Positions 1 to 64,000 of a stretch of DNA of 64,000 nucleotides are shown one piece after another. The DNA comes from Roseateles sp. XES5. Lineage in GTDB: Bacteria; Pseudomonadota; Alphaproteobacteria; Rhizobiales; Rhizobiaceae. Positions within the stretch are counted from its first letter, which is position 1. Each line of letters starts with the position of its first letter. The notes beneath the pieces are model-generated. The model searched no databases and was not told the origin of the DNA. It worked only from the letters and a program-made list of their open reading frames with translations. A program made the position numbers and the translations under genes. The stretch spans positions 620,001 through 684,000 of the forward strand of contig NZ_CP084753.1 in the NCBI RefSeq assembly GCF_020535545.1. The letters run 5' to 3'.

Positions 1-857
1 CCGCCCACCGCAAGCCCCTCGCCCGCCCGCGCCGAAAGCACGGTGCCGCCGGCAAGGCGGATGTCGGCCATGCCGTCCGAAAGCGCCGTCACAGTGCCTT
101 CCAGCATGTTGGTTTCGCCGAGGAAGCTCGCGACGAAGCGGTTGCGCGGCCGGGTGTAGATCTCGGTCGGCGAGGTGATCTGCTGGATGCGGCCCTGATG
201 GAAGACCGCGACGCGGTCCGACATGGTCAGCGCCTCGTCCTGGTCATGCGTGACATAGACGAAGGTGAGGCCGAGCTGGCGGTGGATGTTCTTGATCTCG
301 GTCTGCATCTGCTCGCGCAGCGCCTTGTCGAGCGCGCCGAGCGGTTCGTCCATCAGCACCATGCGCGGCCGGTAGACGAGCGCGCGGGCAAGCGCCACGC
401 GCTGCTGCTGGCCGCCCGAAAGCTGAGCGGGATGGCGGTCGGCGAAACTGGTGAGATGCACCAGCGCCAGCGCCTCTTCCACCCGCCGCCGCCGCTCGGC
501 CGCATCGACCTTGCGCACGCCGAGCGGGAAGGCGATGTTTTCCGCCACGCTCATATGCGGGAACAGCGCGTAGCTCTGGAACACCACGCCCATGTCGCGC
601 CGGTAGGGCGGCAGGCCGGTAATGTCGCGGCCCTCGAAGGTGATGGTGCCGGCATCCGGCCACTCGAAGCCGGCCAGCATCATCAGCGTCGTCGTCTTGC
701 CCGAGCCGCTGGGGCCGAGCAATGTCAGGAACTCGCCCCTGGCGATGTCGAGATCCAGCCCGTCGACCACGGTCGTCTTGCCGTCGTACCGCTTGGTGAC
801 GGACCGGAAGGAAACGATGGGAGCCCCCTCTCCCGTCTGGCGCTCCGGGCTCGTCAT
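1..857 (-). CDS. PotA-like polyamine ABC transporter ATP-binding protein (3' end outside window)
   Basis: This is the ATP-hydrolysing subunit of a spermidine/putrescine-type importer and acts at the inner face of the membrane. The reading frame starts MTSPERQTG and is open to the left edge, so the C-terminus is missing. Visible elements are a Walker A (GPSGSGKTT), the Q-loop [10 protein letters not shown], the signature [15 protein letters not shown], the Walker B VLMDEPLGALD and the H-loop THDQDEA, followed by the start of the TOBE-type domain. Its ATG overlaps the stop of the upstream aminotransferase gene (ATGA), which suggests translational coupling. The rest of the transporter presumably lies to the left. 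The family is clear; the substrate is inferred only from the neighbouring transaminase. Confidence 0.9.
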   Translation of the reverse strand, partial: MTSPERQTGEGAPIVSFRSVTKRYDGKTTVVDGLDLDIARGEFLTLLGPSGSGKTTTLMMLAGFEWPDAGTITFEGRDITGLPPYRRDMGVVFQSYALFPHMSVAENIAFPLGVRKVDAAERRRRVEEALALVHLTSFADRHPAQLSGGQQQRVALARALVYRPRMVLMDEPLGALDKALREQMQTEIKNIHRQLGLTFVYVTHDQDEALTMSDRVAVFHQGRIQQITSPTEIYTRPRNRFVASFLGETNMLEGTVTALSDGMADIRLAGGTVLSARAGEGLAVG

Positions 858-2227
858 CGGCCGAGCTGCCCCTCTACCTCTTCGATGCCACCCTTGACGG
901 CAGCGACGATGGCCTCGATGTCACCGGGCGCGGCGACGAGCGGCGGCGAGAAGACCAGGGTCGGCCCCAGCGCCCGCAGCAGCACGCCGCGCGCCTTCAC
1001 GGCGTCGGCGACCTTCGCCCCGATGCCGGCGGCCGGCGCGAAGGGCCGCTTTTCCGCCTTGTCCTCGACGAATTCAACGGCGGCCATCAGGCCGATGCCG
1101 CGCACGTCGCCGACGATGGAGGAGCCGGCGAGAGCACGAAGCCCGTCCTGCAGGATCGGCGCCTTGGCGCGCACCTGGCCGCAGATGTCGATCTCGTCGT
1201 AGATTTTCAGCGTCTCGTTCGCGACGGCAGCGCCCACCGGATGGCCGCCATAGGTGTAGCCGTGGCCGAAGCCGCCGAGTTGCGCGGTGAAATCGGCGAC
1301 CGCCTGATAGACGCGGTCGGTCATCATCAGCGCAGAGATGGGGAAATAGGCCGAGGACAGACCCTTGGCGCAGGTCAGCATGTCCGGTTCCAGCCCATAG
1401 AGCTGCGAGCCCCAATAGGCGCCCGTACGTCCGAAGCCGCAGATCACCTCGTCGGCGACGAACAGGATCTCGTATTTGCGCAGGATGCGCTGGACATGAT
1501 CGAAATAGCCGCGCGGCGGCACCACGACGCCGCCCGTGCCCATGACGGGCTCGGCGAAGAAAGCGGAGATCGTCTCCGGCCCCTCGCGCAGGATCAGCGC
1601 CTCCAGCTCCTCGCCGAGGCGGGCCGAATAGGCCTCCTCGGTCTCGTCCGCCAGCATGCCGCGATAGGTGTCCGGGCAGGAGACATGCAGGAAGCCCGGC
1701 AGCGGCAGGCCCCAGCCATTGTGCATGTTGGGCAGGCCCGTGAGGCTGGCCGAGGCGATGGTCGTGCCGTGATAGGCGCGCTGACGGCCGATGATCTTGC
1801 GCTTTTCCGGCTTGCCGATGGCCGCGTGGTAGAACCAGGAAAGCTTGATTGCCGTATCGACCGCCTCCGAGCCGGACGCCTGGAACAGCGCCTTGGACAT
1901 CGGCGACGGGGCACGGGCGATCAGCGCCTCGGCAAGATCGATCACCGGCTCGCTGGTGCGATGGGCGAAGGTCTGGATATAGGGCAGCTTGAGCATCTGG
2001 GCATGGGCGACCTCGACGAGACGACGCTCGGAATAGCCGAGCGAGGCGCACCACAGGCCTGCCATGCCGTCGATGAGCTGCTGCCCGTCCGTATCGCTTA
2101 TGCGAACACCGTCACCCGAATCGACGATGGCCGGCCCCACCTGCTCATGCAGGCGAAAATTGGTCTGAGGATGGGCGTGGAATTTGATATCGCGACCCGA
2201 AGCGGAGTTTGGAATAATCTGATTCAT
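854..2227 (-). CDS. Class III (omega) aminotransferase, SpuC-like
   Basis: This is a PLP-dependent transaminase of 457 aa that moves an amino group from an omega-amine or beta-amino acid to pyruvate or another keto acid in the cytoplasm. The N-terminal DGMAGLWC block, the ADEVICGFGRTG block and the PLP-lysine segment CAKGLSS are all present, and the length is normal for the family. By eye it resembles putrescine-pyruvate transaminases, but taurine- or beta-alanine-specific members look alike. I chose the ATG at 2227 over a GTG one codon upstream. It is divergent from iclR, shares an operator-like region with it, and is followed by a PotA-like gene. Uptake and first deamination of a diamine or related amine is the inferred job. 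Confidence 0.85.
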   Translation of the reverse strand: MNQIIPNSASGRDIKFHAHPQTNFRLHEQVGPAIVDSGDGVRISDTDGQQLIDGMAGLWCASLGYSERRLVEVAHAQMLKLPYIQTFAHRTSEPVIDLAEALIARAPSPMSKALFQASGSEAVDTAIKLSWFYHAAIGKPEKRKIIGRQRAYHGTTIASASLTGLPNMHNGWGLPLPGFLHVSCPDTYRGMLADETEEAYSARLGEELEALILREGPETISAFFAEPVMGTGGVVVPPRGYFDHVQRILRKYEILFVADEVICGFGRTGAYWGSQLYGLEPDMLTCAKGLSSAYFPISALMMTDRVYQAVADFTAQLGGFGHGYTYGGHPVGAAVANETLKIYDEIDICGQVRAKAPILQDGLRALAGSSIVGDVRGIGLMAAVEFVEDKAEKRPFAPAAGIGAKVADAVKARGVLLRALGPTLVFSPPLVAAPGDIEAIVAAVKGGIEEVEGQLGR

Positions 2228-2255
2228 CACAGGCCCTCCCGTCTATCGTTTCTCA

Positions 2256-2295
2256 TTACAAAATTGCGTTTTGCATTACAAGACAAATTTTGTAC
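2256..2295. promoter_or_regulatory. Inverted-repeat operator between aminotransferase and iclR
   Basis: A perfect 9-bp inverted repeat (TACAAAATT at 2257-2265, AATTTTGTA at 2286-2294) lies between the two divergent starts (2227 and 2389). Inside it is a second element, TTACAAAA-N5-TTTTGCAT. A very similar element, TTACAAAA-N10-TTTTGCAA, precedes the operon starting at 9421. The position and the adjacent regulator gene make IclR the likely ligand; this is inferred, not shown. Confidence 0.6.
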
Positions 2296-2388
2296 AAATG
2301 CGAAGCGGACTTGTGCACCGGCCATCGGGGCGTTAGCTCTTGGAAACGGAATGCAGGCGGAACGCATCAACGAACGGGGAAACACGCG

Positions 2389-3183
2389 ATGAATGAAAAG
2401 ATGCGCTCGGACGGGGGTGTGAAATCCGTTCAGATGGCGTTCGATGTGCTGGAGGCCGTGGCGGCGGCGCCGGACGAGATCGGCGTCAGCGAACTGGCCG
2501 TCCTGCTCGGCACCACGAAGGGCACGGTCTTCCGCCATTTGCAGACGCTGGCGGAACGCGGTTATGTGGATCAGAACCCCGTCTCTTCCCGCTACAAGCT
2601 CGGCATGCGTTCCTATTTCATCGGGCAGGTCGCCGCCGCGCGCATCGAACTGCTCTCCGCCTCCACCGAGGCGATCTCGACGCTGCGCGACGAGATCGGC
2701 GAAACCGTGGTGGTCTCGGCGCTGCGCGGCACGAGCCTCGTGGTGATGAAGACCGTGTTCGGCAAGTCGAACCTCGAGATCGGCGTGCGGCAGGGCAGCG
2801 AACTGGTGCTGCATGGCACGGCGCAGGGCAAGATCGCGCTTGCCTTCAGCCGCAAGCCGCTGCTCCAGCAGATTCTGCGCAAGCCGCTTACGGCGCTTAC
2901 CGATCAGACGCTGACGGATCCCGCGGCGCTGGAGGCCGATATCGAACGCGCCCGTCGGCAGGGCTATATCACAGCCGCCAACGAAGAGACCTTCGGCATC
3001 AATGCAGTGGCCGCTCCGGTGCTCGACGGCACCGGCGACCTTGCCGGCACCATCGCCATCGTCGGTTCCATCCAGAACATCAAGGCGATGCCCGACGAGG
3101 CCCAGGTACAGGCGCTCCTGAAGGCGAGCCTGCGCATCTCCTGGAACCTCGGCTACGACAAGATGGCGATCGGCAACCGCTAG
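2389..3183 (+). CDS. IclR-family transcriptional regulator
   Basis: A 264-aa protein with an N-terminal winged helix (about residues 12-65, with VKSVQMAFDVLEAVA and GTTKGTVFRHLQTLAERGYV typical of IclR) and a C-terminal effector-binding domain (LHGTAQGKIALAF and INAVAAPVLDGTGDLAGTIAIVG are family landmarks). The ATG at 2389 is preceded by GGGGA; an open frame upstream gives a non-conserved extension that I discarded. It is divergent from the aminotransferase gene and convergent with the eight-gene operon ending at 3260. The stop codon TAG coincides with the beginning of a dispersed palindromic repeat. It probably controls both flanking units through the shared operator motif. Confidence 0.9.
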   Translation: MNEKMRSDGGVKSVQMAFDVLEAVAAAPDEIGVSELAVLLGTTKGTVFRHLQTLAERGYVDQNPVSSRYKLGMRSYFIGQVAAARIELLSASTEAISTLRDEIGETVVVSALRGTSLVVMKTVFGKSNLEIGVRQGSELVLHGTAQGKIALAFSRKPLLQQILRKPLTALTDQTLTDPAALEADIERARRQGYITAANEETFGINAVAAPVLDGTGDLAGTIAIVGSIQNIKAMPDEAQVQALLKASLRISWNLGYDKMAIGNR

Positions 3184-3282
3184 AGTTTGTCAGGGAAAAG
3201 TGGGAACCGGTTTTCCCGAAAAGACAAACGAAAACAAAAGAATTCAGAGCATGTCTGGTTCAATCTGAACCTGACACGCTCC
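3182..3282 (+). repeat. RIME-like dispersed intergenic palindromic repeat, copy 1
   Basis: About 100 bp beginning AGAGTTTGTCAGGG and ending near CTGACACGCTCC, with an internal GGTTCAATCTGAACC palindrome (3257-3271). A nearly identical copy lies in inverted orientation at 43094-43194, with only a few mismatches by eye. The left end merges with the TAG stop of iclR and the right part supplies the last codons and TGA of the opposing amidohydrolase gene. It resembles the RIME-type mosaic elements of rhizobia; the name is by analogy. Confidence 0.8.
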
Positions 3283-4159
3283 AGGCTGGAAAACCAAAGA
3301 GGGTGGCGGGATTGTCGCTGAGGATCGTGCGCAGCAGGGCCTTGTCGCCATCGCAGTAGCGGTTGAGCAGGTCGAGAAGGTCGCCGTCATTGGGCGGCGG
3401 GGTCTTCGACAGGGGATGCGGCCAGTCGCTTGCCCAGAGCACGCGGTCGGGCGCGGCAGAGATATAGGTGCGGGCAATCCCCGCCGCATCGGCCCAGGGC
3501 GGTCCTTCCGCCGAAATCTTGTGTCCGTTGGACAGCAGCACCCAGACATTGCCGCGCCGGAGGAGGTCGCAGACCTTCGCCACGGTCGGGCCGTCCAGAC
3601 CCTCGCGGATATCCGGCCGGCCCATATGGTCGATGACGACGGGCAGATCGAGCTTCTCATAGAGCGAAACGCTGTCGAGAATGCCCGCCTGCCCCGGCTG
3701 GATCTTGATGTACCAGCCAAGCTCCTTCGCCCGCGCGACGGCGCGCGCGAAGGCCGCCTCGTCGGGCAACAGGTTGACCGCGCCGAGGAAATTGAACCGC
3801 GCGCCGCGCACCCCCGCCGCATCTAGCAAGCCGATGGCCCGGTCGTCGAGGTCGAGAAGCGACGCGCCGATGGTGCAGCCGCGATAGTTTGGGCCGGCAA
3901 TGGCAAGCGCATCCAGCATCGCGCTGTTGTCCGTGCCGTAGGTGGTCGCCTGCACGATGACGCCGCGCGCAATGCCGAGGACCGCGTGCATGCGCAGCGC
4001 TTCGGCAATAGTCGCCTGCGGCATCTGGTAGGCCGCGCCCGGCCGTACGGGATAGGTCTCCGGCGGGCCGAAGACGTGAAACTGGCAATCCGTCGCCCCG
4101 GCCGGCACCGCGAAGGCGGGGCCGTGCGGAGCGGGATCGAAGGGGAAATACTCGCTCAT
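3260..4159 (-). CDS. LigI-like amidohydrolase (COG3618, lactone/PDC hydrolase type)
   Basis: A 299-aa amidohydrolase_2 TIM barrel. Landmarks are TDCQFHVFG near residue 25, IDHMGRPD in the middle and LWASDWPHP near the end, the last containing the catalytic Asp. Relatives hydrolyse lactones such as 2-pyrone-4,6-dicarboxylate or isomerise sugar lactones. The first His of the usual HxH metal motif is Gln here, as in metal-independent members of this family, so a non-metallo mechanism is likely. The start at 4159 overlaps the ridA stop (ATGA). It is the last gene of the operon, and its final codons run into the dispersed repeat, so the C-terminus may be recently altered. The substrate is unknown. 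Confidence 0.8.
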   Translation of the reverse strand: MSEYFPFDPAPHGPAFAVPAGATDCQFHVFGPPETYPVRPGAAYQMPQATIAEALRMHAVLGIARGVIVQATTYGTDNSAMLDALAIAGPNYRGCTIGASLLDLDDRAIGLLDAAGVRGARFNFLGAVNLLPDEAAFARAVARAKELGWYIKIQPGQAGILDSVSLYEKLDLPVVIDHMGRPDIREGLDGPTVAKVCDLLRRGNVWVLLSNGHKISAEGPPWADAAGIARTYISAAPDRVLWASDWPHPLSKTPPPNDGDLLDLLNRYCDGDKALLRTILSDNPATLFGFPAWSVSGSD

Positions 4160-4554
4160 GGCGCAGTTTCCTTCTCGGGCAGAACAGCGACGAAATCGCA
4201 CTGGATTTCCAGCCGTCCCTCAAGGTCGGCCTGAAGGCTATGGCGTGCCGGGCGGCTCGCCTCGTCCGGGAACATCGCCAGCCATTCCCGGTTCAGCGCC
4301 TCGCGCCGCGACCGGTCGCGCATCCAGACGTTGATTTTCAGAATATCGTCCGTCGTGCCGCCGGCCGCTTCCACGATGCTGCGCACATGCGCGAACAGGA
4401 AACGGCACTGCGCCTCCATGCCCTCGGCGACCTCGCCGGTCTCGGGATCGACGCCGTTGATGATGCCCGACATCACGAGATTGCCGATCCGCGCGGCATT
4501 GGGGATGGGGTTCTTGTGCCGGAACCCCGGAATGTGGATGGAAACGCGTCTCAC
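4156..4554 (-). CDS. RidA/YjgF/YER057c/UK114 family protein
   Basis: A 132-aa Rid-family protein. RidA hydrolyses reactive enamine/imine intermediates released by PLP or flavin enzymes; other members are bona fide deaminases or hydrolases in catabolic operons. The sequence shows NLVMSGIINGVDPETGE, typical of the family N-terminus, and KINVWMRDRSRREALN; the C-terminal strand carries CDFVAVLP. It overlaps the gene on each side by 4 bp. Its presence suggests that the pathway passes through an imine or carbamate-like nitrogen intermediate. I cannot tell whether it is a housekeeping RidA or a substrate-specific enzyme. Confidence 0.85.
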   Translation of the reverse strand: MRRVSIHIPGFRHKNPIPNAARIGNLVMSGIINGVDPETGEVAEGMEAQCRFLFAHVRSIVEAAGGTTDDILKINVWMRDRSRREALNREWLAMFPDEASRPARHSLQADLEGRLEIQCDFVAVLPEKETAP

Positions 4555-4874
4555 AGGATCACTCCCTGCAGCAGCCAGAGGACGAGGATGAGGACGAGGC
4601 CGACCAGCACGGTGAGCCAGGCACTGCCGACCAGCGCCCGGTGTCCGGCGAGCGGCACGCCGGCCCGCCGGACGGTGGCGAGCGCCGCTTCGAATTCCGC
4701 CGCACGCGGAAAAGCGAAGCGGTGCTCGCGCCCGGCGATGACCAAGTCTATCGTCATCGCCGCCCGGTCGGCGACGCAGCCGGTCGCCTCCGTGAGCCGG
4801 GCTGCGAAGTCCGGTTCGCCGCCCTCAAGCGAGGCGATGGCGACGGGGTCGGTAACGAGATGCCGGAACTCCAT
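4551..4874 (-). CDS. Small tail-anchored membrane protein of unknown function
   Basis: A 107-aa protein that I do not recognise. The first about 75 residues are soluble and mixed alpha/beta in appearance; residues about 82-107 form one hydrophobic segment rich in Leu and Val ending LLQGVIL, so it is probably a C-terminally anchored single-pass protein. It sits 20 bp after the aldehyde dehydrogenase gene and overlaps ridA by 4 bp, so it is cotranscribed and probably translationally coupled. It may tether or assist one of the operon enzymes or a transporter; that is speculation. Confidence 0.65.
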   Translation of the reverse strand: MEFRHLVTDPVAIASLEGGEPDFAARLTEATGCVADRAAMTIDLVIAGREHRFAFPRAAEFEAALATVRRAGVPLAGHRALVGSAWLTVLVGLVLILVLWLLQGVIL

Positions 4875-4894
4875 GACCCACCCCGCCCCTTTCG

Positions 4895-6322
4895 CTAGGC
4901 GCCGATCTGGCTGACGAACTTGTGCGCGAGATAGGCTTCCAGCCCTTCGCTGCCGCCTTCGCTACCGTGGCCGCTGTCCTTGACACCGCCGAAGGGCGTT
5001 TCGGACGCAGCAAGGCCGAAATGGTTGATCGAGACCATGCCGGACTCGACCTCGTCGGCAAGGCGGGCCGCATTCGCGCTGGAACGGGTGAAGGCATAGG
5101 CGCCGAGGCCGACCGGGAGACGGTTCGCCTCCGCGATCGCCGCATCCAGCCCGTCGAAGCGATTGACGATGGCGAGCGGCCCGAAGGGTTCCTCGCTCAT
5201 CACCCGCGCGGCCAGCGGCACGTCGGCCAGCACCGTCGGCGCATAGAAATTGCCCTGATTGCCGATGCGCCGACCGCCGGTGACGAGCCTCGCCCCCTTT
5301 TCCACCGCATCGCGCACCAATCCGTCGATGGCATCGATGCGCCGTGCATGGGCGAGTGGCCCCATTTGCGTGCCCGCCGCCGCGCCGTCGCCGACAACGA
5401 GGCCTTCGGCAATGGTCGTGAAGCGTTCGAGGAAGTTTTCATGCACCGCGCTGTCGACGAGATAACGCGTCGGCGAGGTGCAGATCTGGCCCGCATTACG
5501 GAATTTCGTGCCGGCCCCGAGCGTCGCTACGGCCGCCACATCGACGTCGCCGCAGACGATGAACGGCGCATGGCCGCCAAGCTCCATGGTCGTGCGCTTG
5601 AGGTGCTGGCCCGCCATCGCCGCAAGCTGCCGCCCGACCGCGACCGAGCCGGTAAAGGAAATCTTGCGGATGACCGGGGACGGAATGAGATGGCCGGAAA
5701 TCTCCGCCGGCACGCCGAAGACGAGATTGACGACGCCCGCCGGCACGCCCGCCTCAGCGAAACATTTGACGAGTTCGATGGCGCAGGTCGGCGTTTCCTC
5801 CGGCGCCTTGGCGATGATGGTGCAGCCGGCGGCGAGTGCCGCCGCGATCTTGCGCACCAGCTGCCCGCAGGGGAAGTTCCACGGGCTGAAGGCGGCAACG
5901 GGGCCTACGGGTTCGGCGACGGTCATCTGCCGCGCGCCGGGAATGCGCGAGGGAATGACGCGGCCATAGGCGCGGCGGCCTTCCTGTGCATACCAGTCGA
6001 TGAAATCGGCGGTCGCGCCCGCTTCCATGCGCGCCTCGGCAAGCGGCTTGCCCTGCTCGCGGGTAATGGCGGCGGCGATGGTCTCGGCGCGCTCGCGCAC
6101 GAGGCCCGCGGCCTTGGCGAGGATCTGGTAGCGTTCGAAGGCGGTGGTGCGCCTCCAGGCGGCGAAGCTGCGCTCGGCGGCGGCAAGCGCCCGGTCGAGA
6201 TCGGCGACCTCGGCGAAGGCGACGTCACCGATGTCCTGGCCGGTCGCGGGATTGACGACTTTGCCGCGGCGCGTGCCGCTGCCGGCGGTCCAGGCGCCGT
6301 CGATGAACAGGGATGCGGTCAT
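4895..6322 (-). CDS. NAD(P)-dependent aldehyde dehydrogenase (SSADH-like)
   Basis: A 475-aa ALDH superfamily enzyme oxidising an aldehyde to the carboxylate. Visible are SPWNFP (about 146-151), the cofactor-binding FTGSVAVG (about 223-230), the general base Glu247 in MELGG and the nucleophile Cys281 in NAGQICTSPTR. The overall pattern resembles succinate-semialdehyde dehydrogenases, which would fit a C4 or C3 semialdehyde derived from the transaminase product. It lies between the cupin gene and the small membrane-protein gene in a tightly packed operon. The exact aldehyde is not deducible. Confidence 0.88.
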   Translation of the reverse strand: MTASLFIDGAWTAGSGTRRGKVVNPATGQDIGDVAFAEVADLDRALAAAERSFAAWRRTTAFERYQILAKAAGLVRERAETIAAAITREQGKPLAEARMEAGATADFIDWYAQEGRRAYGRVIPSRIPGARQMTVAEPVGPVAAFSPWNFPCGQLVRKIAAALAAGCTIIAKAPEETPTCAIELVKCFAEAGVPAGVVNLVFGVPAEISGHLIPSPVIRKISFTGSVAVGRQLAAMAGQHLKRTTMELGGHAPFIVCGDVDVAAVATLGAGTKFRNAGQICTSPTRYLVDSAVHENFLERFTTIAEGLVVGDGAAAGTQMGPLAHARRIDAIDGLVRDAVEKGARLVTGGRRIGNQGNFYAPTVLADVPLAARVMSEEPFGPLAIVNRFDGLDAAIAEANRLPVGLGAYAFTRSSANAARLADEVESGMVSINHFGLAASETPFGGVKDSGHGSEGGSEGLEAYLAHKFVSQIGA

Positions 6323-6334
6323 GGGCTGATCCTC

Positions 6335-6667
6335 TCAGGCATATTCGGGACGGGCGGGGGTGAAGACATCGAGGTTGAAGGCCGGCTCGTCGCCGACCAC
6401 CTCGACATAATGCGTGACGCCGCCCGGAATCTTGGCGAGACCGCCCGGCCCCAGCCGCACCACGTCGTCGCCGATGTGGAAATCGACGAGGCCGGAAAGG
6501 ATGTAGACGATCTGCTCGTTGGGGTGGGAATGCGGCCGTGTCTCGTGGCCCGGCCAGAGCCGGTGCAGCGCCAGCGTCGCGCCGTCGCCGGAAAAGGCCT
6601 TGCGCTCGATGCCCGGACGCACCGGCGTCCAGTCCATGGCTTCCCAATCGACCGTATGGATGTTCAT
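6335..6667 (-). CDS. Single-domain cupin protein
   Basis: A 110-aa small beta-barrel protein. The cupin motif 1 is present as GHETRPHSHPNEQIVYILSG (two His and a downstream Glu, probable metal ligands), followed by a second motif around PGGVTHYVEV. Such proteins act as isomerases, dioxygenases or ligand sensors in catabolic operons. I chose the ATG at 6667 because GGAGG stands at the right distance; an ATG at 6682 would overlap the preceding gene's stop and is the alternative. No specific substrate can be assigned. Confidence 0.8.
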   Translation of the reverse strand: MNIHTVDWEAMDWTPVRPGIERKAFSGDGATLALHRLWPGHETRPHSHPNEQIVYILSGLVDFHIGDDVVRLGPGGLAKIPGGVTHYVEVVGDEPAFNLDVFTPARPEYA

Positions 6668-6678
6668 GTCTGCCTCCG

Positions 6679-7440
6679 TCATTCGTGTGAGGCGGCATCC
6701 GCCAGACGCTTCACCCGCCGGGCCTCGGCGAGGAGAAAGCTCTGGTCCGAGCCGCAGATGAAGAAAGTGATGCCGAGCCGCCGATAGGCCGCGATGGCCT
6801 CTGGCGCGCCGACATAGATGCCGACCGTTCGGCCGTGCCGGCGCCCGGCCTCGGCAACGGCCTCGATGGCATGGGCAAGACGCGGATCGTCCGGCTTGCA
6901 GCCGAGCGACAGGGCAAGGTCGGCCGGGCCGATGAAGAGCACGTCGACGCCCTCCATCGCGGCGATGGCGTCGATGCGTTCGACCGCCTCCGCATCCTCG
7001 ATCTGCACCGCGATCACCCGCTCACCATCTGCACGCTCGCGGTAGGCCGCGGGCACGTCGGTGCCATAGCCGCCCGCGCGCACCGAGGGCGAGAAGCCCC
7101 GGCGGCCGCGGTGGAAATCGGCAGCCTCCAGCACGGCAAGCGCATCTTCCGGTCCGCGCACATGCGGCACGACCACGCCGCGCGCGCCGAGATCCAGCAC
7201 GGACGCGATGGCCGAGGCATCGTTGCGCGCCACGCGCACCAGCACCGGCCAGCCGCCCGAGCAGGCGACCATGCGGTCGATATCGGCCACGGTGACGGGC
7301 GCATGCTCGCCGTCCGCGACGGCGAAATCCAGTCCGGCGCGGGAGAGGATTTCGACGGAATGGAAGGCCGGCGTCTTGAGGAACGTGCCGACCAGCACAT
7401 CGCCCCGCCGCACGCGCGCCGTGAAGGACGCGTCGCTCAT
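6679..7440 (-). CDS. HpcH/HpaI-family class II aldolase
   Basis: A 253-aa TIM-barrel aldolase that cleaves 4-hydroxy-2-oxo acids to pyruvate plus an aldehyde, using a divalent metal. Family marks are FAVADGEHAPVT near residue 36 (usual form DxEH), the Arg in LVRVARND, VAVQIEDAE containing the metal-binding Glu, and DVLFIGPADLALSLG containing the second metal ligand Asp. It overlaps the DUF6282 gene by 4 bp upstream. With the aldehyde dehydrogenase two genes downstream, a cleavage-then-oxidation sequence is likely. Confidence 0.87.
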   Translation of the reverse strand: MSDASFTARVRRGDVLVGTFLKTPAFHSVEILSRAGLDFAVADGEHAPVTVADIDRMVACSGGWPVLVRVARNDASAIASVLDLGARGVVVPHVRGPEDALAVLEAADFHRGRRGFSPSVRAGGYGTDVPAAYRERADGERVIAVQIEDAEAVERIDAIAAMEGVDVLFIGPADLALSLGCKPDDPRLAHAIEAVAEAGRRHGRTVGIYVGAPEAIAAYRRLGITFFICGSDQSFLLAEARRVKRLADAASHE

Positions 7441-8357
7441 CCCGCGTCCCCGATGAACTCGGCGGCGTTGGTGGCGACCATCTTGCGGATATCCGCCTTG
7501 GCGTAACCGAGATCGAGCAGCAGGCCGATCATCTGGCGGAAGCCCTCGACGGGCGTCGGGTTGTTCTTCTGCCCGAGATCGGAACCGAAGAAGGTGTTGT
7601 CGACGCCGGCGGCGGCGATGACCTTCCTCAGATGATCGTGGTCGAAGAGGTAGAAGGTGGACGGCACGAACATGCAGATCGAATGCTCGATCTTCACACC
7701 CATGCGGGCGAGCTGCGCGACGTCCTCGAAGGAGCCGTCGTTGACATAGGTCGGGTGGTTGAGGAAGAGCCGCGTGACGCCGCGGGCCTTGGCCTCCTCG
7801 TAGAACGGCCAGAGCTCGTCGATATGGTGATGGCCACCGGAGACCGCCGCATCGGCCTGCGCCACCAGGTCGAGGATCAGCTTCACCTCGTCCAGCACCA
7901 CGCCCTTGTCGTCGACCAGCCGGCAGCCGACGGGCGCCACGGTCTTCTTGCTGTTGACGGGGAACTTGTTCTTGAAGTCCGCGTCCTTCTTGTCGTGGTC
8001 GAGATGGTTCTGCGCATGGGCGGTCGCCATCCAGACGATGCGCGCGCCTTGCTTCAGCGCATAGTCGACCGCGCTCGGATTGAGCCCGCCGAGCGGGTTG
8101 TTGAGCACGATGGCGCCCAGCGTCTTCACCTGGCTCGGATAGTGCTTGTTGATGAGATGGGCGATGGGCATGGTCGGGTAGTAGTGGTCCTTCAGCAGGA
8201 CCTTCGCCATGCCGGCCTCGGCCGCCTGCGCCACCACCTCGATGTGGTCCACGATGCGCGGCATCAGCGAGGGGCCGCTGTGGACATGAAGGTCCACCGC
8301 CCCCTGCATCAGTTCGGAAATCTCTGCCTCGCGCTTGGCGTCAACGGTTTCGCTCAT
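7437..8357 (-). CDS. DUF6282-type amidohydrolase-like TIM-barrel protein
   Basis: A 306-aa protein with amidohydrolase-like motifs: VDLHVHSGP near residue 20 (HxH), a Lys in KVLLKDHYYP, VSGGHHHIDEL, LFLNHPTY and FFGSDLGQKNNPT, the last offering a catalytic Asp. I recognise this as the family currently called DUF6282; no member function is known to me. The start at 8357 has GGAGGAG upstream. It lies second in the operon after a DHODH-like gene. A metal-dependent hydrolase of a ring or amide is the plausible role. The open frame continues upstream through the next gene, but the ribosome-binding site decides this start. Confidence 0.82.
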   Translation of the reverse strand: MSETVDAKREAEISELMQGAVDLHVHSGPSLMPRIVDHIEVVAQAAEAGMAKVLLKDHYYPTMPIAHLINKHYPSQVKTLGAIVLNNPLGGLNPSAVDYALKQGARIVWMATAHAQNHLDHDKKDADFKNKFPVNSKKTVAPVGCRLVDDKGVVLDEVKLILDLVAQADAAVSGGHHHIDELWPFYEEAKARGVTRLFLNHPTYVNDGSFEDVAQLARMGVKIEHSICMFVPSTFYLFDHDHLRKVIAAAGVDNTFFGSDLGQKNNPTPVEGFRQMIGLLLDLGYAKADIRKMVATNAAEFIGDAG

Positions 8358-8377
8358 CTTCTCCTCCTGCCGGCGTC

Positions 8378-9421
8378 TCAGGCCGGGATAAACTTGCGCC
8401 AGTGCTCGCCGATCAGCGGTATCTCGGCAAAACTCTTGCGGCGGTCCGCGCTGATGCCGATCGCCTCGATGGCGGTCAGGTCTTTTTCGGCGAGCCAGCG
8501 GTCGAGATCGGCAAGGCTCTCGGTGATTGCCGCATAGCCGCGCATCATCACGGCCGAGGCCATGCCCACCGCCGAGGCGCCGGACAGAAGCATGCGGGCG
8601 ATATCCAGTCCGCTCTGTGCGCCATTGATGCCGACGAGCGGCGCATCGCGGCCAAGCCGGGCGCGCGTCAGCGCCAGCCACTGGCAGGTCAACGGCAGGT
8701 TCCAGTAGCCGCCGACGGCAAGGCTCGTTCCGAGAAACGGATCGAGCGTTTCGACATCCGGAACGAATCCGAGCAATCGGCCAGCCATGACGACGCTGTT
8801 CGCGCCGCTGTCGAAGGCCGCCTCGGCAAGCTCGGGCACCCGCTCGCTCTGCCCCGTCAGCTTGATGGCGAGCGGCAGGGAGACCGTGGCGCGGATGCGC
8901 GAGACGATCATCCGCACGCGCTCCGGCAAAAGCTCCGTCGAAACTGCCCCCTTGGCGGCCTGGCTCGCATAGGGCGTGCCGATATTGAATTCGAGCGCGC
9001 GCAGGCCCGCCTGCTCGACCTGCCGGGCAAGCCTTTCCGCCTGATCGAGATCGGCGAGAATGAGGCTCGCAACCAGCAGGCAATCGTGCTGACGCGCGAC
9101 CTTGTCGAGCGCGACCGCCTGGGAAAGCCATTGATCGAAGGCTTGCGGGGCCAGACCCGAACGGCTGGCCAGCGTTACATCCGCCGGCGCATCGGGACCC
9201 CAGGCAGCCGGCCGCCAGTCCGGCCCGAAGGCCATGTATTCGGCCCGCAGCAACTGATCCTTGGCCGCCTGCGACTCGTTGGTCGACTTGACGACGACGG
9301 CACCGGCGCCCGCCCGGATGGCCCGCTCGACGCCGGAAGCGTCGATCATGTGCTCCCCGGCCGCGGCAATCAGCGGATTTTTCAGCTCCAGCGCGCCGAT
9401 GCGGCAATGCAGACGGTCCAT
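8378..9421 (-). CDS. Dihydroorotate dehydrogenase-like flavoprotein
   Basis: A 347-aa TIM barrel of the class 1 DHODH/dihydropyrimidine dehydrogenase C-terminal group, expected to bind FMN and to reduce or oxidise a cyclic amide. Typical segments are LKNPLIAAAGEHM at the N-terminus, AGAGAVVVKST, LEFNIGTPYA, PLAIKLTG and a C-terminal phosphate-binding GAQSGLDIARMLLSGASAVGMASAVM. The usual catalytic Cys or Ser loop is not obvious to me. It is the first gene of the eight-gene operon and is preceded by the operator element at 9446-9471. The pairing with a RidA and amidohydrolases hints at pyrimidine-like reductive ring chemistry, but canonical PydA/B partners are absent. Confidence 0.8.
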   Translation of the reverse strand: MDRLHCRIGALELKNPLIAAAGEHMIDASGVERAIRAGAGAVVVKSTNESQAAKDQLLRAEYMAFGPDWRPAAWGPDAPADVTLASRSGLAPQAFDQWLSQAVALDKVARQHDCLLVASLILADLDQAERLARQVEQAGLRALEFNIGTPYASQAAKGAVSTELLPERVRMIVSRIRATVSLPLAIKLTGQSERVPELAEAAFDSGANSVVMAGRLLGFVPDVETLDPFLGTSLAVGGYWNLPLTCQWLALTRARLGRDAPLVGINGAQSGLDIARMLLSGASAVGMASAVMMRGYAAITESLADLDRWLAEKDLTAIEAIGISADRRKSFAEIPLIGEHWRKFIPA

Positions 9422-9740
9422 GAAACGATCTCCTCGCGTTTTGATTTACAAAACATCGTTTCATTTTGCAATACGCTTTCACCACATCGCGAAACACGAC
9501 AGGAGAAATCCCGACGATGATTGTCATCCACCAATCATTCGATATTTCAATGAAAGACATCCCGATATTTAATTTCGGAATTCACCCGACGATCCGTATA
9601 CAGGAAGCATCAGCCGCCGATCCGGCGAGGCCGCATCCGGCCTTCCGGCAACACTGCCCGCTCCGCCGCCCCATCGAGACGAAGGGAAGGATGCCCGCGC
9701 CCTGGCGGCGATCGCGCAGCCACGCCCGGAAAGCCCTGCC
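9422..9740. promoter_or_regulatory. Divergent intergenic region with IclR-type operator at 9446-9471
   Basis: A 319-bp stretch between the DHODH-like operon and the MFS gene. TTACAAAA (9446-9453) and TTTTGCAA (9464-9471) form an imperfect 8-bp inverted repeat with a 10-bp spacer, matching the element upstream of iclR. A second 9-bp inverted repeat, TGAAACGAT (9421-9429) and ATCGTTTCA (9455-9463), overlaps it and the first start codon. The remainder (about 9500-9740) shows no convincing gene. Confidence 0.5.
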
Positions 9741-11042
9741 ATGCCGCATCCCGAGACCGCCACTTTGTCGAAACCCGTTCCCGGCGAGCCCGGCGAAGGG
9801 CCGCGCGCGTCCGGCGGACTTGTCGGGCGGGTCGCCGCATCGCTCATCCTCTACCCGCGCTACCGGCTGCTGTGGCTTTCGAACCTCTTCTTCTTCGCCG
9901 GCGTCTGGACGCAGACGCTCGTGCTCGGCTGGCTGGTTTTCGAGATCACCCATTCGGAGTTTTCCGTCGCCATCTTTACGGCGGCGCGGCTCCTGCCGAT
10001 GATGCTGGGGCCGATCGCGGGCGTGGTTTCGGACCGCTTCGACCGGCCGAAACTGCTGCTCTTCGCCTCCGGCTGGGCCTTTTGCGCCATTTCCACCGTG
10101 GCGCTCCTCGTCGCGCTCGACCGCATATCCTTCTGGGGCCTCGTCTTCGGCGGCTTCTGCATCGGCCTTGCGCAATCGCCCTCACAGCCGGCGCGCTTCT
10201 CGCTGGTCGCCGAACTTGTCGGCCGCAAGAGCCTCAGCAATGCCAACGCGCTCAACTCCATCGTCTTCAGCATGACGCAGGTGATCGGCCCGGCGCTTGG
10301 CGGCGCCATGATCGCGGCCTTCGGCGCGGCCGCGGCGCTCGCCATTTCGGCCCTGTGGTATCTGGTCTCCTTCCTGGCGCTCTGGCCGCTGCGCTCCGTC
10401 CGCAACAGCCGGGATACCCACAAGGAAAGCCTCGGCGCGCTCCTCGCGACCGGCTTCCGGACCATCCGGTCGAACCGACTGCTCACCTGCGTGCTCGGCA
10501 TCACCTTCGCCGCCAACATCTTCCTCTGGCCGGTCTATCATGGCTTCATGCCCGTCATCGCCAAGGAGCATCTCGGACTGTCGCCGCAAGGGCTCGGCTG
10601 GCTACTCGCCTGTGCGGGCGCCGGTGGCCTGACCGGCTCGCTGCTGATCGCCAGCCTCGGCGACTTCCGATTCAAGGGCGGGCTCTTCGTGCTCGGCACC
10701 GCAACCTGGGGCGCCCTCTGGGCACTTTTCGCGCTCTCCTCCTCCGTTCCGCTCTCCTTCACGCTCATGGCCCTCATCGGCCTTGCCGCCTCGCCCTTCG
10801 GCATCCTCCAGACGACATTGCTGCTGATGATGACGGAGCCGCATGTGCAGGGCCGCATCATGGGCATCCAGGAGCTGACCATCGGCGTGATGCCGCTGGC
10901 GAGCCTCCTCGTCGGCCTGGCGGCCGAGGCCATCGGCATCGTCCATGTCGCACTGATCAACGGGACCGCGCTGGCGGCCTGCCTCATTCTGCTGGCGCTT
11001 CGGGTGCCTGCATTGCTGCGCTACAGCGGACGGGTGGACTGA
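9741..11042 (+). CDS. MFS transporter (EntS-like, MFS_3 family)
   Basis: A 433-aa multispanning permease with about 12 predicted membrane segments. The loop GVVSDRFDRPKLLL between helices 2 and 3 is the classical MFS signature (GxxxDRxxRR type), and LVAELVGRKSLSNANALNS is typical of MFS_3 exporters related to enterobactin exporter EntS. The first about 35 residues are polar. The start at 9741 is the first ATG of the frame, but the ribosome-binding site is weak and a slightly later start is possible. It is monocistronic and not obviously linked to a flanking pathway; a drug or siderophore efflux role is only generic. Confidence 0.85.
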   Translation: MPHPETATLSKPVPGEPGEGPRASGGLVGRVAASLILYPRYRLLWLSNLFFFAGVWTQTLVLGWLVFEITHSEFSVAIFTAARLLPMMLGPIAGVVSDRFDRPKLLLFASGWAFCAISTVALLVALDRISFWGLVFGGFCIGLAQSPSQPARFSLVAELVGRKSLSNANALNSIVFSMTQVIGPALGGAMIAAFGAAAALAISALWYLVSFLALWPLRSVRNSRDTHKESLGALLATGFRTIRSNRLLTCVLGITFAANIFLWPVYHGFMPVIAKEHLGLSPQGLGWLLACAGAGGLTGSLLIASLGDFRFKGGLFVLGTATWGALWALFALSSSVPLSFTLMALIGLAASPFGILQTTLLLMMTEPHVQGRIMGIQELTIGVMPLASLLVGLAAEAIGIVHVALINGTALAACLILLALRVPALLRYSGRVD

Positions 11043-11170
11043 CGCGCGCGCCGCCAAAGTTGCATACAACAGGCGGAAGCCATCTTTAAGTAAGCCGTCC
11101 CATCCCGCGCAAACCGAAGAGTTGCACGGGATTTTTCTGTCAAAATGCGCGTTTTCAGAAATCAACACAG

Positions 11171-11209
11171 CCATATTGTCAGCTAATTGACAGAATAATT
11201 GTATACAGT
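11171..11209. promoter_or_regulatory. Promoter region of the amino-acid ABC transporter with palindromes
   Basis: Two elements lie in the AT-rich stretch: TGTCA-N6-TGACA (about 11177-11192) and AATTGTATACAGTT (11197-11210) with its GTATAC core. The second matches the ATTGTATACAAT palindromes found upstream of several other operons here. The TGTCA half-sites also occur near 14547-14568 in front of the FAD-oxidase gene, so this one may bind the RpiR regulator. Ligand assignment is inference. Confidence 0.4.
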
Positions 11210-11277
11210 TATAAAACTGACAACGCCCTTCCATGGGCGCACCCGCCTGAGGAGCGCGGGCTTACGGAGGAACATCG

Positions 11278-11346
11278 ATGACGGACAAACGGTGGCGTTT
11301 CGCCCCCGACGGCGAGGGCGTGCCTGCGCCCGAGGGAGCGCTCTGA
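11278..11346 (+). CDS. 22-aa leader peptide candidate overlapping the permease start
   Basis: ATG at 11278 sits 7 bp after a strong ACGGAGG Shine-Dalgarno, and the frame (MTDKRWRFAPDGEGVPAPEG then AL) ends in TGATG, so its stop overlaps the permease ATG at 11346. The permease itself has no good ribosome-binding site, so its translation may depend on this peptide. I do not recognise it. It could be a true small protein, a translational-coupling leader, or a remnant of a gene deleted at this position. Confidence 0.45.
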   Translation: MTDKRWRFAPDGEGVPAPEGAL

Positions 11347-12065
11347 TGCAGGATGCACCCTTCCTGGATCTCGTCGGTTTTGGCCCTGAAGGCTGGGGCG
11401 CTGCGCTGCTCGCGGCGACGGGCATGACGCTCGCGGTGGCGACCGGCGGCTTTGCGGCCGGGTCGATCATCGGCGCCGGCATCACCGCCGCGAAGCTCTC
11501 GCGCAGCCGGGCCCTTCGCGCCTTCGGCGACGGCTACACGACCGTATTGCGCGGCATTCCCGACCTTCTCGTCATCTACCTCTTCTATTTCGGCGGCAGC
11601 GCGGCGCTTGGCGCGGTCGCCCGCCTCTTCGGGGCAAAGGGCTTCGTCGGCATGCCGGCCTTCATCACGGGCGTGCTCGCCATCGGCGTCGTCTCCGGCG
11701 CCTATCAGGCGGAGGTCTTTCGCGGCGCCTTCAATACGATCAGCCGCGGCGAACTCGAAGCGGCGCGTTCCGTCGGCATGGGCACGTGGCTGCGCTTCCG
11801 CCGCATCATCGCCCCGCAGGTGCTGCGCTACGCCATTCCCGGCCTCGGCAACACCTGGCAGCTCGTCCTGAAGGAATCGGCGCTCATCTCCGTCACCGGC
11901 CTCGTCGAACTGCTGCGCCAGTCGCAGATCGCCGCCGGCTCCACCAGCCGACCCTTCGACTTCTACATCACCGCCGCCCTGCTCTATCTCGTGATCACGG
12001 CCGCATCCTCCTATCTCTTCCGCCAGGCCGAAGCCCGCTCGCTGCGCGGCGTCAGGAGAGCATGA
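11346..12065 (+). CDS. Polar amino-acid ABC transporter permease (HisQ/ArtQ type)
   Basis: A 239-aa inner-membrane permease of the His/Glu/Gln/Arg/opine family. The N-terminal hydrophobic segment follows FGPEGWG, and the EAA loop ELEAARSVGMGTWLRFRRII, which docks on the ATPase, is intact. An in-frame extension upstream is rejected because the family begins at about this ATG. The next permease overlaps it by 4 bp. The matching binding protein is not adjacent and is probably the one at 17151. Confidence 0.88.
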   Translation: MQDAPFLDLVGFGPEGWGAALLAATGMTLAVATGGFAAGSIIGAGITAAKLSRSRALRAFGDGYTTVLRGIPDLLVIYLFYFGGSAALGAVARLFGAKGFVGMPAFITGVLAIGVVSGAYQAEVFRGAFNTISRGELEAARSVGMGTWLRFRRIIAPQVLRYAIPGLGNTWQLVLKESALISVTGLVELLRQSQIAAGSTSRPFDFYITAALLYLVITAASSYLFRQAEARSLRGVRRA

Positions 12066-12793
12066 TGGACATCGCCTTTCTCTCCGAAACCTTCCTGCAG
12101 CTTCTGTCCGGCGTGCCGCTCACGCTCAATCTGGCCCTCGTTTCCACGGCTCTGGGCGGCATCCTGGCGGTCTTGCTGACACTGATGCGCCTGTCGCCCG
12201 TCCGTCCGCTCGGCTGGACCGCGCAGTTCTACGTCTTTGTCTTCCGGGGCACGCCGCTGCTCGTGCAGATGTTCGTCATCTATTACGGCCTCGGCCAGTT
12301 CCGGCCGACCCTGCAGGCCTGGGGCCTCTGGAGCTTCTTCCGCGAGCCCTACTGGTGCGCCATCTTCGCGCTCAGCCTCAACACCGCCGCCTATGCCAGC
12401 GAGATCCTGCGCGGCGGCCTGCAGGCCGTGCCGCACCAGCAGGTCGAGGCGGCACGGGCGAGCGGCATGTGGGGTCTGTTGCTCTATCGCCGCATCATCT
12501 TCCCGATCGCCCTGCGCCAGGCCCTGCCCGCCTATGCCAGCGAGATCATCCTGATGATCAAGGCGACCTCGCTCGCCTCCGTCATCACCATGCTGGAGGT
12601 CACCGGCCTTGCCGCCAAGCTGATCTCCCAGTCCTATCGGGCCCTGGAAGTCTTCATCGTGGCGGGCCTCATCTATCTCGCGCTGAACTTCGCCATCACC
12701 CGCCTCGTGGCGTTCATCGAATGGCGGCTGTCGCCGCACCTTCGCCCCATCCCGACACCCGCCTCTCCCGGAGCTGCGCTGCAACATGCCTGA
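12062..12793 (+). CDS. Polar amino-acid ABC transporter permease (HisM/ArtM type)
   Basis: A 243-aa second permease of the same heterodimer, with about five membrane helices. The EAA loop reads [27 protein letters not shown] within residues about 140-170, and [11 protein letters not shown] is a family hallmark. It starts at ATGATG overlapping the preceding stop, and the ATPase gene starts 8 bp inside its 3' end. Substrate class: amino acids or opine-like compounds. Confidence 0.88.
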
Positions 12794-13565
12794 GACCGCC
12801 GCCACCACGCCTGCCGTTTCCGTCCGCAATCTGCGCAAGAGTTTTGGCGCCCTGGAGGTGCTGAAGGGCATTTCCTTCGACGCGCAGGAGGGCGAGGTCA
12901 TTTCCGTGCTCGGGTCCTCGGGCTCCGGCAAGTCGACCATGCTTCGCTGCATCAACATGCTGGAAGTGCCGACCGACGGCGAGATCCACATCGAGGGCGA
13001 GGCGATCCGCCTGAAGAACGGCCGCCATGGCCGCCAGCCCGCGGATGTCAGGCAGCTCAGCCGCCTGTGCACGAATGTCGCCATGGTGTTCCAGAGCTTC
13101 AATCTCTGGTCCCACATGACGATCCTCGAAAACGTCATGGAAGCCCCAGTTTACGTGCAGAAACGGCCGAAGGCGGAATGCCGCGAGGAGGCGCTCGATC
13201 TGCTCGCCAAGGTCGGCATCGCCGACAAGCGCGACTTCTATCCGACGCATCTTTCCGGCGGCCAGCAGCAGCGCGCCGCCACCGCCCGTGCACTGGCCAT
13301 GAAACCGAAGGTCATGCTCTTCGACGAACCGACCTCGGCGCTCGACCCGGAACTGGTGGGCGAGGTGCTGCGCGTCATGCGGGCGCTGGCCGACGAGGGC
13401 CGCACCATGCTGGTCGTGACCCATGAAATGGCCTTCGCCCGCGACGTCTCCAACCGCGTCATCTTCCTGCACAAGGGCCAGATCGAGGAAGACGGTGCGC
13501 CGGCGGACGTCTTCACCGCGCCGCGCTCCGAGCGCTTCCGCAAGTTCATCTCCTCGCACGGTTGA
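12786..13565 (+). CDS. Amino-acid ABC transporter ATP-binding protein (HisP type)
   Basis: A 259-aa ATPase with Walker [11 protein letters not shown]-loop [11 protein letters not shown], signature [15 protein letters not shown], Walker [13 protein letters not shown] and H-loop THEM. The FQSFNLW form and the [17 protein letters not shown] segment place it in the HisP/OccP histidine-octopine group. It completes the three-gene cassette that begins at 11346. It ends 18 bp before the convergent RpiR gene without an obvious terminator. Confidence 0.9.
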
Positions 13566-13583
13566 GACAGGCGGATGAGGACG

Positions 13584-14468
13584 CTACTTCAGACTGCGGC
13601 TATAGCCCACGAAGCGCTCGTAGAGGCCGGCGACATCGTTCAGCCGCGCCTCGACGGACGGGCCGCAATGGGCGAAGACGCTGTTGAGAAGAAGCTGAAG
13701 CAGCGTCCACATGCCGGAGGTCGCATCCCAGAAGAGGTTGAGGTCCGTCGGCACGGCAAAGACCTCGTCGCCATGGCTCGCCGCCCAGTCGCAATAGAGG
13801 TCGGTGACGATGGTGACGGGCATGCCCCGCTCGGACGCCATGGCGGCAAGCAGCTTGGACTGGTGCGAGTAGCGCCGCGCGTCGATCAGCACAAGCGCGC
13901 AGCCGGCCGGATCGGTCAGGAGCACTTCGGCGAAATTGCCGCCGCCGACGTCAACCACCGTCACCTCGTCCCGCAGGTAACGCAGCATATGGGCGAAGGC
14001 CTCGGCAAGTCCGCGCTCGGTCTGGAAACCGGCCACGAAGACGCGGTCCGCACCGGCGATGCGCCGCGCCGCCCGATCCCAGGCCTCCGTCTCGGCATAT
14101 TCGTAGACGCGCACGACCGAGGCGACGGCAAGTTCGAGACTGCGCGCCAGCGCCGTGTCGGTGGCGCTCTTCTGCTGCAGGTCCTTCAGCCGGGCGCCGA
14201 GCAGCCAGGGGCTGTCGCTGATGTCGTCCTTCAGCCGGTCCTTGAGGTCCTTGAACCCATCGTAGCCGATCGACCGGCAGAAACGGCCGACCGTCAATTC
14301 GCTGACGCCCACCTTCTCGGCGAGGCTGCGCGCGGTCTCGAAGGGCAGGTCGCCGATATGGGCCAGCATGAAATTCGCCAGCGCCTTGCCGGAGGCCGTC
14401 GCCTCCGTCGAGGCCACGGCAAGTCGTTGCCGCACCGAACTTTCATCCACCCAGTTGCCGTTCCGCAT
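13584..14468 (-). CDS. MurR/RpiR-family transcriptional regulator
   Basis: A 294-aa protein with an N-terminal HTH_6 domain (about residues 25-85, VGVSELTVGRFCRSIGYDGFKDLK) and a C-terminal SIS sugar-phosphate-isomerase-like sensing domain (about 125-250, VFVAGFQTERGLAEAF and VVDVGGG). It lies between the transporter cassette and the FAD-oxidase/amidohydrolase/binding-protein cassette and is divergent from the latter. It is therefore the probable regulator of both halves. RpiR members in rhizobia often control amino-acid or polyol catabolism. Confidence 0.88.
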   Translation of the reverse strand: MRNGNWVDESSVRQRLAVASTEATASGKALANFMLAHIGDLPFETARSLAEKVGVSELTVGRFCRSIGYDGFKDLKDRLKDDISDSPWLLGARLKDLQQKSATDTALARSLELAVASVVRVYEYAETEAWDRAARRIAGADRVFVAGFQTERGLAEAFAHMLRYLRDEVTVVDVGGGNFAEVLLTDPAGCALVLIDARRYSHQSKLLAAMASERGMPVTIVTDLYCDWAASHGDEVFAVPTDLNLFWDATSGMWTLLQLLLNSVFAHCGPSVEARLNDVAGLYERFVGYSRSLK

Positions 14469-14599
14469 GGTTTGCCCGTCGCCTTTCGTCCGCCCGCCAA
14501 CCGGGCGGGAAGCCCTTTCGTAATGTTATATAATTAACACAACGCAAAATAAAGTCAGAAAACTGTCATCATGTCTCAATCACCCGGACCACTCCCCCC

Positions 14600-15856
14600 T
14601 TGGAAAACCAGCAATCCGACGCGGATGTGCTGGTACTCGGCGCCGGCATCATCGGCGTTTCGGTGGCGTTGCACCTGCAGAAGCGGGGCAAATCCGTGGT
14701 GCTGATCGACCGCCGCGCACCGGGCGAGGAAACGAGCTATGGCAATGCCGGGCTGATCGAACGGGCAAGCGTCATTCCCTACGGCTTTCCGCGGGAAATC
14801 GCGACGCTGCTGAAATATGCGACGAACCGCTCCGCCGACGTGCGTTTCCATTGGACCTTCCTGCCGAAAGTCCTGCCGTGGCTGGCCCGCTTCTGGCTGG
14901 AATCCTCCAGCCGACGGCTGCGTCGCGCCGCCGCGGACATGCTGCCGCTCATCGAGCGTTCGGTCACCGAACATACGGCGCTGATGAGCGAAGCGGGCGT
15001 TCCGCACCGGGCGCGCCGGACCGGCTGGGTGGAAGCCTACCGGAGCGAAAAGGCCTTTGCCGCCGCCAAGCAGGCCGCCCGCGCGCTGGACGCGTTCGGC
15101 ATCCGCTACGACCTGCTCGGACCGCAGGAGCTTTCCGCCCGCGAGCCGCATCTGACCGGCCATTTTGCCGGGGCCGTGCATTGGCTCGATCCCGCCACCG
15201 TTGCCGATCCAGGCGGGCTGGTGGCGGACTATGCCGCGCTCTTCGCGCGCCGGGGCGGCACGATCGGTCGCGGCGATGCGGCAGGCCTTGAAGCGCAGGC
15301 GGGCCGCTGGAGCCTCCTTGCGGATGGTCGCCGCATCACCGCCGGCGAGGCGGTGGTGGCCCTCGGGCCGTGGTCGGACACGATCTACAAGCCGCTCGGC
15401 TACCGCATCCCGCTTGCCGTCAAGCGCGGCTACCATGTTCACATCGAGCCGGCCGGCGACGCCGTGCTCAACCATCCCGTCGTCGATGTGGAGCGCGGCT
15501 ATCTGCTCGCCCCCATGACACGCGGCATCCGCCTGACGACCGGTATCGAATTCGCCGCCCGCGACGATGCGGCAAGCCCCGTGCAGGTGGACCAGACGGA
15601 ACCCCATGCCCGCGCGATCTTCCCGCTCGGCCGGCGCGTCGAGCAGACGCCATGGATGGGCGCGCGGCCCTGCCTGCCGGACATGCGGCCGATCATCGGT
15701 CCGGCGCCGCGCCACAAGGGTCTTTGGTTCGCCTTCGGCCACAACCACCACGGCCTGACGCTCGGCCCGGCCACGGGCCGGCTGCTCGCCGAAATGATGA
15801 CCGGCGAAACGCCCTTCGCCGATCCCGCGCCCTACGCCATGAGCCGTTTCGGCTGA
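14600..15856 (+). CDS. FAD-dependent oxidoreductase, DadA-like amino-acid dehydrogenase
   Basis: A 418-aa DAO-fold flavoenzyme that likely deaminates or demethylates an amino acid imported by the neighbouring transporter. The Rossmann motif VLVLGAGIIG is at residues 10-19, and a conserved C-terminal block WMGARPCLPDMRPIIG precedes GHNHHGLTLGPATG, as in D-amino-acid dehydrogenases. The start is odd: the only in-frame start is TTG at 14600 without a clear ribosome-binding site, while an ATG at 14571 is one base out of frame across a run of six Cs (14594-14599). A missing base in that run would restore an ATG start. Confidence 0.8.
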   Translation: MENQQSDADVLVLGAGIIGVSVALHLQKRGKSVVLIDRRAPGEETSYGNAGLIERASVIPYGFPREIATLLKYATNRSADVRFHWTFLPKVLPWLARFWLESSSRRLRRAAADMLPLIERSVTEHTALMSEAGVPHRARRTGWVEAYRSEKAFAAAKQAARALDAFGIRYDLLGPQELSAREPHLTGHFAGAVHWLDPATVADPGGLVADYAALFARRGGTIGRGDAAGLEAQAGRWSLLADGRRITAGEAVVALGPWSDTIYKPLGYRIPLAVKRGYHVHIEPAGDAVLNHPVVDVERGYLLAPMTRGIRLTTGIEFAARDDAASPVQVDQTEPHARAIFPLGRRVEQTPWMGARPCLPDMRPIIGPAPRHKGLWFAFGHNHHGLTLGPATGRLLAEMMTGETPFADPAPYAMSRFG

Positions 15857-15880
15857 AATCCCGATTCCTGGAGAAACCCG

Positions 15881-17080
15881 ATGTCGACAGATTTTGTTCT
15901 CACCAATGTGCGCCCCAACGGAGCGGCGGCCAGCGACGTGGTGATCCGCGGCGGGCGGATCGCCGAAATTCTTCCGCATGGTTCGCAGCCTGCCGCGGCG
16001 GGTTTGTCCGTCGTCGACGGCGAAGGCCTTCTCATGCTCCCCGGCCTCGTCGACGCTCATACCCATCTCGACAAGACGCTGCTCGGCATGCCCTGGTACC
16101 GCAACGATGTCGGTCTCGAGCTGATCGATCTCATCGAGAACGAGCGCCTTATGAAGCGCGAACTCGGCATCGACCCCGCACGCCAGTCGGCCGTGCAGAT
16201 CGAGCGCTCCGTCGCCAACGGCACATGCCATATTCGCACCCATGTCGATATCGACACGGAATACGGCCTCGCCGGCCTCCAAGGCGTGCTCGCCTCGCGT
16301 GAACGCTACCGCGATATCGTCGATATCGAGATCGTCGCCTTTCCCCAGAGCGGCATGCTGATCCGCCCCGGCACGGTCGAGCTGATGGACAGGGCGATGC
16401 GTGAAGGCGCCGACGTGGTGGGCGGCCTTGACCCGTCGGGCGTCGACCGCGACCCCAAGGGCCATCTCGACACCGTCTTCGCCATGGCCGAACGCTACGG
16501 CAAGCCGGTCGACATTCACCTGCACGAGCCCGACGCGCTCGGCGTCTTCGCCATCGAACTCATCGTGGAACGCACCAGGGCGCTCGGCATGGCGGATCGC
16601 GTCACGGTCAGCCACGGCTTCTGCCTCGGCATGCTGGCCGACAAGCCGCTGGCGCGGCTCGCCGGCATGATGGCGGACGCCGGCGTGCACCTGATGACCA
16701 AGGGTGGCGCGGCAAGCCCGCGCCCGCCGGTGCTGGACCTCAGCGAAATGGGCGTGAGGATCTGCTCGGGCAGCGATGGCGTGCGCGACACGTGGCAGCC
16801 CTTCGGCAATGCCGACATGCTCGACCGCGCCGCCATCATCTCGCAGCGCAACGACTTCATCAACGACGTGCACATCGAGCTGGCGCTCGACCTGTGCACC
16901 TATGGTGGCGCCAACACCATGGCGCTCGAAGACTACGGACTGGAGCCCGGCTGCACCGCCACCTTCATTCTGGTGCCCGCCGAAACACGGGCCGACGCCG
17001 TCGCATCCCGTCCCGTACGCCGCGCGGTCTACCGCAAGGGCATCGCCGTCGCCAGGAACGGCGCGCTTGTCGCCACCTGA
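15881..17080 (+). CDS. CodA-like amidohydrolase / deaminase (paralogue 1)
   Basis: A 399-aa metal-dependent amidohydrolase of the cytosine-deaminase branch. The metal ligands are seen in VDAHTHLDK (His60, His62), DIHLHEPD, VSHGFCLG and CSGSDGVRDTW, whose Asp corresponds to the catalytic Asp of CodA. The HxxE Glu needed for deamination is present here (HLHE), unlike in the two paralogues at 39461 and 45154. It is 24 bp downstream of the FAD enzyme and 70 bp before the binding-protein gene, so it is probably one operon. The substrate could be a cyclic amidine or urea-type ring; not determinable by eye. Confidence 0.82.
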   Translation: MSTDFVLTNVRPNGAAASDVVIRGGRIAEILPHGSQPAAAGLSVVDGEGLLMLPGLVDAHTHLDKTLLGMPWYRNDVGLELIDLIENERLMKRELGIDPARQSAVQIERSVANGTCHIRTHVDIDTEYGLAGLQGVLASRERYRDIVDIEIVAFPQSGMLIRPGTVELMDRAMREGADVVGGLDPSGVDRDPKGHLDTVFAMAERYGKPVDIHLHEPDALGVFAIELIVERTRALGMADRVTVSHGFCLGMLADKPLARLAGMMADAGVHLMTKGGAASPRPPVLDLSEMGVRICSGSDGVRDTWQPFGNADMLDRAAIISQRNDFINDVHIELALDLCTYGGANTMALEDYGLEPGCTATFILVPAETRADAVASRPVRRAVYRKGIAVARNGALVAT

Positions 17081-17150
17081 AACAAGTCCATTCGAAATCG
17101 GCCCGTTCGAAAATCAGCCATTCAAACATCGGCAAGGAGGAGTAGCCAAC

Positions 17151-17999
17151 ATGTTGAATAAAATCGGTAAAACAGTCATCGCCGCGCTCGGTATCGCACT
17201 CGGTGCATCCGCGGCCTTCGCGCAGGAACCGACGCGCACCATCACGGTGGCGACGGAAGGCGCCTATGCGCCGTGGAACTTCACGGAGGCCGGCGGCAAG
17301 CTCGCCGGCTACGAGATCGACATGCTCGAGGACATCTGCCCGCGCATGAAGGTCAAGTGCGACATCATCGTGCAGGATTGGGACGGCCTGATCCCGGCGC
17401 TCAATGCCGGCAAGTTTGACGCCATCGTCGCCGGCATGCTGCAGACCGAGGAGCGGGAAAAGGTCATCGCCTTCTCGCGCAACTACGGCACCGGCTCGGC
17501 CGCCTTCCTCGTGCGCAAGGATTCGCCGCTCGCCAAGATGCCGCTCGGCAAGCAGGTCGACATGGGCAAGGACAAGGACGGCGCAAAGGCGGCCGCGGCC
17601 GAGATGCTGCCCTTCATGGAGGGCATGGTGATCGGCGCCCAGGGCTCGACGACCGCAGGCCAGATCATGGCAGAGCTCTTCCCGACCGTCGAATTCCGCG
17701 AATACAAGACGACCGAGCAGCACGATCTCGATCTTGAAGCCGGCCGTGTCGACGGCGTCATGGCCTCGCCCGTCGCGCTCGACCGGGCGCTCGAAAAGAT
17801 CGGCGGCGACCAGGTGACCTTCGCCGGCACGGAGTTCACCGGCGGCCCGCTCGGCGGCGGCCAGTCCGTGGGCCTGCGCAAGGACGATGCCGAACTGAAG
17901 GCGCTGTTCGACGACGCGATCAACGCCGCCATCGCCGACGGCACCCTGTCGCGCCTTGCCATCAAGTGGTTCAAGCGGGACATTTCGCCGAAGCACTAG
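17151..17999 (+). CDS. Amino-acid ABC transporter periplasmic binding protein
   Basis: A 282-aa SBP_bac_3 protein with a signal peptide (cleavage near ASAAFA-QEP) for the periplasm. The mature start TITVATEGAYAPWNFTEAGGKLAGYEIDM is the canonical lysine/arginine/histidine/octopine-binding pattern, and FDAIVAGM is present. The start has AAGGAGG upstream. It closes the cassette and is followed by a strong terminator. It is separated from the permease/ATPase genes by the regulator and two enzymes, but no other amino-acid binding protein of this type is present, so it probably serves that transporter. Confidence 0.9.
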   Translation: MLNKIGKTVIAALGIALGASAAFAQEPTRTITVATEGAYAPWNFTEAGGKLAGYEIDMLEDICPRMKVKCDIIVQDWDGLIPALNAGKFDAIVAGMLQTEEREKVIAFSRNYGTGSAAFLVRKDSPLAKMPLGKQVDMGKDKDGAKAAAAEMLPFMEGMVIGAQGSTTAGQIMAELFPTVEFREYKTTEQHDLDLEAGRVDGVMASPVALDRALEKIGGDQVTFAGTEFTGGPLGGGQSVGLRKDDAELKALFDDAINAAIADGTLSRLAIKWFKRDISPKH

Positions 18000-18013
18000 G
18001 CACAGGGTTCGGG

Positions 18014-18038
18014 AGGCCGCGCATTCGCGCGGCCTTTT
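18014..18038 (+). terminator. Rho-independent terminator after the binding-protein gene
   Basis: A perfect 8-bp stem, GGCCGCGC (18015-18022) with GCGCGGCC (18027-18034), closes a 4-nt ATTC loop and is followed by TTTT. It sits 15 bp after the stop at 17999. Confidence 0.85.
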
Positions 18039-18085
18039 CCGTCGCATTGCCCGACGCCGAAGCGGTTCCGCTTCGGCAGGAATGC

Positions 18086-18874
18086 CTAGTGAACGACGTC
18101 GAACGGCCCCCGCGGGGCGCTCGACAGCGACGCGCCATAACCGAAGACGGGTGCAAGCGTCGGCTCCGACAGGAGAAAGCCCTGGACATGGGTCGCACCC
18201 GCCATATGGGCGACATCGAGCTGCGCATAGGTCTCGACGCCGGCGACGACGACGAGCGGCGCGGCGGCCAAGGCGAAGCCGACCAGTTGGTAGAGCGGCC
18301 GGAACGGCCGGTCGTGAGCAACGACCGGAAAGACGGAATCGATCTTCACGATATCGAAGGCGTGGGCAAGAAGCGTTTCGGCCGGCGAATGGTCGACACC
18401 GAAACGGTCGAGCGCGATCCTGTAGCCGAGGGCGGCCGCCTCGCGGCAGAAGGTCTTGACGATGGCGAGCGTGCCGATCGGCCGGTTTATCGTCAGTTCG
18501 AGAATGAGCCGGCCGGCAAACGGCCGCTGCGCTGTTAGCAGATCCAGCATCAGTCCGCAGTCGCGTTCGTCCAGAATGCTGCTCACGGAGATATCGCAGC
18601 CCAGCACGCCGTCCGGATGATGCGCCAGCCACTCGGCGGCCAGAGACAGCATATGCCGGTCATAGGCGGCGGTGCGCCCGCTGGTCTCCAGGTCCTCGAC
18701 AAACTCCTCGGCCGTCAAGACCAGCCCGCCCGGCAGAACGATGCGGCCGAGGCATTCCGCATAGAGCGTTTCACCGGCATCGGCGACCGTGGTGACCGTC
18801 TGGAGCGAAAAGCCGATACGGCCGTGCTTGATCGCCCAGTCGACCAGATCGGCGGTGTGCGCGTTGGTGTCCAT
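18086..18874 (-). CDS. Degenerate EAL-domain protein
   Basis: A 262-aa stand-alone EAL-like domain of the c-di-GMP phosphodiesterase fold. The signature reads ECL (40-42), the usual E(I/L)TE is ELTIN (126-130), the DDFG motif is LDRFG (155-159) and AEGVE has lost its first Glu (VAGVE, about 210-214). The Lys177 region VKID and QGFLLSEP are kept. Several catalytic metal ligands are thus altered, so it is probably an inactive c-di-GMP sensor or protein-interaction module. There is no GGDEF, signal peptide or membrane segment. It is monocistronic beside a two-component locus. Confidence 0.8.
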   Translation of the reverse strand: MDTNAHTADLVDWAIKHGRIGFSLQTVTTVADAGETLYAECLGRIVLPGGLVLTAEEFVEDLETSGRTAAYDRHMLSLAAEWLAHHPDGVLGCDISVSSILDERDCGLMLDLLTAQRPFAGRLILELTINRPIGTLAIVKTFCREAAALGYRIALDRFGVDHSPAETLLAHAFDIVKIDSVFPVVAHDRPFRPLYQLVGFALAAAPLVVVAGVETYAQLDVAHMAGATHVQGFLLSEPTLAPVFGYGASLSSAPRGPFDVVH

Positions 18875-18900
18875 GTCTTGCGGCAGCCCCCTCGCCGGTG

Positions 18901-18926
18901 GGCAACCGCCTTGCGCGGCGGTTGCC
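18901..18926. terminator. Stem-loop between EAL gene and secreted-protein gene
   Basis: A 9-bp stem, GGCAACCGC (18901-18909) with GCGGTTGCC (18918-18926), lies directly after the stop of the minus-strand secreted-protein gene. A T-run follows only on the plus strand, so it is not a textbook terminator for that gene. Confidence 0.45.
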
Positions 18927-18935
18927 TTTTCGGTG

Positions 18936-19523
18936 TTATTCGGCGGTTTCCGTGTCCGTTTCCGGAAGCGTCTCGCGGATCTGATCGATCTTGCCGACCT
19001 CGTCGCCGACGCCGAGAATGGACTTGGCCTCGTCGACCATCGCGTCCGTCACGACACCATCCTTGGTGAAGCTGGCCAGCGCGTCACGCAGCGCTTCGTC
19101 GCCGAGCGCCGGATCGGTCGGCTCCACATCGACGCCGTTCGCCGCTTCAAACTCGGCATAGGCGACTGCGTAGGCGGCGATGGCCGTCATGCGCGGATCG
19201 TTCGAGTTGAGATAGGCGTGAAAATTGCGGTCGAGGGAGCGCAGTCCCGGCGCATGGCGGCTGCCGGTCTCGGTCCGCGCGGCCTTCGCTGCATGGGCTT
19301 CGCCGGACTTGCCGCGATGGGATTTCTCGCGGCTGTTGCCGCGCTCCTTCTCCGCACCGCTCGAGGATTTGCCATGATCGGAGCCGCCGCCATGATCGCC
19401 GCCGCCGCCATTGCCGCCCTTCGCGTGGGCAATGCCCGCCATGCCGGTGAGGCCGGCGGCCAGCGGTGTGGTTGCGAGCGTCAGCGCCAGAATGCTCCGG
19501 GCGATGGTTGTCTTGATAGCCAT
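18936..19523 (-). CDS. Secreted Gly/His/Asn-rich protein, unknown function
   Basis: A 195-aa protein with a signal peptide (cleavage near GIAHA-KGG), then a low-complexity segment of Gly, His and Ser (about residues 35-80), then a conserved-looking helical C-terminal part (about 95-180, containing LNSNDPRMTAIAAYAVAYAE) and an acidic tail. The ATG at 19523 is chosen because AAGGAGG precedes it. Composition and the AHAK-(G/N)-NGGG junction are shared with the protein at 21809, so the two flank the two-component system as a related pair. A GGACYTARGTCC palindrome lies 124 bp upstream. I do not recognise a named domain. Confidence 0.75.
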   Translation of the reverse strand: MAIKTTIARSILALTLATTPLAAGLTGMAGIAHAKGGNGGGGDHGGGSDHGKSSSGAEKERGNSREKSHRGKSGEAHAAKAARTETGSRHAPGLRSLDRNFHAYLNSNDPRMTAIAAYAVAYAEFEAANGVDVEPTDPALGDEALRDALASFTKDGVVTDAMVDEAKSILGVGDEVGKIDQIRETLPETDTETAE

Positions 19524-19646
19524 GAGGGCCTCCTTGCTTTTGCGCATGGCTCGCCTTTCCCGAACGGCGAAGCGAACCGATTGGGGGAACGATAGTGGGC
19601 ACCCGGCGGCCGTGACACCGTCCCCCGACCATTTCGGCCGGGGTTA

Positions 19647-19658
19647 GGACCTAAGTCC
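19647..19658. promoter_or_regulatory. GGACYTARGTCC palindrome, candidate response-regulator site 1
   Basis: GGACCTAAGTCC lies between the divergent starts of the secreted protein (19523) and the sensor kinase (19797), about 124 and 138 bp from them. An 11/12 match, GGACTTAGGTCT, lies at 22434 upstream of the second secreted protein. NarL-type regulators bind short inverted repeats of this kind. No exact third copy was noticed. Confidence 0.5.
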
Positions 19659-19796
19659 GGGGACCATGCATCAAAGGTCCCCCGGCAATGCTTTCCCGGC
19701 GGATAGAGCCGGGACCGACTTGCCAGCGCGGCCCCGCTCCCCTAGCGTCCTTCGCGTCCTTGTTGCCGCGCAGCCGGCATCGATCGAGAGCCTCCG

Positions 19797-21167
19797 GTGC
19801 GCGCCTCAGACGTCCTTTCCCGCTGGAATTCCCAATCCCTCGCCAGGCAGTTCCTGACGATGGGCGGGATCGTTTCGGTCTGCGCCATGGTGGCGATCGG
19901 GGCCTTTCTTTCCGGTCGCATCGAAGAGGTGGTGACCAGCAATGCCGCGGCCACGACCGCCCTTTATGTCGACAGCGTCATCGCGCCGATCCTGCCGGAC
20001 ATGCAGCGCAACGAGGTGCTGGACGACACGACGACGCGGGCGCTCGACGAAACGCTGGGACAGGGCGCCCTCGGCAAGCGCCTCCTCCTCTTCCGCCTGT
20101 GGCGCGCGGACGGAACCGTTCTCTACGCCGATGACCCCTCCGTGACCGGAACCCGGCGCACCCTTGACGAGGCCCTGCAAACCGCCTTTTCCAGTCAGAT
20201 GATGGCCCGGTTCGAGACATCGGACGCAAGCGACCGGCCGGTGCTGAAGATCTACAATCCGGTCCTGCAACCCTGGTCGGGCGAGGTCGTCGCCGTTTCC
20301 GAATTCCACGAGGTCGCCGACGATTTCCAGCAGAGCCTGTGGCGCGCACGCCTGCACACCTGGCTCGCCGTCGCCGCCTTCACGCTCGCCTTTTTCGTGC
20401 TGCTCTCGGTGATCGTGCTGCGTGGCAGCCGGACCATCGAACAGCAGCGCCATGCGCTCAGCCAGCGCGTCGACGACCTGTCCGAACTCCTGGCGCAGAA
20501 CGAGATGTTGCGCGGCAGGGTGCAACGCGCCTCGCAGCGCGCAACGGCCTTCAACGAGAGTTATCTTCGCCGCATCGGCGCCGACCTGCATGACGGGCCG
20601 GCCCAGCTCGTCGCCTACGCCTCGCTCCGCCTCGACAGCACGGCGCTGCGAAGCGCCGCGACGCCGGAAGCGACGCGCGAACGGGAAATCGACGCGATCA
20701 AGCAGAGCCTCGACGAAGCCATGCGGGAAATCCGCACGATCTGCGGCGGTCTGGTCCTGCCGCAGATCGAGGCGGCGGGCCTTTCCGATCTTCTGCAGCA
20801 GAGCGTTGCCGCGCACCGGCAGCGCACGGGATCCGAGGTGGATCTCACCCTTTCCGGCCCACCGGAACGGATTTCACCCGCCACCAAGATCTGCATCTAC
20901 CGCTTCGTGCAGGAAACCCTGAACAACGCATTCCGCCACGGCGGCGGACGGGGACAACGGGTTGCGCAGCGGATGGAAGACGGGCAGCTCGTCATCGAGG
21001 TGGCCGACAGCGGGCCCGGTTTCGAGCCCGGTAGCATCCGTCCCACCAGCCTGGGTCTTGCAGGTCTCAGGGAAAGGATCGAAAGTCTTGGCGGAACATT
21101 TGAAATCGCCACATCCGCGAAAGGCACCATCGCGCGCATGACGGCCAGCATCGAGGAAACGAGATGA
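19797..21167 (+). CDS. NarL-family sensor histidine kinase
   Basis: A 456-aa membrane sensor. Transmembrane segments at about 19-40 and 188-209 enclose a periplasmic sensing domain of about 145 residues. A HAMP-like/coiled-coil stretch follows (about 212-250), then a HisKA_3 dimerisation domain with phospho-acceptor His265 in ADLHDGPAQL and an ATPase domain with the N-box FVQETLNNAFRH and the G-box SGPGFEPG plus GLAGLRERIESLGG. It starts with GTG at 19797. Its stop overlaps the response-regulator ATG (ATGA). The stimulus is unknown; the flanking secreted proteins are likely outputs. Confidence 0.88.
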   Translation: MRASDVLSRWNSQSLARQFLTMGGIVSVCAMVAIGAFLSGRIEEVVTSNAAATTALYVDSVIAPILPDMQRNEVLDDTTTRALDETLGQGALGKRLLLFRLWRADGTVLYADDPSVTGTRRTLDEALQTAFSSQMMARFETSDASDRPVLKIYNPVLQPWSGEVVAVSEFHEVADDFQQSLWRARLHTWLAVAAFTLAFFVLLSVIVLRGSRTIEQQRHALSQRVDDLSELLAQNEMLRGRVQRASQRATAFNESYLRRIGADLHDGPAQLVAYASLRLDSTALRSAATPEATREREIDAIKQSLDEAMREIRTICGGLVLPQIEAAGLSDLLQQSVAAHRQRTGSEVDLTLSGPPERISPATKICIYRFVQETLNNAFRHGGGRGQRVAQRMEDGQLVIEVADSGPGFEPGSIRPTSLGLAGLRERIESLGGTFEIATSAKGTIARMTASIEETR

Positions 21168-21805
21168 CGAGGATGATACGGATGGCGGTGGTGGACGATC
21201 ATCCGCTGTTCCGCGAGGGCGTGACCCGCAGCCTGTCGGAGATCGACGGCTTCGAGATCGTCGCCGAAGGCAGCTCCAGCGCGGATGCGATCCGTATCGC
21301 CGAGACATTGCGGCCGGATATTCTTCTGATGGACATCTCCATGCCCGGCAGCGGGCTGGAAGCCATCCCCGCCATCCTGAAGATCGCGCCGGCGCAGAAG
21401 ATCGTCATGCTGACGGTATCCGAAACGAGCGAGGACGTGACGGCGGCGCTGGAGCGCGGTGCGGCGGGCTATATCCTCAAGGGGGTCGGCGCGCGGGCGC
21501 TGGCCGACGCCATCCGGACCGTCGCTTCGGGGGAAAGCTATGTCGCGCCGACCCTTTCGGCCAAGCTGATCACCGCGCGCGGCCAGGCGACGCCGAGCAA
21601 ATCGGCCCTCGTCGCCGGCCTCACGCCGCGGGAGAGGCAGGTGCTGGAACGCGTCGCCATGGGCATGAGCAACAAGCACGTCGCCATCGAACTCGACCTG
21701 CAGGAAAAGACCGTCAAGCATCACATGACGCAAATCCTGACCAAGCTCGGCGTCGCCAACCGCACGGAAGCGGCCATGGCGCTGCGCGACGCGCGGGAGG
21801 CATGA
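21164..21805 (+). CDS. NarL/FixJ-type response regulator
   Basis: A 213-aa protein with an N-terminal receiver (acidic pair Asp11/Asp12, phospho-acceptor Asp57 in LLMDIS, Thr in MLTVSE, Lys in YILKG) and a C-terminal LuxR-type HTH (about 148-205, LTPRERQVLERVAMGMSNKHVA then KTVKHHMTQILTKLGV). It is translated with the upstream kinase through a 4-bp overlap and ends 3 bp from the convergent secreted-protein gene. The shared GGACYTARGTCC palindromes are its likely targets. Confidence 0.9.
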   Translation: MTRMIRMAVVDDHPLFREGVTRSLSEIDGFEIVAEGSSSADAIRIAETLRPDILLMDISMPGSGLEAIPAILKIAPAQKIVMLTVSETSEDVTAALERGAAGYILKGVGARALADAIRTVASGESYVAPTLSAKLITARGQATPSKSALVAGLTPRERQVLERVAMGMSNKHVAIELDLQEKTVKHHMTQILTKLGVANRTEAAMALRDAREA

Positions 21806-21808
21806 GCC

Positions 21809-22261
21809 TCAATCGAGAAGATTGACGATCCTGCGCCGGTCGGCCGATGTCGCCGGCCGGTTCGCGATGGTGCGGCCACGCGCATCCTTCATGACATAAC
21901 GGCCCTTCACGATCGCTTCCGTGATGCCGCGCTTGTGGCGAACGCTGACATCGGGCGCTGCGGCATCATCGGCGACGCTTGCCGCGCCCGTGGCCTTTCC
22001 AGCAGCGCCGGACTTGCCGGAAGAGCGACCCTCGTTGCTCTTTTCCTTGCCGCTGTTGCCACTATTGCCATTGCCACCTCCGCCGCCTCCGCCGTTCCCG
22101 CCGTTGCCGCCCCCGTTTCCGCCGCCGTTGCCGCCCCCGTTCCCGTTCTTGGCATGGGCGGCATCGATGGAAAGGGTGAGGCCGGGCTGGGACAGTCCCA
22201 GCGATACGGGCGTCAGAATCGCGAGGAGGCAGACAGCGGCGGAAAACGACATGCGGCGCAT
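21809..22261 (-). CDS. Secreted Gly/Asn-repeat protein, unknown function
   Basis: A 150-aa protein with a signal peptide ending near DAAHA-KNG. Next comes a tandem Asn-Gly-Gly-Gly type repeat (about residues 40-70, DNA 22080-22145) and a Lys/Ser-rich linker. A short basic C-terminal motif follows (KRGITEAIVKGRYVMKDARG), ending in RIVNLLD. Start chosen at 22261 (MRRMSF) as the best signal peptide; an upstream ATG at 22297 is possible. It mirrors the protein at 18936 in architecture and position relative to the two-component system and has the second copy of the palindrome upstream. Confidence 0.72.
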   Translation of the reverse strand: MRRMSFSAAVCLLAILTPVSLGLSQPGLTLSIDAAHAKNGNGGGNGGGNGGGNGGNGGGGGGGNGNSGNSGKEKSNEGRSSGKSGAAGKATGAASVADDAAAPDVSVRHKRGITEAIVKGRYVMKDARGRTIANRPATSADRRRIVNLLD

Positions 22262-22433
22262 GGTGAGGGAAGTCTCCTTCGGCGGTGTGCGGTCCATCGG
22301 TCTCTCACAGGCGAGCGGGAAATCGCCCGGGCTCGAATGCCCTGTTTTACACGCCCTCCCCGCTCCTGTCTTCGCTCGCCGAGGGCGCCGGACCTTTCCC
22401 TCGCGCCATCGGGCCTATCGTCCGATCTCGCCC

Positions 22434-22445
22434 GGACTTAGGTCT
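22434..22445. promoter_or_regulatory. GGACYTARGTCC palindrome, candidate response-regulator site 2
   Basis: GGACTTAGGTCT at 22434-22445 is an 11/12 match to the palindrome at 19647. It lies about 173 bp upstream of the minus-strand secreted-protein start and just beyond the stop of the Lrp-family gene. Confidence 0.45.
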
Positions 22446-22451
22446 GACCGG

Positions 22452-22934
22452 TCAGGTCTCATCGAACAGATAGACGGGGTTCAGCTTCACGCGCTGGGCC
22501 ACGGTGATCGAGCGATAGGTCTTGATGATCGGGCATCTGCGCATGAACTCACGGGTGACTTCACGGAATTCGTCCATATCGGCGACGGTGATGCAGGCAA
22601 GAATATCCGTATCGCCGGTGATGACGTCGCAGCACGAGACATAGGGCGAGGTCCGGAGCATCTCGATGAGCTCGTTGAACATTTTCAGTTCATGCGACGA
22701 AAGGGACATCTCGATCCAGATCGCCATTTTCCGTTCGGCATAGGCGGGATTGACGAGCGAGACGTCCCCGGCGATCACGCCGGCATCGCGCAGCCGGTGG
22801 ATACGGCGATGGCAGGCGGGCTGGGAGATACCGACCCGGTCCGCAAGCTGCTGGAAGGTGAGCATGCTGGACTGCTGCAACAGGTTGAGCAGCTTGCGAT
22901 CGATACGATCGAGGCTCACTTTCGACGAGGACAT
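22452..22934 (-). CDS. Lrp/AsnC-family transcriptional regulator
   Basis: A 160-aa protein with an N-terminal HTH (LDRIDRKLLNLLQQSSMLTFQQLADRVGISQPACHRRIHRLRDAGVI, split by the turn at about residue 30) and a C-terminal RAM ligand-binding domain ending VKLNPVYLFDET. Start at 22934 gives the usual MSSSKVSLDRID beginning; longer forms run into upstream non-conserved sequence. It is divergent from the Cys/Met-metabolism PLP gene at 23155, which it most probably controls together with the peptide transporter downstream. Confidence 0.88.
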   Translation of the reverse strand: MSSSKVSLDRIDRKLLNLLQQSSMLTFQQLADRVGISQPACHRRIHRLRDAGVIAGDVSLVNPAYAERKMAIWIEMSLSSHELKMFNELIEMLRTSPYVSCCDVITGDTDILACITVADMDEFREVTREFMRRCPIIKTYRSITVAQRVKLNPVYLFDET

Positions 22935-23154
22935 CCGGCGCTCCAAACAACGTCTGTGCTGTAGGGGAAACCCTTTGCGACCGCAAGGCAAGCCTTTCGC
23001 GGCGGCGCGAGAGATTTATGCGCGGCAACCGCCCCGCGGTTATTATTTTCTCGCTGCCGCCACCGAGAACGAGAAATCCATCAGAAGGAAGGGTGCCATA
23101 CTCGCCAAAATAAGGGGGCCGCAAACGCGATGTTCCCGGCATTTTCAAGGCTCG

Positions 23155-24300
23155 ATGACGGCTCGCATGGCGCATTACATTCCCGATACGATCCTCGCCC
23201 AGGGCATCTGCGACGCGCATGATCCGACGGGGGCCGTCGTTTCGCCCATCCATCTCGCAACCACCTTCCTGCGCCCGCCGGAAGGCTATTCCGAGACCGG
23301 CTGGAGCTACAGCCGCTATGGCTATCCGGGCCTCGAGCAGCCCGAGGCGACGCTGAAGGCGCTGGAAGGCGCTGCCGATTGCCGTCTCTTCAGTTCCGGC
23401 ATGTCGGCCATGAGCGCCGTGATCCTGGCGCAGAAGCCGGGCGCGCACTGCATCTTCCCCATCGACATGTACCACGGCATGCGCACCTGGCTGAAGCACT
23501 GCTCCAGCCATTGGAACATCCGCATCGACCATGTCGACATGACCGACCTCGACCAGGTCCGGGCGGCGGTCATTCCGGGGACCACGACGATCGTCTGGGC
23601 CGAAACGCCCTCCAATCCGCATTGGTATCTCTACGATCTCGCCGCGCTTTCCGACATCGCCCATGCCGCCGGCGCGCGGCTCGTGGTGGACAACACGGTG
23701 GCGACGCCGCTGCTGACGCGACCGCTCGCCTTCGGCGCCGATATCGTCGTGCATTCCGCCACCAAATATCTGAACGGCCACAGCGACGTGCTGGCAGGCG
23801 CCGCCCTGACGGCGGCGAAAGACGATTTCTGGGAGCGCGTCTGCTTCAACCGCGACTATCACGGCGGCATTCTCGGCCAGTTTCCCGCCGCGCTTCTGAT
23901 GCGCGGCATGCGCACGCTGCACCTGCGCGTCGCACGGGCAAGCGAGACCGCCATGGCCCTCGCGGAAGCCTGCAGCGACCATCCCGACGTCGAAGCCGTC
24001 TTCTATCCCGGCCTGCCGACACACCCGGGGCATGCACTCGCCACGCGCCAGATGACCGGCGGCTTCGGCGGCATGGTGTCGATCGTCGTGCGCGGCGGGG
24101 CTGCAGCCGCCGAGCGCGTCATGACGCGCACCCGTATCTTCAAGCCGGCGACCTCGCTCGGGGGCGTCGAGAGCCTCATCGAGCGGCGCGGCGCGATCGA
24201 AGGTCCCGACTCGCATATCGAACCCGGCCTGTTGCGGCTTTCCGTGGGAGTGGAAGCCGCAACGGACCTTATCTACGACCTCAAGGCGGCGCTCGCTTGA
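23155..24300 (+). CDS. Cys/Met-metabolism PLP-dependent enzyme (gamma-synthase/lyase family)
   Basis: A 381-aa fold-type I PLP enzyme related to cystathionine gamma-synthase/beta-lyase and methionine gamma-lyase. Visible are the SRYGYPG(L)EQPE phosphate-binding block, [11 protein letters not shown], the cofactor Asp in VVDNTVATP and the PLP-Lys in [15 protein letters not shown]. The C-terminal [11 protein letters not shown] is conserved. Starts at 23155 and 23167 are both possible. It lies between an Lrp regulator and a dipeptide-type transporter, which suggests degradation of a sulfur or hydroxy amino acid delivered by that transporter. The exact reaction is open. Confidence 0.82.
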
Positions 24301-24343
24301 CGCGGACGCCCCCGCAAGACAGATGAACATGGGAGGACATGGA

Positions 24344-25903
24344 ATGAAACTGATCGGTCAGCAATCCCGGCGCGACTTCATGAAAACCGCCGCCGCCTTC
24401 GGCCTGTCCGCAGCGGCGACGCCCCTTCTGGCGCGCTCCGCCTTCGCGCAGGAAACGCCCAAGAAGGGCGGGACCCTGCGCATCGGCATGCGCGGCGGCA
24501 GCACCACCGACACGCTGAACCCCACCTCCTATTCCAACGCCGTGCCGCTTCTCGTCGGCTACGCCGTCATGAACGGCCTGATCGAAATCGACGACAAGGG
24601 CGTGCCGCAGCCGGAACTGCTGGAAAGCTGGGAAATCGGCGCCGAAGCCAAGGAATGGACCTTCAACGTCCGCAAGGGCATCACCTTCCACAACGGGAAG
24701 GAAATGACCGCCGACGACGTGATCTACTCCCTCTCCCTGCATCTCGGCGAGAACAGCAAGTCGGCCGCAGCCGGCGGCCTCAAGCATGTCGCCGAGGTCA
24801 AGAAGCTCGGCACGCACCAGATCAAGGTCGTGCTCTCCGCCTCCGACGTCGACCTCCACTACGCGCTTGCCGACTATCACCTGCTGGTCGTGCCGGAAGG
24901 CTTTGCCGATTGGGCCAAGCCCGTCGGCACCGGCGCCTTCACCGTCGAGAGCTTCGACCCGGGCGTGCGCTGCGTGCTGCGCAATGTCGGCAACTACTGG
25001 AAGACGGATCGCGGCAATGTCGAGCGTATCGAGATTACCGTCGTCAACGACATCGTCCAGCGCATGAATGCCCTCGTTGCCGGCCAGGTCGACGTGATCA
25101 ACGACGTCGACAAGCGCGCCGTCGATCTCTTCCGCAACGCGCCGGGTATCGAACTGGTGCAGGCCCCGGGCGGCTGGCACACCATCATGGCGATGCAGAT
25201 CGACGCCGCGCCGTTCAACAATGCCGATTTCCGCCTCGCGCTGAAATATGCCTGCGACCGCGAGCAGATCCTGAACACGCTGTTCAACGGCTTCGGCCGT
25301 ATCGGCAACGACCATCCGATCCCCGTTTCCGACCCCTATTTCAATGCTGCCCTTCCGCAGCGGGCCTTCGACCTCGACAAGGCGAAGTTCCACCTGAAGA
25401 AGTCGGGCCTCGGTGACACGGCCATCACGCTTTCGGCCTCCGACGCCGCCTATGTCGGCGCCGTCGACATGAGCGTGCTCTTCCAGGCCTCGGCTGCGAA
25501 GGCTGGCATCACCGTGGACGTGAAGAAGGAACCGCATGACGGCTTCTGGAGCAATGTCTGGCTGAAGGCGCCGTTCTGCACCTCCTACTGGGCCGGCCGC
25601 GCTTCCGCCACGGACATGCTCGCCTCCGCCTACTATTCCGGCGCGAACTGGAACGAGACGCACTGGAAGAACGACAGTTTCGACCAGCTCCTGAAGGCGG
25701 CCAAGGCCGAGGTGGACGAGGCCAAGCGCAAGACGATCATCGGCGACATGCAGACCATGCTGTCCGATGACGGCGGCGCCCTCATCCCCGTCTTCTCCGA
25801 CTGGCTGGACGCGCATCGCGCGCATGTGAAGGGGCACACGCCGCACACGCAGTTCGACCTCAACAATGGCCGTCTTTGCGAGAAGGTCTGGCTCGACGCC
25901 TGA
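24344..25903 (+). CDS. Peptide-type ABC transporter binding protein (SBP_bac_5), Tat-exported
   Basis: A 519-aa periplasmic solute-binding protein of the Dpp/Opp/Gsi cluster C. The N-terminus has a twin-arginine motif, SRRDFMK, followed by a hydrophobic stretch and an AFAQE cleavage region, so export is by Tat. Mature landmarks are KKGGTLRIGMRGG, KEWTFNVRKGITFHNGKEMTADDVIYSL and LKYACDREQIL. Start at 24344 has GGGAGGA upstream. It begins a four-gene ABC operon. The ligand may be a peptide or another amine. Confidence 0.88.
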   Translation: MKLIGQQSRRDFMKTAAAFGLSAAATPLLARSAFAQETPKKGGTLRIGMRGGSTTDTLNPTSYSNAVPLLVGYAVMNGLIEIDDKGVPQPELLESWEIGAEAKEWTFNVRKGITFHNGKEMTADDVIYSLSLHLGENSKSAAAGGLKHVAEVKKLGTHQIKVVLSASDVDLHYALADYHLLVVPEGFADWAKPVGTGAFTVESFDPGVRCVLRNVGNYWKTDRGNVERIEITVVNDIVQRMNALVAGQVDVINDVDKRAVDLFRNAPGIELVQAPGGWHTIMAMQIDAAPFNNADFRLALKYACDREQILNTLFNGFGRIGNDHPIPVSDPYFNAALPQRAFDLDKAKFHLKKSGLGDTAITLSASDAAYVGAVDMSVLFQASAAKAGITVDVKKEPHDGFWSNVWLKAPFCTSYWAGRASATDMLASAYYSGANWNETHWKNDSFDQLLKAAKAEVDEAKRKTIIGDMQTMLSDDGGALIPVFSDWLDAHRAHVKGHTPHTQFDLNNGRLCEKVWLDA

Positions 25904-25939
25904 TCCGGCCGGGCTCGAAAGCAACGACAGGGGGGAATT

Positions 25940-26887
25940 GTGTTCAATCTCGTGGCAAGGCGAACAGCGCTCGGGCTGATGACCTTATGGGCCGCATCCG
26001 TGCTGATCTTCGCCGGCACCCAGATCCTTCCCGGGGATCTGGCGCAGGCGGTGCTGCAGAACAATGCGACCCCCGAAACCGTCGCGGCGCTGCGCCAGGA
26101 GCTGGGCCTCGATCGCCCGGCCGTGGAACGGTATGCCGAATGGCTCGGCAATGCGCTGCACGGCGATCTCGGCACGTCCCTCGTCAACCGGCGGGACGTC
26201 GCCGAGGATCTGGCGCCCCGCCTCTACAACACGCTGTTCCTGGCGCTCTATGCCGCGGCCATCGCCGTCCCGCTTGCCGTGGGCCTCGGCGTCGCCGCCG
26301 CGGCATGGCAGGGCAGCCTCTTCGACAGCACGGCCAATGCGACAACCCTGCTCGCCATCTCGCTGCCGGAATATTTCCTCGGCTACCTCCTGATCAAATG
26401 GGCGGCCGTGCAGTGGGGTCTCTTCCCGGTTCTGGCCAGCGTGACGCCCGAGACCTCGCTGGTCGAGCGGCTCTACATGACCTTCCTGCCCATGCTGACG
26501 CTGGTGCTCGTCATCGTCGCGCATATGATGCGCATGACGCGCGCATCGGTCATTTCCGTCATGTCCAGCCCCTATATCGAGATGGCCCTTCTCAAGGGTC
26601 TGCCGAAATGGCGCGTCGTCGTCGAACATGCCCTGCCCAACGCGCTGGCGCCGATCATCAACGTCATCGCCCTCAACCTCGCCTATCTCATCGTCGGCGT
26701 CGTGGTCATCGAGGTGGTGTTCGTCTATCCGGGCCTCGGACAGTCGATGGTGGATGCGGTTTCCAAGCGCGACGTTCCCGTCGTTCAGGCTTGCGGCCTC
26801 ATCTTCGCGACCGTTTTCATCACCCTCAACATGGTTGCCGACATCCTGGCGATCGTCAGCAATCCGCGTTTGCGGCATCCGAGGTGA
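25940..26887 (+). CDS. Dipeptide-type ABC transporter permease (DppB type)
   Basis: A 315-aa permease starting with GTG at 25940 after GGGGGG. The N-terminal helix runs into GTQILPGDLAQ, a DppB hallmark (LPGDPA). About six membrane helices are seen, and the EAA loop YIEMALLKGLPKWRVVVEHALPNALAP is intact. It is spaced 36 bp after the binding protein and 3 bp before the second permease. Confidence 0.88.
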   Translation: MFNLVARRTALGLMTLWAASVLIFAGTQILPGDLAQAVLQNNATPETVAALRQELGLDRPAVERYAEWLGNALHGDLGTSLVNRRDVAEDLAPRLYNTLFLALYAAAIAVPLAVGLGVAAAAWQGSLFDSTANATTLLAISLPEYFLGYLLIKWAAVQWGLFPVLASVTPETSLVERLYMTFLPMLTLVLVIVAHMMRMTRASVISVMSSPYIEMALLKGLPKWRVVVEHALPNALAPIINVIALNLAYLIVGVVVIEVVFVYPGLGQSMVDAVSKRDVPVVQACGLIFATVFITLNMVADILAIVSNPRLRHPR

Positions 26888-26890
26888 TCC

Positions 26891-27706
26891 ATGCGGCTGT
26901 TCGGTCATAACATGCCCCTGAAGGCGCAGGTCGGGCTCGCCATCGTCGTCGTCAACGTGCTCGCGGCGATCCTTGTGCCCGTCATCGCCCCCTACCCGGA
27001 GGCCGAGGTCGTCGGTCGCGCCTGGGCCGGATCGAGCGCCGAACACTGGCTCGGCCTCGACAATCTCGGCCGCGACGTGCTCTCCCGCCTGCTCTACGGC
27101 GCGCGTCTGTCGCTCGGCCTTTCGCTGCTCATCACGTCCCTGTCCTTCTCGCTCGGCGTCTTCAGCGGCTTTTCCGCCGCCGTGCTCGGCAGGACGGCGG
27201 ATATGATCCTCTCGCGCATCGTCGATCTTCTCCTGTCGATGCCCGCGCTGATCTTCGCCATGGTCGTGCTGTCGGTGCTGGGAACGGACCTCGTCGTGCT
27301 GGTGGTGACCATCTGCATTCTCGACGCCACCCGCATCTTCCGTGTCAGCCGGGCGCTGGCGATGAACATCGTCGCGCTCGATTTCGTGGAGGCGGCGCGG
27401 CTGCGCGGCGAAGGGCTGTGGTGGATCGTGCGCCGGGAGGTTCTGCCGAATGCGCTGATGCCGCTTGTCGCCGAATTCGGCCTGCGTTTCTGCTTCACCT
27501 TCCTCTTCATCTCCGCCCTCAGCTTCCTGGGCCTCGGCATCCAGCCGCCCTATGCCGACTGGGGCAGCATGGTGAAGGACTATTCAACCATGATCATGCT
27601 GGGCGTGCCGACCGTCTTCTATCCCGCCGGCGCAATCGCCCTCCTGACGATCGGGATCAACCTCCTGGTCGACTGGCTGACCTCCACAAGCGCAGCCGAG
27701 CACTGA
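26891..27706 (+). CDS. Dipeptide-type ABC transporter permease (DppC type)
   Basis: A 271-aa permease of the DppC family. WLGLDNLGRDVLSRLLYGARLSL near residue 55 is the conserved DppC signature (LGTDxxGRDVLSR), and DFVEAARLRGEGLWWIVRREVLPNALMPL is the EAA loop. It pairs with the permease encoded 3 bp upstream. Confidence 0.9.
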   Translation: MRLFGHNMPLKAQVGLAIVVVNVLAAILVPVIAPYPEAEVVGRAWAGSSAEHWLGLDNLGRDVLSRLLYGARLSLGLSLLITSLSFSLGVFSGFSAAVLGRTADMILSRIVDLLLSMPALIFAMVVLSVLGTDLVVLVVTICILDATRIFRVSRALAMNIVALDFVEAARLRGEGLWWIVRREVLPNALMPLVAEFGLRFCFTFLFISALSFLGLGIQPPYADWGSMVKDYSTMIMLGVPTVFYPAGAIALLTIGINLLVDWLTSTSAAEH

Positions 27707-27713
27707 GGCTCCC

Positions 27714-29375
27714 ATGACAGACAGGCAAAAAGACACGACGCTGCTCGAAATCGAGGGCCTGCGCATCGAGGCCATCGCCGCCTCCGGCGACCGCTCGGTC
27801 CTGGTGGAGAATGCCAGCTTCACCCTGAAGCGCGGTGAAGTTCTGGGGCTGATCGGGGAATCGGGCGCGGGCAAATCCACCCTCGGCCTTTCCAGCATGA
27901 ACTTCACGCGGCCGGGCTGCGCGATCGCTGCCGGCAGGATCCTCTTCGACGGACGCGACCTGCGCGGCCTTTCCGACGCCGAGAGCCGGTCGCTGCGCGG
28001 CGCGCGGATCGCCTATATCGCGCAGAGTGCCGCCGCCTCGTTCAATCCGGCCCTAACCATCGGCCGACAGGTCTGCGAGGTGGCGGTCCGCCACAAGCTG
28101 ATGAGCAAGGCGGCCGCGAAGGCGCGCGCCGCCGCCCTCTTCCGCTCGCTGGAACTGCCCGATCCCGAGACCTTCGGCAACCGCTACCCGCACCAGGCCT
28201 CCGGTGGCCAGTTGCAGCGCGCCATGGCCGCCATGGCGATGATCGCCGAGCCCGACCTGCTCGTCTTCGACGAACCCACGACTGCGCTCGACGTCACCAC
28301 CCAGGTGGAAGTGCTCGCCGCCTTCCGCAAGCTCATCCGCGAACGCGGCACGGCCGCGCTCTACATCACCCACGACCTTGCCGTCGTCGCCCAGATCGCC
28401 GATCGCATCATGGTTCTCCGGCACGGCAAGATGGTCGAGACCGGCGCAGCGGACAACATCCTGCAGAACCCGCAGGAGGACTATACGAAGCGGCTCGTCG
28501 CCGAACGCAACGCGGCCATGACCGGGCATTTCGTGACCGACAGTCACGCGGGCGAAAAGCCGGTCCTCAGCCTGACGGCCGTCGCGGCAAGCTATAGCGG
28601 CCTCACCCGTGCGGTCAGCGATGTCAGCCTCGATCTGAAGCGTGGCGAAACGCTTGCCATCGTCGGGGAATCCGGCTCCGGCAAGAGCACGCTGGCGCGT
28701 GTCGTCGTCGGCCTCCTGCCGCGCGAGAGCGGCGACATTCTCTTCAAGGGCGCAACGCTTCCGCCGGCGCTGCATGCCCGCTCACGCGATACGCTGCGCC
28801 GCATCCAGATGATCTACCAGATCCCGGATCTCGCGCTGAACCCGAAGCAGACGCTGCTGGAGATCATCGGCCGGCCGATCGAATTCTACCTCGGCAAATC
28901 CAAGAAGGAGGTCCGCGAGCGGGTTGTCGACCTGCTGCGCCAGATCGAGCTTCCGGAGAGTTATCTCCTGCGCAAGCCGCCGGAACTCTCGGGCGGCCAG
29001 AAGCAGCGCGTCTGCATTGCCCGCGCGCTGGCGGCCGAACCCGACATCGTGATCTGCGACGAGGTCGTTTCCGCCCTCGACCCGCTGGTGGCCGAAGACA
29101 TCCTCAATCTTCTGCGCAAGCTGCAGGAGACGCTGGGCCTTGCCTATCTCTTTATCACCCACGATCTCGGCACCGTGCGGCGCATCGCCAATCAGGTCGC
29201 CGTCATGCGCAAGGGCGAAGTCGTCGCCTATGGCGAGACGCAGAAGATCTTCTCGCCGCCCTACCACCCCTATACGGAACTGCTGCTCTCCTCCGTGCCG
29301 GAGATGCGCAGCGACTGGCTGGACGGGCTGCTCGAAACGCGCGACCGGTCTCCTGCGGTGGCCTTGCAAGGCTAG
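27714..29375 (+). CDS. Fused dual ATP-binding protein (DppD-DppF type)
   Basis: A 553-aa protein carrying two complete ABC ATPase domains in tandem. The first (about 1-265) has GESGAGKST, ASGGQLQRAMAAMAM and LLVFDEPTTALD; the second (about 280-540) has GESGSGKST, LSGGQKQRVCIARAL and IVICDEVVSALD. In the second Walker B region the usual DEPT is DEVV, a common form in such fusions. The fusion replaces the separate dppD and dppF genes and completes the four-gene transporter. Confidence 0.9.
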   Translation: MTDRQKDTTLLEIEGLRIEAIAASGDRSVLVENASFTLKRGEVLGLIGESGAGKSTLGLSSMNFTRPGCAIAAGRILFDGRDLRGLSDAESRSLRGARIAYIAQSAAASFNPALTIGRQVCEVAVRHKLMSKAAAKARAAALFRSLELPDPETFGNRYPHQASGGQLQRAMAAMAMIAEPDLLVFDEPTTALDVTTQVEVLAAFRKLIRERGTAALYITHDLAVVAQIADRIMVLRHGKMVETGAADNILQNPQEDYTKRLVAERNAAMTGHFVTDSHAGEKPVLSLTAVAASYSGLTRAVSDVSLDLKRGETLAIVGESGSGKSTLARVVVGLLPRESGDILFKGATLPPALHARSRDTLRRIQMIYQIPDLALNPKQTLLEIIGRPIEFYLGKSKKEVRERVVDLLRQIELPESYLLRKPPELSGGQKQRVCIARALAAEPDIVICDEVVSALDPLVAEDILNLLRKLQETLGLAYLFITHDLGTVRRIANQVAVMRKGEVVAYGETQKIFSPPYHPYTELLLSSVPEMRSDWLDGLLETRDRSPAVALQG

Positions 29376-29436
29376 AACATTTCCAGCCGAAGCGGCATCG
29401 CGTCGGCGTCTAAGAACGCTTCCAAAACAAGAGCCT

Positions 29437-29466
29437 AGAACAATTCCGGTAACCCGGAATTGTTCT
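29437..29466. terminator. Bidirectional stem-loop between transporter and LysR genes
   Basis: A perfect 13-bp stem, AGAACAATTCCGG (29437-29449) with CCGGAATTGTTCT (29454-29466), and a TAAC loop lie between convergent genes. There is no T-run, so it may be a transcription barrier or a dispersed palindromic element rather than a classical terminator. Confidence 0.55.
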
Positions 29467-29485
29467 GGCGTGACGCCGTCATGGC

Positions 29486-30370
29486 CTATTCCTTTTCCTG
29501 CATCTGCTCCAGCCAGCGCCAGGTCTCCTGCGTGTCCGTGTCCGAAAGTCGGTCCTTGTTCGAAAGGGCATACCAGCCGAGGCCGGAGGCAACAGTGATA
29601 GGAAAGGGCTGGACCAGCGTGCCGGCGGCAAGCGCCGCCCCGGCGAGAAACAGGTTGGCAAGGGCGATGCCCTGCCCCAGCTCGGCGGCGGCAAGGGCGA
29701 TGTCGCCATCGCTGTAATTCGTACCCTTCCAGATCATGCCGGCATCGACGCCCGCCTGCGTGAACCATTCGGCCCAGCCGACGGGACCCTCCTCGTGGAT
29801 CAGGGATGCCGCCAGAAGATCGGCGGGCTGCCGCAAGGCGCGGGCGCCAGCGGGATCGGCGATGGGGGAGAGACGGTCGCGGGCGATGAGAAGGCTTTCG
29901 CACCCCACGGGCGGCTCGGCCGCATGGATCACCGCGATATCCACCTCCATCGTCTCGAAATCGACCGGCAAGCCGCTGGTGTCGAGCCAGGGCTCGCAGG
30001 CCGGTGCAGCCACCTTCAAAGCCGGCAGACGCGGCAGCAGCCAGCGGCGGGTGAAATCGCGTGGCGCATAGATGACCACGCTGCCGGGCTTTCGATAGGG
30101 CTCCAGCCGACGATAGCCCTCTTCCAGAAGATCGAGGCAGCGCCGCACCGTACGATGGTAGTCGCGACCGGCATCCGTCAGCCGCACCTCCCGGCCGATG
30201 CGCAGGAAAAGCGGCTGTCCGATCTGCCCTTCGAGAAGGCGCATCTGGTGGCTGATGGCCGACTGCGTCAGCCCCACCTCCTCCGCCGCACGGCTGAAGC
30301 TTTCAAGCCGCGCGGCCGCCTCGAAACCCTTCAGGAACTGGGTCGGGGGAATATGCCGAAACCGCACCAT
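29486..30370 (-). CDS. LysR-family regulator (GcvA-like)
   Basis: A 294-aa regulator with an N-terminal winged HTH (FLKGFEAAARLESFSRAAEEVGLTQSAISHQ in the first 42 residues, GcvA-type LTQSAISHQ) and a C-terminal PBP2 effector domain. It is divergent from the agmatine deiminase gene, with the 10-mer ATTCATGAAT at 30369-30378 and the near-copy ATACATGAAT at 30446-30455 in between. It likely activates the agmatine/polyamine genes to its right. Confidence 0.88.
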   Translation of the reverse strand: MVRFRHIPPTQFLKGFEAAARLESFSRAAEEVGLTQSAISHQMRLLEGQIGQPLFLRIGREVRLTDAGRDYHRTVRRCLDLLEEGYRRLEPYRKPGSVVIYAPRDFTRRWLLPRLPALKVAAPACEPWLDTSGLPVDFETMEVDIAVIHAAEPPVGCESLLIARDRLSPIADPAGARALRQPADLLAASLIHEEGPVGWAEWFTQAGVDAGMIWKGTNYSDGDIALAAAELGQGIALANLFLAGAALAAGTLVQPFPITVASGLGWYALSNKDRLSDTDTQETWRWLEQMQEKE

Positions 30371-30455
30371 TCATGAATTCCATTCATTTCCAGCAGGAAT
30401 GCTTCTCGTTTGTATCGCGCTTCTTCGCCGCCAATAATGAGCGCCATACATGAAT
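30369..30455. promoter_or_regulatory. LysR/agmatine-deiminase divergent promoter with repeated 10-mer
   Basis: ATTCATGAAT (palindromic, overlapping the LysR start codon) and ATACATGAAT 77 bp away are 9/10 identical. They could form a pair of LysR contact sites. An AGGAG ribosome-binding site for the deiminase follows at about 30456-30460. Confidence 0.35.
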
Positions 30456-30466
30456 AGGAGTCAATC

Positions 30467-31489
30467 ATGGATAGGAAGACGGGACTGCGGCCGCATGTGA
30501 AACTGCGTCGTCCGGGCGAATTCGAGCCGCATGCCAGGACGTGGATGGCCTGGCCGCACCGCAAGGATCTCTATGGCTCGCGCCTTGCGGCCATGCGAGA
30601 GGCCTATGTCGAGGTCGCCCATGCCATCGCCGGTTTCGAGCCCGTCAGCATGGTCGCCCATCCCGATCACGCCGAAAGCGCCCGCGCCCGCCTCGGTGCC
30701 GGCATCGAGGTCGTCGCCCTGCCGATCGACGACTGCTGGATCCGCGATTCCGGCCCGACCTTCCTGAAGCGCGACGATGGCGGCCTTGCCGGCGTCTCCT
30801 GGCGGTTCAATGCCTGGGGCGAAAAACACGCGCCCTTCGATGCCGACGATGCACTCGCCGGTCGCGTGCTCGCCCATCAACAGGCGGACATCTTCCAGTC
30901 CTTCCTCCATTGCGAGGGCGGATCGCTCGCCTGCGACGGCGACGGCACGCTCATCGTCACCGAGACGAGCCTGCTTCATCCCAATCGCAATCCCGGCCTG
31001 TCCAAGGCCTGGGTGGAAACGGAGCTTCTGCGCATGCTCGGCCTTGAAAAGGTCGTCTGGCTGCCCGGCGATCCGCTCGATCTGGAGACGGACGGCCATG
31101 TCGACGGCATGTGCTGCTTCGTGCGTCCCGGTGTCGTGATGTTCGAATACAATCCCGACCCGAACGACCTGCACGGGCGCATCCTCGCCGACAATCTGGC
31201 AGCGCTCGCCAGCCAGACGGACGCACGCGGCCGCAGTTTCGAGGTCATTCCCATTCCCGAGGCCTATGACGTGGAAGCGACCAGCGAGGTCTTCGCCCGC
31301 TCCTACATCAATTTCGCGCTGACCAATGGCGGCGTGGTGATGCCGACCTACGGCACGCCCTCCGGCGAAGAGGCCAAGGCGGCCGTCGCCCGCGCCTTCC
31401 CGGACCGGCGCATCGTGACCGTCGATGTCGGCGCGGTCGTTCCCGCCGGCGGCGCGATCCACTGCATTACACAGGAACAGCCGCTGTAA
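30467..31489 (+). CDS. aguA: Agmatine deiminase
   Basis: A 340-aa enzyme of the guanidino-group-modifying superfamily that converts agmatine to N-carbamoylputrescine and ammonia in the cytoplasm. The catalytic elements are all visible: DDCWIRDSGP, FNAWGEKH, HCEGGS, DGHVDGM and the nucleophile Cys333 in GGAIHCITQEQP. The length is slightly below the usual 360-380. The start has AGGAG upstream. Next to it is a PotF-like binding protein, but no AguB amidase is present in the window, so the later steps must be encoded elsewhere. Peptidylarginine-deiminase-like relatives exist, but the motifs fit agmatine best. Confidence 0.88.
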   Translation: MDRKTGLRPHVKLRRPGEFEPHARTWMAWPHRKDLYGSRLAAMREAYVEVAHAIAGFEPVSMVAHPDHAESARARLGAGIEVVALPIDDCWIRDSGPTFLKRDDGGLAGVSWRFNAWGEKHAPFDADDALAGRVLAHQQADIFQSFLHCEGGSLACDGDGTLIVTETSLLHPNRNPGLSKAWVETELLRMLGLEKVVWLPGDPLDLETDGHVDGMCCFVRPGVVMFEYNPDPNDLHGRILADNLAALASQTDARGRSFEVIPIPEAYDVEATSEVFARSYINFALTNGGVVMPTYGTPSGEEAKAAVARAFPDRRIVTVDVGAVVPAGGAIHCITQEQPL

Positions 31490-31530
31490 ACGGCCCGATA
31501 CCACCCCACCAACAGCAACGGAGAAAGACG

Positions 31531-32616
31531 ATGAAACGCTGGCTCGCGCTTGCGACGGCATGCCTTTTTGCGGCCCCCGCCGGGGCGGAGGAAAAGGTGC
31601 TCTACCTCTATTCCTGGGAATCCTATTTCAGCGCGCAGTCCATCGCCGCGTTCGAGAAGGAGACGGGTATCAAGGTCTCCTACGATCTCTTCGATTCCAA
31701 CGATATCGTGGAGACGAAGATGCTGACGGGGAAGTCCGGTTACGACCTCGTGACCGTCAACCTTTCTCCGCATTTCCTGCGCCAGCTGCCGGTCGGCGTC
31801 TGGGCGCCGCTCGACCCCGCCCGCCTGCCCAATCTCGGCAACCTCGATCCGGCGGCGCTTGCACGCGGGGAAAGCGTCGATCCCGGCAACGCCCATAACG
31901 TGCCGTGGATGTGGGGCACCACCGGCGTCGGCTACAATGTGGAGAAGGTTCAGGCGATCATGCCGGACGCGCCGGTCGATTCGCTGCGCATGGTCTTCGA
32001 TCCCGCCATCGTCGAAAAGTTCGCCTCCTGCGGCGTCGGCATGCTGGACGATGCCGAACAGGTGCTGGGCCTGGCGCTGATCTATCTGGGGCTGGACCCC
32101 GATACGACCGACAGGGACGAGCTCGAAAAGGCGGTGGAGGTCGTCGCGAAGGTTCGCCCCTATGTGCGCAAGTTCCACAGTTCCAGCTATGTCAACGATC
32201 TCGCCGACGGCGGCCTTTGCCTCGCCATCGGGTTTTCCGGCGACATGCTGATCGCCAGCAGCCGGGCGAAGGAGGCCGGCAAGCCCTTCACCATCACCTA
32301 CCGCCTCGCGAAGGAAGGCAATCTCGTCTGGGCCGACGTGCTCGCCGTTCCGGCCGATGCGGCGCACCCGGAGGCCGCGCATGCCTTCATCGATTTCTTC
32401 CTGCGGCCGGAAATCGCCGCAGTGGCCGCCACGGAAACGGGCTTCTCGACCGCCAACAGGGCCGCGCTCCCGCTGCTTGACGAAAAGCTCCGCTCGAATG
32501 CCGACCTCTATCCCTCCGAGGAAGCGCAGAAGCGGCTGCACCTTCCCAAGGCGCTGAGCCAGAAGGCCCTGAAGATGTGGTCGCAGGCCTGGGACCGGGC
32601 GAAGGGGCTGCGGTAA
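31531..32616 (+). CDS. PotD/PotF-like polyamine-binding periplasmic protein
   Basis: A 361-aa SBP_bac_8-type protein with a signal peptide (cleavage near AGAEE). The mature start VLYLYSWESYFSAQSIAAFEKETGIKVSYDLFDSND is the PotF pattern, and MWGTTGVGYNVEKV is conserved. It has no permease or ATPase gene beside it. It may supply one of the PotABC-type systems at 46-50 kb, at 57-60 kb or at the left edge. It is probably cotranscribed with the agmatine deiminase gene 41 bp upstream and ends at a strong terminator. Confidence 0.87.
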   Translation: MKRWLALATACLFAAPAGAEEKVLYLYSWESYFSAQSIAAFEKETGIKVSYDLFDSNDIVETKMLTGKSGYDLVTVNLSPHFLRQLPVGVWAPLDPARLPNLGNLDPAALARGESVDPGNAHNVPWMWGTTGVGYNVEKVQAIMPDAPVDSLRMVFDPAIVEKFASCGVGMLDDAEQVLGLALIYLGLDPDTTDRDELEKAVEVVAKVRPYVRKFHSSSYVNDLADGGLCLAIGFSGDMLIASSRAKEAGKPFTITYRLAKEGNLVWADVLAVPADAAHPEAAHAFIDFFLRPEIAAVAATETGFSTANRAALPLLDEKLRSNADLYPSEEAQKRLHLPKALSQKALKMWSQAWDRAKGLR

Positions 32617-32639
32617 ACATGCCTCGCCCCTGACATGCG

Positions 32640-32674
32640 AACGCCCCCGCAGCAACCGCTGCGGGGGCGTTTTT
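32640..32674 (+). terminator. Strong Rho-independent terminator
   Basis: A perfect 13-bp stem, ACGCCCCCGCAGC (32641-32653) with GCTGCGGGGGCGT (32658-32670), and an AACC loop are followed by a T-run. It ends the agmatine deiminase/binding-protein unit; on the other strand it may also close pntAB. Confidence 0.9.
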
Positions 32675-32722
32675 CGTGACGACCGGCTTGGCGCCGGCCT
32701 TCCGCCGGTTGCCCGTCTTCCG

Positions 32723-34156
32723 TCAGGCGATGGACGGCAGGAGCTGGTCGAGGCTCTTCTTGGCGTCACCGTAGAACATGCGCGTGTTGTCCTTGTAGAA
32801 CAGCGGGTTCTCGATGCCGGAATAGCCCGTGCCCTGGCCGCGCTTGGAGACGAACACCTGCTTGGCCTTCCACACTTCCAGCACCGGCATTCCGGCGATC
32901 GGCGAGTTCGGGTCTTCCTGGGCGGCCGGATTGACGATGTCGTTCGAGCCGATGACGATGACGACGTCCGTGTTCGGGAAGTCCTCGTTGATCTCGTCCA
33001 TTTCCAGAACGATGTCGTAGGGCACCTCGGCCTCGGCCAGCAGCACGTTCATGTGGCCGGGCATGCGGCCGGCCACCGGGTGGATGGCGTACTTGACGCT
33101 GATGCCCTTCTCGCTGAGCTTGTGCGCCAGCTCCTTGACCGCGTGCTGGGCGCGTGCCACCGCCAGGCCGTAGCCCGGCACGATGATCACGCTCTCGGCA
33201 TCGTTGAGCGCGGCGGCGACGCCTTCCGAATCGATCGCCACCTGCTCGCCGGTGATTTCCATCGCCGGACCCGTCGTGCCGCCGAAGCCGCCGAGGATGA
33301 CCGAGACGAAGGAACGGTTCATCGCCTTGCACATGATGTAGGAGAGGATCGCACCCGAGGAGCCGACCAGCGCGCCGGTGACGATGAGAAGGTCGTTGCC
33401 CAGCGTGAAGCCGATGGCCGCCGCGGCCCAGCCGGAATAGCTGTTCAGCATCGAGACCACGACAGGCATGTCGGCGCCGCCGATGCCCATGATCAGGTGA
33501 TAGCCGATGAAGAAGGCGGCGAGCGTCATCAGGATGAGCGTCCACGCGCCGGCGCCATTCACGTAGAGGATGAGCAGGAGAAGCGAAAGCAGCGCCGCGC
33601 CGGCATTGAGCGCATGGCCGCCGGGCAGCTTCTTCGCCTTGCCGTCCACCTTGCCGCTGAGCTTGCCGAAGGCGATGACCGAGCCGCTGAAGGTGATGGC
33701 GCCGATGAAGGCGCCGAGGAAGACCTCGACCTTCATGATCGACAATTCGACCGGCTCCTTGTGGGCGAGGATCGCCGCAAAACCGGTCAGCGCGGAACGG
33801 GCGGCCTCGTCGAGACCGGCGACATGCGCCGCCTCGATATGGGCGTTGAAGCCGATGAAGACGGCGGCAAGGCCGACGAAGGAATGGAGCGCCGCGACGA
33901 GCTGCGGCATCTCCGTCATCTGCACGCGGGCGGCGACATAGGCGCCGAGCACCGCGCCGCCGGCGATCATCAGCACGACGATGAACCAGTTGCCGACGTC
34001 AGGCCCGAAGACCGTGGCAATGACGGCAAGCGCCATGCCGACGATACCGTACCAGACGGCGCGCTTGGCGCTTTCCTGGCCCGAAAGGCCGCCGAGCGAG
34101 AGGATGAAGAGAACTGCTGCCGCGATGTAGGCGGCCGAAACGATACCGATGGTCAT
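32723..34156 (-). CDS. pntB: Proton-translocating NAD(P) transhydrogenase subunit beta
   Basis: A 477-aa integral membrane subunit. About eight helices occupy residues 1-270, followed by the NADP-binding domain III ([22 protein letters not shown], then [21 protein letters not shown] and [15 protein letters not shown]). It reduces NADP+ with NADH at the expense of the proton gradient. It lies 16 bp after pntA. Confidence 0.95.
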
Positions 34157-34172
34157 GACAGTTTCCTCCCGC

Positions 34173-35762
34173 TCACGACTTCTGGAACATGGCGAGCATG
34201 CGCCGGGTGACGAGGAAGCCGCCGACGATGTTGATCGTGGAGATCAGCACCGAAAGCGCCGCCAGCACCACCACCAGCCAGCTACCCGAGCCGATCTGCA
34301 GGAGCGCGCCGACGATGACGATGGCCGAGACCGCATTGGTCACCGCCATCAGCGGCGTGTGCAGGGCGGGCGTGACGTTCCAGACCACGTGGTAGCCCAC
34401 ATAGATGGCCAGCACGAAGATGATGAAGTGGCTCATGAAGGCGGACGGCGCATAGGCGCCGACGATGAGCAGCAGCGCCGTTCCGACGGCGAGCAGCACC
34501 AGTTGGCTCTTGGTCTGCGCCTTGAAGGCTGCCGCTTCCGCGGCGCGCCTTTCCTCCGGCGTCGGCTCCTTCACCTTTTCCTTCGGCTTCTGCGCGGCGA
34601 TGGCCGCGATCTTCGGCGGCGGCGGCGGGAAGGTGATCGCACCGTCGAAGGCGACGGTCGCACCGCGGATGACGTCATCCTCCATATTGTGCACGACCGT
34701 GCCGTCCTTGCCGGGCGTCAGGTCGGCCATCATGTGGCGGATATTCGTGGAATAGAGCGCCGAGGACTGCGCGGCCATGCGGCTCGGGAAGTCCGTATAG
34801 CCGATGACGGTGACGCCGTTCGGCGAAACGATCTTCTGGTCGGCGACCGTCAGGTCGCAGTTGCCGCCACGTTCGGCGGCAAGGTCGACGACGACGGAGC
34901 CCGGCTTCATCGCCGCGACCATGTCGGCCAGCCACAGCTTGGGCGCGTCGCGACCCGGGATCAGCGCCGTGGTGATGACGATGTCCATCTGCGGGGCGAG
35001 TTCGCGGAACTTGGCAAGCTGCTTCTCGCGGAATTCCGGCGAGGACGGGGCGGCATAGCCGCCGGTCGCCGCGCCGTCCTGCACGCCGCCCTGACCGTCG
35101 GCGAAATCGAGATAGACGAACTCGGCGCCCATCGATTCGATCTGCTCGGCGACCTCGGGGCGCACGTCGAAGGCGTAGGTCTGCGCACCGAGCGAGGTGG
35201 CGACACCGATGGCCGCGAGGCCGGCGACACCCGCGCCGATCACCAGAACCTTGGCCGGCGGAACCTTGCCGGCGGCCGTGACCTGGCCGGTGAAGAAGCG
35301 GCCGAAATTATTGCCGGCCTCGATCACCGCACGATAGCCGGCGATATTGGCCATGGAGGAGAGCGCGTCCATCTTCTGCGCGCGCGAGATGCGCGGCACC
35401 ATGTCCATGGCGATGACATTGGCGCCCGTGGCCCTTGCCTGCTCCAGAAGCTCGGCATTCTGGCCGGGATAGAAGAACGAGATCAGCGTTTTGCCAGAAG
35501 ACAGCCGCTCGACCTCTCCCGTCGTCGGCGGACGGACCTTGACGATCACGTCGGACGCCGCGACCAGCGCGGCGGCATCGTCGACCACCGTGACACCGGC
35601 GGCGCGATAGCCGTCGTCCGATATGCCGGCCGAAAGACCCGCGCCCGTTTCGATGAAACAGGCATATCCCAGTTTGGCGAGTTGAACCGCACTGTCCGGC
35701 GTCATGGCGACGCGGGATTCCCCCGGGTAGCTCTCTTTGAGCGCACCAATCTTCGCGTTCAT
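34173..35762 (-). CDS. pntA: Proton-translocating NAD(P) transhydrogenase subunit alpha (single chain)
   Basis: A 529-aa protein joining the NAD-binding domain I ([19 protein letters not shown] at the start, Rossmann [15 protein letters not shown] near residue 170) and a C-terminal four-helix membrane part (about 420-525). The junction is a Pro/Lys-rich hinge around PPPPPK at about 385. Many alphaproteobacteria split these parts into pntAa and pntAb; here they are fused as in Escherichia coli. I start at 35762 because the family begins MNAKIG; longer forms are non-conserved. Confidence 0.93.
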
Positions 35763-36356
35763 TCTCTCTCTGCCCCCCACTCCACGTTCATTCACAAACA
35801 CTTTGCCATGCCGGCAAAAAACCAACGCGGCATAACGACCGGAGTGACGCCGCTTTGTCCAGTACCGCTCGGCGCGAATCCGTCCATTTCCGTCGCTTTT
35901 GAGCTCAGGCTAAACGATTTTATTCCTGCGCCCCGTACGGAACGGTTCTCGGCCGGAAAGGTCGCGTCCATTGCATACCATCTGAACGGGCAATCCACTC
36001 CCCGATCGTTCAGGCCGGTGCTGCAGCAACCGTATTTCGAGCCCCGGCACAGAATGCCCCTCCCACACCACAACAGCATCCGACACCCGGAAAACCGGGT
36101 CGGCACCGATCTGCGGCCTCCGAAACTCTCCTCCACAGGGCCCGCGGCGCCCATCTAGCGCACTCGCGGTCAACGTCATTATTGTATACAATATCGCGTA
36201 CAAACAAGTCAAATTATCGCATCCAAAATTTAAAACTTTTTGTGTTCTGTCTTTCTTGACATTGCATACAAAGATCATAGCATGCGTATTAGAAGGACGT
36301 GAGGTTCTTCCGAACGAGAGAATTTCCAACATCACCCGAAGCCAGTGAGAACGCCG
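35763..36356. promoter_or_regulatory. Long divergent intergenic region with TTGTATACAA palindrome and promoter
   Basis: About 590 bp separate pntA from the ornithine-cyclodeaminase-like gene. ATTGTATACAAT at 36181-36192 is a perfect 12-bp palindrome, and a second half-matching TTGCATACAA lies at 36262-36271. TTGACA (36256-36261) with TAGCAT (36278-36283) could be a promoter for the plus-strand gene, overlapped by the second site. The rest (35800-36170) has no supportable gene. Confidence 0.45.
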
Positions 36357-37382
36357 ATGGAAGCCGATAATCGTCACCTGTCCCCGCGCACGACCCTCGT
36401 GCTATCTCGGTCCGAAATCGAAGGATTGGTGACCATGGCCGAGGTCATCGAGGCGGTTGAAGCCGCGCATGCCGACATGTCCAATGGCACCGCCGCGCAG
36501 CCCGCCGCCGTCGCGATGAAGCTGCCCTCGGGCACCGGCGCCTTCCTCGCCATGCCGGCGCTGGCCGATCGTCAGGGTCTGGCCGTCGTCAAGCTGCTGG
36601 CCGACATGCCCGACAACACCGCGCGCGGCCTGCCGATGCAGCGCTCCGTCGCGCTCATGGTTTCGCAGGAGACCGGTGCTCCGGTCGCCATCTTCCACGG
36701 CCAGATCCCCACCCGTATCCGCACGGCTGCCGCCAGCGCCGTGGCGACGCGCCATCTTTCGCGCGCCGACAGCCGCGTGCTCGGCGTGATCGGCGCCGGG
36801 GACCTTGCCGTCGAGCATGTCCGCGCCATACGAGAGGTCCGCCAGATCGAACGCGTCGTCGTCTGGTCGCGCTCCAGCACCACCGTCGCCCGCTTCATCG
36901 AACGGGTCGGCAAGGACTTCCCCGATCTCATCCTCGTCGGCGCCGCCTCGCCGGAAGAAGTCTTCGCCGAAGCCGATATCGTCTGCACGCTGACGCCGTC
37001 CTGCGAGCCGCACGTCAAGGGCGCCTGGTTCAAGCCGGGCCAGCACATCAATGCCGTCGGCGCGCCGCCGCGTCCGGATCATCGCGAGATCGACTCCGCC
37101 GGCATGGCCCGGGCCACGGTGTTCCTCGACAGCGTGCCGATGGCGATGCACGATTCTGGCGACCTGCTGATGGCCATCGCCGAGGGCGCGATCACCGCGG
37201 AACAGGCATCCACCGAGATTGGCGATGTAATCACCGGCGCGGCCGCCGGCCGCACGTCGGCGGACGAGATCACCCTGTTCAATTCCGTCGGCCTCGCCAT
37301 GCAGGACCTGGCGATCGGCGGCCTGATCATTGCCCGCGCCCGCGAAAAGGGCATTGGCAAGGAAATCGACCTCACGGCCTGA
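36357..37382 (+). CDS. Ornithine cyclodeaminase / mu-crystallin family protein
   Basis: A 341-aa NAD(P)-binding enzyme of the OCD/ketimine-reductase family. Marks are the MKLPSG and VKLLADMP substrate loops, GQIPTRIRTAAASAVATRHLS, the Rossmann VLGVIGAGDLAVEH and HINAVGAPPRPDHREID. Members include ornithine cyclodeaminase, alanine dehydrogenase and delta-1-pyrroline-2-carboxylate reductase; the true substrate cannot be chosen by eye. ATG at 36357 is preferred over an in-frame GTG 12 bp upstream. It is followed 125 bp later by an NCS2 permease, probably the same operon. Confidence 0.83.
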   Translation: MEADNRHLSPRTTLVLSRSEIEGLVTMAEVIEAVEAAHADMSNGTAAQPAAVAMKLPSGTGAFLAMPALADRQGLAVVKLLADMPDNTARGLPMQRSVALMVSQETGAPVAIFHGQIPTRIRTAAASAVATRHLSRADSRVLGVIGAGDLAVEHVRAIREVRQIERVVVWSRSSTTVARFIERVGKDFPDLILVGAASPEEVFAEADIVCTLTPSCEPHVKGAWFKPGQHINAVGAPPRPDHREIDSAGMARATVFLDSVPMAMHDSGDLLMAIAEGAITAEQASTEIGDVITGAAAGRTSADEITLFNSVGLAMQDLAIGGLIIARAREKGIGKEIDLTA

Positions 37383-37507
37383 GGTCAAGATTGGCATAGG
37401 CCCTGCTCTGGAGGAGAGCCGGGCCTCATTTCACCGCGCAAACCAAGTTTCCGTGGCCATGCCCGCATGGCCACCGGATTTCTGCGCACATTTGGGGGGA
37501 AAGACAC

Positions 37508-39025
37508 ATGGACAAGAACTTCCTTTGGCGAAAGGGGGACTGGGGTGGTTACTTCGGCCTTCTGGCCAATAACCTGACCAATCTCCTGACGATGATCGCC
37601 CTTCTGATCTTCGTCGTCGGCTTTCCGAAAGAGATGGTCTACGGGCGGATCGCACCGGCCTTCGGCCTTGCAATTCTCGCTGCGAGCCTCTGGTACACCT
37701 ACTTCGCCTATCGGCTGGTGAAGTCTTCCGGCCGCACGGACGTGACGGCGCTGCCCTCGGGGCCAAGCTCGCCGTCGATCTTCACGGTGACGTTCCTCGT
37801 GATCCTGCCGGTCTACCTGCAGACCAAGGACGCGGAATTCGCCCTGCAGATCGCCCTCGTCTGGTGCGTCGTCGAAGCGGCGATCCTCGCCGGCGGCTCT
37901 TTCCTCGGAGAAAAGATCCGGCAGCTGATCCCGCGCACCGTGCTGCTGTCGTGCCTTGCCGGTCTCGGCCTGCTGCTTCTGGCGATGAACCCGATGCTGC
38001 AGTCCTTCGAGTCGCCGACCATCGCCTTCGTGGTGCTCGTGCTGATCTTCCTCAACTGGTTCGGCAAGAAGCCGATCCTGCCGAAGGTTCCGACCGGCTT
38101 CCTGCTGCTCGCCACCGGCACCGCGCTCGCCTGGATCTTCGGCCTGCAGAGCCCGACGGCCGTTGCGGAATCGCTCAGCACCTTCGGCTTCAACCCGCCG
38201 ACGCTGCATGTGGGCAGCTTCCTGCAGGGTCTGCCGCATGCCCTGCCCTACCTTGCCTCGGCCGTTCCGCTCGGCCTTGCCAACTACGTCTTCGACCTCG
38301 AGAACATCGAGAGCGCGCACGCCGCCGGCGACCCCTACCCGACCCGTCAGGTCATGCTGGCAAACGGCCTGTCCTCGACGATCGGCGCCATGTTCGGCAA
38401 CCCCTTCCCGGTCACGGTCTATATCGGCCATGCCGGCTGGAAATCCATCGGCGCCAGCACCGGCTACACGCTGTTCACCGGCATCAGCATGTTCCTGATC
38501 ACCCTGTTCGGCCTCGGCGCCTTCCTTCTGGCCGTCATCCCGATGGTCGCGGTTCTGCCGATCCTCGTCTATATCGGCGTCGTGACCTGCAACCAGGTGG
38601 TCCGCGAGGCGCCCAAGAATGAAGTGCCGGTCATCTTCATCACCATGTTCCCCTGGATCGCGAACTGGGCGCTGACCCTGCTCAACAACACGCTGTCGGC
38701 CGCCGGAACCAATGCCAAGACGATCGGCGTGGAAGCACTCGCCCACAAGGGCGTCTACTATCAGGGCCTCTCGAACCTCGGCAACGGCGCGCCGCTCTCG
38801 AGCATGACCTGGGGCTGCATCGCGATCTTCGCGATCACCGACCGCCCCGTCGCCGGCATCATCGCGGCCCTTGTCGGCGCCCTGCTGACCTTCCTGGGTG
38901 TCATTCACTCTCCCACGGTCGGCATCGCGCAGGTCCAGGCCATGCCGCTGGTCTACGGCTACTGCATGATCGCAGCCATCTTCTGCGTGAAGCACTTCCT
39001 CAATCAGCGTGAGGGAACCGCCTGA
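37508..39025 (+). CDS. NCS2-type nucleobase permease (xanthine/uracil permease family)
   Basis: A 505-aa polytopic inner-membrane transporter of the AGZA/NCS2 purine-pyrimidine group with about 12-14 hydrophobic segments. Motifs include TALPSGPSSPSIF (typical of AzgA-like members), VPLGLANYVFDLENIESAHAAG containing the conserved Glu of helix 8, and GNPFPVTVYIGHAGWKSIGASTGY. NCS2 proteins take up nucleobases with protons; this divergent member may import a related heterocycle. It sits between the ornithine-cyclodeaminase-like gene and a convergent exported amidohydrolase, suggesting that the three serve one substrate. Confidence 0.82.
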   Translation: MDKNFLWRKGDWGGYFGLLANNLTNLLTMIALLIFVVGFPKEMVYGRIAPAFGLAILAASLWYTYFAYRLVKSSGRTDVTALPSGPSSPSIFTVTFLVILPVYLQTKDAEFALQIALVWCVVEAAILAGGSFLGEKIRQLIPRTVLLSCLAGLGLLLLAMNPMLQSFESPTIAFVVLVLIFLNWFGKKPILPKVPTGFLLLATGTALAWIFGLQSPTAVAESLSTFGFNPPTLHVGSFLQGLPHALPYLASAVPLGLANYVFDLENIESAHAAGDPYPTRQVMLANGLSSTIGAMFGNPFPVTVYIGHAGWKSIGASTGYTLFTGISMFLITLFGLGAFLLAVIPMVAVLPILVYIGVVTCNQVVREAPKNEVPVIFITMFPWIANWALTLLNNTLSAAGTNAKTIGVEALAHKGVYYQGLSNLGNGAPLSSMTWGCIAIFAITDRPVAGIIAALVGALLTFLGVIHSPTVGIAQVQAMPLVYGYCMIAAIFCVKHFLNQREGTA

Positions 39026-39460
39026 CAATGCTCCCCAGGCGCGAGGCTTGCCGGCGATTGAGCTAAACCGGCATACTTCACGCCTCCCTGCGGCGCGAAC
39101 CGGCCTATTCTCCAGGCATGTTCGCGCCGCTTCTTGTTTCGGCCGGCGCAAACGCGCCGGCCTCTTCCTGTCCGTCTCGACAAGGCAGAATGCCCCTGAA
39201 GCACATCCCGCCACGGCGGCAGCACCTTGCAATCCTTCTCAAAGCAGCGGCCGATCTTCTCTCTTCTCCACGCGTCACGCCGCAAGGTGCCCGGACATCA
39301 CGCCGGCACATTCCAGCCCCTACCGTTGAAGAGATCGAGGCCCACAGGGACAGCCGGGTTCGCCGGCAGGGCTAGAAACAATTCGGCCCCTCGAACCGAA
39401 CGGTTCGAGGGGCCGGATCGCGATCGTTGCAGCCCCGGGGCAGAACCCGGGACGGTATGC
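39026..39460. other. 435-bp intergenic region without a recognisable gene
   Basis: Several short frames exist but none has a family resemblance or good start. The only structured element is the stem-loop at 39385-39414 listed separately. Confidence 0.5.
39385..39414 (-). terminator. Stem-loop terminator of the exported amidohydrolase gene
   Basis: A perfect 13-bp stem, GGCCCCTCGAACC (39385-39397) with GGTTCGAGGGGCC (39402-39414), and a GAAC loop lie about 45 bp after the stop on the minus strand, followed there by GAATTGTTTC. Confidence 0.7.
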
Positions 39461-40882
39461 TTAGCCAGCCTTGGCGATGGCGCCGTAGGCGAGCTTGCCC
39501 TTGTGGACGACGGCGTTGCGGTTCGGCAGGCGCGCGACCGCCTCGGCCGAGCAGCTGGCCGGCACGAGGTTGAAGCTCGCATCGTCGCCGGCCTTCGGCC
39601 AGACCTGCTCGCCCTTGTCGTTGAGCGGCGTGACGAAGCCGGTCGCATAGCCGAGCGTGCGGTTGATCTCGTATTCGATGCTGGAATAGTCGATGCGCGC
39701 GATTTCGTTGGCCTTTTGCAGCATGTCGCAATTGCCGAAGGAATCCCACCAGTCGATGACGCTGTCCGTGCCGCAAACGACCTCGACGCCGGCCTCGTGC
39801 AGATCGCGGATCGGCATGGCGTAGCGGCCGAGCGGCACGGCGGTGGCGAAGGTGACGCCGAGCGCCTTCATGCGGGCAGCGAAGTCCATGAGCTCTTCCC
39901 GCGACAGCGACGCCAGCGAATAGGCATGGCTGAACGTGACGTTGCCCTGCAGCTGCTTGCTCTTCTCCATATGGTCCATGATGCGGTTGAACGTCGGGAT
40001 CGCCGTTTCCTTCGGATCATGCACGTGGATGTCGATGCCGACATTGAAGTCGAGCGCCAGTTGGACGGTCGTATCGACCGACTTCTCCATGTCCTTGTCG
40101 AAGGAGGCCGGGTCGACGCCGCCGATATAGTCGACGCCGCCGGATTGCAGCGCCTCACGCATCAACCCGACGCTGTCGGAGGCCAGCAGGCCATGCTGCG
40201 GGAAGATGGCGATCTTGGAATCGAGCGTATCCTTGAAGCGTCCCAGGGTGGCCTTGAGATGCTCCAGATTGGCGAGCTTGCTGACGGGATCAACATTGCA
40301 ATGGGTGCGGCAGACGGTGGTGCCGCGCGAATGCATCAGGCGGATGATCGCCGCGGTGCGCTCTTCGGCCGTCGGCAGCAGCTTGAGGAGAATCTCGCGT
40401 TCCTGCGCGACGCGGTCCGCGCGGAAGTTCTGCGTCGGGATCGTCGCTTCCCAGGGGCCACCATAGAACGTCTTGTCGATATGGGTGTGCATGTCGCGGA
40501 AGGTCGGCAACATGAGCTGGCCCTGCGCGTCGTAGGTCGTCGTGCCCGGCGGAATGGCCGCCTTCGCATCGAGGATCTCGGCGATCTTGCCGCCGGCGAT
40601 GCGCAGCGTCTTCAGCTCGGTCTCGGTATGGGTAATGACCGGTGCGTCGAGCCACGGCTTCTTCTCTTCGACGAAGCCCGTCTCGAGGCGCACATTCAGC
40701 AGATAATAGGCGTCCGGCAGCGCTTCGACGTCGCTGACGGGCGTGGTGACGATGCTGACATCGATCGGCTTCGTTTCCGCCGCCGCGGTGCTGCCCGCAA
40801 GGCCGACGCCGAGCGCCAGCCCTCCGGCACCGACACCGCCTATAAAGCCGCGTCGCGACAGGCCTGAATGCGTTTGACTCAT
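39461..40882 (-). CDS. Tat-exported CodA-like amidohydrolase (paralogue 3)
   Basis: A 473-aa amidohydrolase. The N-terminus is a clear Tat signal: SRRGFIGGVGAGG and a hydrophobic core ending GSTAAAE, so the enzyme is periplasmic, which is unusual for this family. Catalytic elements are DMHTHIDK, DIHVHDPKE, FSHAYSLA and VCGTDSVIDWW. The CodA HxxE Glu is Asp here (HVHD). The start at 40882 has GGGAGGG upstream. It is monocistronic, convergent with the NCS2 permease, and its promoter carries two TTGTA(C/T)AC sites. It probably processes a substrate before import by the permease; the reaction is unknown. Confidence 0.8.
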   Translation of the reverse strand: MSQTHSGLSRRGFIGGVGAGGLALGVGLAGSTAAAETKPIDVSIVTTPVSDVEALPDAYYLLNVRLETGFVEEKKPWLDAPVITHTETELKTLRIAGGKIAEILDAKAAIPPGTTTYDAQGQLMLPTFRDMHTHIDKTFYGGPWEATIPTQNFRADRVAQEREILLKLLPTAEERTAAIIRLMHSRGTTVCRTHCNVDPVSKLANLEHLKATLGRFKDTLDSKIAIFPQHGLLASDSVGLMREALQSGGVDYIGGVDPASFDKDMEKSVDTTVQLALDFNVGIDIHVHDPKETAIPTFNRIMDHMEKSKQLQGNVTFSHAYSLASLSREELMDFAARMKALGVTFATAVPLGRYAMPIRDLHEAGVEVVCGTDSVIDWWDSFGNCDMLQKANEIARIDYSSIEYEINRTLGYATGFVTPLNDKGEQVWPKAGDDASFNLVPASCSAEAVARLPNRNAVVHKGKLAYGAIAKAG

Positions 40883-41184
40883 TTTTCCCTCCCTGAAATT
40901 GCGGACATTGTCCGCCATGAGTGCACATTATTGTACACCATGATTGTATACCATAATGTGAAGGTCAAGCACTCAAATGGGATGGCGATGCGATTCCGGC
41001 AGCGACGATCGATCCGGCGTGGCTTTGGTAACCGGGCGGGCGAGAGCGGATCTGGAAGGAAGACAGAGGGTGAGACCATCCCGGACATGCGAACGCCACT
41101 CCGGCGGGGAGGACGCCGGAGTGGCCGTGCTCAAAACGACGCTTTCACCTTACATGCAATCACGTGTCCGAGCGTGACGCCGGA
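40883..41184. promoter_or_regulatory. Promoter of the exported amidohydrolase with two TTGTATAC-like sites
   Basis: ATTGTACAC (40930-40938) and ATTGTATACC (40943-40952) lie about 50-70 bp upstream of the minus-strand start. They resemble the palindromes at 11197, 36181 and 50526. The segment from about 40970 to 41184 shows no other gene. Confidence 0.45.
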
Positions 41185-41673
41185 TCATTCGGAGGAGGCC
41201 TGGATGAGCGCATTGAGGCGCGGGGCGATCGGCCGAACGATATCGGCATAGGCCGCCCCTTCGGCGCGCAGGGCCAGCATCTGCGTGAATTCGGCTTCCA
41301 GTTCCTGTTGCAGCTCGGCCTTCTGCGCGTCGTTGAGCTGGGTGAAACTGTCCATGCCGAGATCCAGCTTGGCGCGCAGCGCATCGATATTGCCCTGCGG
41401 CTCCAGCGCGATGAGGCCGCGGAACGTTTCACCGACCGCGGTTTCCCAGCTTTCCGCGGTAAAGCCCGCCGCACGGATCAGGCCGCCGCCCTCGGCGTCC
41501 TGCTCGAACCAGTCGCGGGCGATCTCTTCGTCATAGGCGAAAGGTCCAAGGCTCGGCTGAAGCGCCGCTATGAGATCCACCACCTTGGCGACCTCGCCGC
41601 TCGTCAGCGCCAGCGCGGGAACCGGCGCCAGCATGGCCCCCATACAAAGAGCCGCAGCCTGAAGAAGCCGCAC
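41185..41673 (-). CDS. Hypothetical secreted helical protein
   Basis: A 162-aa protein (GTG at 41673) with a signal peptide ending near ALAL-TSGEV and a mature part that is mostly helical and acidic (VDLIAALQPSLGPFAYDEEIARDWFEQ, then LNDAQKAELQQELEAEFTQML). I do not recognise it with certainty; it resembles small periplasmic DUF2059-like proteins only in size and helicity. A longer version starting at 41781 is possible and would bury the signal peptide, so the shorter start is preferred. It is monocistronic between the exported amidohydrolase and the AraC regulator. Confidence 0.6.
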   Translation of the reverse strand: MRLLQAAALCMGAMLAPVPALALTSGEVAKVVDLIAALQPSLGPFAYDEEIARDWFEQDAEGGGLIRAAGFTAESWETAVGETFRGLIALEPQGNIDALRAKLDLGMDSFTQLNDAQKAELQQELEAEFTQMLALRAEGAAYADIVRPIAPRLNALIQASSE

Positions 41674-41920
41674 GTATCGCCGCTTGCCGCCGGCTTCCTT
41701 CGCCACGGCGCCATCCGGCCCAAATCCACCACCGCCCTCTGCCGAGAGAAAACACGTTTCCAAAATACCCCACCGTCTCACGTTACCCCCAATGATCCCA
41801 GGGTGCGGCTCCGCACCGTTGCGCGCGGACCATAGGCGGGACGCGTGCGATCCTCTTGGGCAAAGGCGAACGACCTTTGCGCCAGGCGACGTGACATGGC
41901 GTCATTTTACGGGGAATGGC

Positions 41921-42874
41921 CTATCCAGCGAGTATCGTGGCCCTGACATCCGAAGGCGTGGCGTTGAAACGCCTGCGAAATGCGCGATTGAAGGAGGAGA
42001 CGTCGGAGAAGCCGGCATCGTAGGCAATCGCCGTGATCGTGCTGCCCGCACGCTCCCGCGCCCGCAACAGACAGAAGGCCAGGTCCAGCCTCTGCTCGCG
42101 CACGAAATCCGAAAAGGTCGTGCCGTCACTTTCAAACAGGCGCTGGATATAGCGGGGCGTCACGCCCTGGCGGCGCGCCACCGCCTCGATCCGCAAATCG
42201 GGATCGGCGATCCGCGCGACGATATCTTTCTGAATGAGCTTCAGGCGCGCCGCGGCGATGCTGTGCGCGTTGCGCTCGGCGCCGCCGCGGACGAAGCCGT
42301 CAAGAACCAGCGCCGCGAGATCGTAGACATGACGGGAAGCAAGCTCGCCCGCCTTCAGCGATACGGGCGGGTTGCGGCGCAGCGCCTCGACATAATCCAC
42401 CAGCAGCGACATGGATGGGGCCTTGGAGGGAATGATGTAGTTCGCCTCCATCGGAATGCGCGGCGCAAGGCCGGCAAGCAGCCGCCGGTCGAGCGCGATG
42501 ACGTCGACGCGCGTCGCCTTGCCGAGCCAGAATTCGGAGCACCCCGCCTCGTTCAGCAGGATGGCGTCACCGGCGGCAATCTTCACCGGCGCCTTGCCCT
42601 CGACCGCGATCTCGTGGTCCTCGCTGTTGATCGCCATCAGATAGTGCTCGCGCCCGTCCTGCAGGAGATCGCGCGTGCGCGCACCACGCATCGGGGCGTA
42701 GAAGCTACGGCCGATGGTCAATCCGCCCGGCAGCATCAGCCCCTCCAGGTCGATGCGAATGTTGTCGCGGTCGGCCGGGCTGAAATGGAGCCCGCCGATG
42801 TGACGGGCGACGAAGTCGTGCACGAAGGCCATGCGCTCGCGGGGCGGCACATGCTCGGAGGACAGACGCCTCAT
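41921..42874 (-). CDS. AraC-family transcriptional regulator
   Basis: A 317-aa regulator with an N-terminal cupin-like sensing region (about 20-170) and a C-terminal double HTH of about 100 residues (LRIEAVARRQGVTPRYIQRLFESDGTTF, then ITAIAYDAGFSDVSSFNRAFRRRFNATPSDVR). The start is uncertain: ATG at 42874 (MRRLSSEHVP) fits the family length, and frames open up to 42997 exist. No obvious divergent target; the nearest genes are the hypothetical secreted protein (41673) and two small genes, so its regulon is unknown. Confidence 0.82.
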   Translation of the reverse strand: MRRLSSEHVPPRERMAFVHDFVARHIGGLHFSPADRDNIRIDLEGLMLPGGLTIGRSFYAPMRGARTRDLLQDGREHYLMAINSEDHEIAVEGKAPVKIAAGDAILLNEAGCSEFWLGKATRVDVIALDRRLLAGLAPRIPMEANYIIPSKAPSMSLLVDYVEALRRNPPVSLKAGELASRHVYDLAALVLDGFVRGGAERNAHSIAAARLKLIQKDIVARIADPDLRIEAVARRQGVTPRYIQRLFESDGTTFSDFVREQRLDLAFCLLRARERAGSTITAIAYDAGFSDVSSFNRAFRRRFNATPSDVRATILAG

Positions 42875-43093
42875 CGGAAATGGAATTGCATTCTCCAACC
42901 GCCACCCCTCGCCCTTGAAACGCTGCCGGCAGGTCCTGGTAAAAGCGCAAAACCTGCGGGCGCGCATGATCGCGTTACCACAGTCCTTCGCACCCAATGC
43001 AAGCCGAGCAGAAATCTTCCCTTTTGGGGAGAACTAGATACCGAAACATACCGTCCGTTGCAATGTGCCCCGGTCGAAGACGAAGAACCCGTT

Positions 43094-43194
43094 AGAGCAT
43101 GTCAGGTTCAGATTGAACCAGACATGCTCTAAATTCTTTTGTTTTCGTTTGTCTTGTCGGGAAAACCGGTTCCCACTTTTCCCTGACAAACTCT
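43094..43194 (-). repeat. RIME-like dispersed intergenic palindromic repeat, copy 2 (inverted)
   Basis: The reverse complement of the element at 3182-3282, with about five differences over about 100 bp. The internal palindrome GGTTCAGATTGAACC is conserved. Its end again merges with a stop codon: the TAG of the small gene at 43193 reads straight into AGTTTGTCAGGG, as at iclR. Two copies 40 kb apart in opposite orientation mark a mobile or recombinogenic repeat family. Confidence 0.8.
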
Positions 43195-43450
43195 AGTGCG
43201 GGCCGGATGCAGGATAGATCCGGCCGATGGAGCGGAGATAGGCGGCGATCTGCTCCCGCAGGTGATCGCGCTGGCCATATTTTTGCGAGATGCGCTCGAT
43301 CTCCGGTGCGATCGTCGCATAGACGTCGTCCGGCAGATGGGCATCGGCGACGACATAACTGTCATCGCCGACGGCAAGGATCTCGCAGCCCGTCGCCGCC
43401 ATGTCGCGAACGAAGTCCGCAATCTGTTCCTCGGTCATCTTCCTGCGCAT
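43193..43450 (-). CDS. Small hypothetical protein (85 aa)
   Basis: An 85-aa acidic/helical protein with MTEEQIADFVRDMAATGCEI and a C-terminal segment with YGQRDHLREQIAAYLRSIGRI. I do not recognise a named family. The start at 43450 is preceded by AAGG; a start four codons later (MTEEQ) is equally possible. It is 26 bp downstream of the DUF6500-like gene and likely cotranscribed. Its stop lies at the boundary of the dispersed repeat. Confidence 0.6.
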   Translation of the reverse strand: MRRKMTEEQIADFVRDMAATGCEILAVGDDSYVVADAHLPDDVYATIAPEIERISQKYGQRDHLREQIAAYLRSIGRIYPASGPH

Positions 43451-43476
43451 GCCTTGCCTTTCTCGGTACCGGGTGC

Positions 43477-43695
43477 CTATTGGCCGGCCAGGATCATGGC
43501 ACGGATTTTGGCGGCCTTTTCAAAGTGGTCCAGCCGGTGCGTCTTGATCCACCATGTCGCAGCCTCCATCAGAAGGTCCGGGTCGTCGTTCCTGTTGGCA
43601 AAGAAGGCATAGAACGACAGGCCGACGCCCTCCCCCTTCCTGGCAATCTTGTCTTCGCAAATCGCAATGGCTTTCGCCCGCAGGCTCGCGCGCAT
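43477..43695 (-). CDS. DUF6500-like small protein
   Basis: A 72-aa protein with a compact conserved pattern (ARKGEGVGLSFYAFFANRND, then LLMEAATWWIKTHRLDHFEKA). I recall this as the DUF6500 family, of unknown function; the assignment is from memory of the pattern. ATG at 43695 has GGGGGAGCAGG directly upstream. No signal peptide or membrane segment. Confidence 0.65.
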   Translation of the reverse strand: MRASLRAKAIAICEDKIARKGEGVGLSFYAFFANRNDDPDLLMEAATWWIKTHRLDHFEKAAKIRAMILAGQ

Positions 43696-43790
43696 CCTGC
43701 TCCCCCTATCCAGTCTCTGGCCGGCCACGTCCTAGCGGATGGGAAAGTCGCTGGCCACTCTCCCTTCATTTCCTGACCAGAGCAAATTTG

Positions 43791-43848
43791 TTGCAGCGCG
43801 CAAAAGTCTGCCTATTTTTTGCGCAATTCGCTGCTTCCTTGCGCGCAA
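43791..43848. promoter_or_regulatory. Putative enhancer region of glnII (three TTGCGC-AA palindromes)
   Basis: TTGCAGCGCGCAA (43791-43803), TTGCGCAA (43819-43826) and TTGCGCGCAA (43839-43848) lie 85-140 bp upstream of the sigma-54 promoter, the distance expected for NtrC-type enhancers. They fit the NtrC consensus only loosely. Confidence 0.45.
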
Positions 43849-43918
43849 ACATCAACGCTCCTCGCCACTCCACTATCAAGAACAGCGATTTTTCAGAATT
43901 TCGCCCGTCGATTTCAAT

Positions 43919-43936
43919 TTGGCACGATTGATGCTT
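43919..43936 (+). promoter_or_regulatory. Sigma-54 promoter of glnII
   Basis: TTGGCACGATTGATGCTT has the invariant GG (43921-43922) and GC (43933-43934) separated by exactly 10 bp, matching the -24/-12 consensus. It lies 78 bp upstream of the glnII start. Rhizobial glnII is known to be NtrC/sigma-54 controlled. Confidence 0.85.
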
Positions 43937-44013
43937 CCTAGAAATCATCGGCGGCCGGGCCGATCCCGCAGACCCGGCTGCGTCGCAAATCCAGCGTGGC
44001 GTGAGAGAACGAA

Positions 44014-45054
44014 ATGACGAAGTACAAGCTCGAATACATCTGGCTCGATGGCTACAAGCCCACCCCGAACCTGCGCGGCAAGACCCTCATCAAGGAATTC
44101 GACGCATTCCCGACGCTGGAACAGCTTCCCCTCTGGGGCTTCGACGGTTCCTCGACCCTGCAGGCCGAAGGCAGCAGCTCGGACTGCGTGCTGAAGCCGG
44201 TCACCGTCTATCCGGATCCGGAGCGCAAGAATGGCGCGCTGGTGCTTTGCGAAGTCATGATGCCCGACGCCAAGACGCCGCACCCCTCCAACACGCGCGC
44301 ATCGATCCTCGATGACGAAGGCGCCTGGTTCGGCTTCGAGCAGGAGTATTTCTTCTACCAGAACGGCCGCCCGCTCGGCTTCCCGGAAGCCGGCTTCCCC
44401 GCCCCGCAGGGCCCGTACTATTGCGGCGTCGGCTACGGCAATGTCGGCAATGTCGCCCGCAAGATCGTCGAAGAGCATCTCGACATCTGCCTTGCCGCCG
44501 GCATCAACCATGAAGGCATCAACGCCGAAGTCGCCAAGGGCCAGTGGGAATTCCAGGTCTTCGGCAAGGGCTCGCGCAAGGCCGCCGACGAAATCTGGCT
44601 CGCCCGCTACCTGCTGCAGCGCCTGACGGAAAAGTACGGCATCGACGTCGAATACCATTGCAAGCCGCTCGGCGACAGCGATTGGAACGGTTCCGGCATG
44701 CATGCCAACTTCTCCACCGCCTATATGCGTGAAGTCGGCGGCAAGGCCTATTTCGAGGACCTGATGGCCGCCTTCGCCGAAGCGCGCGCCGACCACATCG
44801 CGGTCTACGGCCCCGACAACCACATGCGCCTCACCGGCAAGCACGAGACGGCCTCGATCCACCAGTTCAGCTACGGCGTGGCTGACCGCGGCGCCTCGAT
44901 CCGCGTGCCGCACAGCTTCGTCAACAACGCCTATCGCGGCTACCTCGAAGACCGCCGCCCGAACTCGCAGGGCGACCCCTACCAGATCGCGTCCCAGATC
45001 CTGAAGACGATCGCCGCGGTGCCCACCGACGTGGAAAACCGCGCCGCGGCCTAA
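44014..45054 (+). CDS. glnII: Glutamine synthetase type II
   Basis: A 346-aa eukaryotic-type glutamine synthetase that condenses glutamate and ammonia with ATP; expressed under nitrogen limitation in rhizobia. Family marks are LPLWGFDGSST, PCD/CV region DCVLKPVTVYPDP, WFGFEQEYFFYQNGRPLGFP with active-site Glu residues, INAEVAKGQWEFQVF, the NGSGMHANFST ATP/glutamate loop, and NHMRLTGKHETASIHQFSYGVADRGASIRVP with the ammonia-site region. No adenylylation Tyr loop, as expected for GSII. It is monocistronic, with a sigma-54 promoter upstream and a terminator downstream. Confidence 0.96.
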   Translation: MTKYKLEYIWLDGYKPTPNLRGKTLIKEFDAFPTLEQLPLWGFDGSSTLQAEGSSSDCVLKPVTVYPDPERKNGALVLCEVMMPDAKTPHPSNTRASILDDEGAWFGFEQEYFFYQNGRPLGFPEAGFPAPQGPYYCGVGYGNVGNVARKIVEEHLDICLAAGINHEGINAEVAKGQWEFQVFGKGSRKAADEIWLARYLLQRLTEKYGIDVEYHCKPLGDSDWNGSGMHANFSTAYMREVGGKAYFEDLMAAFAEARADHIAVYGPDNHMRLTGKHETASIHQFSYGVADRGASIRVPHSFVNNAYRGYLEDRRPNSQGDPYQIASQILKTIAAVPTDVENRAAA

Positions 45055-45082
45055 GCGCGCCGGAATTTGCAGACAATGACAA

Positions 45083-45108
45083 GCGCCCCGCACATGCGGG
45101 GCGTTTTT
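45083..45108 (+). terminator. Rho-independent terminator of glnII
   Basis: CGCCCCGC (45084-45091) pairs with GCGGGGCG (45096-45103) around an ACAT loop, followed by TTTTT; 28 bp after the stop. It also separates glnII from the convergent amidohydrolase gene. Confidence 0.9.
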
Positions 45109-45153
45109 CGTTGGGCCTCGAAACAGGCAGAAGCCAAAAGGCTTCGTCCTGCC

Positions 45154-46314
45154 TCAACCGGAAATGACTGCGCCGCGGCGCACCACGCGGCGGCCGGACG
45201 GGCGACGGCAGATGGCGTCCCCGACATTGACGGCCTCGAGCATCACGAAATCGGCGCGGGCACCGGCGTGGAGCCCATAGTTCTCCAGCCCGATGGCGCG
45301 AGCGGCGACATCGGTGGCACAGGACAGGGCGCGGCGAAAATCCTCGTCGCGGTTCCAGTCGAAGCGATAGGCGGTGAGGAAGGCGCGCTCCAGCATGTCG
45401 CCATTGCCGAGCGGAGACCAGGAATCGCGTATGCCGTCCGAACCGCAGCAGATGGTGACGCCGAGTTCCGTCAGGCGCTCGACAGGCGGCACGGCGATGT
45501 CCGCAGGAGCCGAGGTCATCAGCGATATCTTCAAATCCGCCAGGCGACGGCCGATGGCGTCGAGCCGGCGCTCGGAAATCATGCCGAGACAATAGGCATG
45601 GGAAATCATCACCTTGCCGGCAAGACCAGAGGCTTCGGTGTAATCGGCGATACGCTCGACCTGCCAGGCGCCGAGATCGCCGGTATCGTGCAGGTGGATA
45701 TCGACGCCGGCGCCCTTTTCCAGCGCGAGGTCGAAGATGAAGCGCAACTGGCCGTCCGGGTCGCCGTCGATGCCGGCCGGATCGAGCCCGCCGACCGTCT
45801 CGACGCCCATGTCGATGGCCGCGCGGATCAATTCCGTGGTGCCGGGCCGCGAGAGAAGGCCCTGCTGCGGGAAGGCGACGAATTGCAGGTCCACCCGGTC
45901 GCGCCATTCCTCGCGCACCGTAAACATCGCTTCCACATGGGAAAGGCCCATGTCCGGCGCGACGTCGATGTGGGAACGCACGGCGGTGGTGCCATGGCGC
46001 AGCATTTCGGTGAGAATGCGCCCCGCCCGCACTGCCGGCGGCGTCGGGACGGCGGCAAGCACCTTGCGCTCGTTCTCGATATAGTCGCGCAGCCGCGAAA
46101 CGCGCGGGCCGGGCTGCCATGGCTCGCCCCACAGGATCTTGTCGAGATGGATATGCGGTTCGACGAAGGCCGGCACGACAAGCCGTCCCTCCCCGTCCAC
46201 CGCATCGGGCGCATCGATGCCGGGACCGATCGCTTCGATGACGCCGCCGGCGCAGCGGATGCCGATGGCCAGCCCATCCGGGTCGACGAGGTTGGAATAG
46301 GTGGTCACGCTCAT
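45154..46314 (-). CDS. CodA-like amidohydrolase (paralogue 2)
   Basis: A 386-aa cytoplasmic amidohydrolase closely related in pattern to the enzyme at 15881. Visible are VEPHIHLDK, DIHLHDTGD, ISHAYCLGM and CCGSDGIRDSW. The HxxE Glu of cytosine deaminase is Asp (HLHD). It has no signal peptide. It lies 65 bp downstream of the PotD-like gene as the last gene of the PotABC-type operon, so the imported compound is probably its substrate or a precursor. Hydrolysis of a cyclic amide or urea ring is plausible; ordinary polyamines would not need such an enzyme, which suggests an unusual ligand for the transporter. Confidence 0.82.
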   Translation of the reverse strand: MSVTTYSNLVDPDGLAIGIRCAGGVIEAIGPGIDAPDAVDGEGRLVVPAFVEPHIHLDKILWGEPWQPGPRVSRLRDYIENERKVLAAVPTPPAVRAGRILTEMLRHGTTAVRSHIDVAPDMGLSHVEAMFTVREEWRDRVDLQFVAFPQQGLLSRPGTTELIRAAIDMGVETVGGLDPAGIDGDPDGQLRFIFDLALEKGAGVDIHLHDTGDLGAWQVERIADYTEASGLAGKVMISHAYCLGMISERRLDAIGRRLADLKISLMTSAPADIAVPPVERLTELGVTICCGSDGIRDSWSPLGNGDMLERAFLTAYRFDWNRDEDFRRALSCATDVAARAIGLENYGLHAGARADFVMLEAVNVGDAICRRPSGRRVVRRGAVISG

Positions 46315-46379
46315 ATCTGCCTCCCTTTCAGCCGAAGGCGCGGCCCCGCAAGGCCGCGCCGGTTGTCGTCGTATCGCGA

Positions 46380-47429
46380 TCAGCCCTTGAGGCGCGTCCA
46401 GATGCGGTCGAGCAGGTCACGCGCCTTGCCGGTGCAGTCCTGCGTGGGAACGAGGCGCGAGGCGAAGGCTTCCGGCATGTTGATCGCGTCCATCTTGCGC
46501 CACTGTTCGCTCAGGAACTGGTCGGACTGCGTGGCATTGGCATAGGCGATGGCATTGGAAACGGCGGCGGCATTTTCCGGCGCCATCATCCAGTTGATGA
46601 AGATCTTCGCGTTTTCCGGATGCGGCGCGTTGGCGGGCACCGCGAAATTGTCGCGGAACATCGGCGTGCCTTCCTTCGGATAGATGAACTTGATCGTGCC
46701 GCGCTGGGCGGTGGCGCGCGCCGTCGCCCCGTTCCAGACATGGTGCATCGCGACCTCCCCGGCCGCCATGCGGTCGACCACGCTGTCGGAGGAATAGAGC
46801 TTCAGCTTCGGCTTCAACCCCTCCAGCAACTTGAGGATGCGCGCGGCGTCCTCGTTGCTCTCCGTGCACTGCGGAATGCCGAGATAGAGCGAGGCGGCGA
46901 GGATTTCGTCGCTGCCCGTATCGAGCGCGGCGATCTTGCCTTCGAGTTCCGGCCGCGGCTCGAAATACTCCTTCCAGCTGTCCTCCAGCTTGCCGCCCTC
47001 GACCTGGGTGCTGTCATAGGCGATGCCCGTGACGCCCCAGAGATAGGGGGCGGAATATTCGTGCTTGGGGTCGAAGTCCGGGTTCTTGAAGGCGTCCTTC
47101 AGCGTCGCGTAGTTCGACATGGAATGGGTGTCGATCTTCATCAGCAGCCCGTCCTTGACGAGGCCGGGGATGACATAGTCGCTCGGCACGATGACGTCGT
47201 AGGACGCGCCGCCCGACTGCAGCTTGGCCAGCAGCGTCTCGTTGCTGTCATAGCCGTCGAGGATGACCTTGATGCCGGTCTCCTTCTCGAATTTTGCGAG
47301 AAGCTCGACCGGGTAATAGTCGGTCCAGTTGTAGAAATAGAGTGTCTTTTCCGCATCTTGCGCCGCAGCGGGCTGCACGAGAAGGGCGGCGGCGGCAAGG
47401 GCCGCCCCGAGGCAGGATTTCAGGTTCAT
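46380..47429 (-). CDS. PotD/PotF-like periplasmic binding protein
   Basis: A 349-aa protein with a signal peptide (cleavage near PAAAQDAE). The mature start TLYFYNWTDYYPVELLAKFEKETGIKVILDGYDSNETLLAKLQSGG is the classical polyamine-binding pattern, and SDYVIPGLVKDGLL follows. It lies between the permease and amidohydrolase genes in the minus-strand operon. The polyamine-type fold is sure; ligand identity is not, given the linked amidohydrolase. Confidence 0.9.
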   Translation of the reverse strand: MNLKSCLGAALAAAALLVQPAAAQDAEKTLYFYNWTDYYPVELLAKFEKETGIKVILDGYDSNETLLAKLQSGGASYDVIVPSDYVIPGLVKDGLLMKIDTHSMSNYATLKDAFKNPDFDPKHEYSAPYLWGVTGIAYDSTQVEGGKLEDSWKEYFEPRPELEGKIAALDTGSDEILAASLYLGIPQCTESNEDAARILKLLEGLKPKLKLYSSDSVVDRMAAGEVAMHHVWNGATARATAQRGTIKFIYPKEGTPMFRDNFAVPANAPHPENAKIFINWMMAPENAAAVSNAIAYANATQSDQFLSEQWRKMDAINMPEAFASRLVPTQDCTGKARDLLDRIWTRLKG

Positions 47430-47446
47430 GGCAGTCTCCTCCAGGG

Positions 47447-48220
47447 TTATCGGCGCAGGCGGCCGAGGAAAAACGAAAGCGACACGAGCAGCACCGAAAC
47501 GAAGAGCATCACCGCCGAGATGGCGTTGATCTCCGGTGTGATGCCGGCGCGGATGGCCGAGAAGATGTAGACGGGCAGCGTCGTCAGGCCGGGGCCGGCC
47601 AGGAAGAACGAGGTCAGGAAGTCGTCGAGGCTGGTGACGAAGGCGAGCGTGAAGCCGGCCATGACGCCGGGCCAGAGCAGCGGCATCGTCACCCGGCGGA
47701 AGGTGCGGAAGCGGTTGGCGTAGAGATCGTGCGCCGCCTCCTCATAGGTGCCGCTGATGCCGTCGAGCCGAGCGCGAATCGGCAGATAGGCGAAGGGGAT
47801 GCAGAAGGCGGTGTGGGCCGCCACCATCGCGCCGAGGCCGAGCGTCACGCCGAGCGAAACGAAGAGCAGCAGGGTTGCGACCGCCACGGCGATTTCCGGC
47901 AGGATCAACGGCATGTTGAGGATCGCCTCGGACGCCCCGCGGCCGAGGAAGGCGCGCCGGGTGGCAAGCGCGGCAAGCAGCGCGAGGATGGTCGCCGCCG
48001 TCGCCGCCGAGATGGCGATGACCAGCGAGTTCCACGCCGCCGCCTGGATCGACGGATTGACGAGAATGCGGCCGTACCAGTCGAAGGAGGCGTGGGTCCA
48101 CACCGTCGCCGTGCGGTTGGCGTTGAAGGAATAGGCGATCAGCACCACGACGGGCACGTAGAGATAGGCCAGCACGAAGAGCGCGGTTTCGCGCGTGAAG
48201 GGAAAACGCCGCGGGTTCAT
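47447..48220 (-). CDS. PotC-like ABC transporter permease
   Basis: A 257-aa permease with six helices. VVVLIAYSFNANRTATVWTHASFDWY at the N-terminus is a PotC signature, and YEEAAHDLYANRFRTFRRVTMPLLWPGV is the EAA loop; FVTSLDDFLTSFFLAGPG is also conserved. Its ATG overlaps the PotB-like stop by 4 bp. A longer in-frame extension to the right is non-coding in this frame. Confidence 0.9.
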   Translation of the reverse strand: MNPRRFPFTRETALFVLAYLYVPVVVLIAYSFNANRTATVWTHASFDWYGRILVNPSIQAAAWNSLVIAISAATAATILALLAALATRRAFLGRGASEAILNMPLILPEIAVAVATLLLFVSLGVTLGLGAMVAAHTAFCIPFAYLPIRARLDGISGTYEEAAHDLYANRFRTFRRVTMPLLWPGVMAGFTLAFVTSLDDFLTSFFLAGPGLTTLPVYIFSAIRAGITPEINAISAVMLFVSVLLVSLSFFLGRLRR

Positions 48221-49089
48221 GCGGTCCTCCTGTTGCGCCAGAGCGCCATGGCGGTCATCACGACGAGCATCAGTCCGAGAAGGACGACGGCGAGCGTCGC
48301 GCCGAAGGGCCAGTTGCGCGAGGCGCCGAACTGCATCTGGATGATGTTGCCGAGCATCAGCGTCTTGCCGCCGCCCAGCAGGGCGGGCGTGACGAAGGCG
48401 CCAAGGCAGGGAATGAAGACGAGCAGCGCGCCGGCGACGATGCCGGGCGTGGCGATGGGCAGCACGACGCGGCGCAGCGCCCGCCGGCGCGTCGCGCCGA
48501 GATCGTGCGCGGCCTCGAGCAGCCGCCAGTCGAATTTCTCGAACACGGTATAGAGCGGCAGGATGGTGAAAGGCAGGAAGGAATAGGTAAGGCCGATCGC
48601 CACCGCCGCGTCGTTGTAGAGAAGCTGCACCGGCCAGGGCGAGATCATGTTGACGAATTTCGATACCCAGCCATCCTCGCGCAGGATGATCAGCCAGGCA
48701 TAGTTGCGCACCAGAAGGTTCGTCCAGAACGGGATGGTGATGAGCAGCAGCATGACGTCGCGGCCGGTGCGGCCAAGGCTTGCCATCCACAGCGCCACCG
48801 GCAGGCCGAGCGCAAGGCTCAGCACGGTGGTCACGGCGGCCAGCACCACCGAGCGCAGGAAGATCACCAGGTAGCTGGTGTTTAGGATCATCGTCCCGTC
48901 GAAATCCTCCTCCCAGGCAAGGCGCACATAGTTGGCGACCGAGGGCGCGGAGGACCAGTCGACGCCCGATGTGCCGCCCTTGTCGAGCAGCGAGACCCAG
49001 GCCATCAGGCAGAGCGGTACGCCGATGAGGAAGAGGATGACCGCAAGGGCCGGCGACAGAAGGAAGAAGCGGCGGAGCGCGGCGCTCAT
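48217..49089 (-). CDS. PotB-like ABC transporter permease
   Basis: A 290-aa permease. The EAA loop [28 protein letters not shown] is present, followed by [31 protein letters not shown], a PotB hallmark. It overlaps the ATPase gene upstream by 4 bp and the PotC-like gene downstream by 4 bp. Confidence 0.9.
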
Positions 49090-50153
49090 TGGGCGAGCAC
49101 CCGCAGCGCTTCGGCCGGCAGCGCGAGGCCGACGCGGCTTCCCGTTTCGGGCGCGGCCTCCGTCGGATCGGACTGGCGCAGCAGGAAGGTGCCGCCGCCG
49201 GGAAGATCGAGCTTGTGCAGCATTGCGGTGCCGAGATAGGCCGAATGCACCAGCGTCGCCTCCAATGCGCCCTCGCCGACCGGCACCAGCTTCGCCCGCT
49301 CGGGGCGGATCGCCACCGTCACCTTGCCGGACGCCGCATGCGGGGCGGCAAGCACCGCGCCACCCTCCAAGCGAACGCCGCCGCCCGGCAGCGCCTCCCC
49401 GTCCAGGAGGTTGATATCGCCGATGAAATCGGCGACGAAGCGGTGCGTCGGCGCTTCGTAGATTTCGCGGGGCGGCCCCATCTGCAGGATGCGGCCCGAC
49501 TGCATGACGGCAACGCGGTCGGAGAGCGTCAGCGCCTCCTCCTGGTCATGCGTGACGAAGAGGAAGGTGATGCCCGCCTCTTCCTGCAGCAGTTTCAGTT
49601 CGATCTGCATTTCCTTGCGGAGCTTGAGATCAAGTGCCGAGAGCGGTTCGTCCAGCAGCAGCAGGCCCGGCGCCGTGGCCAGCGCCCGCGCCAGGGCCAC
49701 GCGCTGCTTCTCGCCGCCCGAGAGCTCGGCGGGCTTGAGCGTGGCGAAACTGCCCATGCGCATCATCTCCAGCGCCTCGCCGACGCGCTTGCGGATGGCA
49801 TCGCGCGCCATGCCCTGCTCTTCCAGCGCAAACGCGACGTTCTGTTCCACGGTTAGATGCGGGAAGAGCGCGTAGCTCTGGAACACCGTATTGACGGGGC
49901 GGTGGAAGGGCGGGCGGGCGGTCACGTCCTCGCCCTCGATGGAGATCGCGCCGGTATCGGCGGTCTCGAAGCCGGCGATCAAACGGAGCAGCGTGGTCTT
50001 GCCGCAACCCGACGGGCCGAGCAGCGTGAAGAACTCGCGTCGCCCGATATCGAGCGAGACGTCGTCCAGCACGCGGAAGGCATAAATGCCCTTCCCGAAA
50101 CTCTTGGCGACATTTCTGATGGAAACCGCGGGGGGACTGGACGCTTGGGTCAT
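49086..50153 (-). CDS. PotA-like ABC transporter ATP-binding protein
   Basis: A 355-aa ATPase with Walker [11 protein letters not shown]-loop [11 protein letters not shown], signature [15 protein letters not shown], Walker [14 protein letters not shown]-loop THDQEEA and a C-terminal TOBE_2 domain (about 280-350). It is the first gene of the five-gene minus-strand operon potA-potB-potC-potD-like plus amidohydrolase. The promoter region to its right contains repeated TATGCGA elements. Confidence 0.92.
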
Positions 50154-50678
50154 GTTTTCCTCTTGGGCGTTTCATCAAGCGTCCAGCATGGTATCACATT
50201 TGTCAATATTGTATGCAAATATTCGCATACGATTTAATGCAAAATCTTGCTCGCCCCGTGAAACCCTACCCCACTGAAAGGAAGCCGCATGCGCCCACAC
50301 GGCGCTGCCAAGCAATCCGCGCCAACCACTCATCAATTTGATTTACAATAATTTATTCCAAAATATTGCGTGCGATCGAAGCATTCAAAGGTCATCCTCG
50401 CCGACCACATCAGAATTTTTTATATGCGAATGCAGCATGAAATCGTATGCGACACCTGCCAATACATGGCCCGAAGCCAGGCATATTCAGAAATTCCTCC
50501 ATAGTATCCGGAGGCTATGCCGACATATTGTATACATTGCAGCGCAGCATTCCGTTCGGCTTAGCGGCCGCCTAATCAACGATGAACCAAACGCTCATGT
50601 CGGCGCTTTTCGCCTTCCACTACACATCGGCAAAGGCTGGCCATCGGGTCGGCGTTCCGGGAATGGAAGGAAAGCGGC
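50154..50678. promoter_or_regulatory. 525-bp AT-rich divergent region with clustered operator-like repeats
   Basis: Between the potA-like operon and the flavin monooxygenase gene lie ATTGTATGCAAAT (50208-50220), ATTCGCATACGATTT (50221-50235), TATGCGA (50423-50429), AAATCGTATGCGAC (50440-50453) and ATTGTATACAT (50527-50537). The second and fourth are inverted copies of each other (14 bases). The distribution places one cluster near each divergent start. No protein-coding frame here is convincing. The base composition is clearly more AT-rich than the surroundings. Confidence 0.55.
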
Positions 50679-51929
50679 ATGGCAGTGGAAAAAGTGGATA
50701 CGCTGGTCATCGGCGCAGGCCAGGCGGGTGTCGCGATGAGCGAACATCTCGGCCAGCGCGGCCTTTCTCACCTCGTACTGGAAAAGGCCCGCATCGCCGA
50801 AAGCTGGCGCACCGCGCGCTGGGATAGCCTCGTCGCCAATGGCCCGGCCTGGCACGACCGCTTCCCCGGTATGACCTTCCCCGGCCTCGAAGACGAGGCT
50901 TTCGCCCCCAAGGAGCAGGTCGCGGACTATTTCGTCAGCTACGCGGAGAAGATCAAGGCGCCGATCCGCTGCGGCGTCGAGGTGCGGTCCGTCAGCAAGG
51001 CAGGCGAGACCTTCCGCGTCGAGACCTCCGACGGCGTGATCGAGGCGACAAACATCGTTTCCGCCACCGGCGCCTTCCAACGCCCCGTGATGCCCGCCCT
51101 CGTACCGACGCAGCAGGGCCTCACCCAGATCCATTCCAACACCTACCGCAATCCCGGCCAGTTGCCCGAGGGCGCGGTGCTGGTGATCGGCGCCGGCTCC
51201 TCCGGCACGCAGATCGCCGACGAGCTTCTGCGCGCCGGCCGGCGCGTCTACCTCTCCATCGGCCCGCACGACCGCCCGCCGCGCCGTTACCGCGGCAAGG
51301 ATTTCTGCTGGTGGCTCGGCGTGCTCGGCATCTGGGACCTCAAGGTGCCGGCGCCGAACACCGAGCATGTCACCATCGCGGTCAGCGGCGCCTATGGCGG
51401 GCAGACGGTCGATTTCCGCCGCCTCGGCAATCGCGGCATGACGCTGCTCGGCCGGGCCGAAGCCTACAAGGACGGCGTGCTGCAGGTCGCGCCTGACCTC
51501 GCGGAGAACATCGCCCGCGGCGACGCCAATCACCTCTCCCTGCTCGACCGCGCCGACGCCTACGCCGCCGAACACGGCCTCGACCTGCCGGAGGATCCCG
51601 AGGCGCGCCACAAGGAGCCGGATCCGGCCTGCGTCACCGATCCGATCCTCGCCCTGAACCTGAAGGACGCCGGCATCACCACCATCATCTGGGCGACAGG
51701 CTATGCGGTCGACTACGGCTGGCTGCAGCTCGATGCGCTCGACGAGAAGGGCCGCCCGGTGCATGAGCGCGGTGTCTCGAAGGTCCCCGGCCTCTTCTTC
51801 GTCGGCCTGCCCTGGCTGTCGCGCCGCGCTTCCTCCTTCATCTGGGGCTGCTGGCACGATGCGGACTATCTCGCCGGCTATATCGCCGAGCACCGCAACA
51901 GGCAGGCAGCCGCCGCCGCGGCCTCCTGA
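50679..51929 (+). CDS. Flavin-containing monooxygenase (CzcO/FMO family)
   Basis: A 416-aa class B flavoprotein using FAD and NADPH to insert oxygen into a small-molecule substrate. The FAD motif VIGAGQAGVAM is at residues 10-20, the NADPH motif VIGAGSSGTQIA at about 168-179, and the FMO-like HSNTY at about 150 and the ATGY motif near 345 are present. It starts with ATG at 50679 after GGAAGG. It is followed by a LysR regulator and an aldehyde dehydrogenase in the same direction, and by the amine dehydrogenase. It may oxidise the acid produced by those enzymes; this is inferred from position only. Confidence 0.83.
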   Translation: MAVEKVDTLVIGAGQAGVAMSEHLGQRGLSHLVLEKARIAESWRTARWDSLVANGPAWHDRFPGMTFPGLEDEAFAPKEQVADYFVSYAEKIKAPIRCGVEVRSVSKAGETFRVETSDGVIEATNIVSATGAFQRPVMPALVPTQQGLTQIHSNTYRNPGQLPEGAVLVIGAGSSGTQIADELLRAGRRVYLSIGPHDRPPRRYRGKDFCWWLGVLGIWDLKVPAPNTEHVTIAVSGAYGGQTVDFRRLGNRGMTLLGRAEAYKDGVLQVAPDLAENIARGDANHLSLLDRADAYAAEHGLDLPEDPEARHKEPDPACVTDPILALNLKDAGITTIIWATGYAVDYGWLQLDALDEKGRPVHERGVSKVPGLFFVGLPWLSRRASSFIWGCWHDADYLAGYIAEHRNRQAAAAAAS

Positions 51930-52087
51930 AAGGTCGGGGCGCCGGCCGCCCGCACGGAGGAAGCGAGCATGCCATGAACCGCTACCCGACCCCGAAGGAT
52001 GACCGCGCCATCCACAGCCCGAAGGAGAGCGCTCTTCCCGCGCGTGAAAATCTGTTCCTTAATTGGCGCCTCAACAGGGGAACAGAC

Positions 52088-53047
52088 ATGGTGTTGCGCT
52101 TCACGCTCCGGCAACTGGAATATCTCGTCGCAGTCGGCGAGTACGGCTCCGTCACGGAGGCGGCCGAGCGGGTGAATGTGTCCGCGCCCTCCGTCTCGGC
52201 CGCGATCTCGCAGCTCGAGAAGGAGTTCGGCATCAACCTCTTCGTGCGCCGCCACGCGCATGGCCTCTCGCTGACACAGGCCGGCCACAGCTTCGTCGCG
52301 CAGGCGCGGCAGATCCTCGCGGAGGCCGCCAAGCTCAACGCCCTGTCCAACGAGCTGACCGGCCAGGTGCGCGGGCCGCTGCATGTCGCCTGTCTCGTCA
52401 CCTTCGCGCAGGCCGTTATCCCCTCGCTGCGCCGCGCCTTCTCCGATGCCTATCCCGACGTCGATTTCTTCCAGTACGAGCGCGACCAGGCGCGTATCCT
52501 CGAAGGGCTGCGCATGGCGCGCTTCGACATCGCGCTCAGCTACGACCTCGACATTCCCGCCGACATGACCTTCCACGAGCTTGCCGTGCTGCCGCCCTAT
52601 GCGGTGCTGCACGAGGACCATCCGCTGGCCAGCCGTCGCGAGGTGACGGTAGAGGACCTTGCGCCCCATCCGATGATCCTGCTCGACCTGCCGCATTCCT
52701 CGGCCTATTTCCTCTCGCTCTTCCGCGACGCCGGCCTGACGCCGCGCGTCGCCGAGCGCACCCGTGACATGTCGGTCATGCGCGCCATGGTCGCCAACGG
52801 CTTCGGCTATTCCATCGCCAACATCCGGCCCGTTTCCAGCTACGCGCTGGATGGCGGCAAACTCGTCTTCGTGCCGCTGACCGGGAACCTGCGCCCCATG
52901 CGCATGGGCATCCTCTCCATGGCCGGCGCGAACCCGGCGCTCACCGTGCGCCGTTTCATCGATTTCTGCAGCGAGACGATCCGCGGCATGGGCATGGACC
53001 TGCCGGTCTCAGCCGATGCCGCCCAGCAAGAGAAAGGCCCTACATGA
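52088..53047 (+). CDS. LysR-family transcriptional regulator
   Basis: A 319-aa regulator with an N-terminal HTH (FTLRQLEYLVAVGEYGSVTEAAERVNVSAPSVSAAISQLEKEFG, broken at the turn) and a C-terminal PBP2 effector domain. I chose the ATG at 52088, preceded by AGGGG, over longer frames. Its stop overlaps the aldehyde dehydrogenase ATG (ATGA), so regulator and enzyme are made together. The ATTAG-N7-CTAAT element at 54722-54738 upstream of the amine dehydrogenase is a plausible target. Confidence 0.87.
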   Translation: MVLRFTLRQLEYLVAVGEYGSVTEAAERVNVSAPSVSAAISQLEKEFGINLFVRRHAHGLSLTQAGHSFVAQARQILAEAAKLNALSNELTGQVRGPLHVACLVTFAQAVIPSLRRAFSDAYPDVDFFQYERDQARILEGLRMARFDIALSYDLDIPADMTFHELAVLPPYAVLHEDHPLASRREVTVEDLAPHPMILLDLPHSSAYFLSLFRDAGLTPRVAERTRDMSVMRAMVANGFGYSIANIRPVSSYALDGGKLVFVPLTGNLRPMRMGILSMAGANPALTVRRFIDFCSETIRGMGMDLPVSADAAQQEKGPT

Positions 53048-54525
53048 CGACGAGCATCGACTGGCGCGCCCGCGCGGCAAGCCTCAAATTCCGCAACGGC
53101 CTCTTTATCGACGGCCGTTTCCGCGATGCGGCGAAAGGCGGCCGTTTCGAGACCGTCAATCCGGCCAATGCCCAGGTGCTGACCGCCGTTGCCCGCGGCA
53201 CGGCGGAAGACGTCGACGCCGCCGTCGCTTCGGCCCGCCGCGCCTTCGAGGATGGGCGCTGGTCGGGCAAGTCGCCGGCCGAACGCAAGGCGGTGCTGCT
53301 TCGCCTTGCCGCCCTGATCCGCGAGAACGTGCCGGAACTTGCCCTGCTCGACACGCTCGACATGGGCAAGCCGATCAGCGACAGCTCGACCATCGACGCG
53401 CCCGGCTCGGCGCATTTCTTCGAATGGCATGCCGAGGCCATCGACAAGCTCTATGACGAGATCGCCCCCACCGGGCGCGGTGACCTCGCCATGATCCGCC
53501 GCGTGCCGCTCGGCGTCATCGGCGCCGTCGTACCGTGGAATTTCCCGCTCGACATGGCGACCTGGAAGCTCGCGCCGGCGCTGGCGACCGGCAACTCCGT
53601 CGTGCTGAAGCCGGCCGAACAGTCCCCGCTCTCCGCCCTGATGCTGGCCGAGCTTGCCTCGGAGGCGGGCCTGCCGGACGGCGTGCTCAACGTCGTGCCC
53701 GGCTTCGGCGAGGATGCCGGCCGTGCGCTCGGCCTGCACCCGGATGTCGATGCCCTCGTCTTCACCGGCTCCACCAAGGTCGGCAAGCTCTTCATGACCT
53801 ATGCGGGCGAGAGCAACATGAAGCAGGTCTGGCTGGAGACGGGCGGCAAGTCGCCGAACCTCGTCTTCGCCGACGCCGACCTCGACAAGGCGGCCGAGAT
53901 GGCGGCCTTCGGCATCCTGTTCAATTCCGGCGAGGTCTGTTCGGCCAATTCCCGCCTCCTCGTGCACCGCTCCGTGCAGGAGGAATTCACCGAAAAGCTG
54001 ATCGCCGCGACATCGGCCTGGCCGCTCGGCGATCCGCTCGACATCGCCACCCGCATGGGCCCGCTGGTGGAAAAGAGCCATGCCGACCGCGTCGCCGCCT
54101 ATATCGACATCGGCCGCAAGGAAGCCCGTCTCGCCCATGGCGGCACGCGCGAGACGCGCGACGGCTCGGACTGCTACATTCAACCGACCATCTTCAACGA
54201 GGTCGCGCCGGACGCCCGCATCGCGCGGGAGGAAATCTTCGGCCCCGTGCTCGCCATCACGCCCTTCGACAGCGACGAAGAGGCACTGCGCATCGCAAAC
54301 GACAGCGAATACGGCCTCGCCGCTTCCGTCTGGACGCGGGATCTTTCCCGTGCGCTCTCGGTCTCGGACCGGCTGAACGCCGGCACGGTCTCCGTCAACA
54401 CGGTCGATGCCCTCTCCGCCATGACGCCCTTCGGCGGCGTCAAGCAGTCCGGTTTCGGCCGCGACCTCTCGATCCACAGCTTCGACAAGTATTGCTCGCT
54501 CAAAACCGTGTGGGTGAAATACTAG
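53044..54525 (+). CDS. Aldehyde dehydrogenase (PuuC-like)
   Basis: A 493-aa NAD-dependent ALDH. Key residues are visible: VVPWNFP (162-168), FTGSTKVGKL (about 240-249), general base Glu265 in LETGGKSPN and nucleophile Cys299 in NSGEVCSANSR. The group includes PuuC, which oxidises gamma-glutamyl-gamma-aminobutyraldehyde and other amine-derived aldehydes. Here it is followed by a histamine-dehydrogenase-like enzyme, whose product aldehyde (imidazole acetaldehyde if the call is right) would be its substrate. It overlaps the LysR gene by 4 bp. Confidence 0.88.
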   Translation: MTTSIDWRARAASLKFRNGLFIDGRFRDAAKGGRFETVNPANAQVLTAVARGTAEDVDAAVASARRAFEDGRWSGKSPAERKAVLLRLAALIRENVPELALLDTLDMGKPISDSSTIDAPGSAHFFEWHAEAIDKLYDEIAPTGRGDLAMIRRVPLGVIGAVVPWNFPLDMATWKLAPALATGNSVVLKPAEQSPLSALMLAELASEAGLPDGVLNVVPGFGEDAGRALGLHPDVDALVFTGSTKVGKLFMTYAGESNMKQVWLETGGKSPNLVFADADLDKAAEMAAFGILFNSGEVCSANSRLLVHRSVQEEFTEKLIAATSAWPLGDPLDIATRMGPLVEKSHADRVAAYIDIGRKEARLAHGGTRETRDGSDCYIQPTIFNEVAPDARIAREEIFGPVLAITPFDSDEEALRIANDSEYGLAASVWTRDLSRALSVSDRLNAGTVSVNTVDALSAMTPFGGVKQSGFGRDLSIHSFDKYCSLKTVWVKY

Positions 54526-54720
54526 GCATCTGCCCGGGCCGGCGGCACCCGACGGCCCGGATATCGACCATCGGCGGCGCCGGCGTCCTTCGCGATCCTT
54601 CCTCGCGAGCGGAAGTCGGCGCGATCTTTCCTATAATTTATTGAAATCAAAAGATATTTTCAAATCCGGAACATTTTCGCGGAAAGATTGAAATCACCGC
54701 GCCACCACACGGCGGGTCTC

Positions 54721-54739
54721 GATTAGTCTAAACCTAATC
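54721..54739. promoter_or_regulatory. LysR-type box ATTAG-N7-CTAAT upstream of the amine dehydrogenase
   Basis: GATTAG (54721-54726) and CTAATC (54734-54739) form a perfect 6-bp inverted repeat with a 7-bp spacer, the T-N11-A form preferred by LysR regulators. It lies 77 bp upstream of the start at 54816. The LysR protein at 52088 is the nearest candidate ligand. Confidence 0.55.
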
Positions 54740-54815
54740 CATGCTTCCGGAACGCGTCATTTACGGCGCGGCCTTCGCCCAATCCTATTGCCTTCAGTAA
54801 ACCCCGAGGACTGCC

Positions 54816-56897
54816 ATGCGCGACGCCAAATACGATATCCTGTTCGAACCCCTCGCGATCGGCCCGCATGTCGCGAAGAACCGGTTCTACCAGGTGCCGC
54901 ATTGCAATGGCGGCGGCTACCGCGATCCGTCCGCGGCCGCGGCCATGCGCGGCATCAAGTCGGAAGGCGGCTGGGGCGTCATCTTCACCGAGCAGACCGA
55001 GATGCACCACACCTCGGAAATCACGCCCTTCATCGAGCTGCGCCTTTGGGAAGACAAGGACATTCCCGGCCTTCGCCGCATGTCCGACGCCATGAAGGTG
55101 CATGGTGCCCTCGCCGGCATCCAGCTTGCCTATTCCGGCATCAACGGCCCGAACTTCTACACCAAGGAAGTGCCGCTTGCCCCCTCCGCCCTGCCGATCC
55201 GCACCTTCACCAACGACCCGGTGCAGGCCCGCGCCCTCGACAGGTCCGACATCAAGGATCTGCGCCGCTGGTTCGTCAACGCCGCCAGGCGCTCCAAGGT
55301 CGCCGGCTTCGACCTCATCTGTCTTTACGGCGCGCACGGCTTCGGCATCTTCCAGCACTTCCTGTCGCGCGCCACCAACCAGCGCACGGACGAATATGGC
55401 GGCAGCCTCGAAAACCGGTCGCGCTTCGCCCGCGAGGTCGTTGCCGATATCCGCGACGCCGTCGGCGACACGACCGCGATCACCATGCGCGTCAGCCTCG
55501 ACGAGACCATTGGCGAACTCGGCTTCTCCAATGCCGAAGTGCGCGAATTCGTCGAGATGAATGCCGACCTGCCCGACCTCTGGGACCTTGCGCACGGCGC
55601 CTGGGAAGACTGTTCCGGCCCTTCGCGCTTCAAGGAAGAGGGCGCGCAGGAACTTCTGGTCAAGGGCATCCGCGAGCTCTCCTCCCGGCCCGTCGTCGGC
55701 GTCGGCCGCTTCACCTCGCCGGACGTCATGGCGCGCATGATCCGCCAGGGCGTGCTCGACTTCATCGGCTGCGCCCGCCCGTCGATCGCCGACCCCTTCC
55801 TGCCGAAGAAGATCGAGGAAGGCCGCATCGAGGACATCCGCGAATGCATCGGCTGCAACATGTGCATTACCGGCGACATGACCATGTCGATCAGCCGCTG
55901 CACGCAGAACCCGACCTTCATGGAAGAATGGCGCAAGGGCTGGCACCCGGAGCGCATGAACGAGAAGGGCGAAAGCCAGACGGTGTTGGTCGTCGGTGCC
56001 GGCCCCGCGGGTCTCGAAGCCACGCGCGCCCTGTCGCTGCGCGGCTATGACGTGACACTGGCCGAGGCCACGACGACGCTGGGCGGCCGCGTGGCCCGCG
56101 AGCGCCTGCTGCCCGGCCTTTCCGCCTGGGGCCGGGTCGTGGATTATCGCCAATACCAGATTTCCCAGCGCACCAATGTCGAGACCTATTTCGACAGCCG
56201 CCTGACGGCGGAGGACGTGCTGGGCTTCGGCTTCGAGCATGTCGCCATCGCCACCGGCTCGCACTGGCGGCGCGATGGCGTCGCCCGCCAGCACGTCGTG
56301 CCCATGCCGATCGATCCGGCCATGACCGTCTGGACGCCCGACGACGTCATGGCGAAGGTTCACCCCGAAAACCTCGCTGGCAAGACCGTCGTCGTCTACG
56401 ACGACGACCACTATTACATGGGCGGCGTGATGGCCGAGGTCATGGCGAAGGCCGGCGCCAAGGTCATTCTCGTCACGCCCTCCGCCTATGTCTCCGACTG
56501 GACGCGCAACACGCTCGAGCAGGGCGCGATCCATGTGCGCCTCGACGATCTCGGCGTCGACATCCGTCTCAACCGAGGCGTCACCGCCATCCGCACCGGC
56601 GAGGTCGAGACCAACTGCACCTATACCGGCCGGAAGACCGCCATCGGCTGCGACGCCGTCGTCATGGTCGCCTCCCGTCTTGCCGAGGACGCGCTCTACA
56701 ACGACCTGATCACCCGGCAGGCGGACTGGGCCGATGCCGGCATCAAGACGGTCAAGATCATCGGCGATGCCAGCGCCCCGGCCCCCATAGCCTGGGCGAC
56801 CTATGCCGGCCATCGCTATGCGCGGGAACTGGACACGCCCGATATCGGCGACGCCCTGCCCTTCCGCCGCGAAGTCACCCAGCTCGAACCGGCATGA
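54816..56897 (+). CDS. hdh: Trimethylamine-dehydrogenase-family flavoprotein, probable histamine dehydrogenase
   Basis: A 693-aa iron-sulfur flavoprotein: an OYE-type FMN barrel (1-340), a [4Fe-4S] site (Cys344, Cys347, Cys350, Cys362) and ADP/FAD-like nucleotide-binding domains (about 380-690). Cys30 in RFYQVPHC matches the Cys that covalently holds FMN in trimethylamine dehydrogenase, and Tyr171/His174 in YGAH match its Tyr169/His172. The substrate bowl differs: Tyr60 is Gln60, Trp264 is kept as Trp263 and Trp355 is Asp354. As I recall, Gln/Trp/Asp is the set in histamine dehydrogenase, and the Rhizobium enzyme is also 693 residues. It would oxidise histamine to imidazole acetaldehyde and ammonia. 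Alternatives are dimethylamine- or dimethylglycine-type N-demethylases. Confidence 0.75.
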   Translation: MRDAKYDILFEPLAIGPHVAKNRFYQVPHCNGGGYRDPSAAAAMRGIKSEGGWGVIFTEQTEMHHTSEITPFIELRLWEDKDIPGLRRMSDAMKVHGALAGIQLAYSGINGPNFYTKEVPLAPSALPIRTFTNDPVQARALDRSDIKDLRRWFVNAARRSKVAGFDLICLYGAHGFGIFQHFLSRATNQRTDEYGGSLENRSRFAREVVADIRDAVGDTTAITMRVSLDETIGELGFSNAEVREFVEMNADLPDLWDLAHGAWEDCSGPSRFKEEGAQELLVKGIRELSSRPVVGVGRFTSPDVMARMIRQGVLDFIGCARPSIADPFLPKKIEEGRIEDIRECIGCNMCITGDMTMSISRCTQNPTFMEEWRKGWHPERMNEKGESQTVLVVGAGPAGLEATRALSLRGYDVTLAEATTTLGGRVARERLLPGLSAWGRVVDYRQYQISQRTNVETYFDSRLTAEDVLGFGFEHVAIATGSHWRRDGVARQHVVPMPIDPAMTVWTPDDVMAKVHPENLAGKTVVVYDDDHYYMGGVMAEVMAKAGAKVILVTPSAYVSDWTRNTLEQGAIHVRLDDLGVDIRLNRGVTAIRTGEVETNCTYTGRKTAIGCDAVVMVASRLAEDALYNDLITRQADWADAGIKTVKIIGDASAPAPIAWATYAGHRYARELDTPDIGDALPFRREVTQLEPA

Positions 56898-56907
56898 GGA
56901 CCAAGGC

Positions 56908-57981
56908 ATGACTGAGCCCAAGGCCATCGAAGTGAAGTCGGTCTCCAAAAGCTTCGGGGCCTATCAGGCGCTGAAATCGGTCAGCTTCCATATCGGCAGC
57001 AACGACTTCCTGACCATCCTCGGCCCCTCGGGCTGCGGCAAGAGCACCCTGCTGCGCATCGTCGCCGGCTTCGAAAGCCCCGATAGCGGCTCGATCCTCC
57101 TCAACGGCAGGGAAGTCGTCGCCATCCCGCCGCACAAGCGGCGGGTCAACACCGTCTTCCAGAGCTACGCCCTCTTCCCGCACATGACGCTGGAGCAGAA
57201 CGTCGCCTACGGCCTCGAAAACCTCGGCTGGGAACAGGCGCGCATCAGGACCCGCGTCGGCGAAATGCTGGAGCGCGTGCATATGGGGGCGATGGCGAAA
57301 CGCAAGCCCGCCCAGCTTTCCGGCGGCCAGCGCCAGCGCATCGCCCTTGCCCGGGCGCTCGCGCCCGAACCGGAGGTTCTGCTGCTCGACGAACCGCTCT
57401 CCGCCCTCGATCTTAAGCTGCGCCAGGCGATGCGCGACGAGCTTCGCACGCTGCAGCGCGATACCGGCATCACCTTCGTCTTCGTCACGCACGATCAGGA
57501 AGAGGCGCTCGACATGTCGGACCGCATCGCCGTGCTCGGCGGCGGCGAGGTGCAGCAGATCGGCACGCCGTCCGAGATCTACGAGGAACCGGTCAACCGC
57601 TTCGTCGCCGATTTCGTCGGCGAGACGAACTTCCTCGACGTGGAGGTGCTGGAAGCCGGCGTGGGCGAGGCGACCATCCGCATGCCCTTCGGCCTTGCGA
57701 TCACCGTGCCGGCGACCGGCCCGACCGACAGGGGCCGCGCGACGCTTTCGGTCCGGCCGGAGAAGATCAATCTCGGCAACCAGGCCGAGGGCGTGACCTT
57801 CGAGGGCCGCATCACCCACAAGAACTACATGGGCGGCTATACCCACTACACGCTCGACGTCGCGGGCACGGAACTGCGCGCCTCACGGCGCAATGCGTCC
57901 CGCGAAGGCGACACGATCCCGCTCGGCGCGACGGTCCCCGTCGGCTTCGTCGCCGGCTCGGCGCGGGTGCTGTCGGCATGA
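56908..57981 (+). CDS. PotA-like ABC transporter ATP-binding protein
   Basis: A 357-aa ATPase starting at ATG 56908, ten bases after the dehydrogenase stop. Walker A GPSGCGKST, Q-loop [11 protein letters not shown], signature LSGGQRQRIALARAL, Walker [14 protein letters not shown]-loop THDQEEA and a TOBE_2 C-terminal domain are present. It is the first subunit gene of a PotABCD-type importer in the same transcription unit as the amine dehydrogenase, so the imported ligand is likely that enzyme's substrate. Confidence 0.92.
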   Translation: MTEPKAIEVKSVSKSFGAYQALKSVSFHIGSNDFLTILGPSGCGKSTLLRIVAGFESPDSGSILLNGREVVAIPPHKRRVNTVFQSYALFPHMTLEQNVAYGLENLGWEQARIRTRVGEMLERVHMGAMAKRKPAQLSGGQRQRIALARALAPEPEVLLLDEPLSALDLKLRQAMRDELRTLQRDTGITFVFVTHDQEEALDMSDRIAVLGGGEVQQIGTPSEIYEEPVNRFVADFVGETNFLDVEVLEAGVGEATIRMPFGLAITVPATGPTDRGRATLSVRPEKINLGNQAEGVTFEGRITHKNYMGGYTHYTLDVAGTELRASRRNASREGDTIPLGATVPVGFVAGSARVLSA

Positions 57982-58907
57982 CGGAGAGCGCCCTCCATAT
58001 CCCCGCCGAAACGGCGCGCGGCCCCCGCGCCCGTTTCTGGCACGACCTGTCTTTCTGGGGCCTCCTGCCCTCGCGGCTCCTGATGGGCTTCGCGCTCATC
58101 CTGCCGATCTTCATCATCGCCGCGGTGTCGGTGGCAACGCGCGGCGCCTATGGCGGCTTCACCTGGGACGTCAACTTCGCCGGCTACAGCCAGATCCTCT
58201 TCAACGAGGGCTGGACGGGCGAGCTCGAATTCACCCCGCAATATCTCCTCATCATCGGCCGCACCTTCCTGCTCGCCGGCGCGACGACGCTGATCTGCCT
58301 CCTCTTCGCCGTGCCGGTCGCCTATTTCATCTCGCGCCAGCCGCCGGGCCGCAAGGCGGCGCTCGTCTATCTCGTCACGCTGCCGTTCTGGGTCTCGATG
58401 ATCCTGCGCGTCTATGCCTGGATGATCATTCTCGGCAAGGACGGCACGCTGCCGAACCTTCTCGAAACGCTGGGCTTTCCCGCCGGCATGAGCTTCATGT
58501 TCAACGACGGCGCGACGCTGACGGCCATGGTCTATACCGCCATGCCGCTGATGGTGCTGCCGGTCTTCGCCTCCATCGAGAAGCTGGACGGAACCCTGAT
58601 CGAGGCCTCGCACGACCTCTACGGCGACCGCTGGGTGACTCTGCGCCGGGTGATCCTGCCGCTGACGGCGCCGGGCCTGACCGCAGGCGCCATCCTCGTC
58701 TTCGTGCCTGCGCTCGGCGCGGTGCTGGAGCCGACGCTGATGGGCGGCGGCAAGCAGATGATGATGGGCTCGCTCATCCAGCTGCAGTTCGGCGGCGGTC
58801 GCAACTGGCCCTTCGGCGCGGCCATCGCCATGACGCTGATGGCGCTCGTCATGCTCTTCCTGATCGCCACCGCGCTGCGCGCCGCCCGCCGGGAGGCGAC
58901 GCCATGA
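57978..58907 (+). CDS. PotB-like ABC transporter permease
   Basis: A 309-aa permease with a polar N-terminal extension (about 30 residues) before the first helix. TLIEASHDLYGDRWVTLRRVILPLTAPGLT is the EAA loop, and FVPALGAVLEPTLMGGGKQMMMGSLIQLQFG follows as in PotB. Overlaps of 4 bp on both sides indicate translational coupling. Confidence 0.91.
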   Translation: MTESALHIPAETARGPRARFWHDLSFWGLLPSRLLMGFALILPIFIIAAVSVATRGAYGGFTWDVNFAGYSQILFNEGWTGELEFTPQYLLIIGRTFLLAGATTLICLLFAVPVAYFISRQPPGRKAALVYLVTLPFWVSMILRVYAWMIILGKDGTLPNLLETLGFPAGMSFMFNDGATLTAMVYTAMPLMVLPVFASIEKLDGTLIEASHDLYGDRWVTLRRVILPLTAPGLTAGAILVFVPALGAVLEPTLMGGGKQMMMGSLIQLQFGGGRNWPFGAAIAMTLMALVMLFLIATALRAARREATP

Positions 58908-59713
58908 GCATCCACCACGACGTCAAGCGTTATCCGGGGCTCGGCCCCCTCACCGTCTTCTTCTTTCTCTATCTCTATGCACCGCTCGCGGTCATCGTCG
59001 TCTATTCCTTCAACGCCAATCGCGTGGCCGGCGTCTGGACCGGCTTCTCGCTGAAATGGTACGGCTCGGCGCTCAACAATGCCGCGCTGATGAACGCGCT
59101 GAAGATCTCGCTGACCGTCGCCGCGGTCGCCACCGTCGTCTCCACGCTGATCGCGCTGTCCGCCGCGCTTGCCATCATCCGCGGCAAGAACCTGCGCTTC
59201 CGCAGGCTGTCGGAGACGATCGTCAACCTGCCGCTGCTGCTGCCGGAAATCGTGCTCGCCGTCGCGACGCTCATCCTCTTCTCGCTGCTCGACATCCAGA
59301 ACGGCATGGTGCGGCTCATCATCGCCCATTCCGCCTTCTGCACGCCCTTCGCCTTCCTGCCGATCCGCGCCCGCCTGCAGGGCATGTCGCTCGATCTGGA
59401 AGAGGCGAGCGCCGATCTCTATGCCGACCGCTGGACGACCTTCCGCCGCGTGACGCTGCCGCTGATCTTCCCGGGCGTCTTCTCGGGCGCGATGCTCGCC
59501 TTCCTCATTTCGATGGATGACTTCATCACCTCGAACCTGCTGTCGACCGGCGGCTCGACGACGCTGCCGGTCTATGTCTTCTCGCTGATCCGCGCCGGCA
59601 CCTCGCCGGAGCTGAACGCCATCGCGACGCTGCTGATCCTCGCCTCGCTCGTCCTTGCCACCGTCGCGCTTCTCGTCGCCGCGCGCGGTGCCCGTGAAAA
59701 TGCCGAACCATAA
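58904..59713 (+). CDS. PotC-like ABC transporter permease
   Basis: A 269-aa permease. VIVVYSFNANRVAGVWTGFSLKWY near the N-terminus is the PotC hallmark, and LEEASADLYADRWTTFRRVTLPLIFPGV is the EAA loop. ATG at 58904 overlaps the PotB-like stop; the open frame reaching further left is not coding. Confidence 0.91.
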   Translation: MSIHHDVKRYPGLGPLTVFFFLYLYAPLAVIVVYSFNANRVAGVWTGFSLKWYGSALNNAALMNALKISLTVAAVATVVSTLIALSAALAIIRGKNLRFRRLSETIVNLPLLLPEIVLAVATLILFSLLDIQNGMVRLIIAHSAFCTPFAFLPIRARLQGMSLDLEEASADLYADRWTTFRRVTLPLIFPGVFSGAMLAFLISMDDFITSNLLSTGGSTTLPVYVFSLIRAGTSPELNAIATLLILASLVLATVALLVAARGARENAEP

Positions 59714-59732
59714 TCAAAGAGAGGAACATGAC

Positions 59733-60749
59733 ATGAAGACGTATCTTGCAGCCACCGCCATCGCCCTTTGCTTCGCCACGGGCGCTCAGGCCGCCGGAGA
59801 ACTCAACATTTATGCCTGGGCCGAATCCATTTCGCCCGACCTCATCGCGAAATTCTCGAAGGAGAACGACGTGAAGGTGAATGTCGACAGCTTCACCTCC
59901 AACGAGGACCTCCTGACCAAGCTGCAGGCCGGCTCCTCCGGCTACGATATCGCAACGCCCTCGCAACACTTCCTGCGCGTGATGATCGACCAGGGCATCA
60001 TCGAGAACTTCGAGGCCAACAAGCTGAAGGCCTATGAGAACATCGAGGAGAAGTGGCGTAACCAGTGGTGGGACGAGAAGCAGGAATATTCCATTCCGCT
60101 CGCCTACGGCACGGCCGGCTTCGTGGTGAATACGGACCAGTACAAGGGCCCGACCGACAGCTTCAAGTATTTCTTCGAGCCGGACGGCGAACTGAAGGGC
60201 AAGATCGCACTCCTCTCCTATCCCGACGAGGTGATCGGCGCCGCCCAGCTCTATCTCGGCGTGCCCTTCTGCTCGGAAGACCAGGCGGAGATGAAGAAGG
60301 TGCTGGACCTGCTGATGGCGCAGAAACCGTCCGTTGCCGTCTACTCCTCCGACAATATCGCAAGCCGCCTCGCCTCCGGCGAAGTCTCGGCGCATTTCTG
60401 GTGGGATGGCGACTCCCTGCGCGCCCGCAAGACCGGCTCGCCGGTCAAGCTCGCCATGACCAAGGAAGGCCTCGTCGGCTGGATGGACAGCTACGTCATT
60501 CCGAAGGACGCGCCGAACCGCGACAATGCGGTGAAGTTCATCGAGTTCATGTCGACGGCGGAGAACGCCACGGAGCAGATGAATTTCTACTCCCATTCCT
60601 CGCCCATGAAGGTCATTCAAGACAAGGTCGTCAACACGAAGGAAACCGCGCCGGAACTCTATCCGGAGGTTCCGATCACCTTCTCGCGCACCTGCTCGGC
60701 TGCCGCGCAGGATCTGGTGACCCGCGTCTGGACGCAGCTTCTGCAGTAA
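59733..60749 (+). CDS. PotD-like periplasmic binding protein (putative amine ligand)
   Basis: A 338-aa secreted binding protein with a signal peptide ending near AQAAGE. The mature start LNIYAWAESISPDLIAKFSKENDVKVNVDSFTSNEDLLTKLQAGSSGYDI is the polyamine-binding pattern, and CSEDQ and the C-terminal FSRTCSAAAQDLVTRVWTQL are present. It starts at 59733 with GAGAGGAA upstream. It is the last gene of the amine dehydrogenase/transporter unit. The ligand is inferred as histamine or a related biogenic amine from the operon. Confidence 0.9.
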   Translation: MKTYLAATAIALCFATGAQAAGELNIYAWAESISPDLIAKFSKENDVKVNVDSFTSNEDLLTKLQAGSSGYDIATPSQHFLRVMIDQGIIENFEANKLKAYENIEEKWRNQWWDEKQEYSIPLAYGTAGFVVNTDQYKGPTDSFKYFFEPDGELKGKIALLSYPDEVIGAAQLYLGVPFCSEDQAEMKKVLDLLMAQKPSVAVYSSDNIASRLASGEVSAHFWWDGDSLRARKTGSPVKLAMTKEGLVGWMDSYVIPKDAPNRDNAVKFIEFMSTAENATEQMNFYSHSSPMKVIQDKVVNTKETAPELYPEVPITFSRTCSAAAQDLVTRVWTQLLQ

Positions 60750-60755
60750 CACGAG

Positions 60756-60776
60756 GCGGGGGCCGAAGGCCCCCGC
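60756..60776 (+). terminator. Stem-loop after the PotD-like gene
   Basis: GCGGGGGCC (60756-60764) pairs with GGCCCCCGC (60768-60776) around a GAA loop, 6 bp after the stop. There is no real T-run, so termination strength is uncertain. Confidence 0.6.
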
Positions 60777-60995
60777 GCTTCTGCCGGAGGCGCCGGCACC
60801 CGGGGCGATCTCATTCATCGTGATGGCCGTACACGTGCCGGCTCCGCTCCGACAGGAACCGTTTTTCCCGCCGTTCTGGATTGGGCGGCGAAATCCTCTC
60901 TGGCTTCCCGCGACACGACAACGACAGACCACGGTGCCGCAGGCACCGTGGATAAAAGGCGTCCAAGCGCTGTGATCGTCCGGCCGGCCGAACGA

Positions 60996-61694
60996 TCAGA
61001 GATACATTTGCTTGATCGTGTCGTCCTTCAGCATCTGCTCGCGCGTGCCCTCGACCGCGATCTGGCCGCGCACCAGCAGATAGCCGCGATCGGCGATCGA
61101 CAGGGCCTTTTCCGCATTCTGCTCGATCAGCAGCACGGTGCGCCCCTCGGCATGGATGCGCGCCACGGTCTCGAAATATTCGTCGATCAGTTTCGGCGAG
61201 AGGCCGAGCGAGGGCTCGTCCATGATCAGCAGATCCGGATCGCCGATCAGCGCGCGGGCGAGCGCCACCATGGCCTGCTCCCCGCCGGACATGGTGCGTG
61301 CCTGCTGGCCGATGCGCTCCTTCACGCGCGGGAAAAGGTCGTAGATCACCTCGAGTCGCGCCTCGAAGGGCGTCTTGCAGCTGGCGGCGTCATAGCCGAG
61401 CTTCAGGTTTTCGCGCACCGTGAGAGAAGGAAACAGCTTGCGCCCCTCCGGCACGAAGCCGACGCCGAGCGCACCGAGCTTTTCCGTGCCCGTGCGGGTC
61501 ACGTCCGCGCCCTTCATCGAAACCGTGCCGCCGTCGAGCGGCAGGAGGCCGGAGAGCGCCTTGAAGGTGGTCGATTTTCCCGCCCCGTTCGGGCCGAGAA
61601 GGCAGACGAGTTCGCCCTTCTTCACGCTGAGCGAAACACCGCGCAGCATGGAAACCTGCCCGTAGGAGGTGCTGATATTGGCAAGTTCAAGCAT
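60996..61694 (-). CDS. livF: Branched-chain amino-acid ABC transporter ATP-binding protein LivF
   Basis: A 232-aa ATPase of the Liv/Urt family. MLELANISTSYGQVSMLRGVSL is the typical LivF start, with Walker A GPNGAGKST, LGVGFVPEGRKLFPSLTVRENL, signature MSGGEQAMVALARAL (usual Q replaced by A) and Walker B LLIMDEPSLGLSP. ATG at 61694 overlaps livG by 8 bp. The HAAT family also includes urea (UrtE) and amide transporters, so the substrate is not fixed. Confidence 0.9.
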   Translation of the reverse strand: MLELANISTSYGQVSMLRGVSLSVKKGELVCLLGPNGAGKSTTFKALSGLLPLDGGTVSMKGADVTRTGTEKLGALGVGFVPEGRKLFPSLTVRENLKLGYDAASCKTPFEARLEVIYDLFPRVKERIGQQARTMSGGEQAMVALARALIGDPDLLIMDEPSLGLSPKLIDEYFETVARIHAEGRTVLLIEQNAEKALSIADRGYLLVRGQIAVEGTREQMLKDDTIKQMYL

Positions 61695-62478
61695 CTTCCA
61701 CCGCCTTCTGGCCGAGATAGGCCTGCTGCACGCGCGGCAACAGCCGCACCTCGGCGAATTTGCCGTGCGCGATCTTCTTGCCGTAATCGATGACCACGAC
61801 ATCCTGCGGCAGGTCCGCCACCAGACGCATGTCGTGCTCGATGATGAGGAAGGACAGGCCGGGATTTTCCGCCATGACGCGGCGGATATCGGCCATCAAG
61901 TCGGCCGTGTCGCGGTCGTCCATGCCGGAGGAGGGTTCGTCGAGCAGGATCAGCTTGGGCTTCGAGGCGAGCGCGCGGGCGATCTCCAGCCGTCGCCGGT
62001 CGGCCTGCGGCAGGATGCCTGCGGGCTCGTGGCGGCGGGCGAAGAGCTCGTCCGACAGGCTTTTCAGGATGCGTCCGGCCTCGTCGGCGCAACCGGCCAG
62101 CTCACGGCGAGCGCGGCCGGGGGCCAGGAGCGCCGTCAGGACGCCGGTCCTGGTGCGCGAATGCATGCCGATCATCACATTGTCCAGGATCGGCAGGTCC
62201 TCGAAGAGGCGTGAGGACTGGAACGTGCGGGCAATGCCCTTGGCCGCAACCTGATGAGCCGGAAGGCCCGTGATATCGACGCCGTTCAAGGCGACGCTGC
62301 CGGCGGTCGGCTTGTAGATGCCGGTGATCAGGTTGAACAGCGTGGATTTGCCCGCCCCGTTCGGCCCGATGATGCAGGTGATATGACCGGCCGGCAGGTC
62401 GAAATTCACGTCGTCGACGGCCACCAGCCCCCCGAAGCGGATGCCGAGACCACGCAATGAAAGCAGCGGCTCTGTCAT
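61687..62478 (-). CDS. livG: Branched-chain amino-acid ABC transporter ATP-binding protein LivG
   Basis: A 263-aa ATPase. LLSLRGLGIRFGGLVAVDDVNFDL and Walker A GPNGAGKST, ITGIYKPTAGSVALNGVDITGLPAHQVAAKGIARTFQSSRLFEDL are LivG patterns, with Walker B LILLDEPSSGMDD. The usual signature LSxGxQ is degenerate (GILPQADRRRLEIARAL), which occurs in LivG proteins. It overlaps livM by 4 bp and livF by 8 bp. Confidence 0.9.
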   Translation of the reverse strand: MTEPLLSLRGLGIRFGGLVAVDDVNFDLPAGHITCIIGPNGAGKSTLFNLITGIYKPTAGSVALNGVDITGLPAHQVAAKGIARTFQSSRLFEDLPILDNVMIGMHSRTRTGVLTALLAPGRARRELAGCADEAGRILKSLSDELFARRHEPAGILPQADRRRLEIARALASKPKLILLDEPSSGMDDRDTADLMADIRRVMAENPGLSFLIIEHDMRLVADLPQDVVVIDYGKKIAHGKFAEVRLLPRVQQAYLGQKAVEDA

Positions 62479-63653
62479 GAATGGGCTCCATAATGGCGCG
62501 GGCGCTGCGGGAAGAGGCCCTTGGGGCGCAGCACCAGGAAGAGGATCACCACGACCGACACGAAGAGCAGGCGGTAATCGGAGAAGATGCGCAGCTTTTC
62601 CGGCAGGAGCGTGAGCAGGAAGGCGCCAACGATCACCCCGAACGTGTTGTCCATGCCGCCGACGATGACCATTGTCATGATCGTCACCGAGACGAGGAAG
62701 GTGAAATTGTCGGGCGAGATGTAGGAAACGTAGAAGGCATAGATCGTGCCGGCGAAGGCCGCGAGGAAGGCGTCCACCGCGAAGGCGAGGATCTTGTACC
62801 AGGCGACGTTGATGCCCTGACAGCGCGCCGCCAGCTCATCGGCGCGGATGGCGTTCCAGGCAAGACCGATACGGCTTTCATGCAGGCGCTTGGCCGAGAG
62901 GATGGCAAGGCCGAGCAGCGACGCCGCGAGATAGTAGAAATTGGCCTGCGACGGCAGACGGAAACCGAAGACGACGATCGGCTGCATGAAGGAATGGCCG
63001 AAGAGGCTGGGCGCCGGGATGCCGACCAGACCGTTCGGACCGCCGGTCCAGCTCAGATTGTTCAGCATCTGGTGGATGACGATGCCGAAGGCGATGGTCA
63101 CGAGCGCGAGATAGCTGTCGCGTGCCCGCATGGAGGGAATGCCGAGCAGGAAGCCGAAGGCGGTGGCAACGAGGGCCGCGGCCGGCAGTGTCGCCCAGAG
63201 CGACAGGCCGAAATTGATGGCGAGCAACGCCGAGGTATAGGCGCCGATGCCATAGGTCGCTCCGGTCGCGAAATTCGGGATATTGGCGGAGCCGAGCTGG
63301 AAATTCAGCGCCAGCGCCAGCACCGAATAGAGCAGCGCGACGATGACGAGGTGCAGCGCATAGGTGTTGTTACCGAGGAAGAACGGATAGGCGAGCACGA
63401 TCACGATGCCAAGCGCCATCGCCAGCTGGCGGGACGAGCGGAAGGCGGAGATGATCGTCTCCTCGATGGCGGGGCGCAGCTGGATCAGCGCGAAAGCACC
63501 GCCCATGACCGCGAAAAGCGCAAGGACCAGGGGCGTCGATTCCGCCGTCAGCAACGCCCAGAGCAGGGCGGCGCCGATGATCTCGGAAAGCACGACGATA
63601 AGGACGGGCGGTAAGGCGGACTGCGACGCCGAAGGGATGGCAGAAGTGGACAT
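62475..63653 (-). CDS. livM: Branched-chain amino-acid ABC transporter permease LivM
   Basis: A 392-aa permease with 9-10 hydrophobic segments. The sequence LNFQLGSANIPNFATGATYGIGAYTSALLA corresponds to the LivM/LivH pore motif, and FGIVIHQMLNNLSWTGGPNGLVGIPAP and ESRIGLAWNAIRADELAARCQGINVAWYKI are characteristic. It starts at 63653, 4 bp before the stop of the LivH-type gene. Confidence 0.9.
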   Translation of the reverse strand: MSTSAIPSASQSALPPVLIVVLSEIIGAALLWALLTAESTPLVLALFAVMGGAFALIQLRPAIEETIISAFRSSRQLAMALGIVIVLAYPFFLGNNTYALHLVIVALLYSVLALALNFQLGSANIPNFATGATYGIGAYTSALLAINFGLSLWATLPAAALVATAFGFLLGIPSMRARDSYLALVTIAFGIVIHQMLNNLSWTGGPNGLVGIPAPSLFGHSFMQPIVVFGFRLPSQANFYYLAASLLGLAILSAKRLHESRIGLAWNAIRADELAARCQGINVAWYKILAFAVDAFLAAFAGTIYAFYVSYISPDNFTFLVSVTIMTMVIVGGMDNTFGVIVGAFLLTLLPEKLRIFSDYRLLFVSVVVILFLVLRPKGLFPQRPRHYGAHS

Positions 63654-63657
63654 GCGC

Positions 63658-64000
63658 CTAGACCTTTTCGACGACGGCTTTGCCGAGCAGCCCGGAAGGG
63701 CGCACGCACAGCATCAGGATGACCAGCAGAAAGACGAAGACGAGGCGGTAGGATGCACCGTCGGTCATGTTCGCCTGCACGAGGGCCTCGATACCGGCAA
63801 TGGCAAGCGAACCCAGGATCGCCCCGCTCATCGAGCCGAGCCCGCCGATGACGGCCGCGGAAAAGCCGATGAGACCGAGCTGCACGCCGAAATCGAAGCG
63901 GACCACGCCGGCATGGCTGGCAAAGAACAGCGCACCGAGCGCGCCAACCGCGGAGGCGAGGAAGAAGGTGAAGGCGAAGACGCGCTCGGGGAAAATGCCC
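63658..64000 (-). CDS. livH: Branched-chain amino-acid ABC transporter permease LivH (5' end outside window)
   Basis: The last 113 codons of a permease whose frame is open to the right edge. FGVQLGLIGFSAAVIGGLGSMSGAILGSLAIAGIEALVQ is the conserved C-terminal LivH segment, ending with RLVFVFLLVILMLCVRPSGLLGKAVVEKV. The binding-protein gene is expected further right. Confidence 0.88.
   Translation of the reverse strand, partial: GIFPERVFAFTFFLASAVGALGALFFASHAGVVRFDFGVQLGLIGFSAAVIGGLGSMSGAILGSLAIAGIEALVQANMTDGASYRLVFVFLLVILMLCVRPSGLLGKAVVEKV

Follow-up and report, generated by a model that had tools for sequence, protein, structure and literature searches.

A histamine dehydrogenase gene within a probable histamine utilisation regulon of Roseateles sp. 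XES5

Genes at the locus

The stretch of DNA analysed here (the window) covers 64,000 nucleotides of Roseateles sp. XES5, a member of the Rhizobiaceae (NZ_CP084753.1, positions 620,001 to 684,000), and coordinates without a prefix refer to it. It contains a gene for a histamine dehydrogenase (HDH; 54816..56897, +) that runs from ATG to TGA and encodes 693 amino acids, with genes for enzymes and a regulator ahead of it and transporter genes behind it.

The first of the upstream genes encodes a flavin monooxygenase of the Pyr_redox_3 family (FMO; 50679..51929, +), probably an imidazoleacetate monooxygenase of the HinF type to judge from its counterparts elsewhere; the protein is 63-65% identical to the first gene product of operons in which an FMO gene is followed by genes for a RidA protein, a DUF1028 protein and an M20 deacylase. 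In a protein search (120 matches listed, from at least 8000 candidates) the most informative names were flavin-containing monooxygenase and similar ones, and an assignment as MSMEG_0569 flavin oxidoreductase was rejected, with 347.3 bits against a TIGR04046 cut-off of 498.35. Next comes a HinK-like LysR regulator (52088..53047, +; PF03466, PF00126) whose best matches in the PDB, at about 197 bits, are 3fzv and 6m5f, which we take to be HinK; the next match reaches 99 bits. The third gene encodes an aldehyde dehydrogenase (ALDH; 53044..54525, +; PF00171), a probable imidazole-acetaldehyde dehydrogenase of the HinD type. A preliminary description of this DNA had named a PuuC-like ALDH, a LysR gene and a flavin monooxygenase upstream of the dehydrogenase—all three are there, although the ALDH scores 632.6 bits against the PuuC model and so misses its cut-off of 850.

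Downstream lies a Pot-type ABC transporter, which the same description had correctly placed within 10 bp: 10 bp separate the HDH stop codon from the start of potA, and potA-potB and potB-potC each overlap by 4 bp. The set consists of a potA-like ATPase (56908..57981, +), which passes the PotA subfamily model TIGR01187 (365.7 bits, cut-off 355.6, scored on a longer open reading frame from 56803), potB-like (57978..58907, +; PF00528) and potC-like (58904..59713, +; PF00528) permeases, and a PotD/PotF-like solute-binding protein (59733..60749, +; PF13416) that we propose as a histamine binder. The PotB model gives 179.2 bits (cut-off 348) and the PotD equivalog model 155.7 bits (cut-off 582); the top PDB matches of the binding protein are PotD/PotF-type binders of the polyamines spermidine and putrescine. 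A second PotDCBA set, together with a gene for a cytosine-deaminase-like amidohydrolase, lies divergently from these genes at 45154-50153 (-). We rejected it as part of the unit, since no match to the amidohydrolase was found in the best 80 of at least 579 related loci.

The histamine dehydrogenase

The product of 54816..56897 is, by its sequence, a histamine dehydrogenase, an already known type of enzyme. Searched against the PDB, it aligns best with 6de6_A, at 1533 bits over all 693 residues and with no gaps, followed by 3k30 (819 bits), 6l6j (649 bits) and trimethylamine dehydrogenase (TMADH; 1djn, 521 bits); the aligned identities are 93.9% to 6DE6, 55.5% to 3K30, 47.7% to 6l6j and 41.3% to TMADH. 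PDB entries 6DE6 and 3K30 are the HDHs of Rhizobium sp. and Nocardioides simplex, whose activity and pocket are on record in the sections of PMC10180351 that deal with them. The Rhizobium sp. enzyme (UniProt Q60I59) is likewise 693 residues long, as the preliminary description had stated, and carries equal cofactor ligands and pocket residues; it is essentially the same enzyme. By analogy with the recorded activity of this 94% identical protein, the enzyme encoded here would oxidatively deaminate histamine.

The residues bear this out. Cys30 occupies the position of the 6-S-cysteinyl FMN (a predicted covalent link), the [4Fe-4S] cysteines are Cys344, 347, 350 and 362, and the Tyr/His pair is Tyr171/His174. 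All 15 of the cofactor, catalytic and pocket positions examined are the same as in 6DE6. The histamine pocket residues Gln60, Ile69, Phe72, Glu74, Asn110, Trp263 and Asp354 are shared by the window protein, 6DE6 and 3K30, whereas an eighth position is Tyr181 in the N. simplex enzyme and Phe176 in the other two. The same 15-residue signature was found in 83 of 84 sequences at 76% identity or more (the window protein, 6DE6, the best 80 of at least 579 loci, and the HDHs of loci L102 and L107); the remaining sequence has an X at position 60.

TMADH shares Cys30, the cluster cysteines and the Tyr/His pair, but has a Tyr in place of Gln60, and in its alignment Asp354 stands beside a one-residue gap, with a Trp opposite the gap and a Glu opposite the Asp. 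In a tree of 31 sequences, with 6DE6, 3K30, TMADH and 6l6j as references, the window protein forms one clade with 6DE6 and 3K30 (support 98/98), and TMADH, 6l6j and two paralogues of 51-52% identity fall outside it; the mutual order of these outer sequences is unsure because several are long branches. Both Gln60, instead of the Tyr60 of the TMADH bowl, and the position in the tree set the protein apart from TMADH. The preliminary description had read the cofactor residues and a Gln60/Trp263/Asp354 bowl as signs of HDH rather than TMADH, and had proposed an alignment and tree with the bowl residues mapped; each residue is as it stated, and the grouping with HDHs was found.

The two outer paralogues (L105:8001-10055 and L106:8001-10052) have Glu60, Ala72 and His110 in the pocket and lie amid unrelated genes with TRAP transporters nearby—they probably act on another amine. 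Two further paralogues in the window genome itself (L002, L003) were too distant to be considered HDHs, at 30-32% identity. Clusters in Xanthobacter (L016:3553, L018:3585) contain two HDH homologues each, the second of which (57%) keeps the pocket and has a Lys replacing His174 of the Tyr/His pair.

Conservation of the neighbourhood

Loci with a related HDH were collected from named genomes, and the best 80 of at least 579 confirmed relatives (at least 593 stretches) were compared; being the best matches, they represent close relatives, and almost all have titles that place them in the Alphaproteobacteria. Full 10-kb flanks were available for 64 of the 80 and short flanks for 16. Neighbours were counted by identity cut-offs (for instance, at least 45% for LysR and 55% for ALDH). 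The layout recurs in these best 80 of at least 579 loci: FMO was found in 67, LysR in 69 and ALDH in 45, and the Pot genes number three or more in 50. Clustering of the remaining open reading frames brought out RidA (66/80), DUF1028 (65/80) and M20 deacylase (60/80) as conserved neighbours. FMO, RidA, DUF1028 and M20 occur together in 51 of the 80, and all ten genes (six for enzymes or the regulator, four for Pot) in 25. Conversely, an ALDH of at least 55% identity is missing from 35 loci, and 30 have fewer than three Pot genes, counts that include the 16 short-flanked loci; in the 35, the enzyme for imidazole acetaldehyde may lie elsewhere in the genome or be of another kind. The transporter is of two types, with PotB at least 55% identical in 18 of these best 80 of at least 579 loci and 35-55% identical in 33.

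The window genome also has the RidA, DUF1028 and M20 genes, at C2:686031-688626, which is 2-5 kb past the end of the window (C2:684000). The pathway is therefore incomplete within the window. The three proteins are 97, 93 and 89% identical to their counterparts in Shinella zoogloeoides PQ7. Pfam gives no function for DUF1028, and M20 scores 364.4 bits against the equivalog model for acetylornithine deacetylase, above its cut-off of 297.7.

A branched-chain-type ABC transporter (livF, livG, livM and part of livH; 60996..64000, -) is situated between potD and these genes, with a LivK binding protein directly before RidA. In the Shinella relatives L009 and L102 potD and RidA adjoin, and a LivM of at least 55% identity was seen in two of the best 80 of at least 579 loci (85% and 71%); membership of the Liv transporter in the histamine unit is uncertain. 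Lying within the histamine cluster (60996-64000, -, and L099:6824-7960, +), it is a second candidate importer; similar genes occur in L017 and L064. In locus L107 a gene of the 4-hydroxyphenylacetate 3-hydroxylase family (3688-5220) stands between FMO and RidA, and proteins apparently of this family make up a cluster in 12 of the best 80 of at least 579 loci.

An operator-like palindrome

The 290-bp gap between ALDH and HDH holds an exact match to the palindrome TTAG-N7-CTAA (54723..54737, +), and a second exact match lies upstream of FMO (50561..50575, +). In an alignment of the gap from seven sequences (the window and six Rhizobiaceae loci) the half-sites are invariant. The preliminary description spoke of a complete operon: transporter and enzyme genes do stand together, but given this gap and its operator-like site they are not plainly one transcript. 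Scans for sigma-70 promoters and terminators found 1 and 8, against 1.3 and 6.2 in shuffles.

The two occurrences of the palindrome in the 64-kb window compare with 0.03 expected, and the whole 5.8-Mb genome has six, four of them outside the window, against 28 for the pattern read backwards. In the best 80 of at least 579 loci the motif occurs 124 times, compared with 9 in mononucleotide shuffles; at any other spacing in the range 3-12 the same loci yield 1-3 sites each. When each of the 256 possible four-base half-sites is scored at spacing 7, TTAG is enriched 46-fold over its own mean at other spacings, and the next half-site 3-fold.

Among the best 80 of at least 579 loci, the 350 bp upstream of HDH hold a site in 41 of 80 (standing 90-260 bp before the gene), those upstream of FMO in 33 of 65 and those upstream of potA in 32 of 59; a site is less frequent before LysR (8/70), RidA (4/67) and M20 (4/60), and never stands before ALDH (0/45), DUF1028 (0/65) or PotD (0/51). 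A site before HDH, FMO, potA or LysR was found in 63 of the 69 loci with LysR and in 1 of the 11 without it (Fisher 5e-8, kinship ignored). The exact motif also precedes HDH in loci L102, L107, L139, L140 and L141, and is missing there in L138 and L145; it is absent from Pseudomonas-type loci (L147-L151, L156-L158), from the Klebsiella, Pantoea, Ideonella and paralogue loci, and from the 16-kb stretch of the window genome with RidA, DUF1028 and M20. In L147, L148 and L150 a relaxed form, TAG-N7-CTA, is present some 160 bp ahead of FMO.

LysR sites typically have the form T-N11-A, which TTAG-N7-CTAA also has. The palindrome before HDH and FMO here, and before potA in relatives, suggests a single LysR regulon of which the transporter is part; the association of site and LysR gene is observed, and from it we infer that the LysR protein would bind the palindrome, presumably in response to a ligand.

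Relation to the hin pathway

As outlined in the portions of PMC8231116 and PMC6467879 on the Pseudomonas hin pathway, histamine is handled by a permease (HinA), an aminotransferase (HinC), an ALDH (HinD) and an FAD monooxygenase (HinF), and later by an enamine deaminase (HinL) and two amidases (HinH and HinG), with the imidazoleacetate-responsive LysR protein HinK as regulator. By comparison with these published descriptions of the Pseudomonas enzymes, FMO, LysR, ALDH, RidA, DUF1028 and M20 correspond in kind to hinF, K, D, L, H and G. The likeness extends to gene order: FMO-RidA-DUF1028-M20 are arranged like F-L-H-G in P. aeruginosa (PMC8231116, in part) in Pantoea At-9b and in genomes G058, G062, G146, G310 and G377, the last five with proteins 63-65, 63-64, 50-51 and 47-51% identical to those of the window genome.

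The hin systems of Pseudomonas putida U and P. aeruginosa, as far as PMC8231116 sets them out, thus share with the present locus a LysR regulator, an ALDH, an FAD monooxygenase, an enamine deaminase, two amidases and a dedicated transporter. They differ in using the aminotransferase HinC first and the APC permease HinA for uptake, where we find HDH and PotABCD, and in having their genes in separate clusters rather than one neighbourhood. The putative histamine pathway of Brevibacterium, in the account given in part of PMC6467879, likewise combines hin homologues with a possibly different first enzyme; there that enzyme is a homologue of a copper histamine oxidase.

When eight genomes were probed with the window LysR, exactly one LysR per genome matched at E<=1e-40. 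By coordinates, 2-3 kb separate the match from the DUF1028 gene in G310, G286, G387, G377 and G322, and it lies within about 1.2 kb of an ALDH gene (63-64% identical to the window ALDH) in G058, G062 and G146. In the latter three genomes a class III aminotransferase passing the NF009068 cut-off adjoins the ALDH. The NF009068 model has no more specific name than 'aspartate aminotransferase family protein', and we took it as HinC-type because of its position beside a HinK-like LysR and an ALDH. In G058, the one genome in which these neighbours were run against Pfam, a solute-binding protein follows the aminotransferase, and no HinA-like permease was seen at that locus. The arrangement resembles hinK-hinD-hinC with an adjacent binding protein gene, as described for P. 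aeruginosa in part of PMC8231116. In the window genome the best NF009068 match reaches 587 bits and misses the cut-off of 817.

Co-occurrence was scored in 398 genomes of the phylum, with at most 7 (HDH), 2 (DUF1028) and 4 (NF009068) candidates per genome and with cluster-type DUF1028 defined as at least 47% identical to the Pantoea protein. HDH at 75% or more was found in 9 genomes, cluster-type DUF1028 in 36 and an NF009068 aminotransferase above cut-off in 5; all 9 and all 5 fall within the 36, and no genome has both. The DUF1028 gene lies 3.3-11.6 kb from HDH in eight of the nine and on a different contig in the ninth (G008). The chance figure for this co-occurrence is 1.7e-16 with kinship ignored, six of the nine HDH genomes belonging to one genus; counted by genus, 4/4 and 3/3 fall within 26 of 213 genera (1.8e-7). 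Six genomes with only 49-54% HDH paralogues either lack cluster-type DUF1028 (four) or have it more than 500 kb away (two). HDH and the aminotransferase appear to be alternative first steps before one core module, although their non-overlap within the 36 is not significant (P = 0.21).

Interpretation and alternatives

We consider it highly probable that the locus is a histamine utilisation regulon. The Pot-type importer (56908-60749) would take up histamine, HDH would convert it by oxidative deamination to imidazole acetaldehyde, and the ALDH would oxidize this to imidazoleacetate; by the correspondence with hinFLHG, FMO would then attack the imidazole ring, and RidA, DUF1028 and M20 would finish the route to aspartate, the HinK-like LysR presumably governing the set through TTAG-N7-CTAA. 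Such a route amounts to the hin pathway with HDH replacing HinC and, probably, PotABCD replacing HinA. Histamine is the likeliest substrate because the first enzyme is an HDH and the others match the steps from imidazole acetaldehyde to aspartate. We also lean, with less assurance, towards a broader proposal: that Alphaproteobacteria have a second self-contained histamine regulon, with HDH rather than a transaminase, a histamine-binding Pot-type importer and a HinK-like regulator acting at TTAG-N7-CTAA, and that FLHG is a common core to which unrelated front ends (aminotransferase, HDH, copper oxidase) were fitted independently.

We count the transporter in the unit because of its position and the operator-like site common to relatives; that PotABCD carries histamine is what we infer from them. 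In a variant whose odds overlap with those of the regulon, HDH, ALDH and LysR would form the histamine unit and PotABCD would be a bystander, as the two types of Pot genes, and the absence of three or more of them from 30 of the best 80 of at least 579 loci, might suggest. We regard this as unlikely, with potA 10 bp behind HDH and an operator-like site before potA in 32 of 59 relatives. One could also see in the locus a general catabolism of di- and polyamines such as agmatine, putrescine and 1,3-diaminopropane, with PotABCD serving as a common polyamine importer and HDH as an amine dehydrogenase of broad range. The closest solved relatives of PotD do bind spermidine and putrescine, PuuC is the nearest model for the ALDH, and, in the substrate data of PMC10180351, the Rhizobium sp. 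HDH also oxidises agmatine (10% of the rate with histamine) and 1,3-diaminopropane (13%). But the conserved neighbours FMO, RidA, DUF1028 and M20 match the imidazoleacetate part of hin, and the 51-52% paralogues with a different pocket sit elsewhere, with no such set within 8 kb, which makes a polyamine role quite improbable.

Least probable of all, to our minds, is that FMO-RidA-DUF1028-M20 degrades a different heterocycle and that HDH stands beside it for another amine. DUF1028 has no function in Pfam, M20 scores as an acetylornithine deacetylase, and 22 of the 36 genomes with the cluster-type DUF1028 have neither HDH nor the NF009068 aminotransferase; against this, every HDH genome (9/9) and every aminotransferase genome (5/5) is among the 36, and both the order of the set and its protein classes agree with hinFLHG as presented in parts of PMC8231116 and PMC6467879. 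We therefore retain the histamine utilisation regulon as the preferred explanation.

Novelty and significance

The preliminary description had judged this layout to be not well described. In line with that, no description of an HDH operon was found in the titles and abstract openings of the open-licence papers listed in the searches, and the terms 'operon', 'gene cluster' and 'transporter' are absent from PMC10180351. The enzyme itself is known; the interest lies in its setting, with HDH, a likely importer, a regulator and the presumed histamine-to-aspartate genes side by side, a unit of which those searches showed no account. HDH serves in food histamine tests (PMC8372101, in part) and has been engineered for them (PMC10180351, in part). 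Its gene setting can be read as a pathway from uptake to aspartate, and it offers a candidate histamine-binding ABC importer, possibly a biosensor part, and a predicted operator that could serve in a histamine-inducible promoter. It also suggests what a DUF1028 and a RidA protein are likely to do, and opens the question of how often unrelated enzymes took over the first step of histamine breakdown.

Related genes on Klebsiella plasmids

A conjugative plasmid of Klebsiella pneumoniae (L101, 4180-16251) carries RidA-DUF1028-M20, FMO, a LysR gene and an ABC transporter, with HDH absent from the 31-kb stretch; the set is perhaps used for imidazoleacetate or a related compound. FMO and DUF1028 each matched 105 Klebsiella plasmid records.
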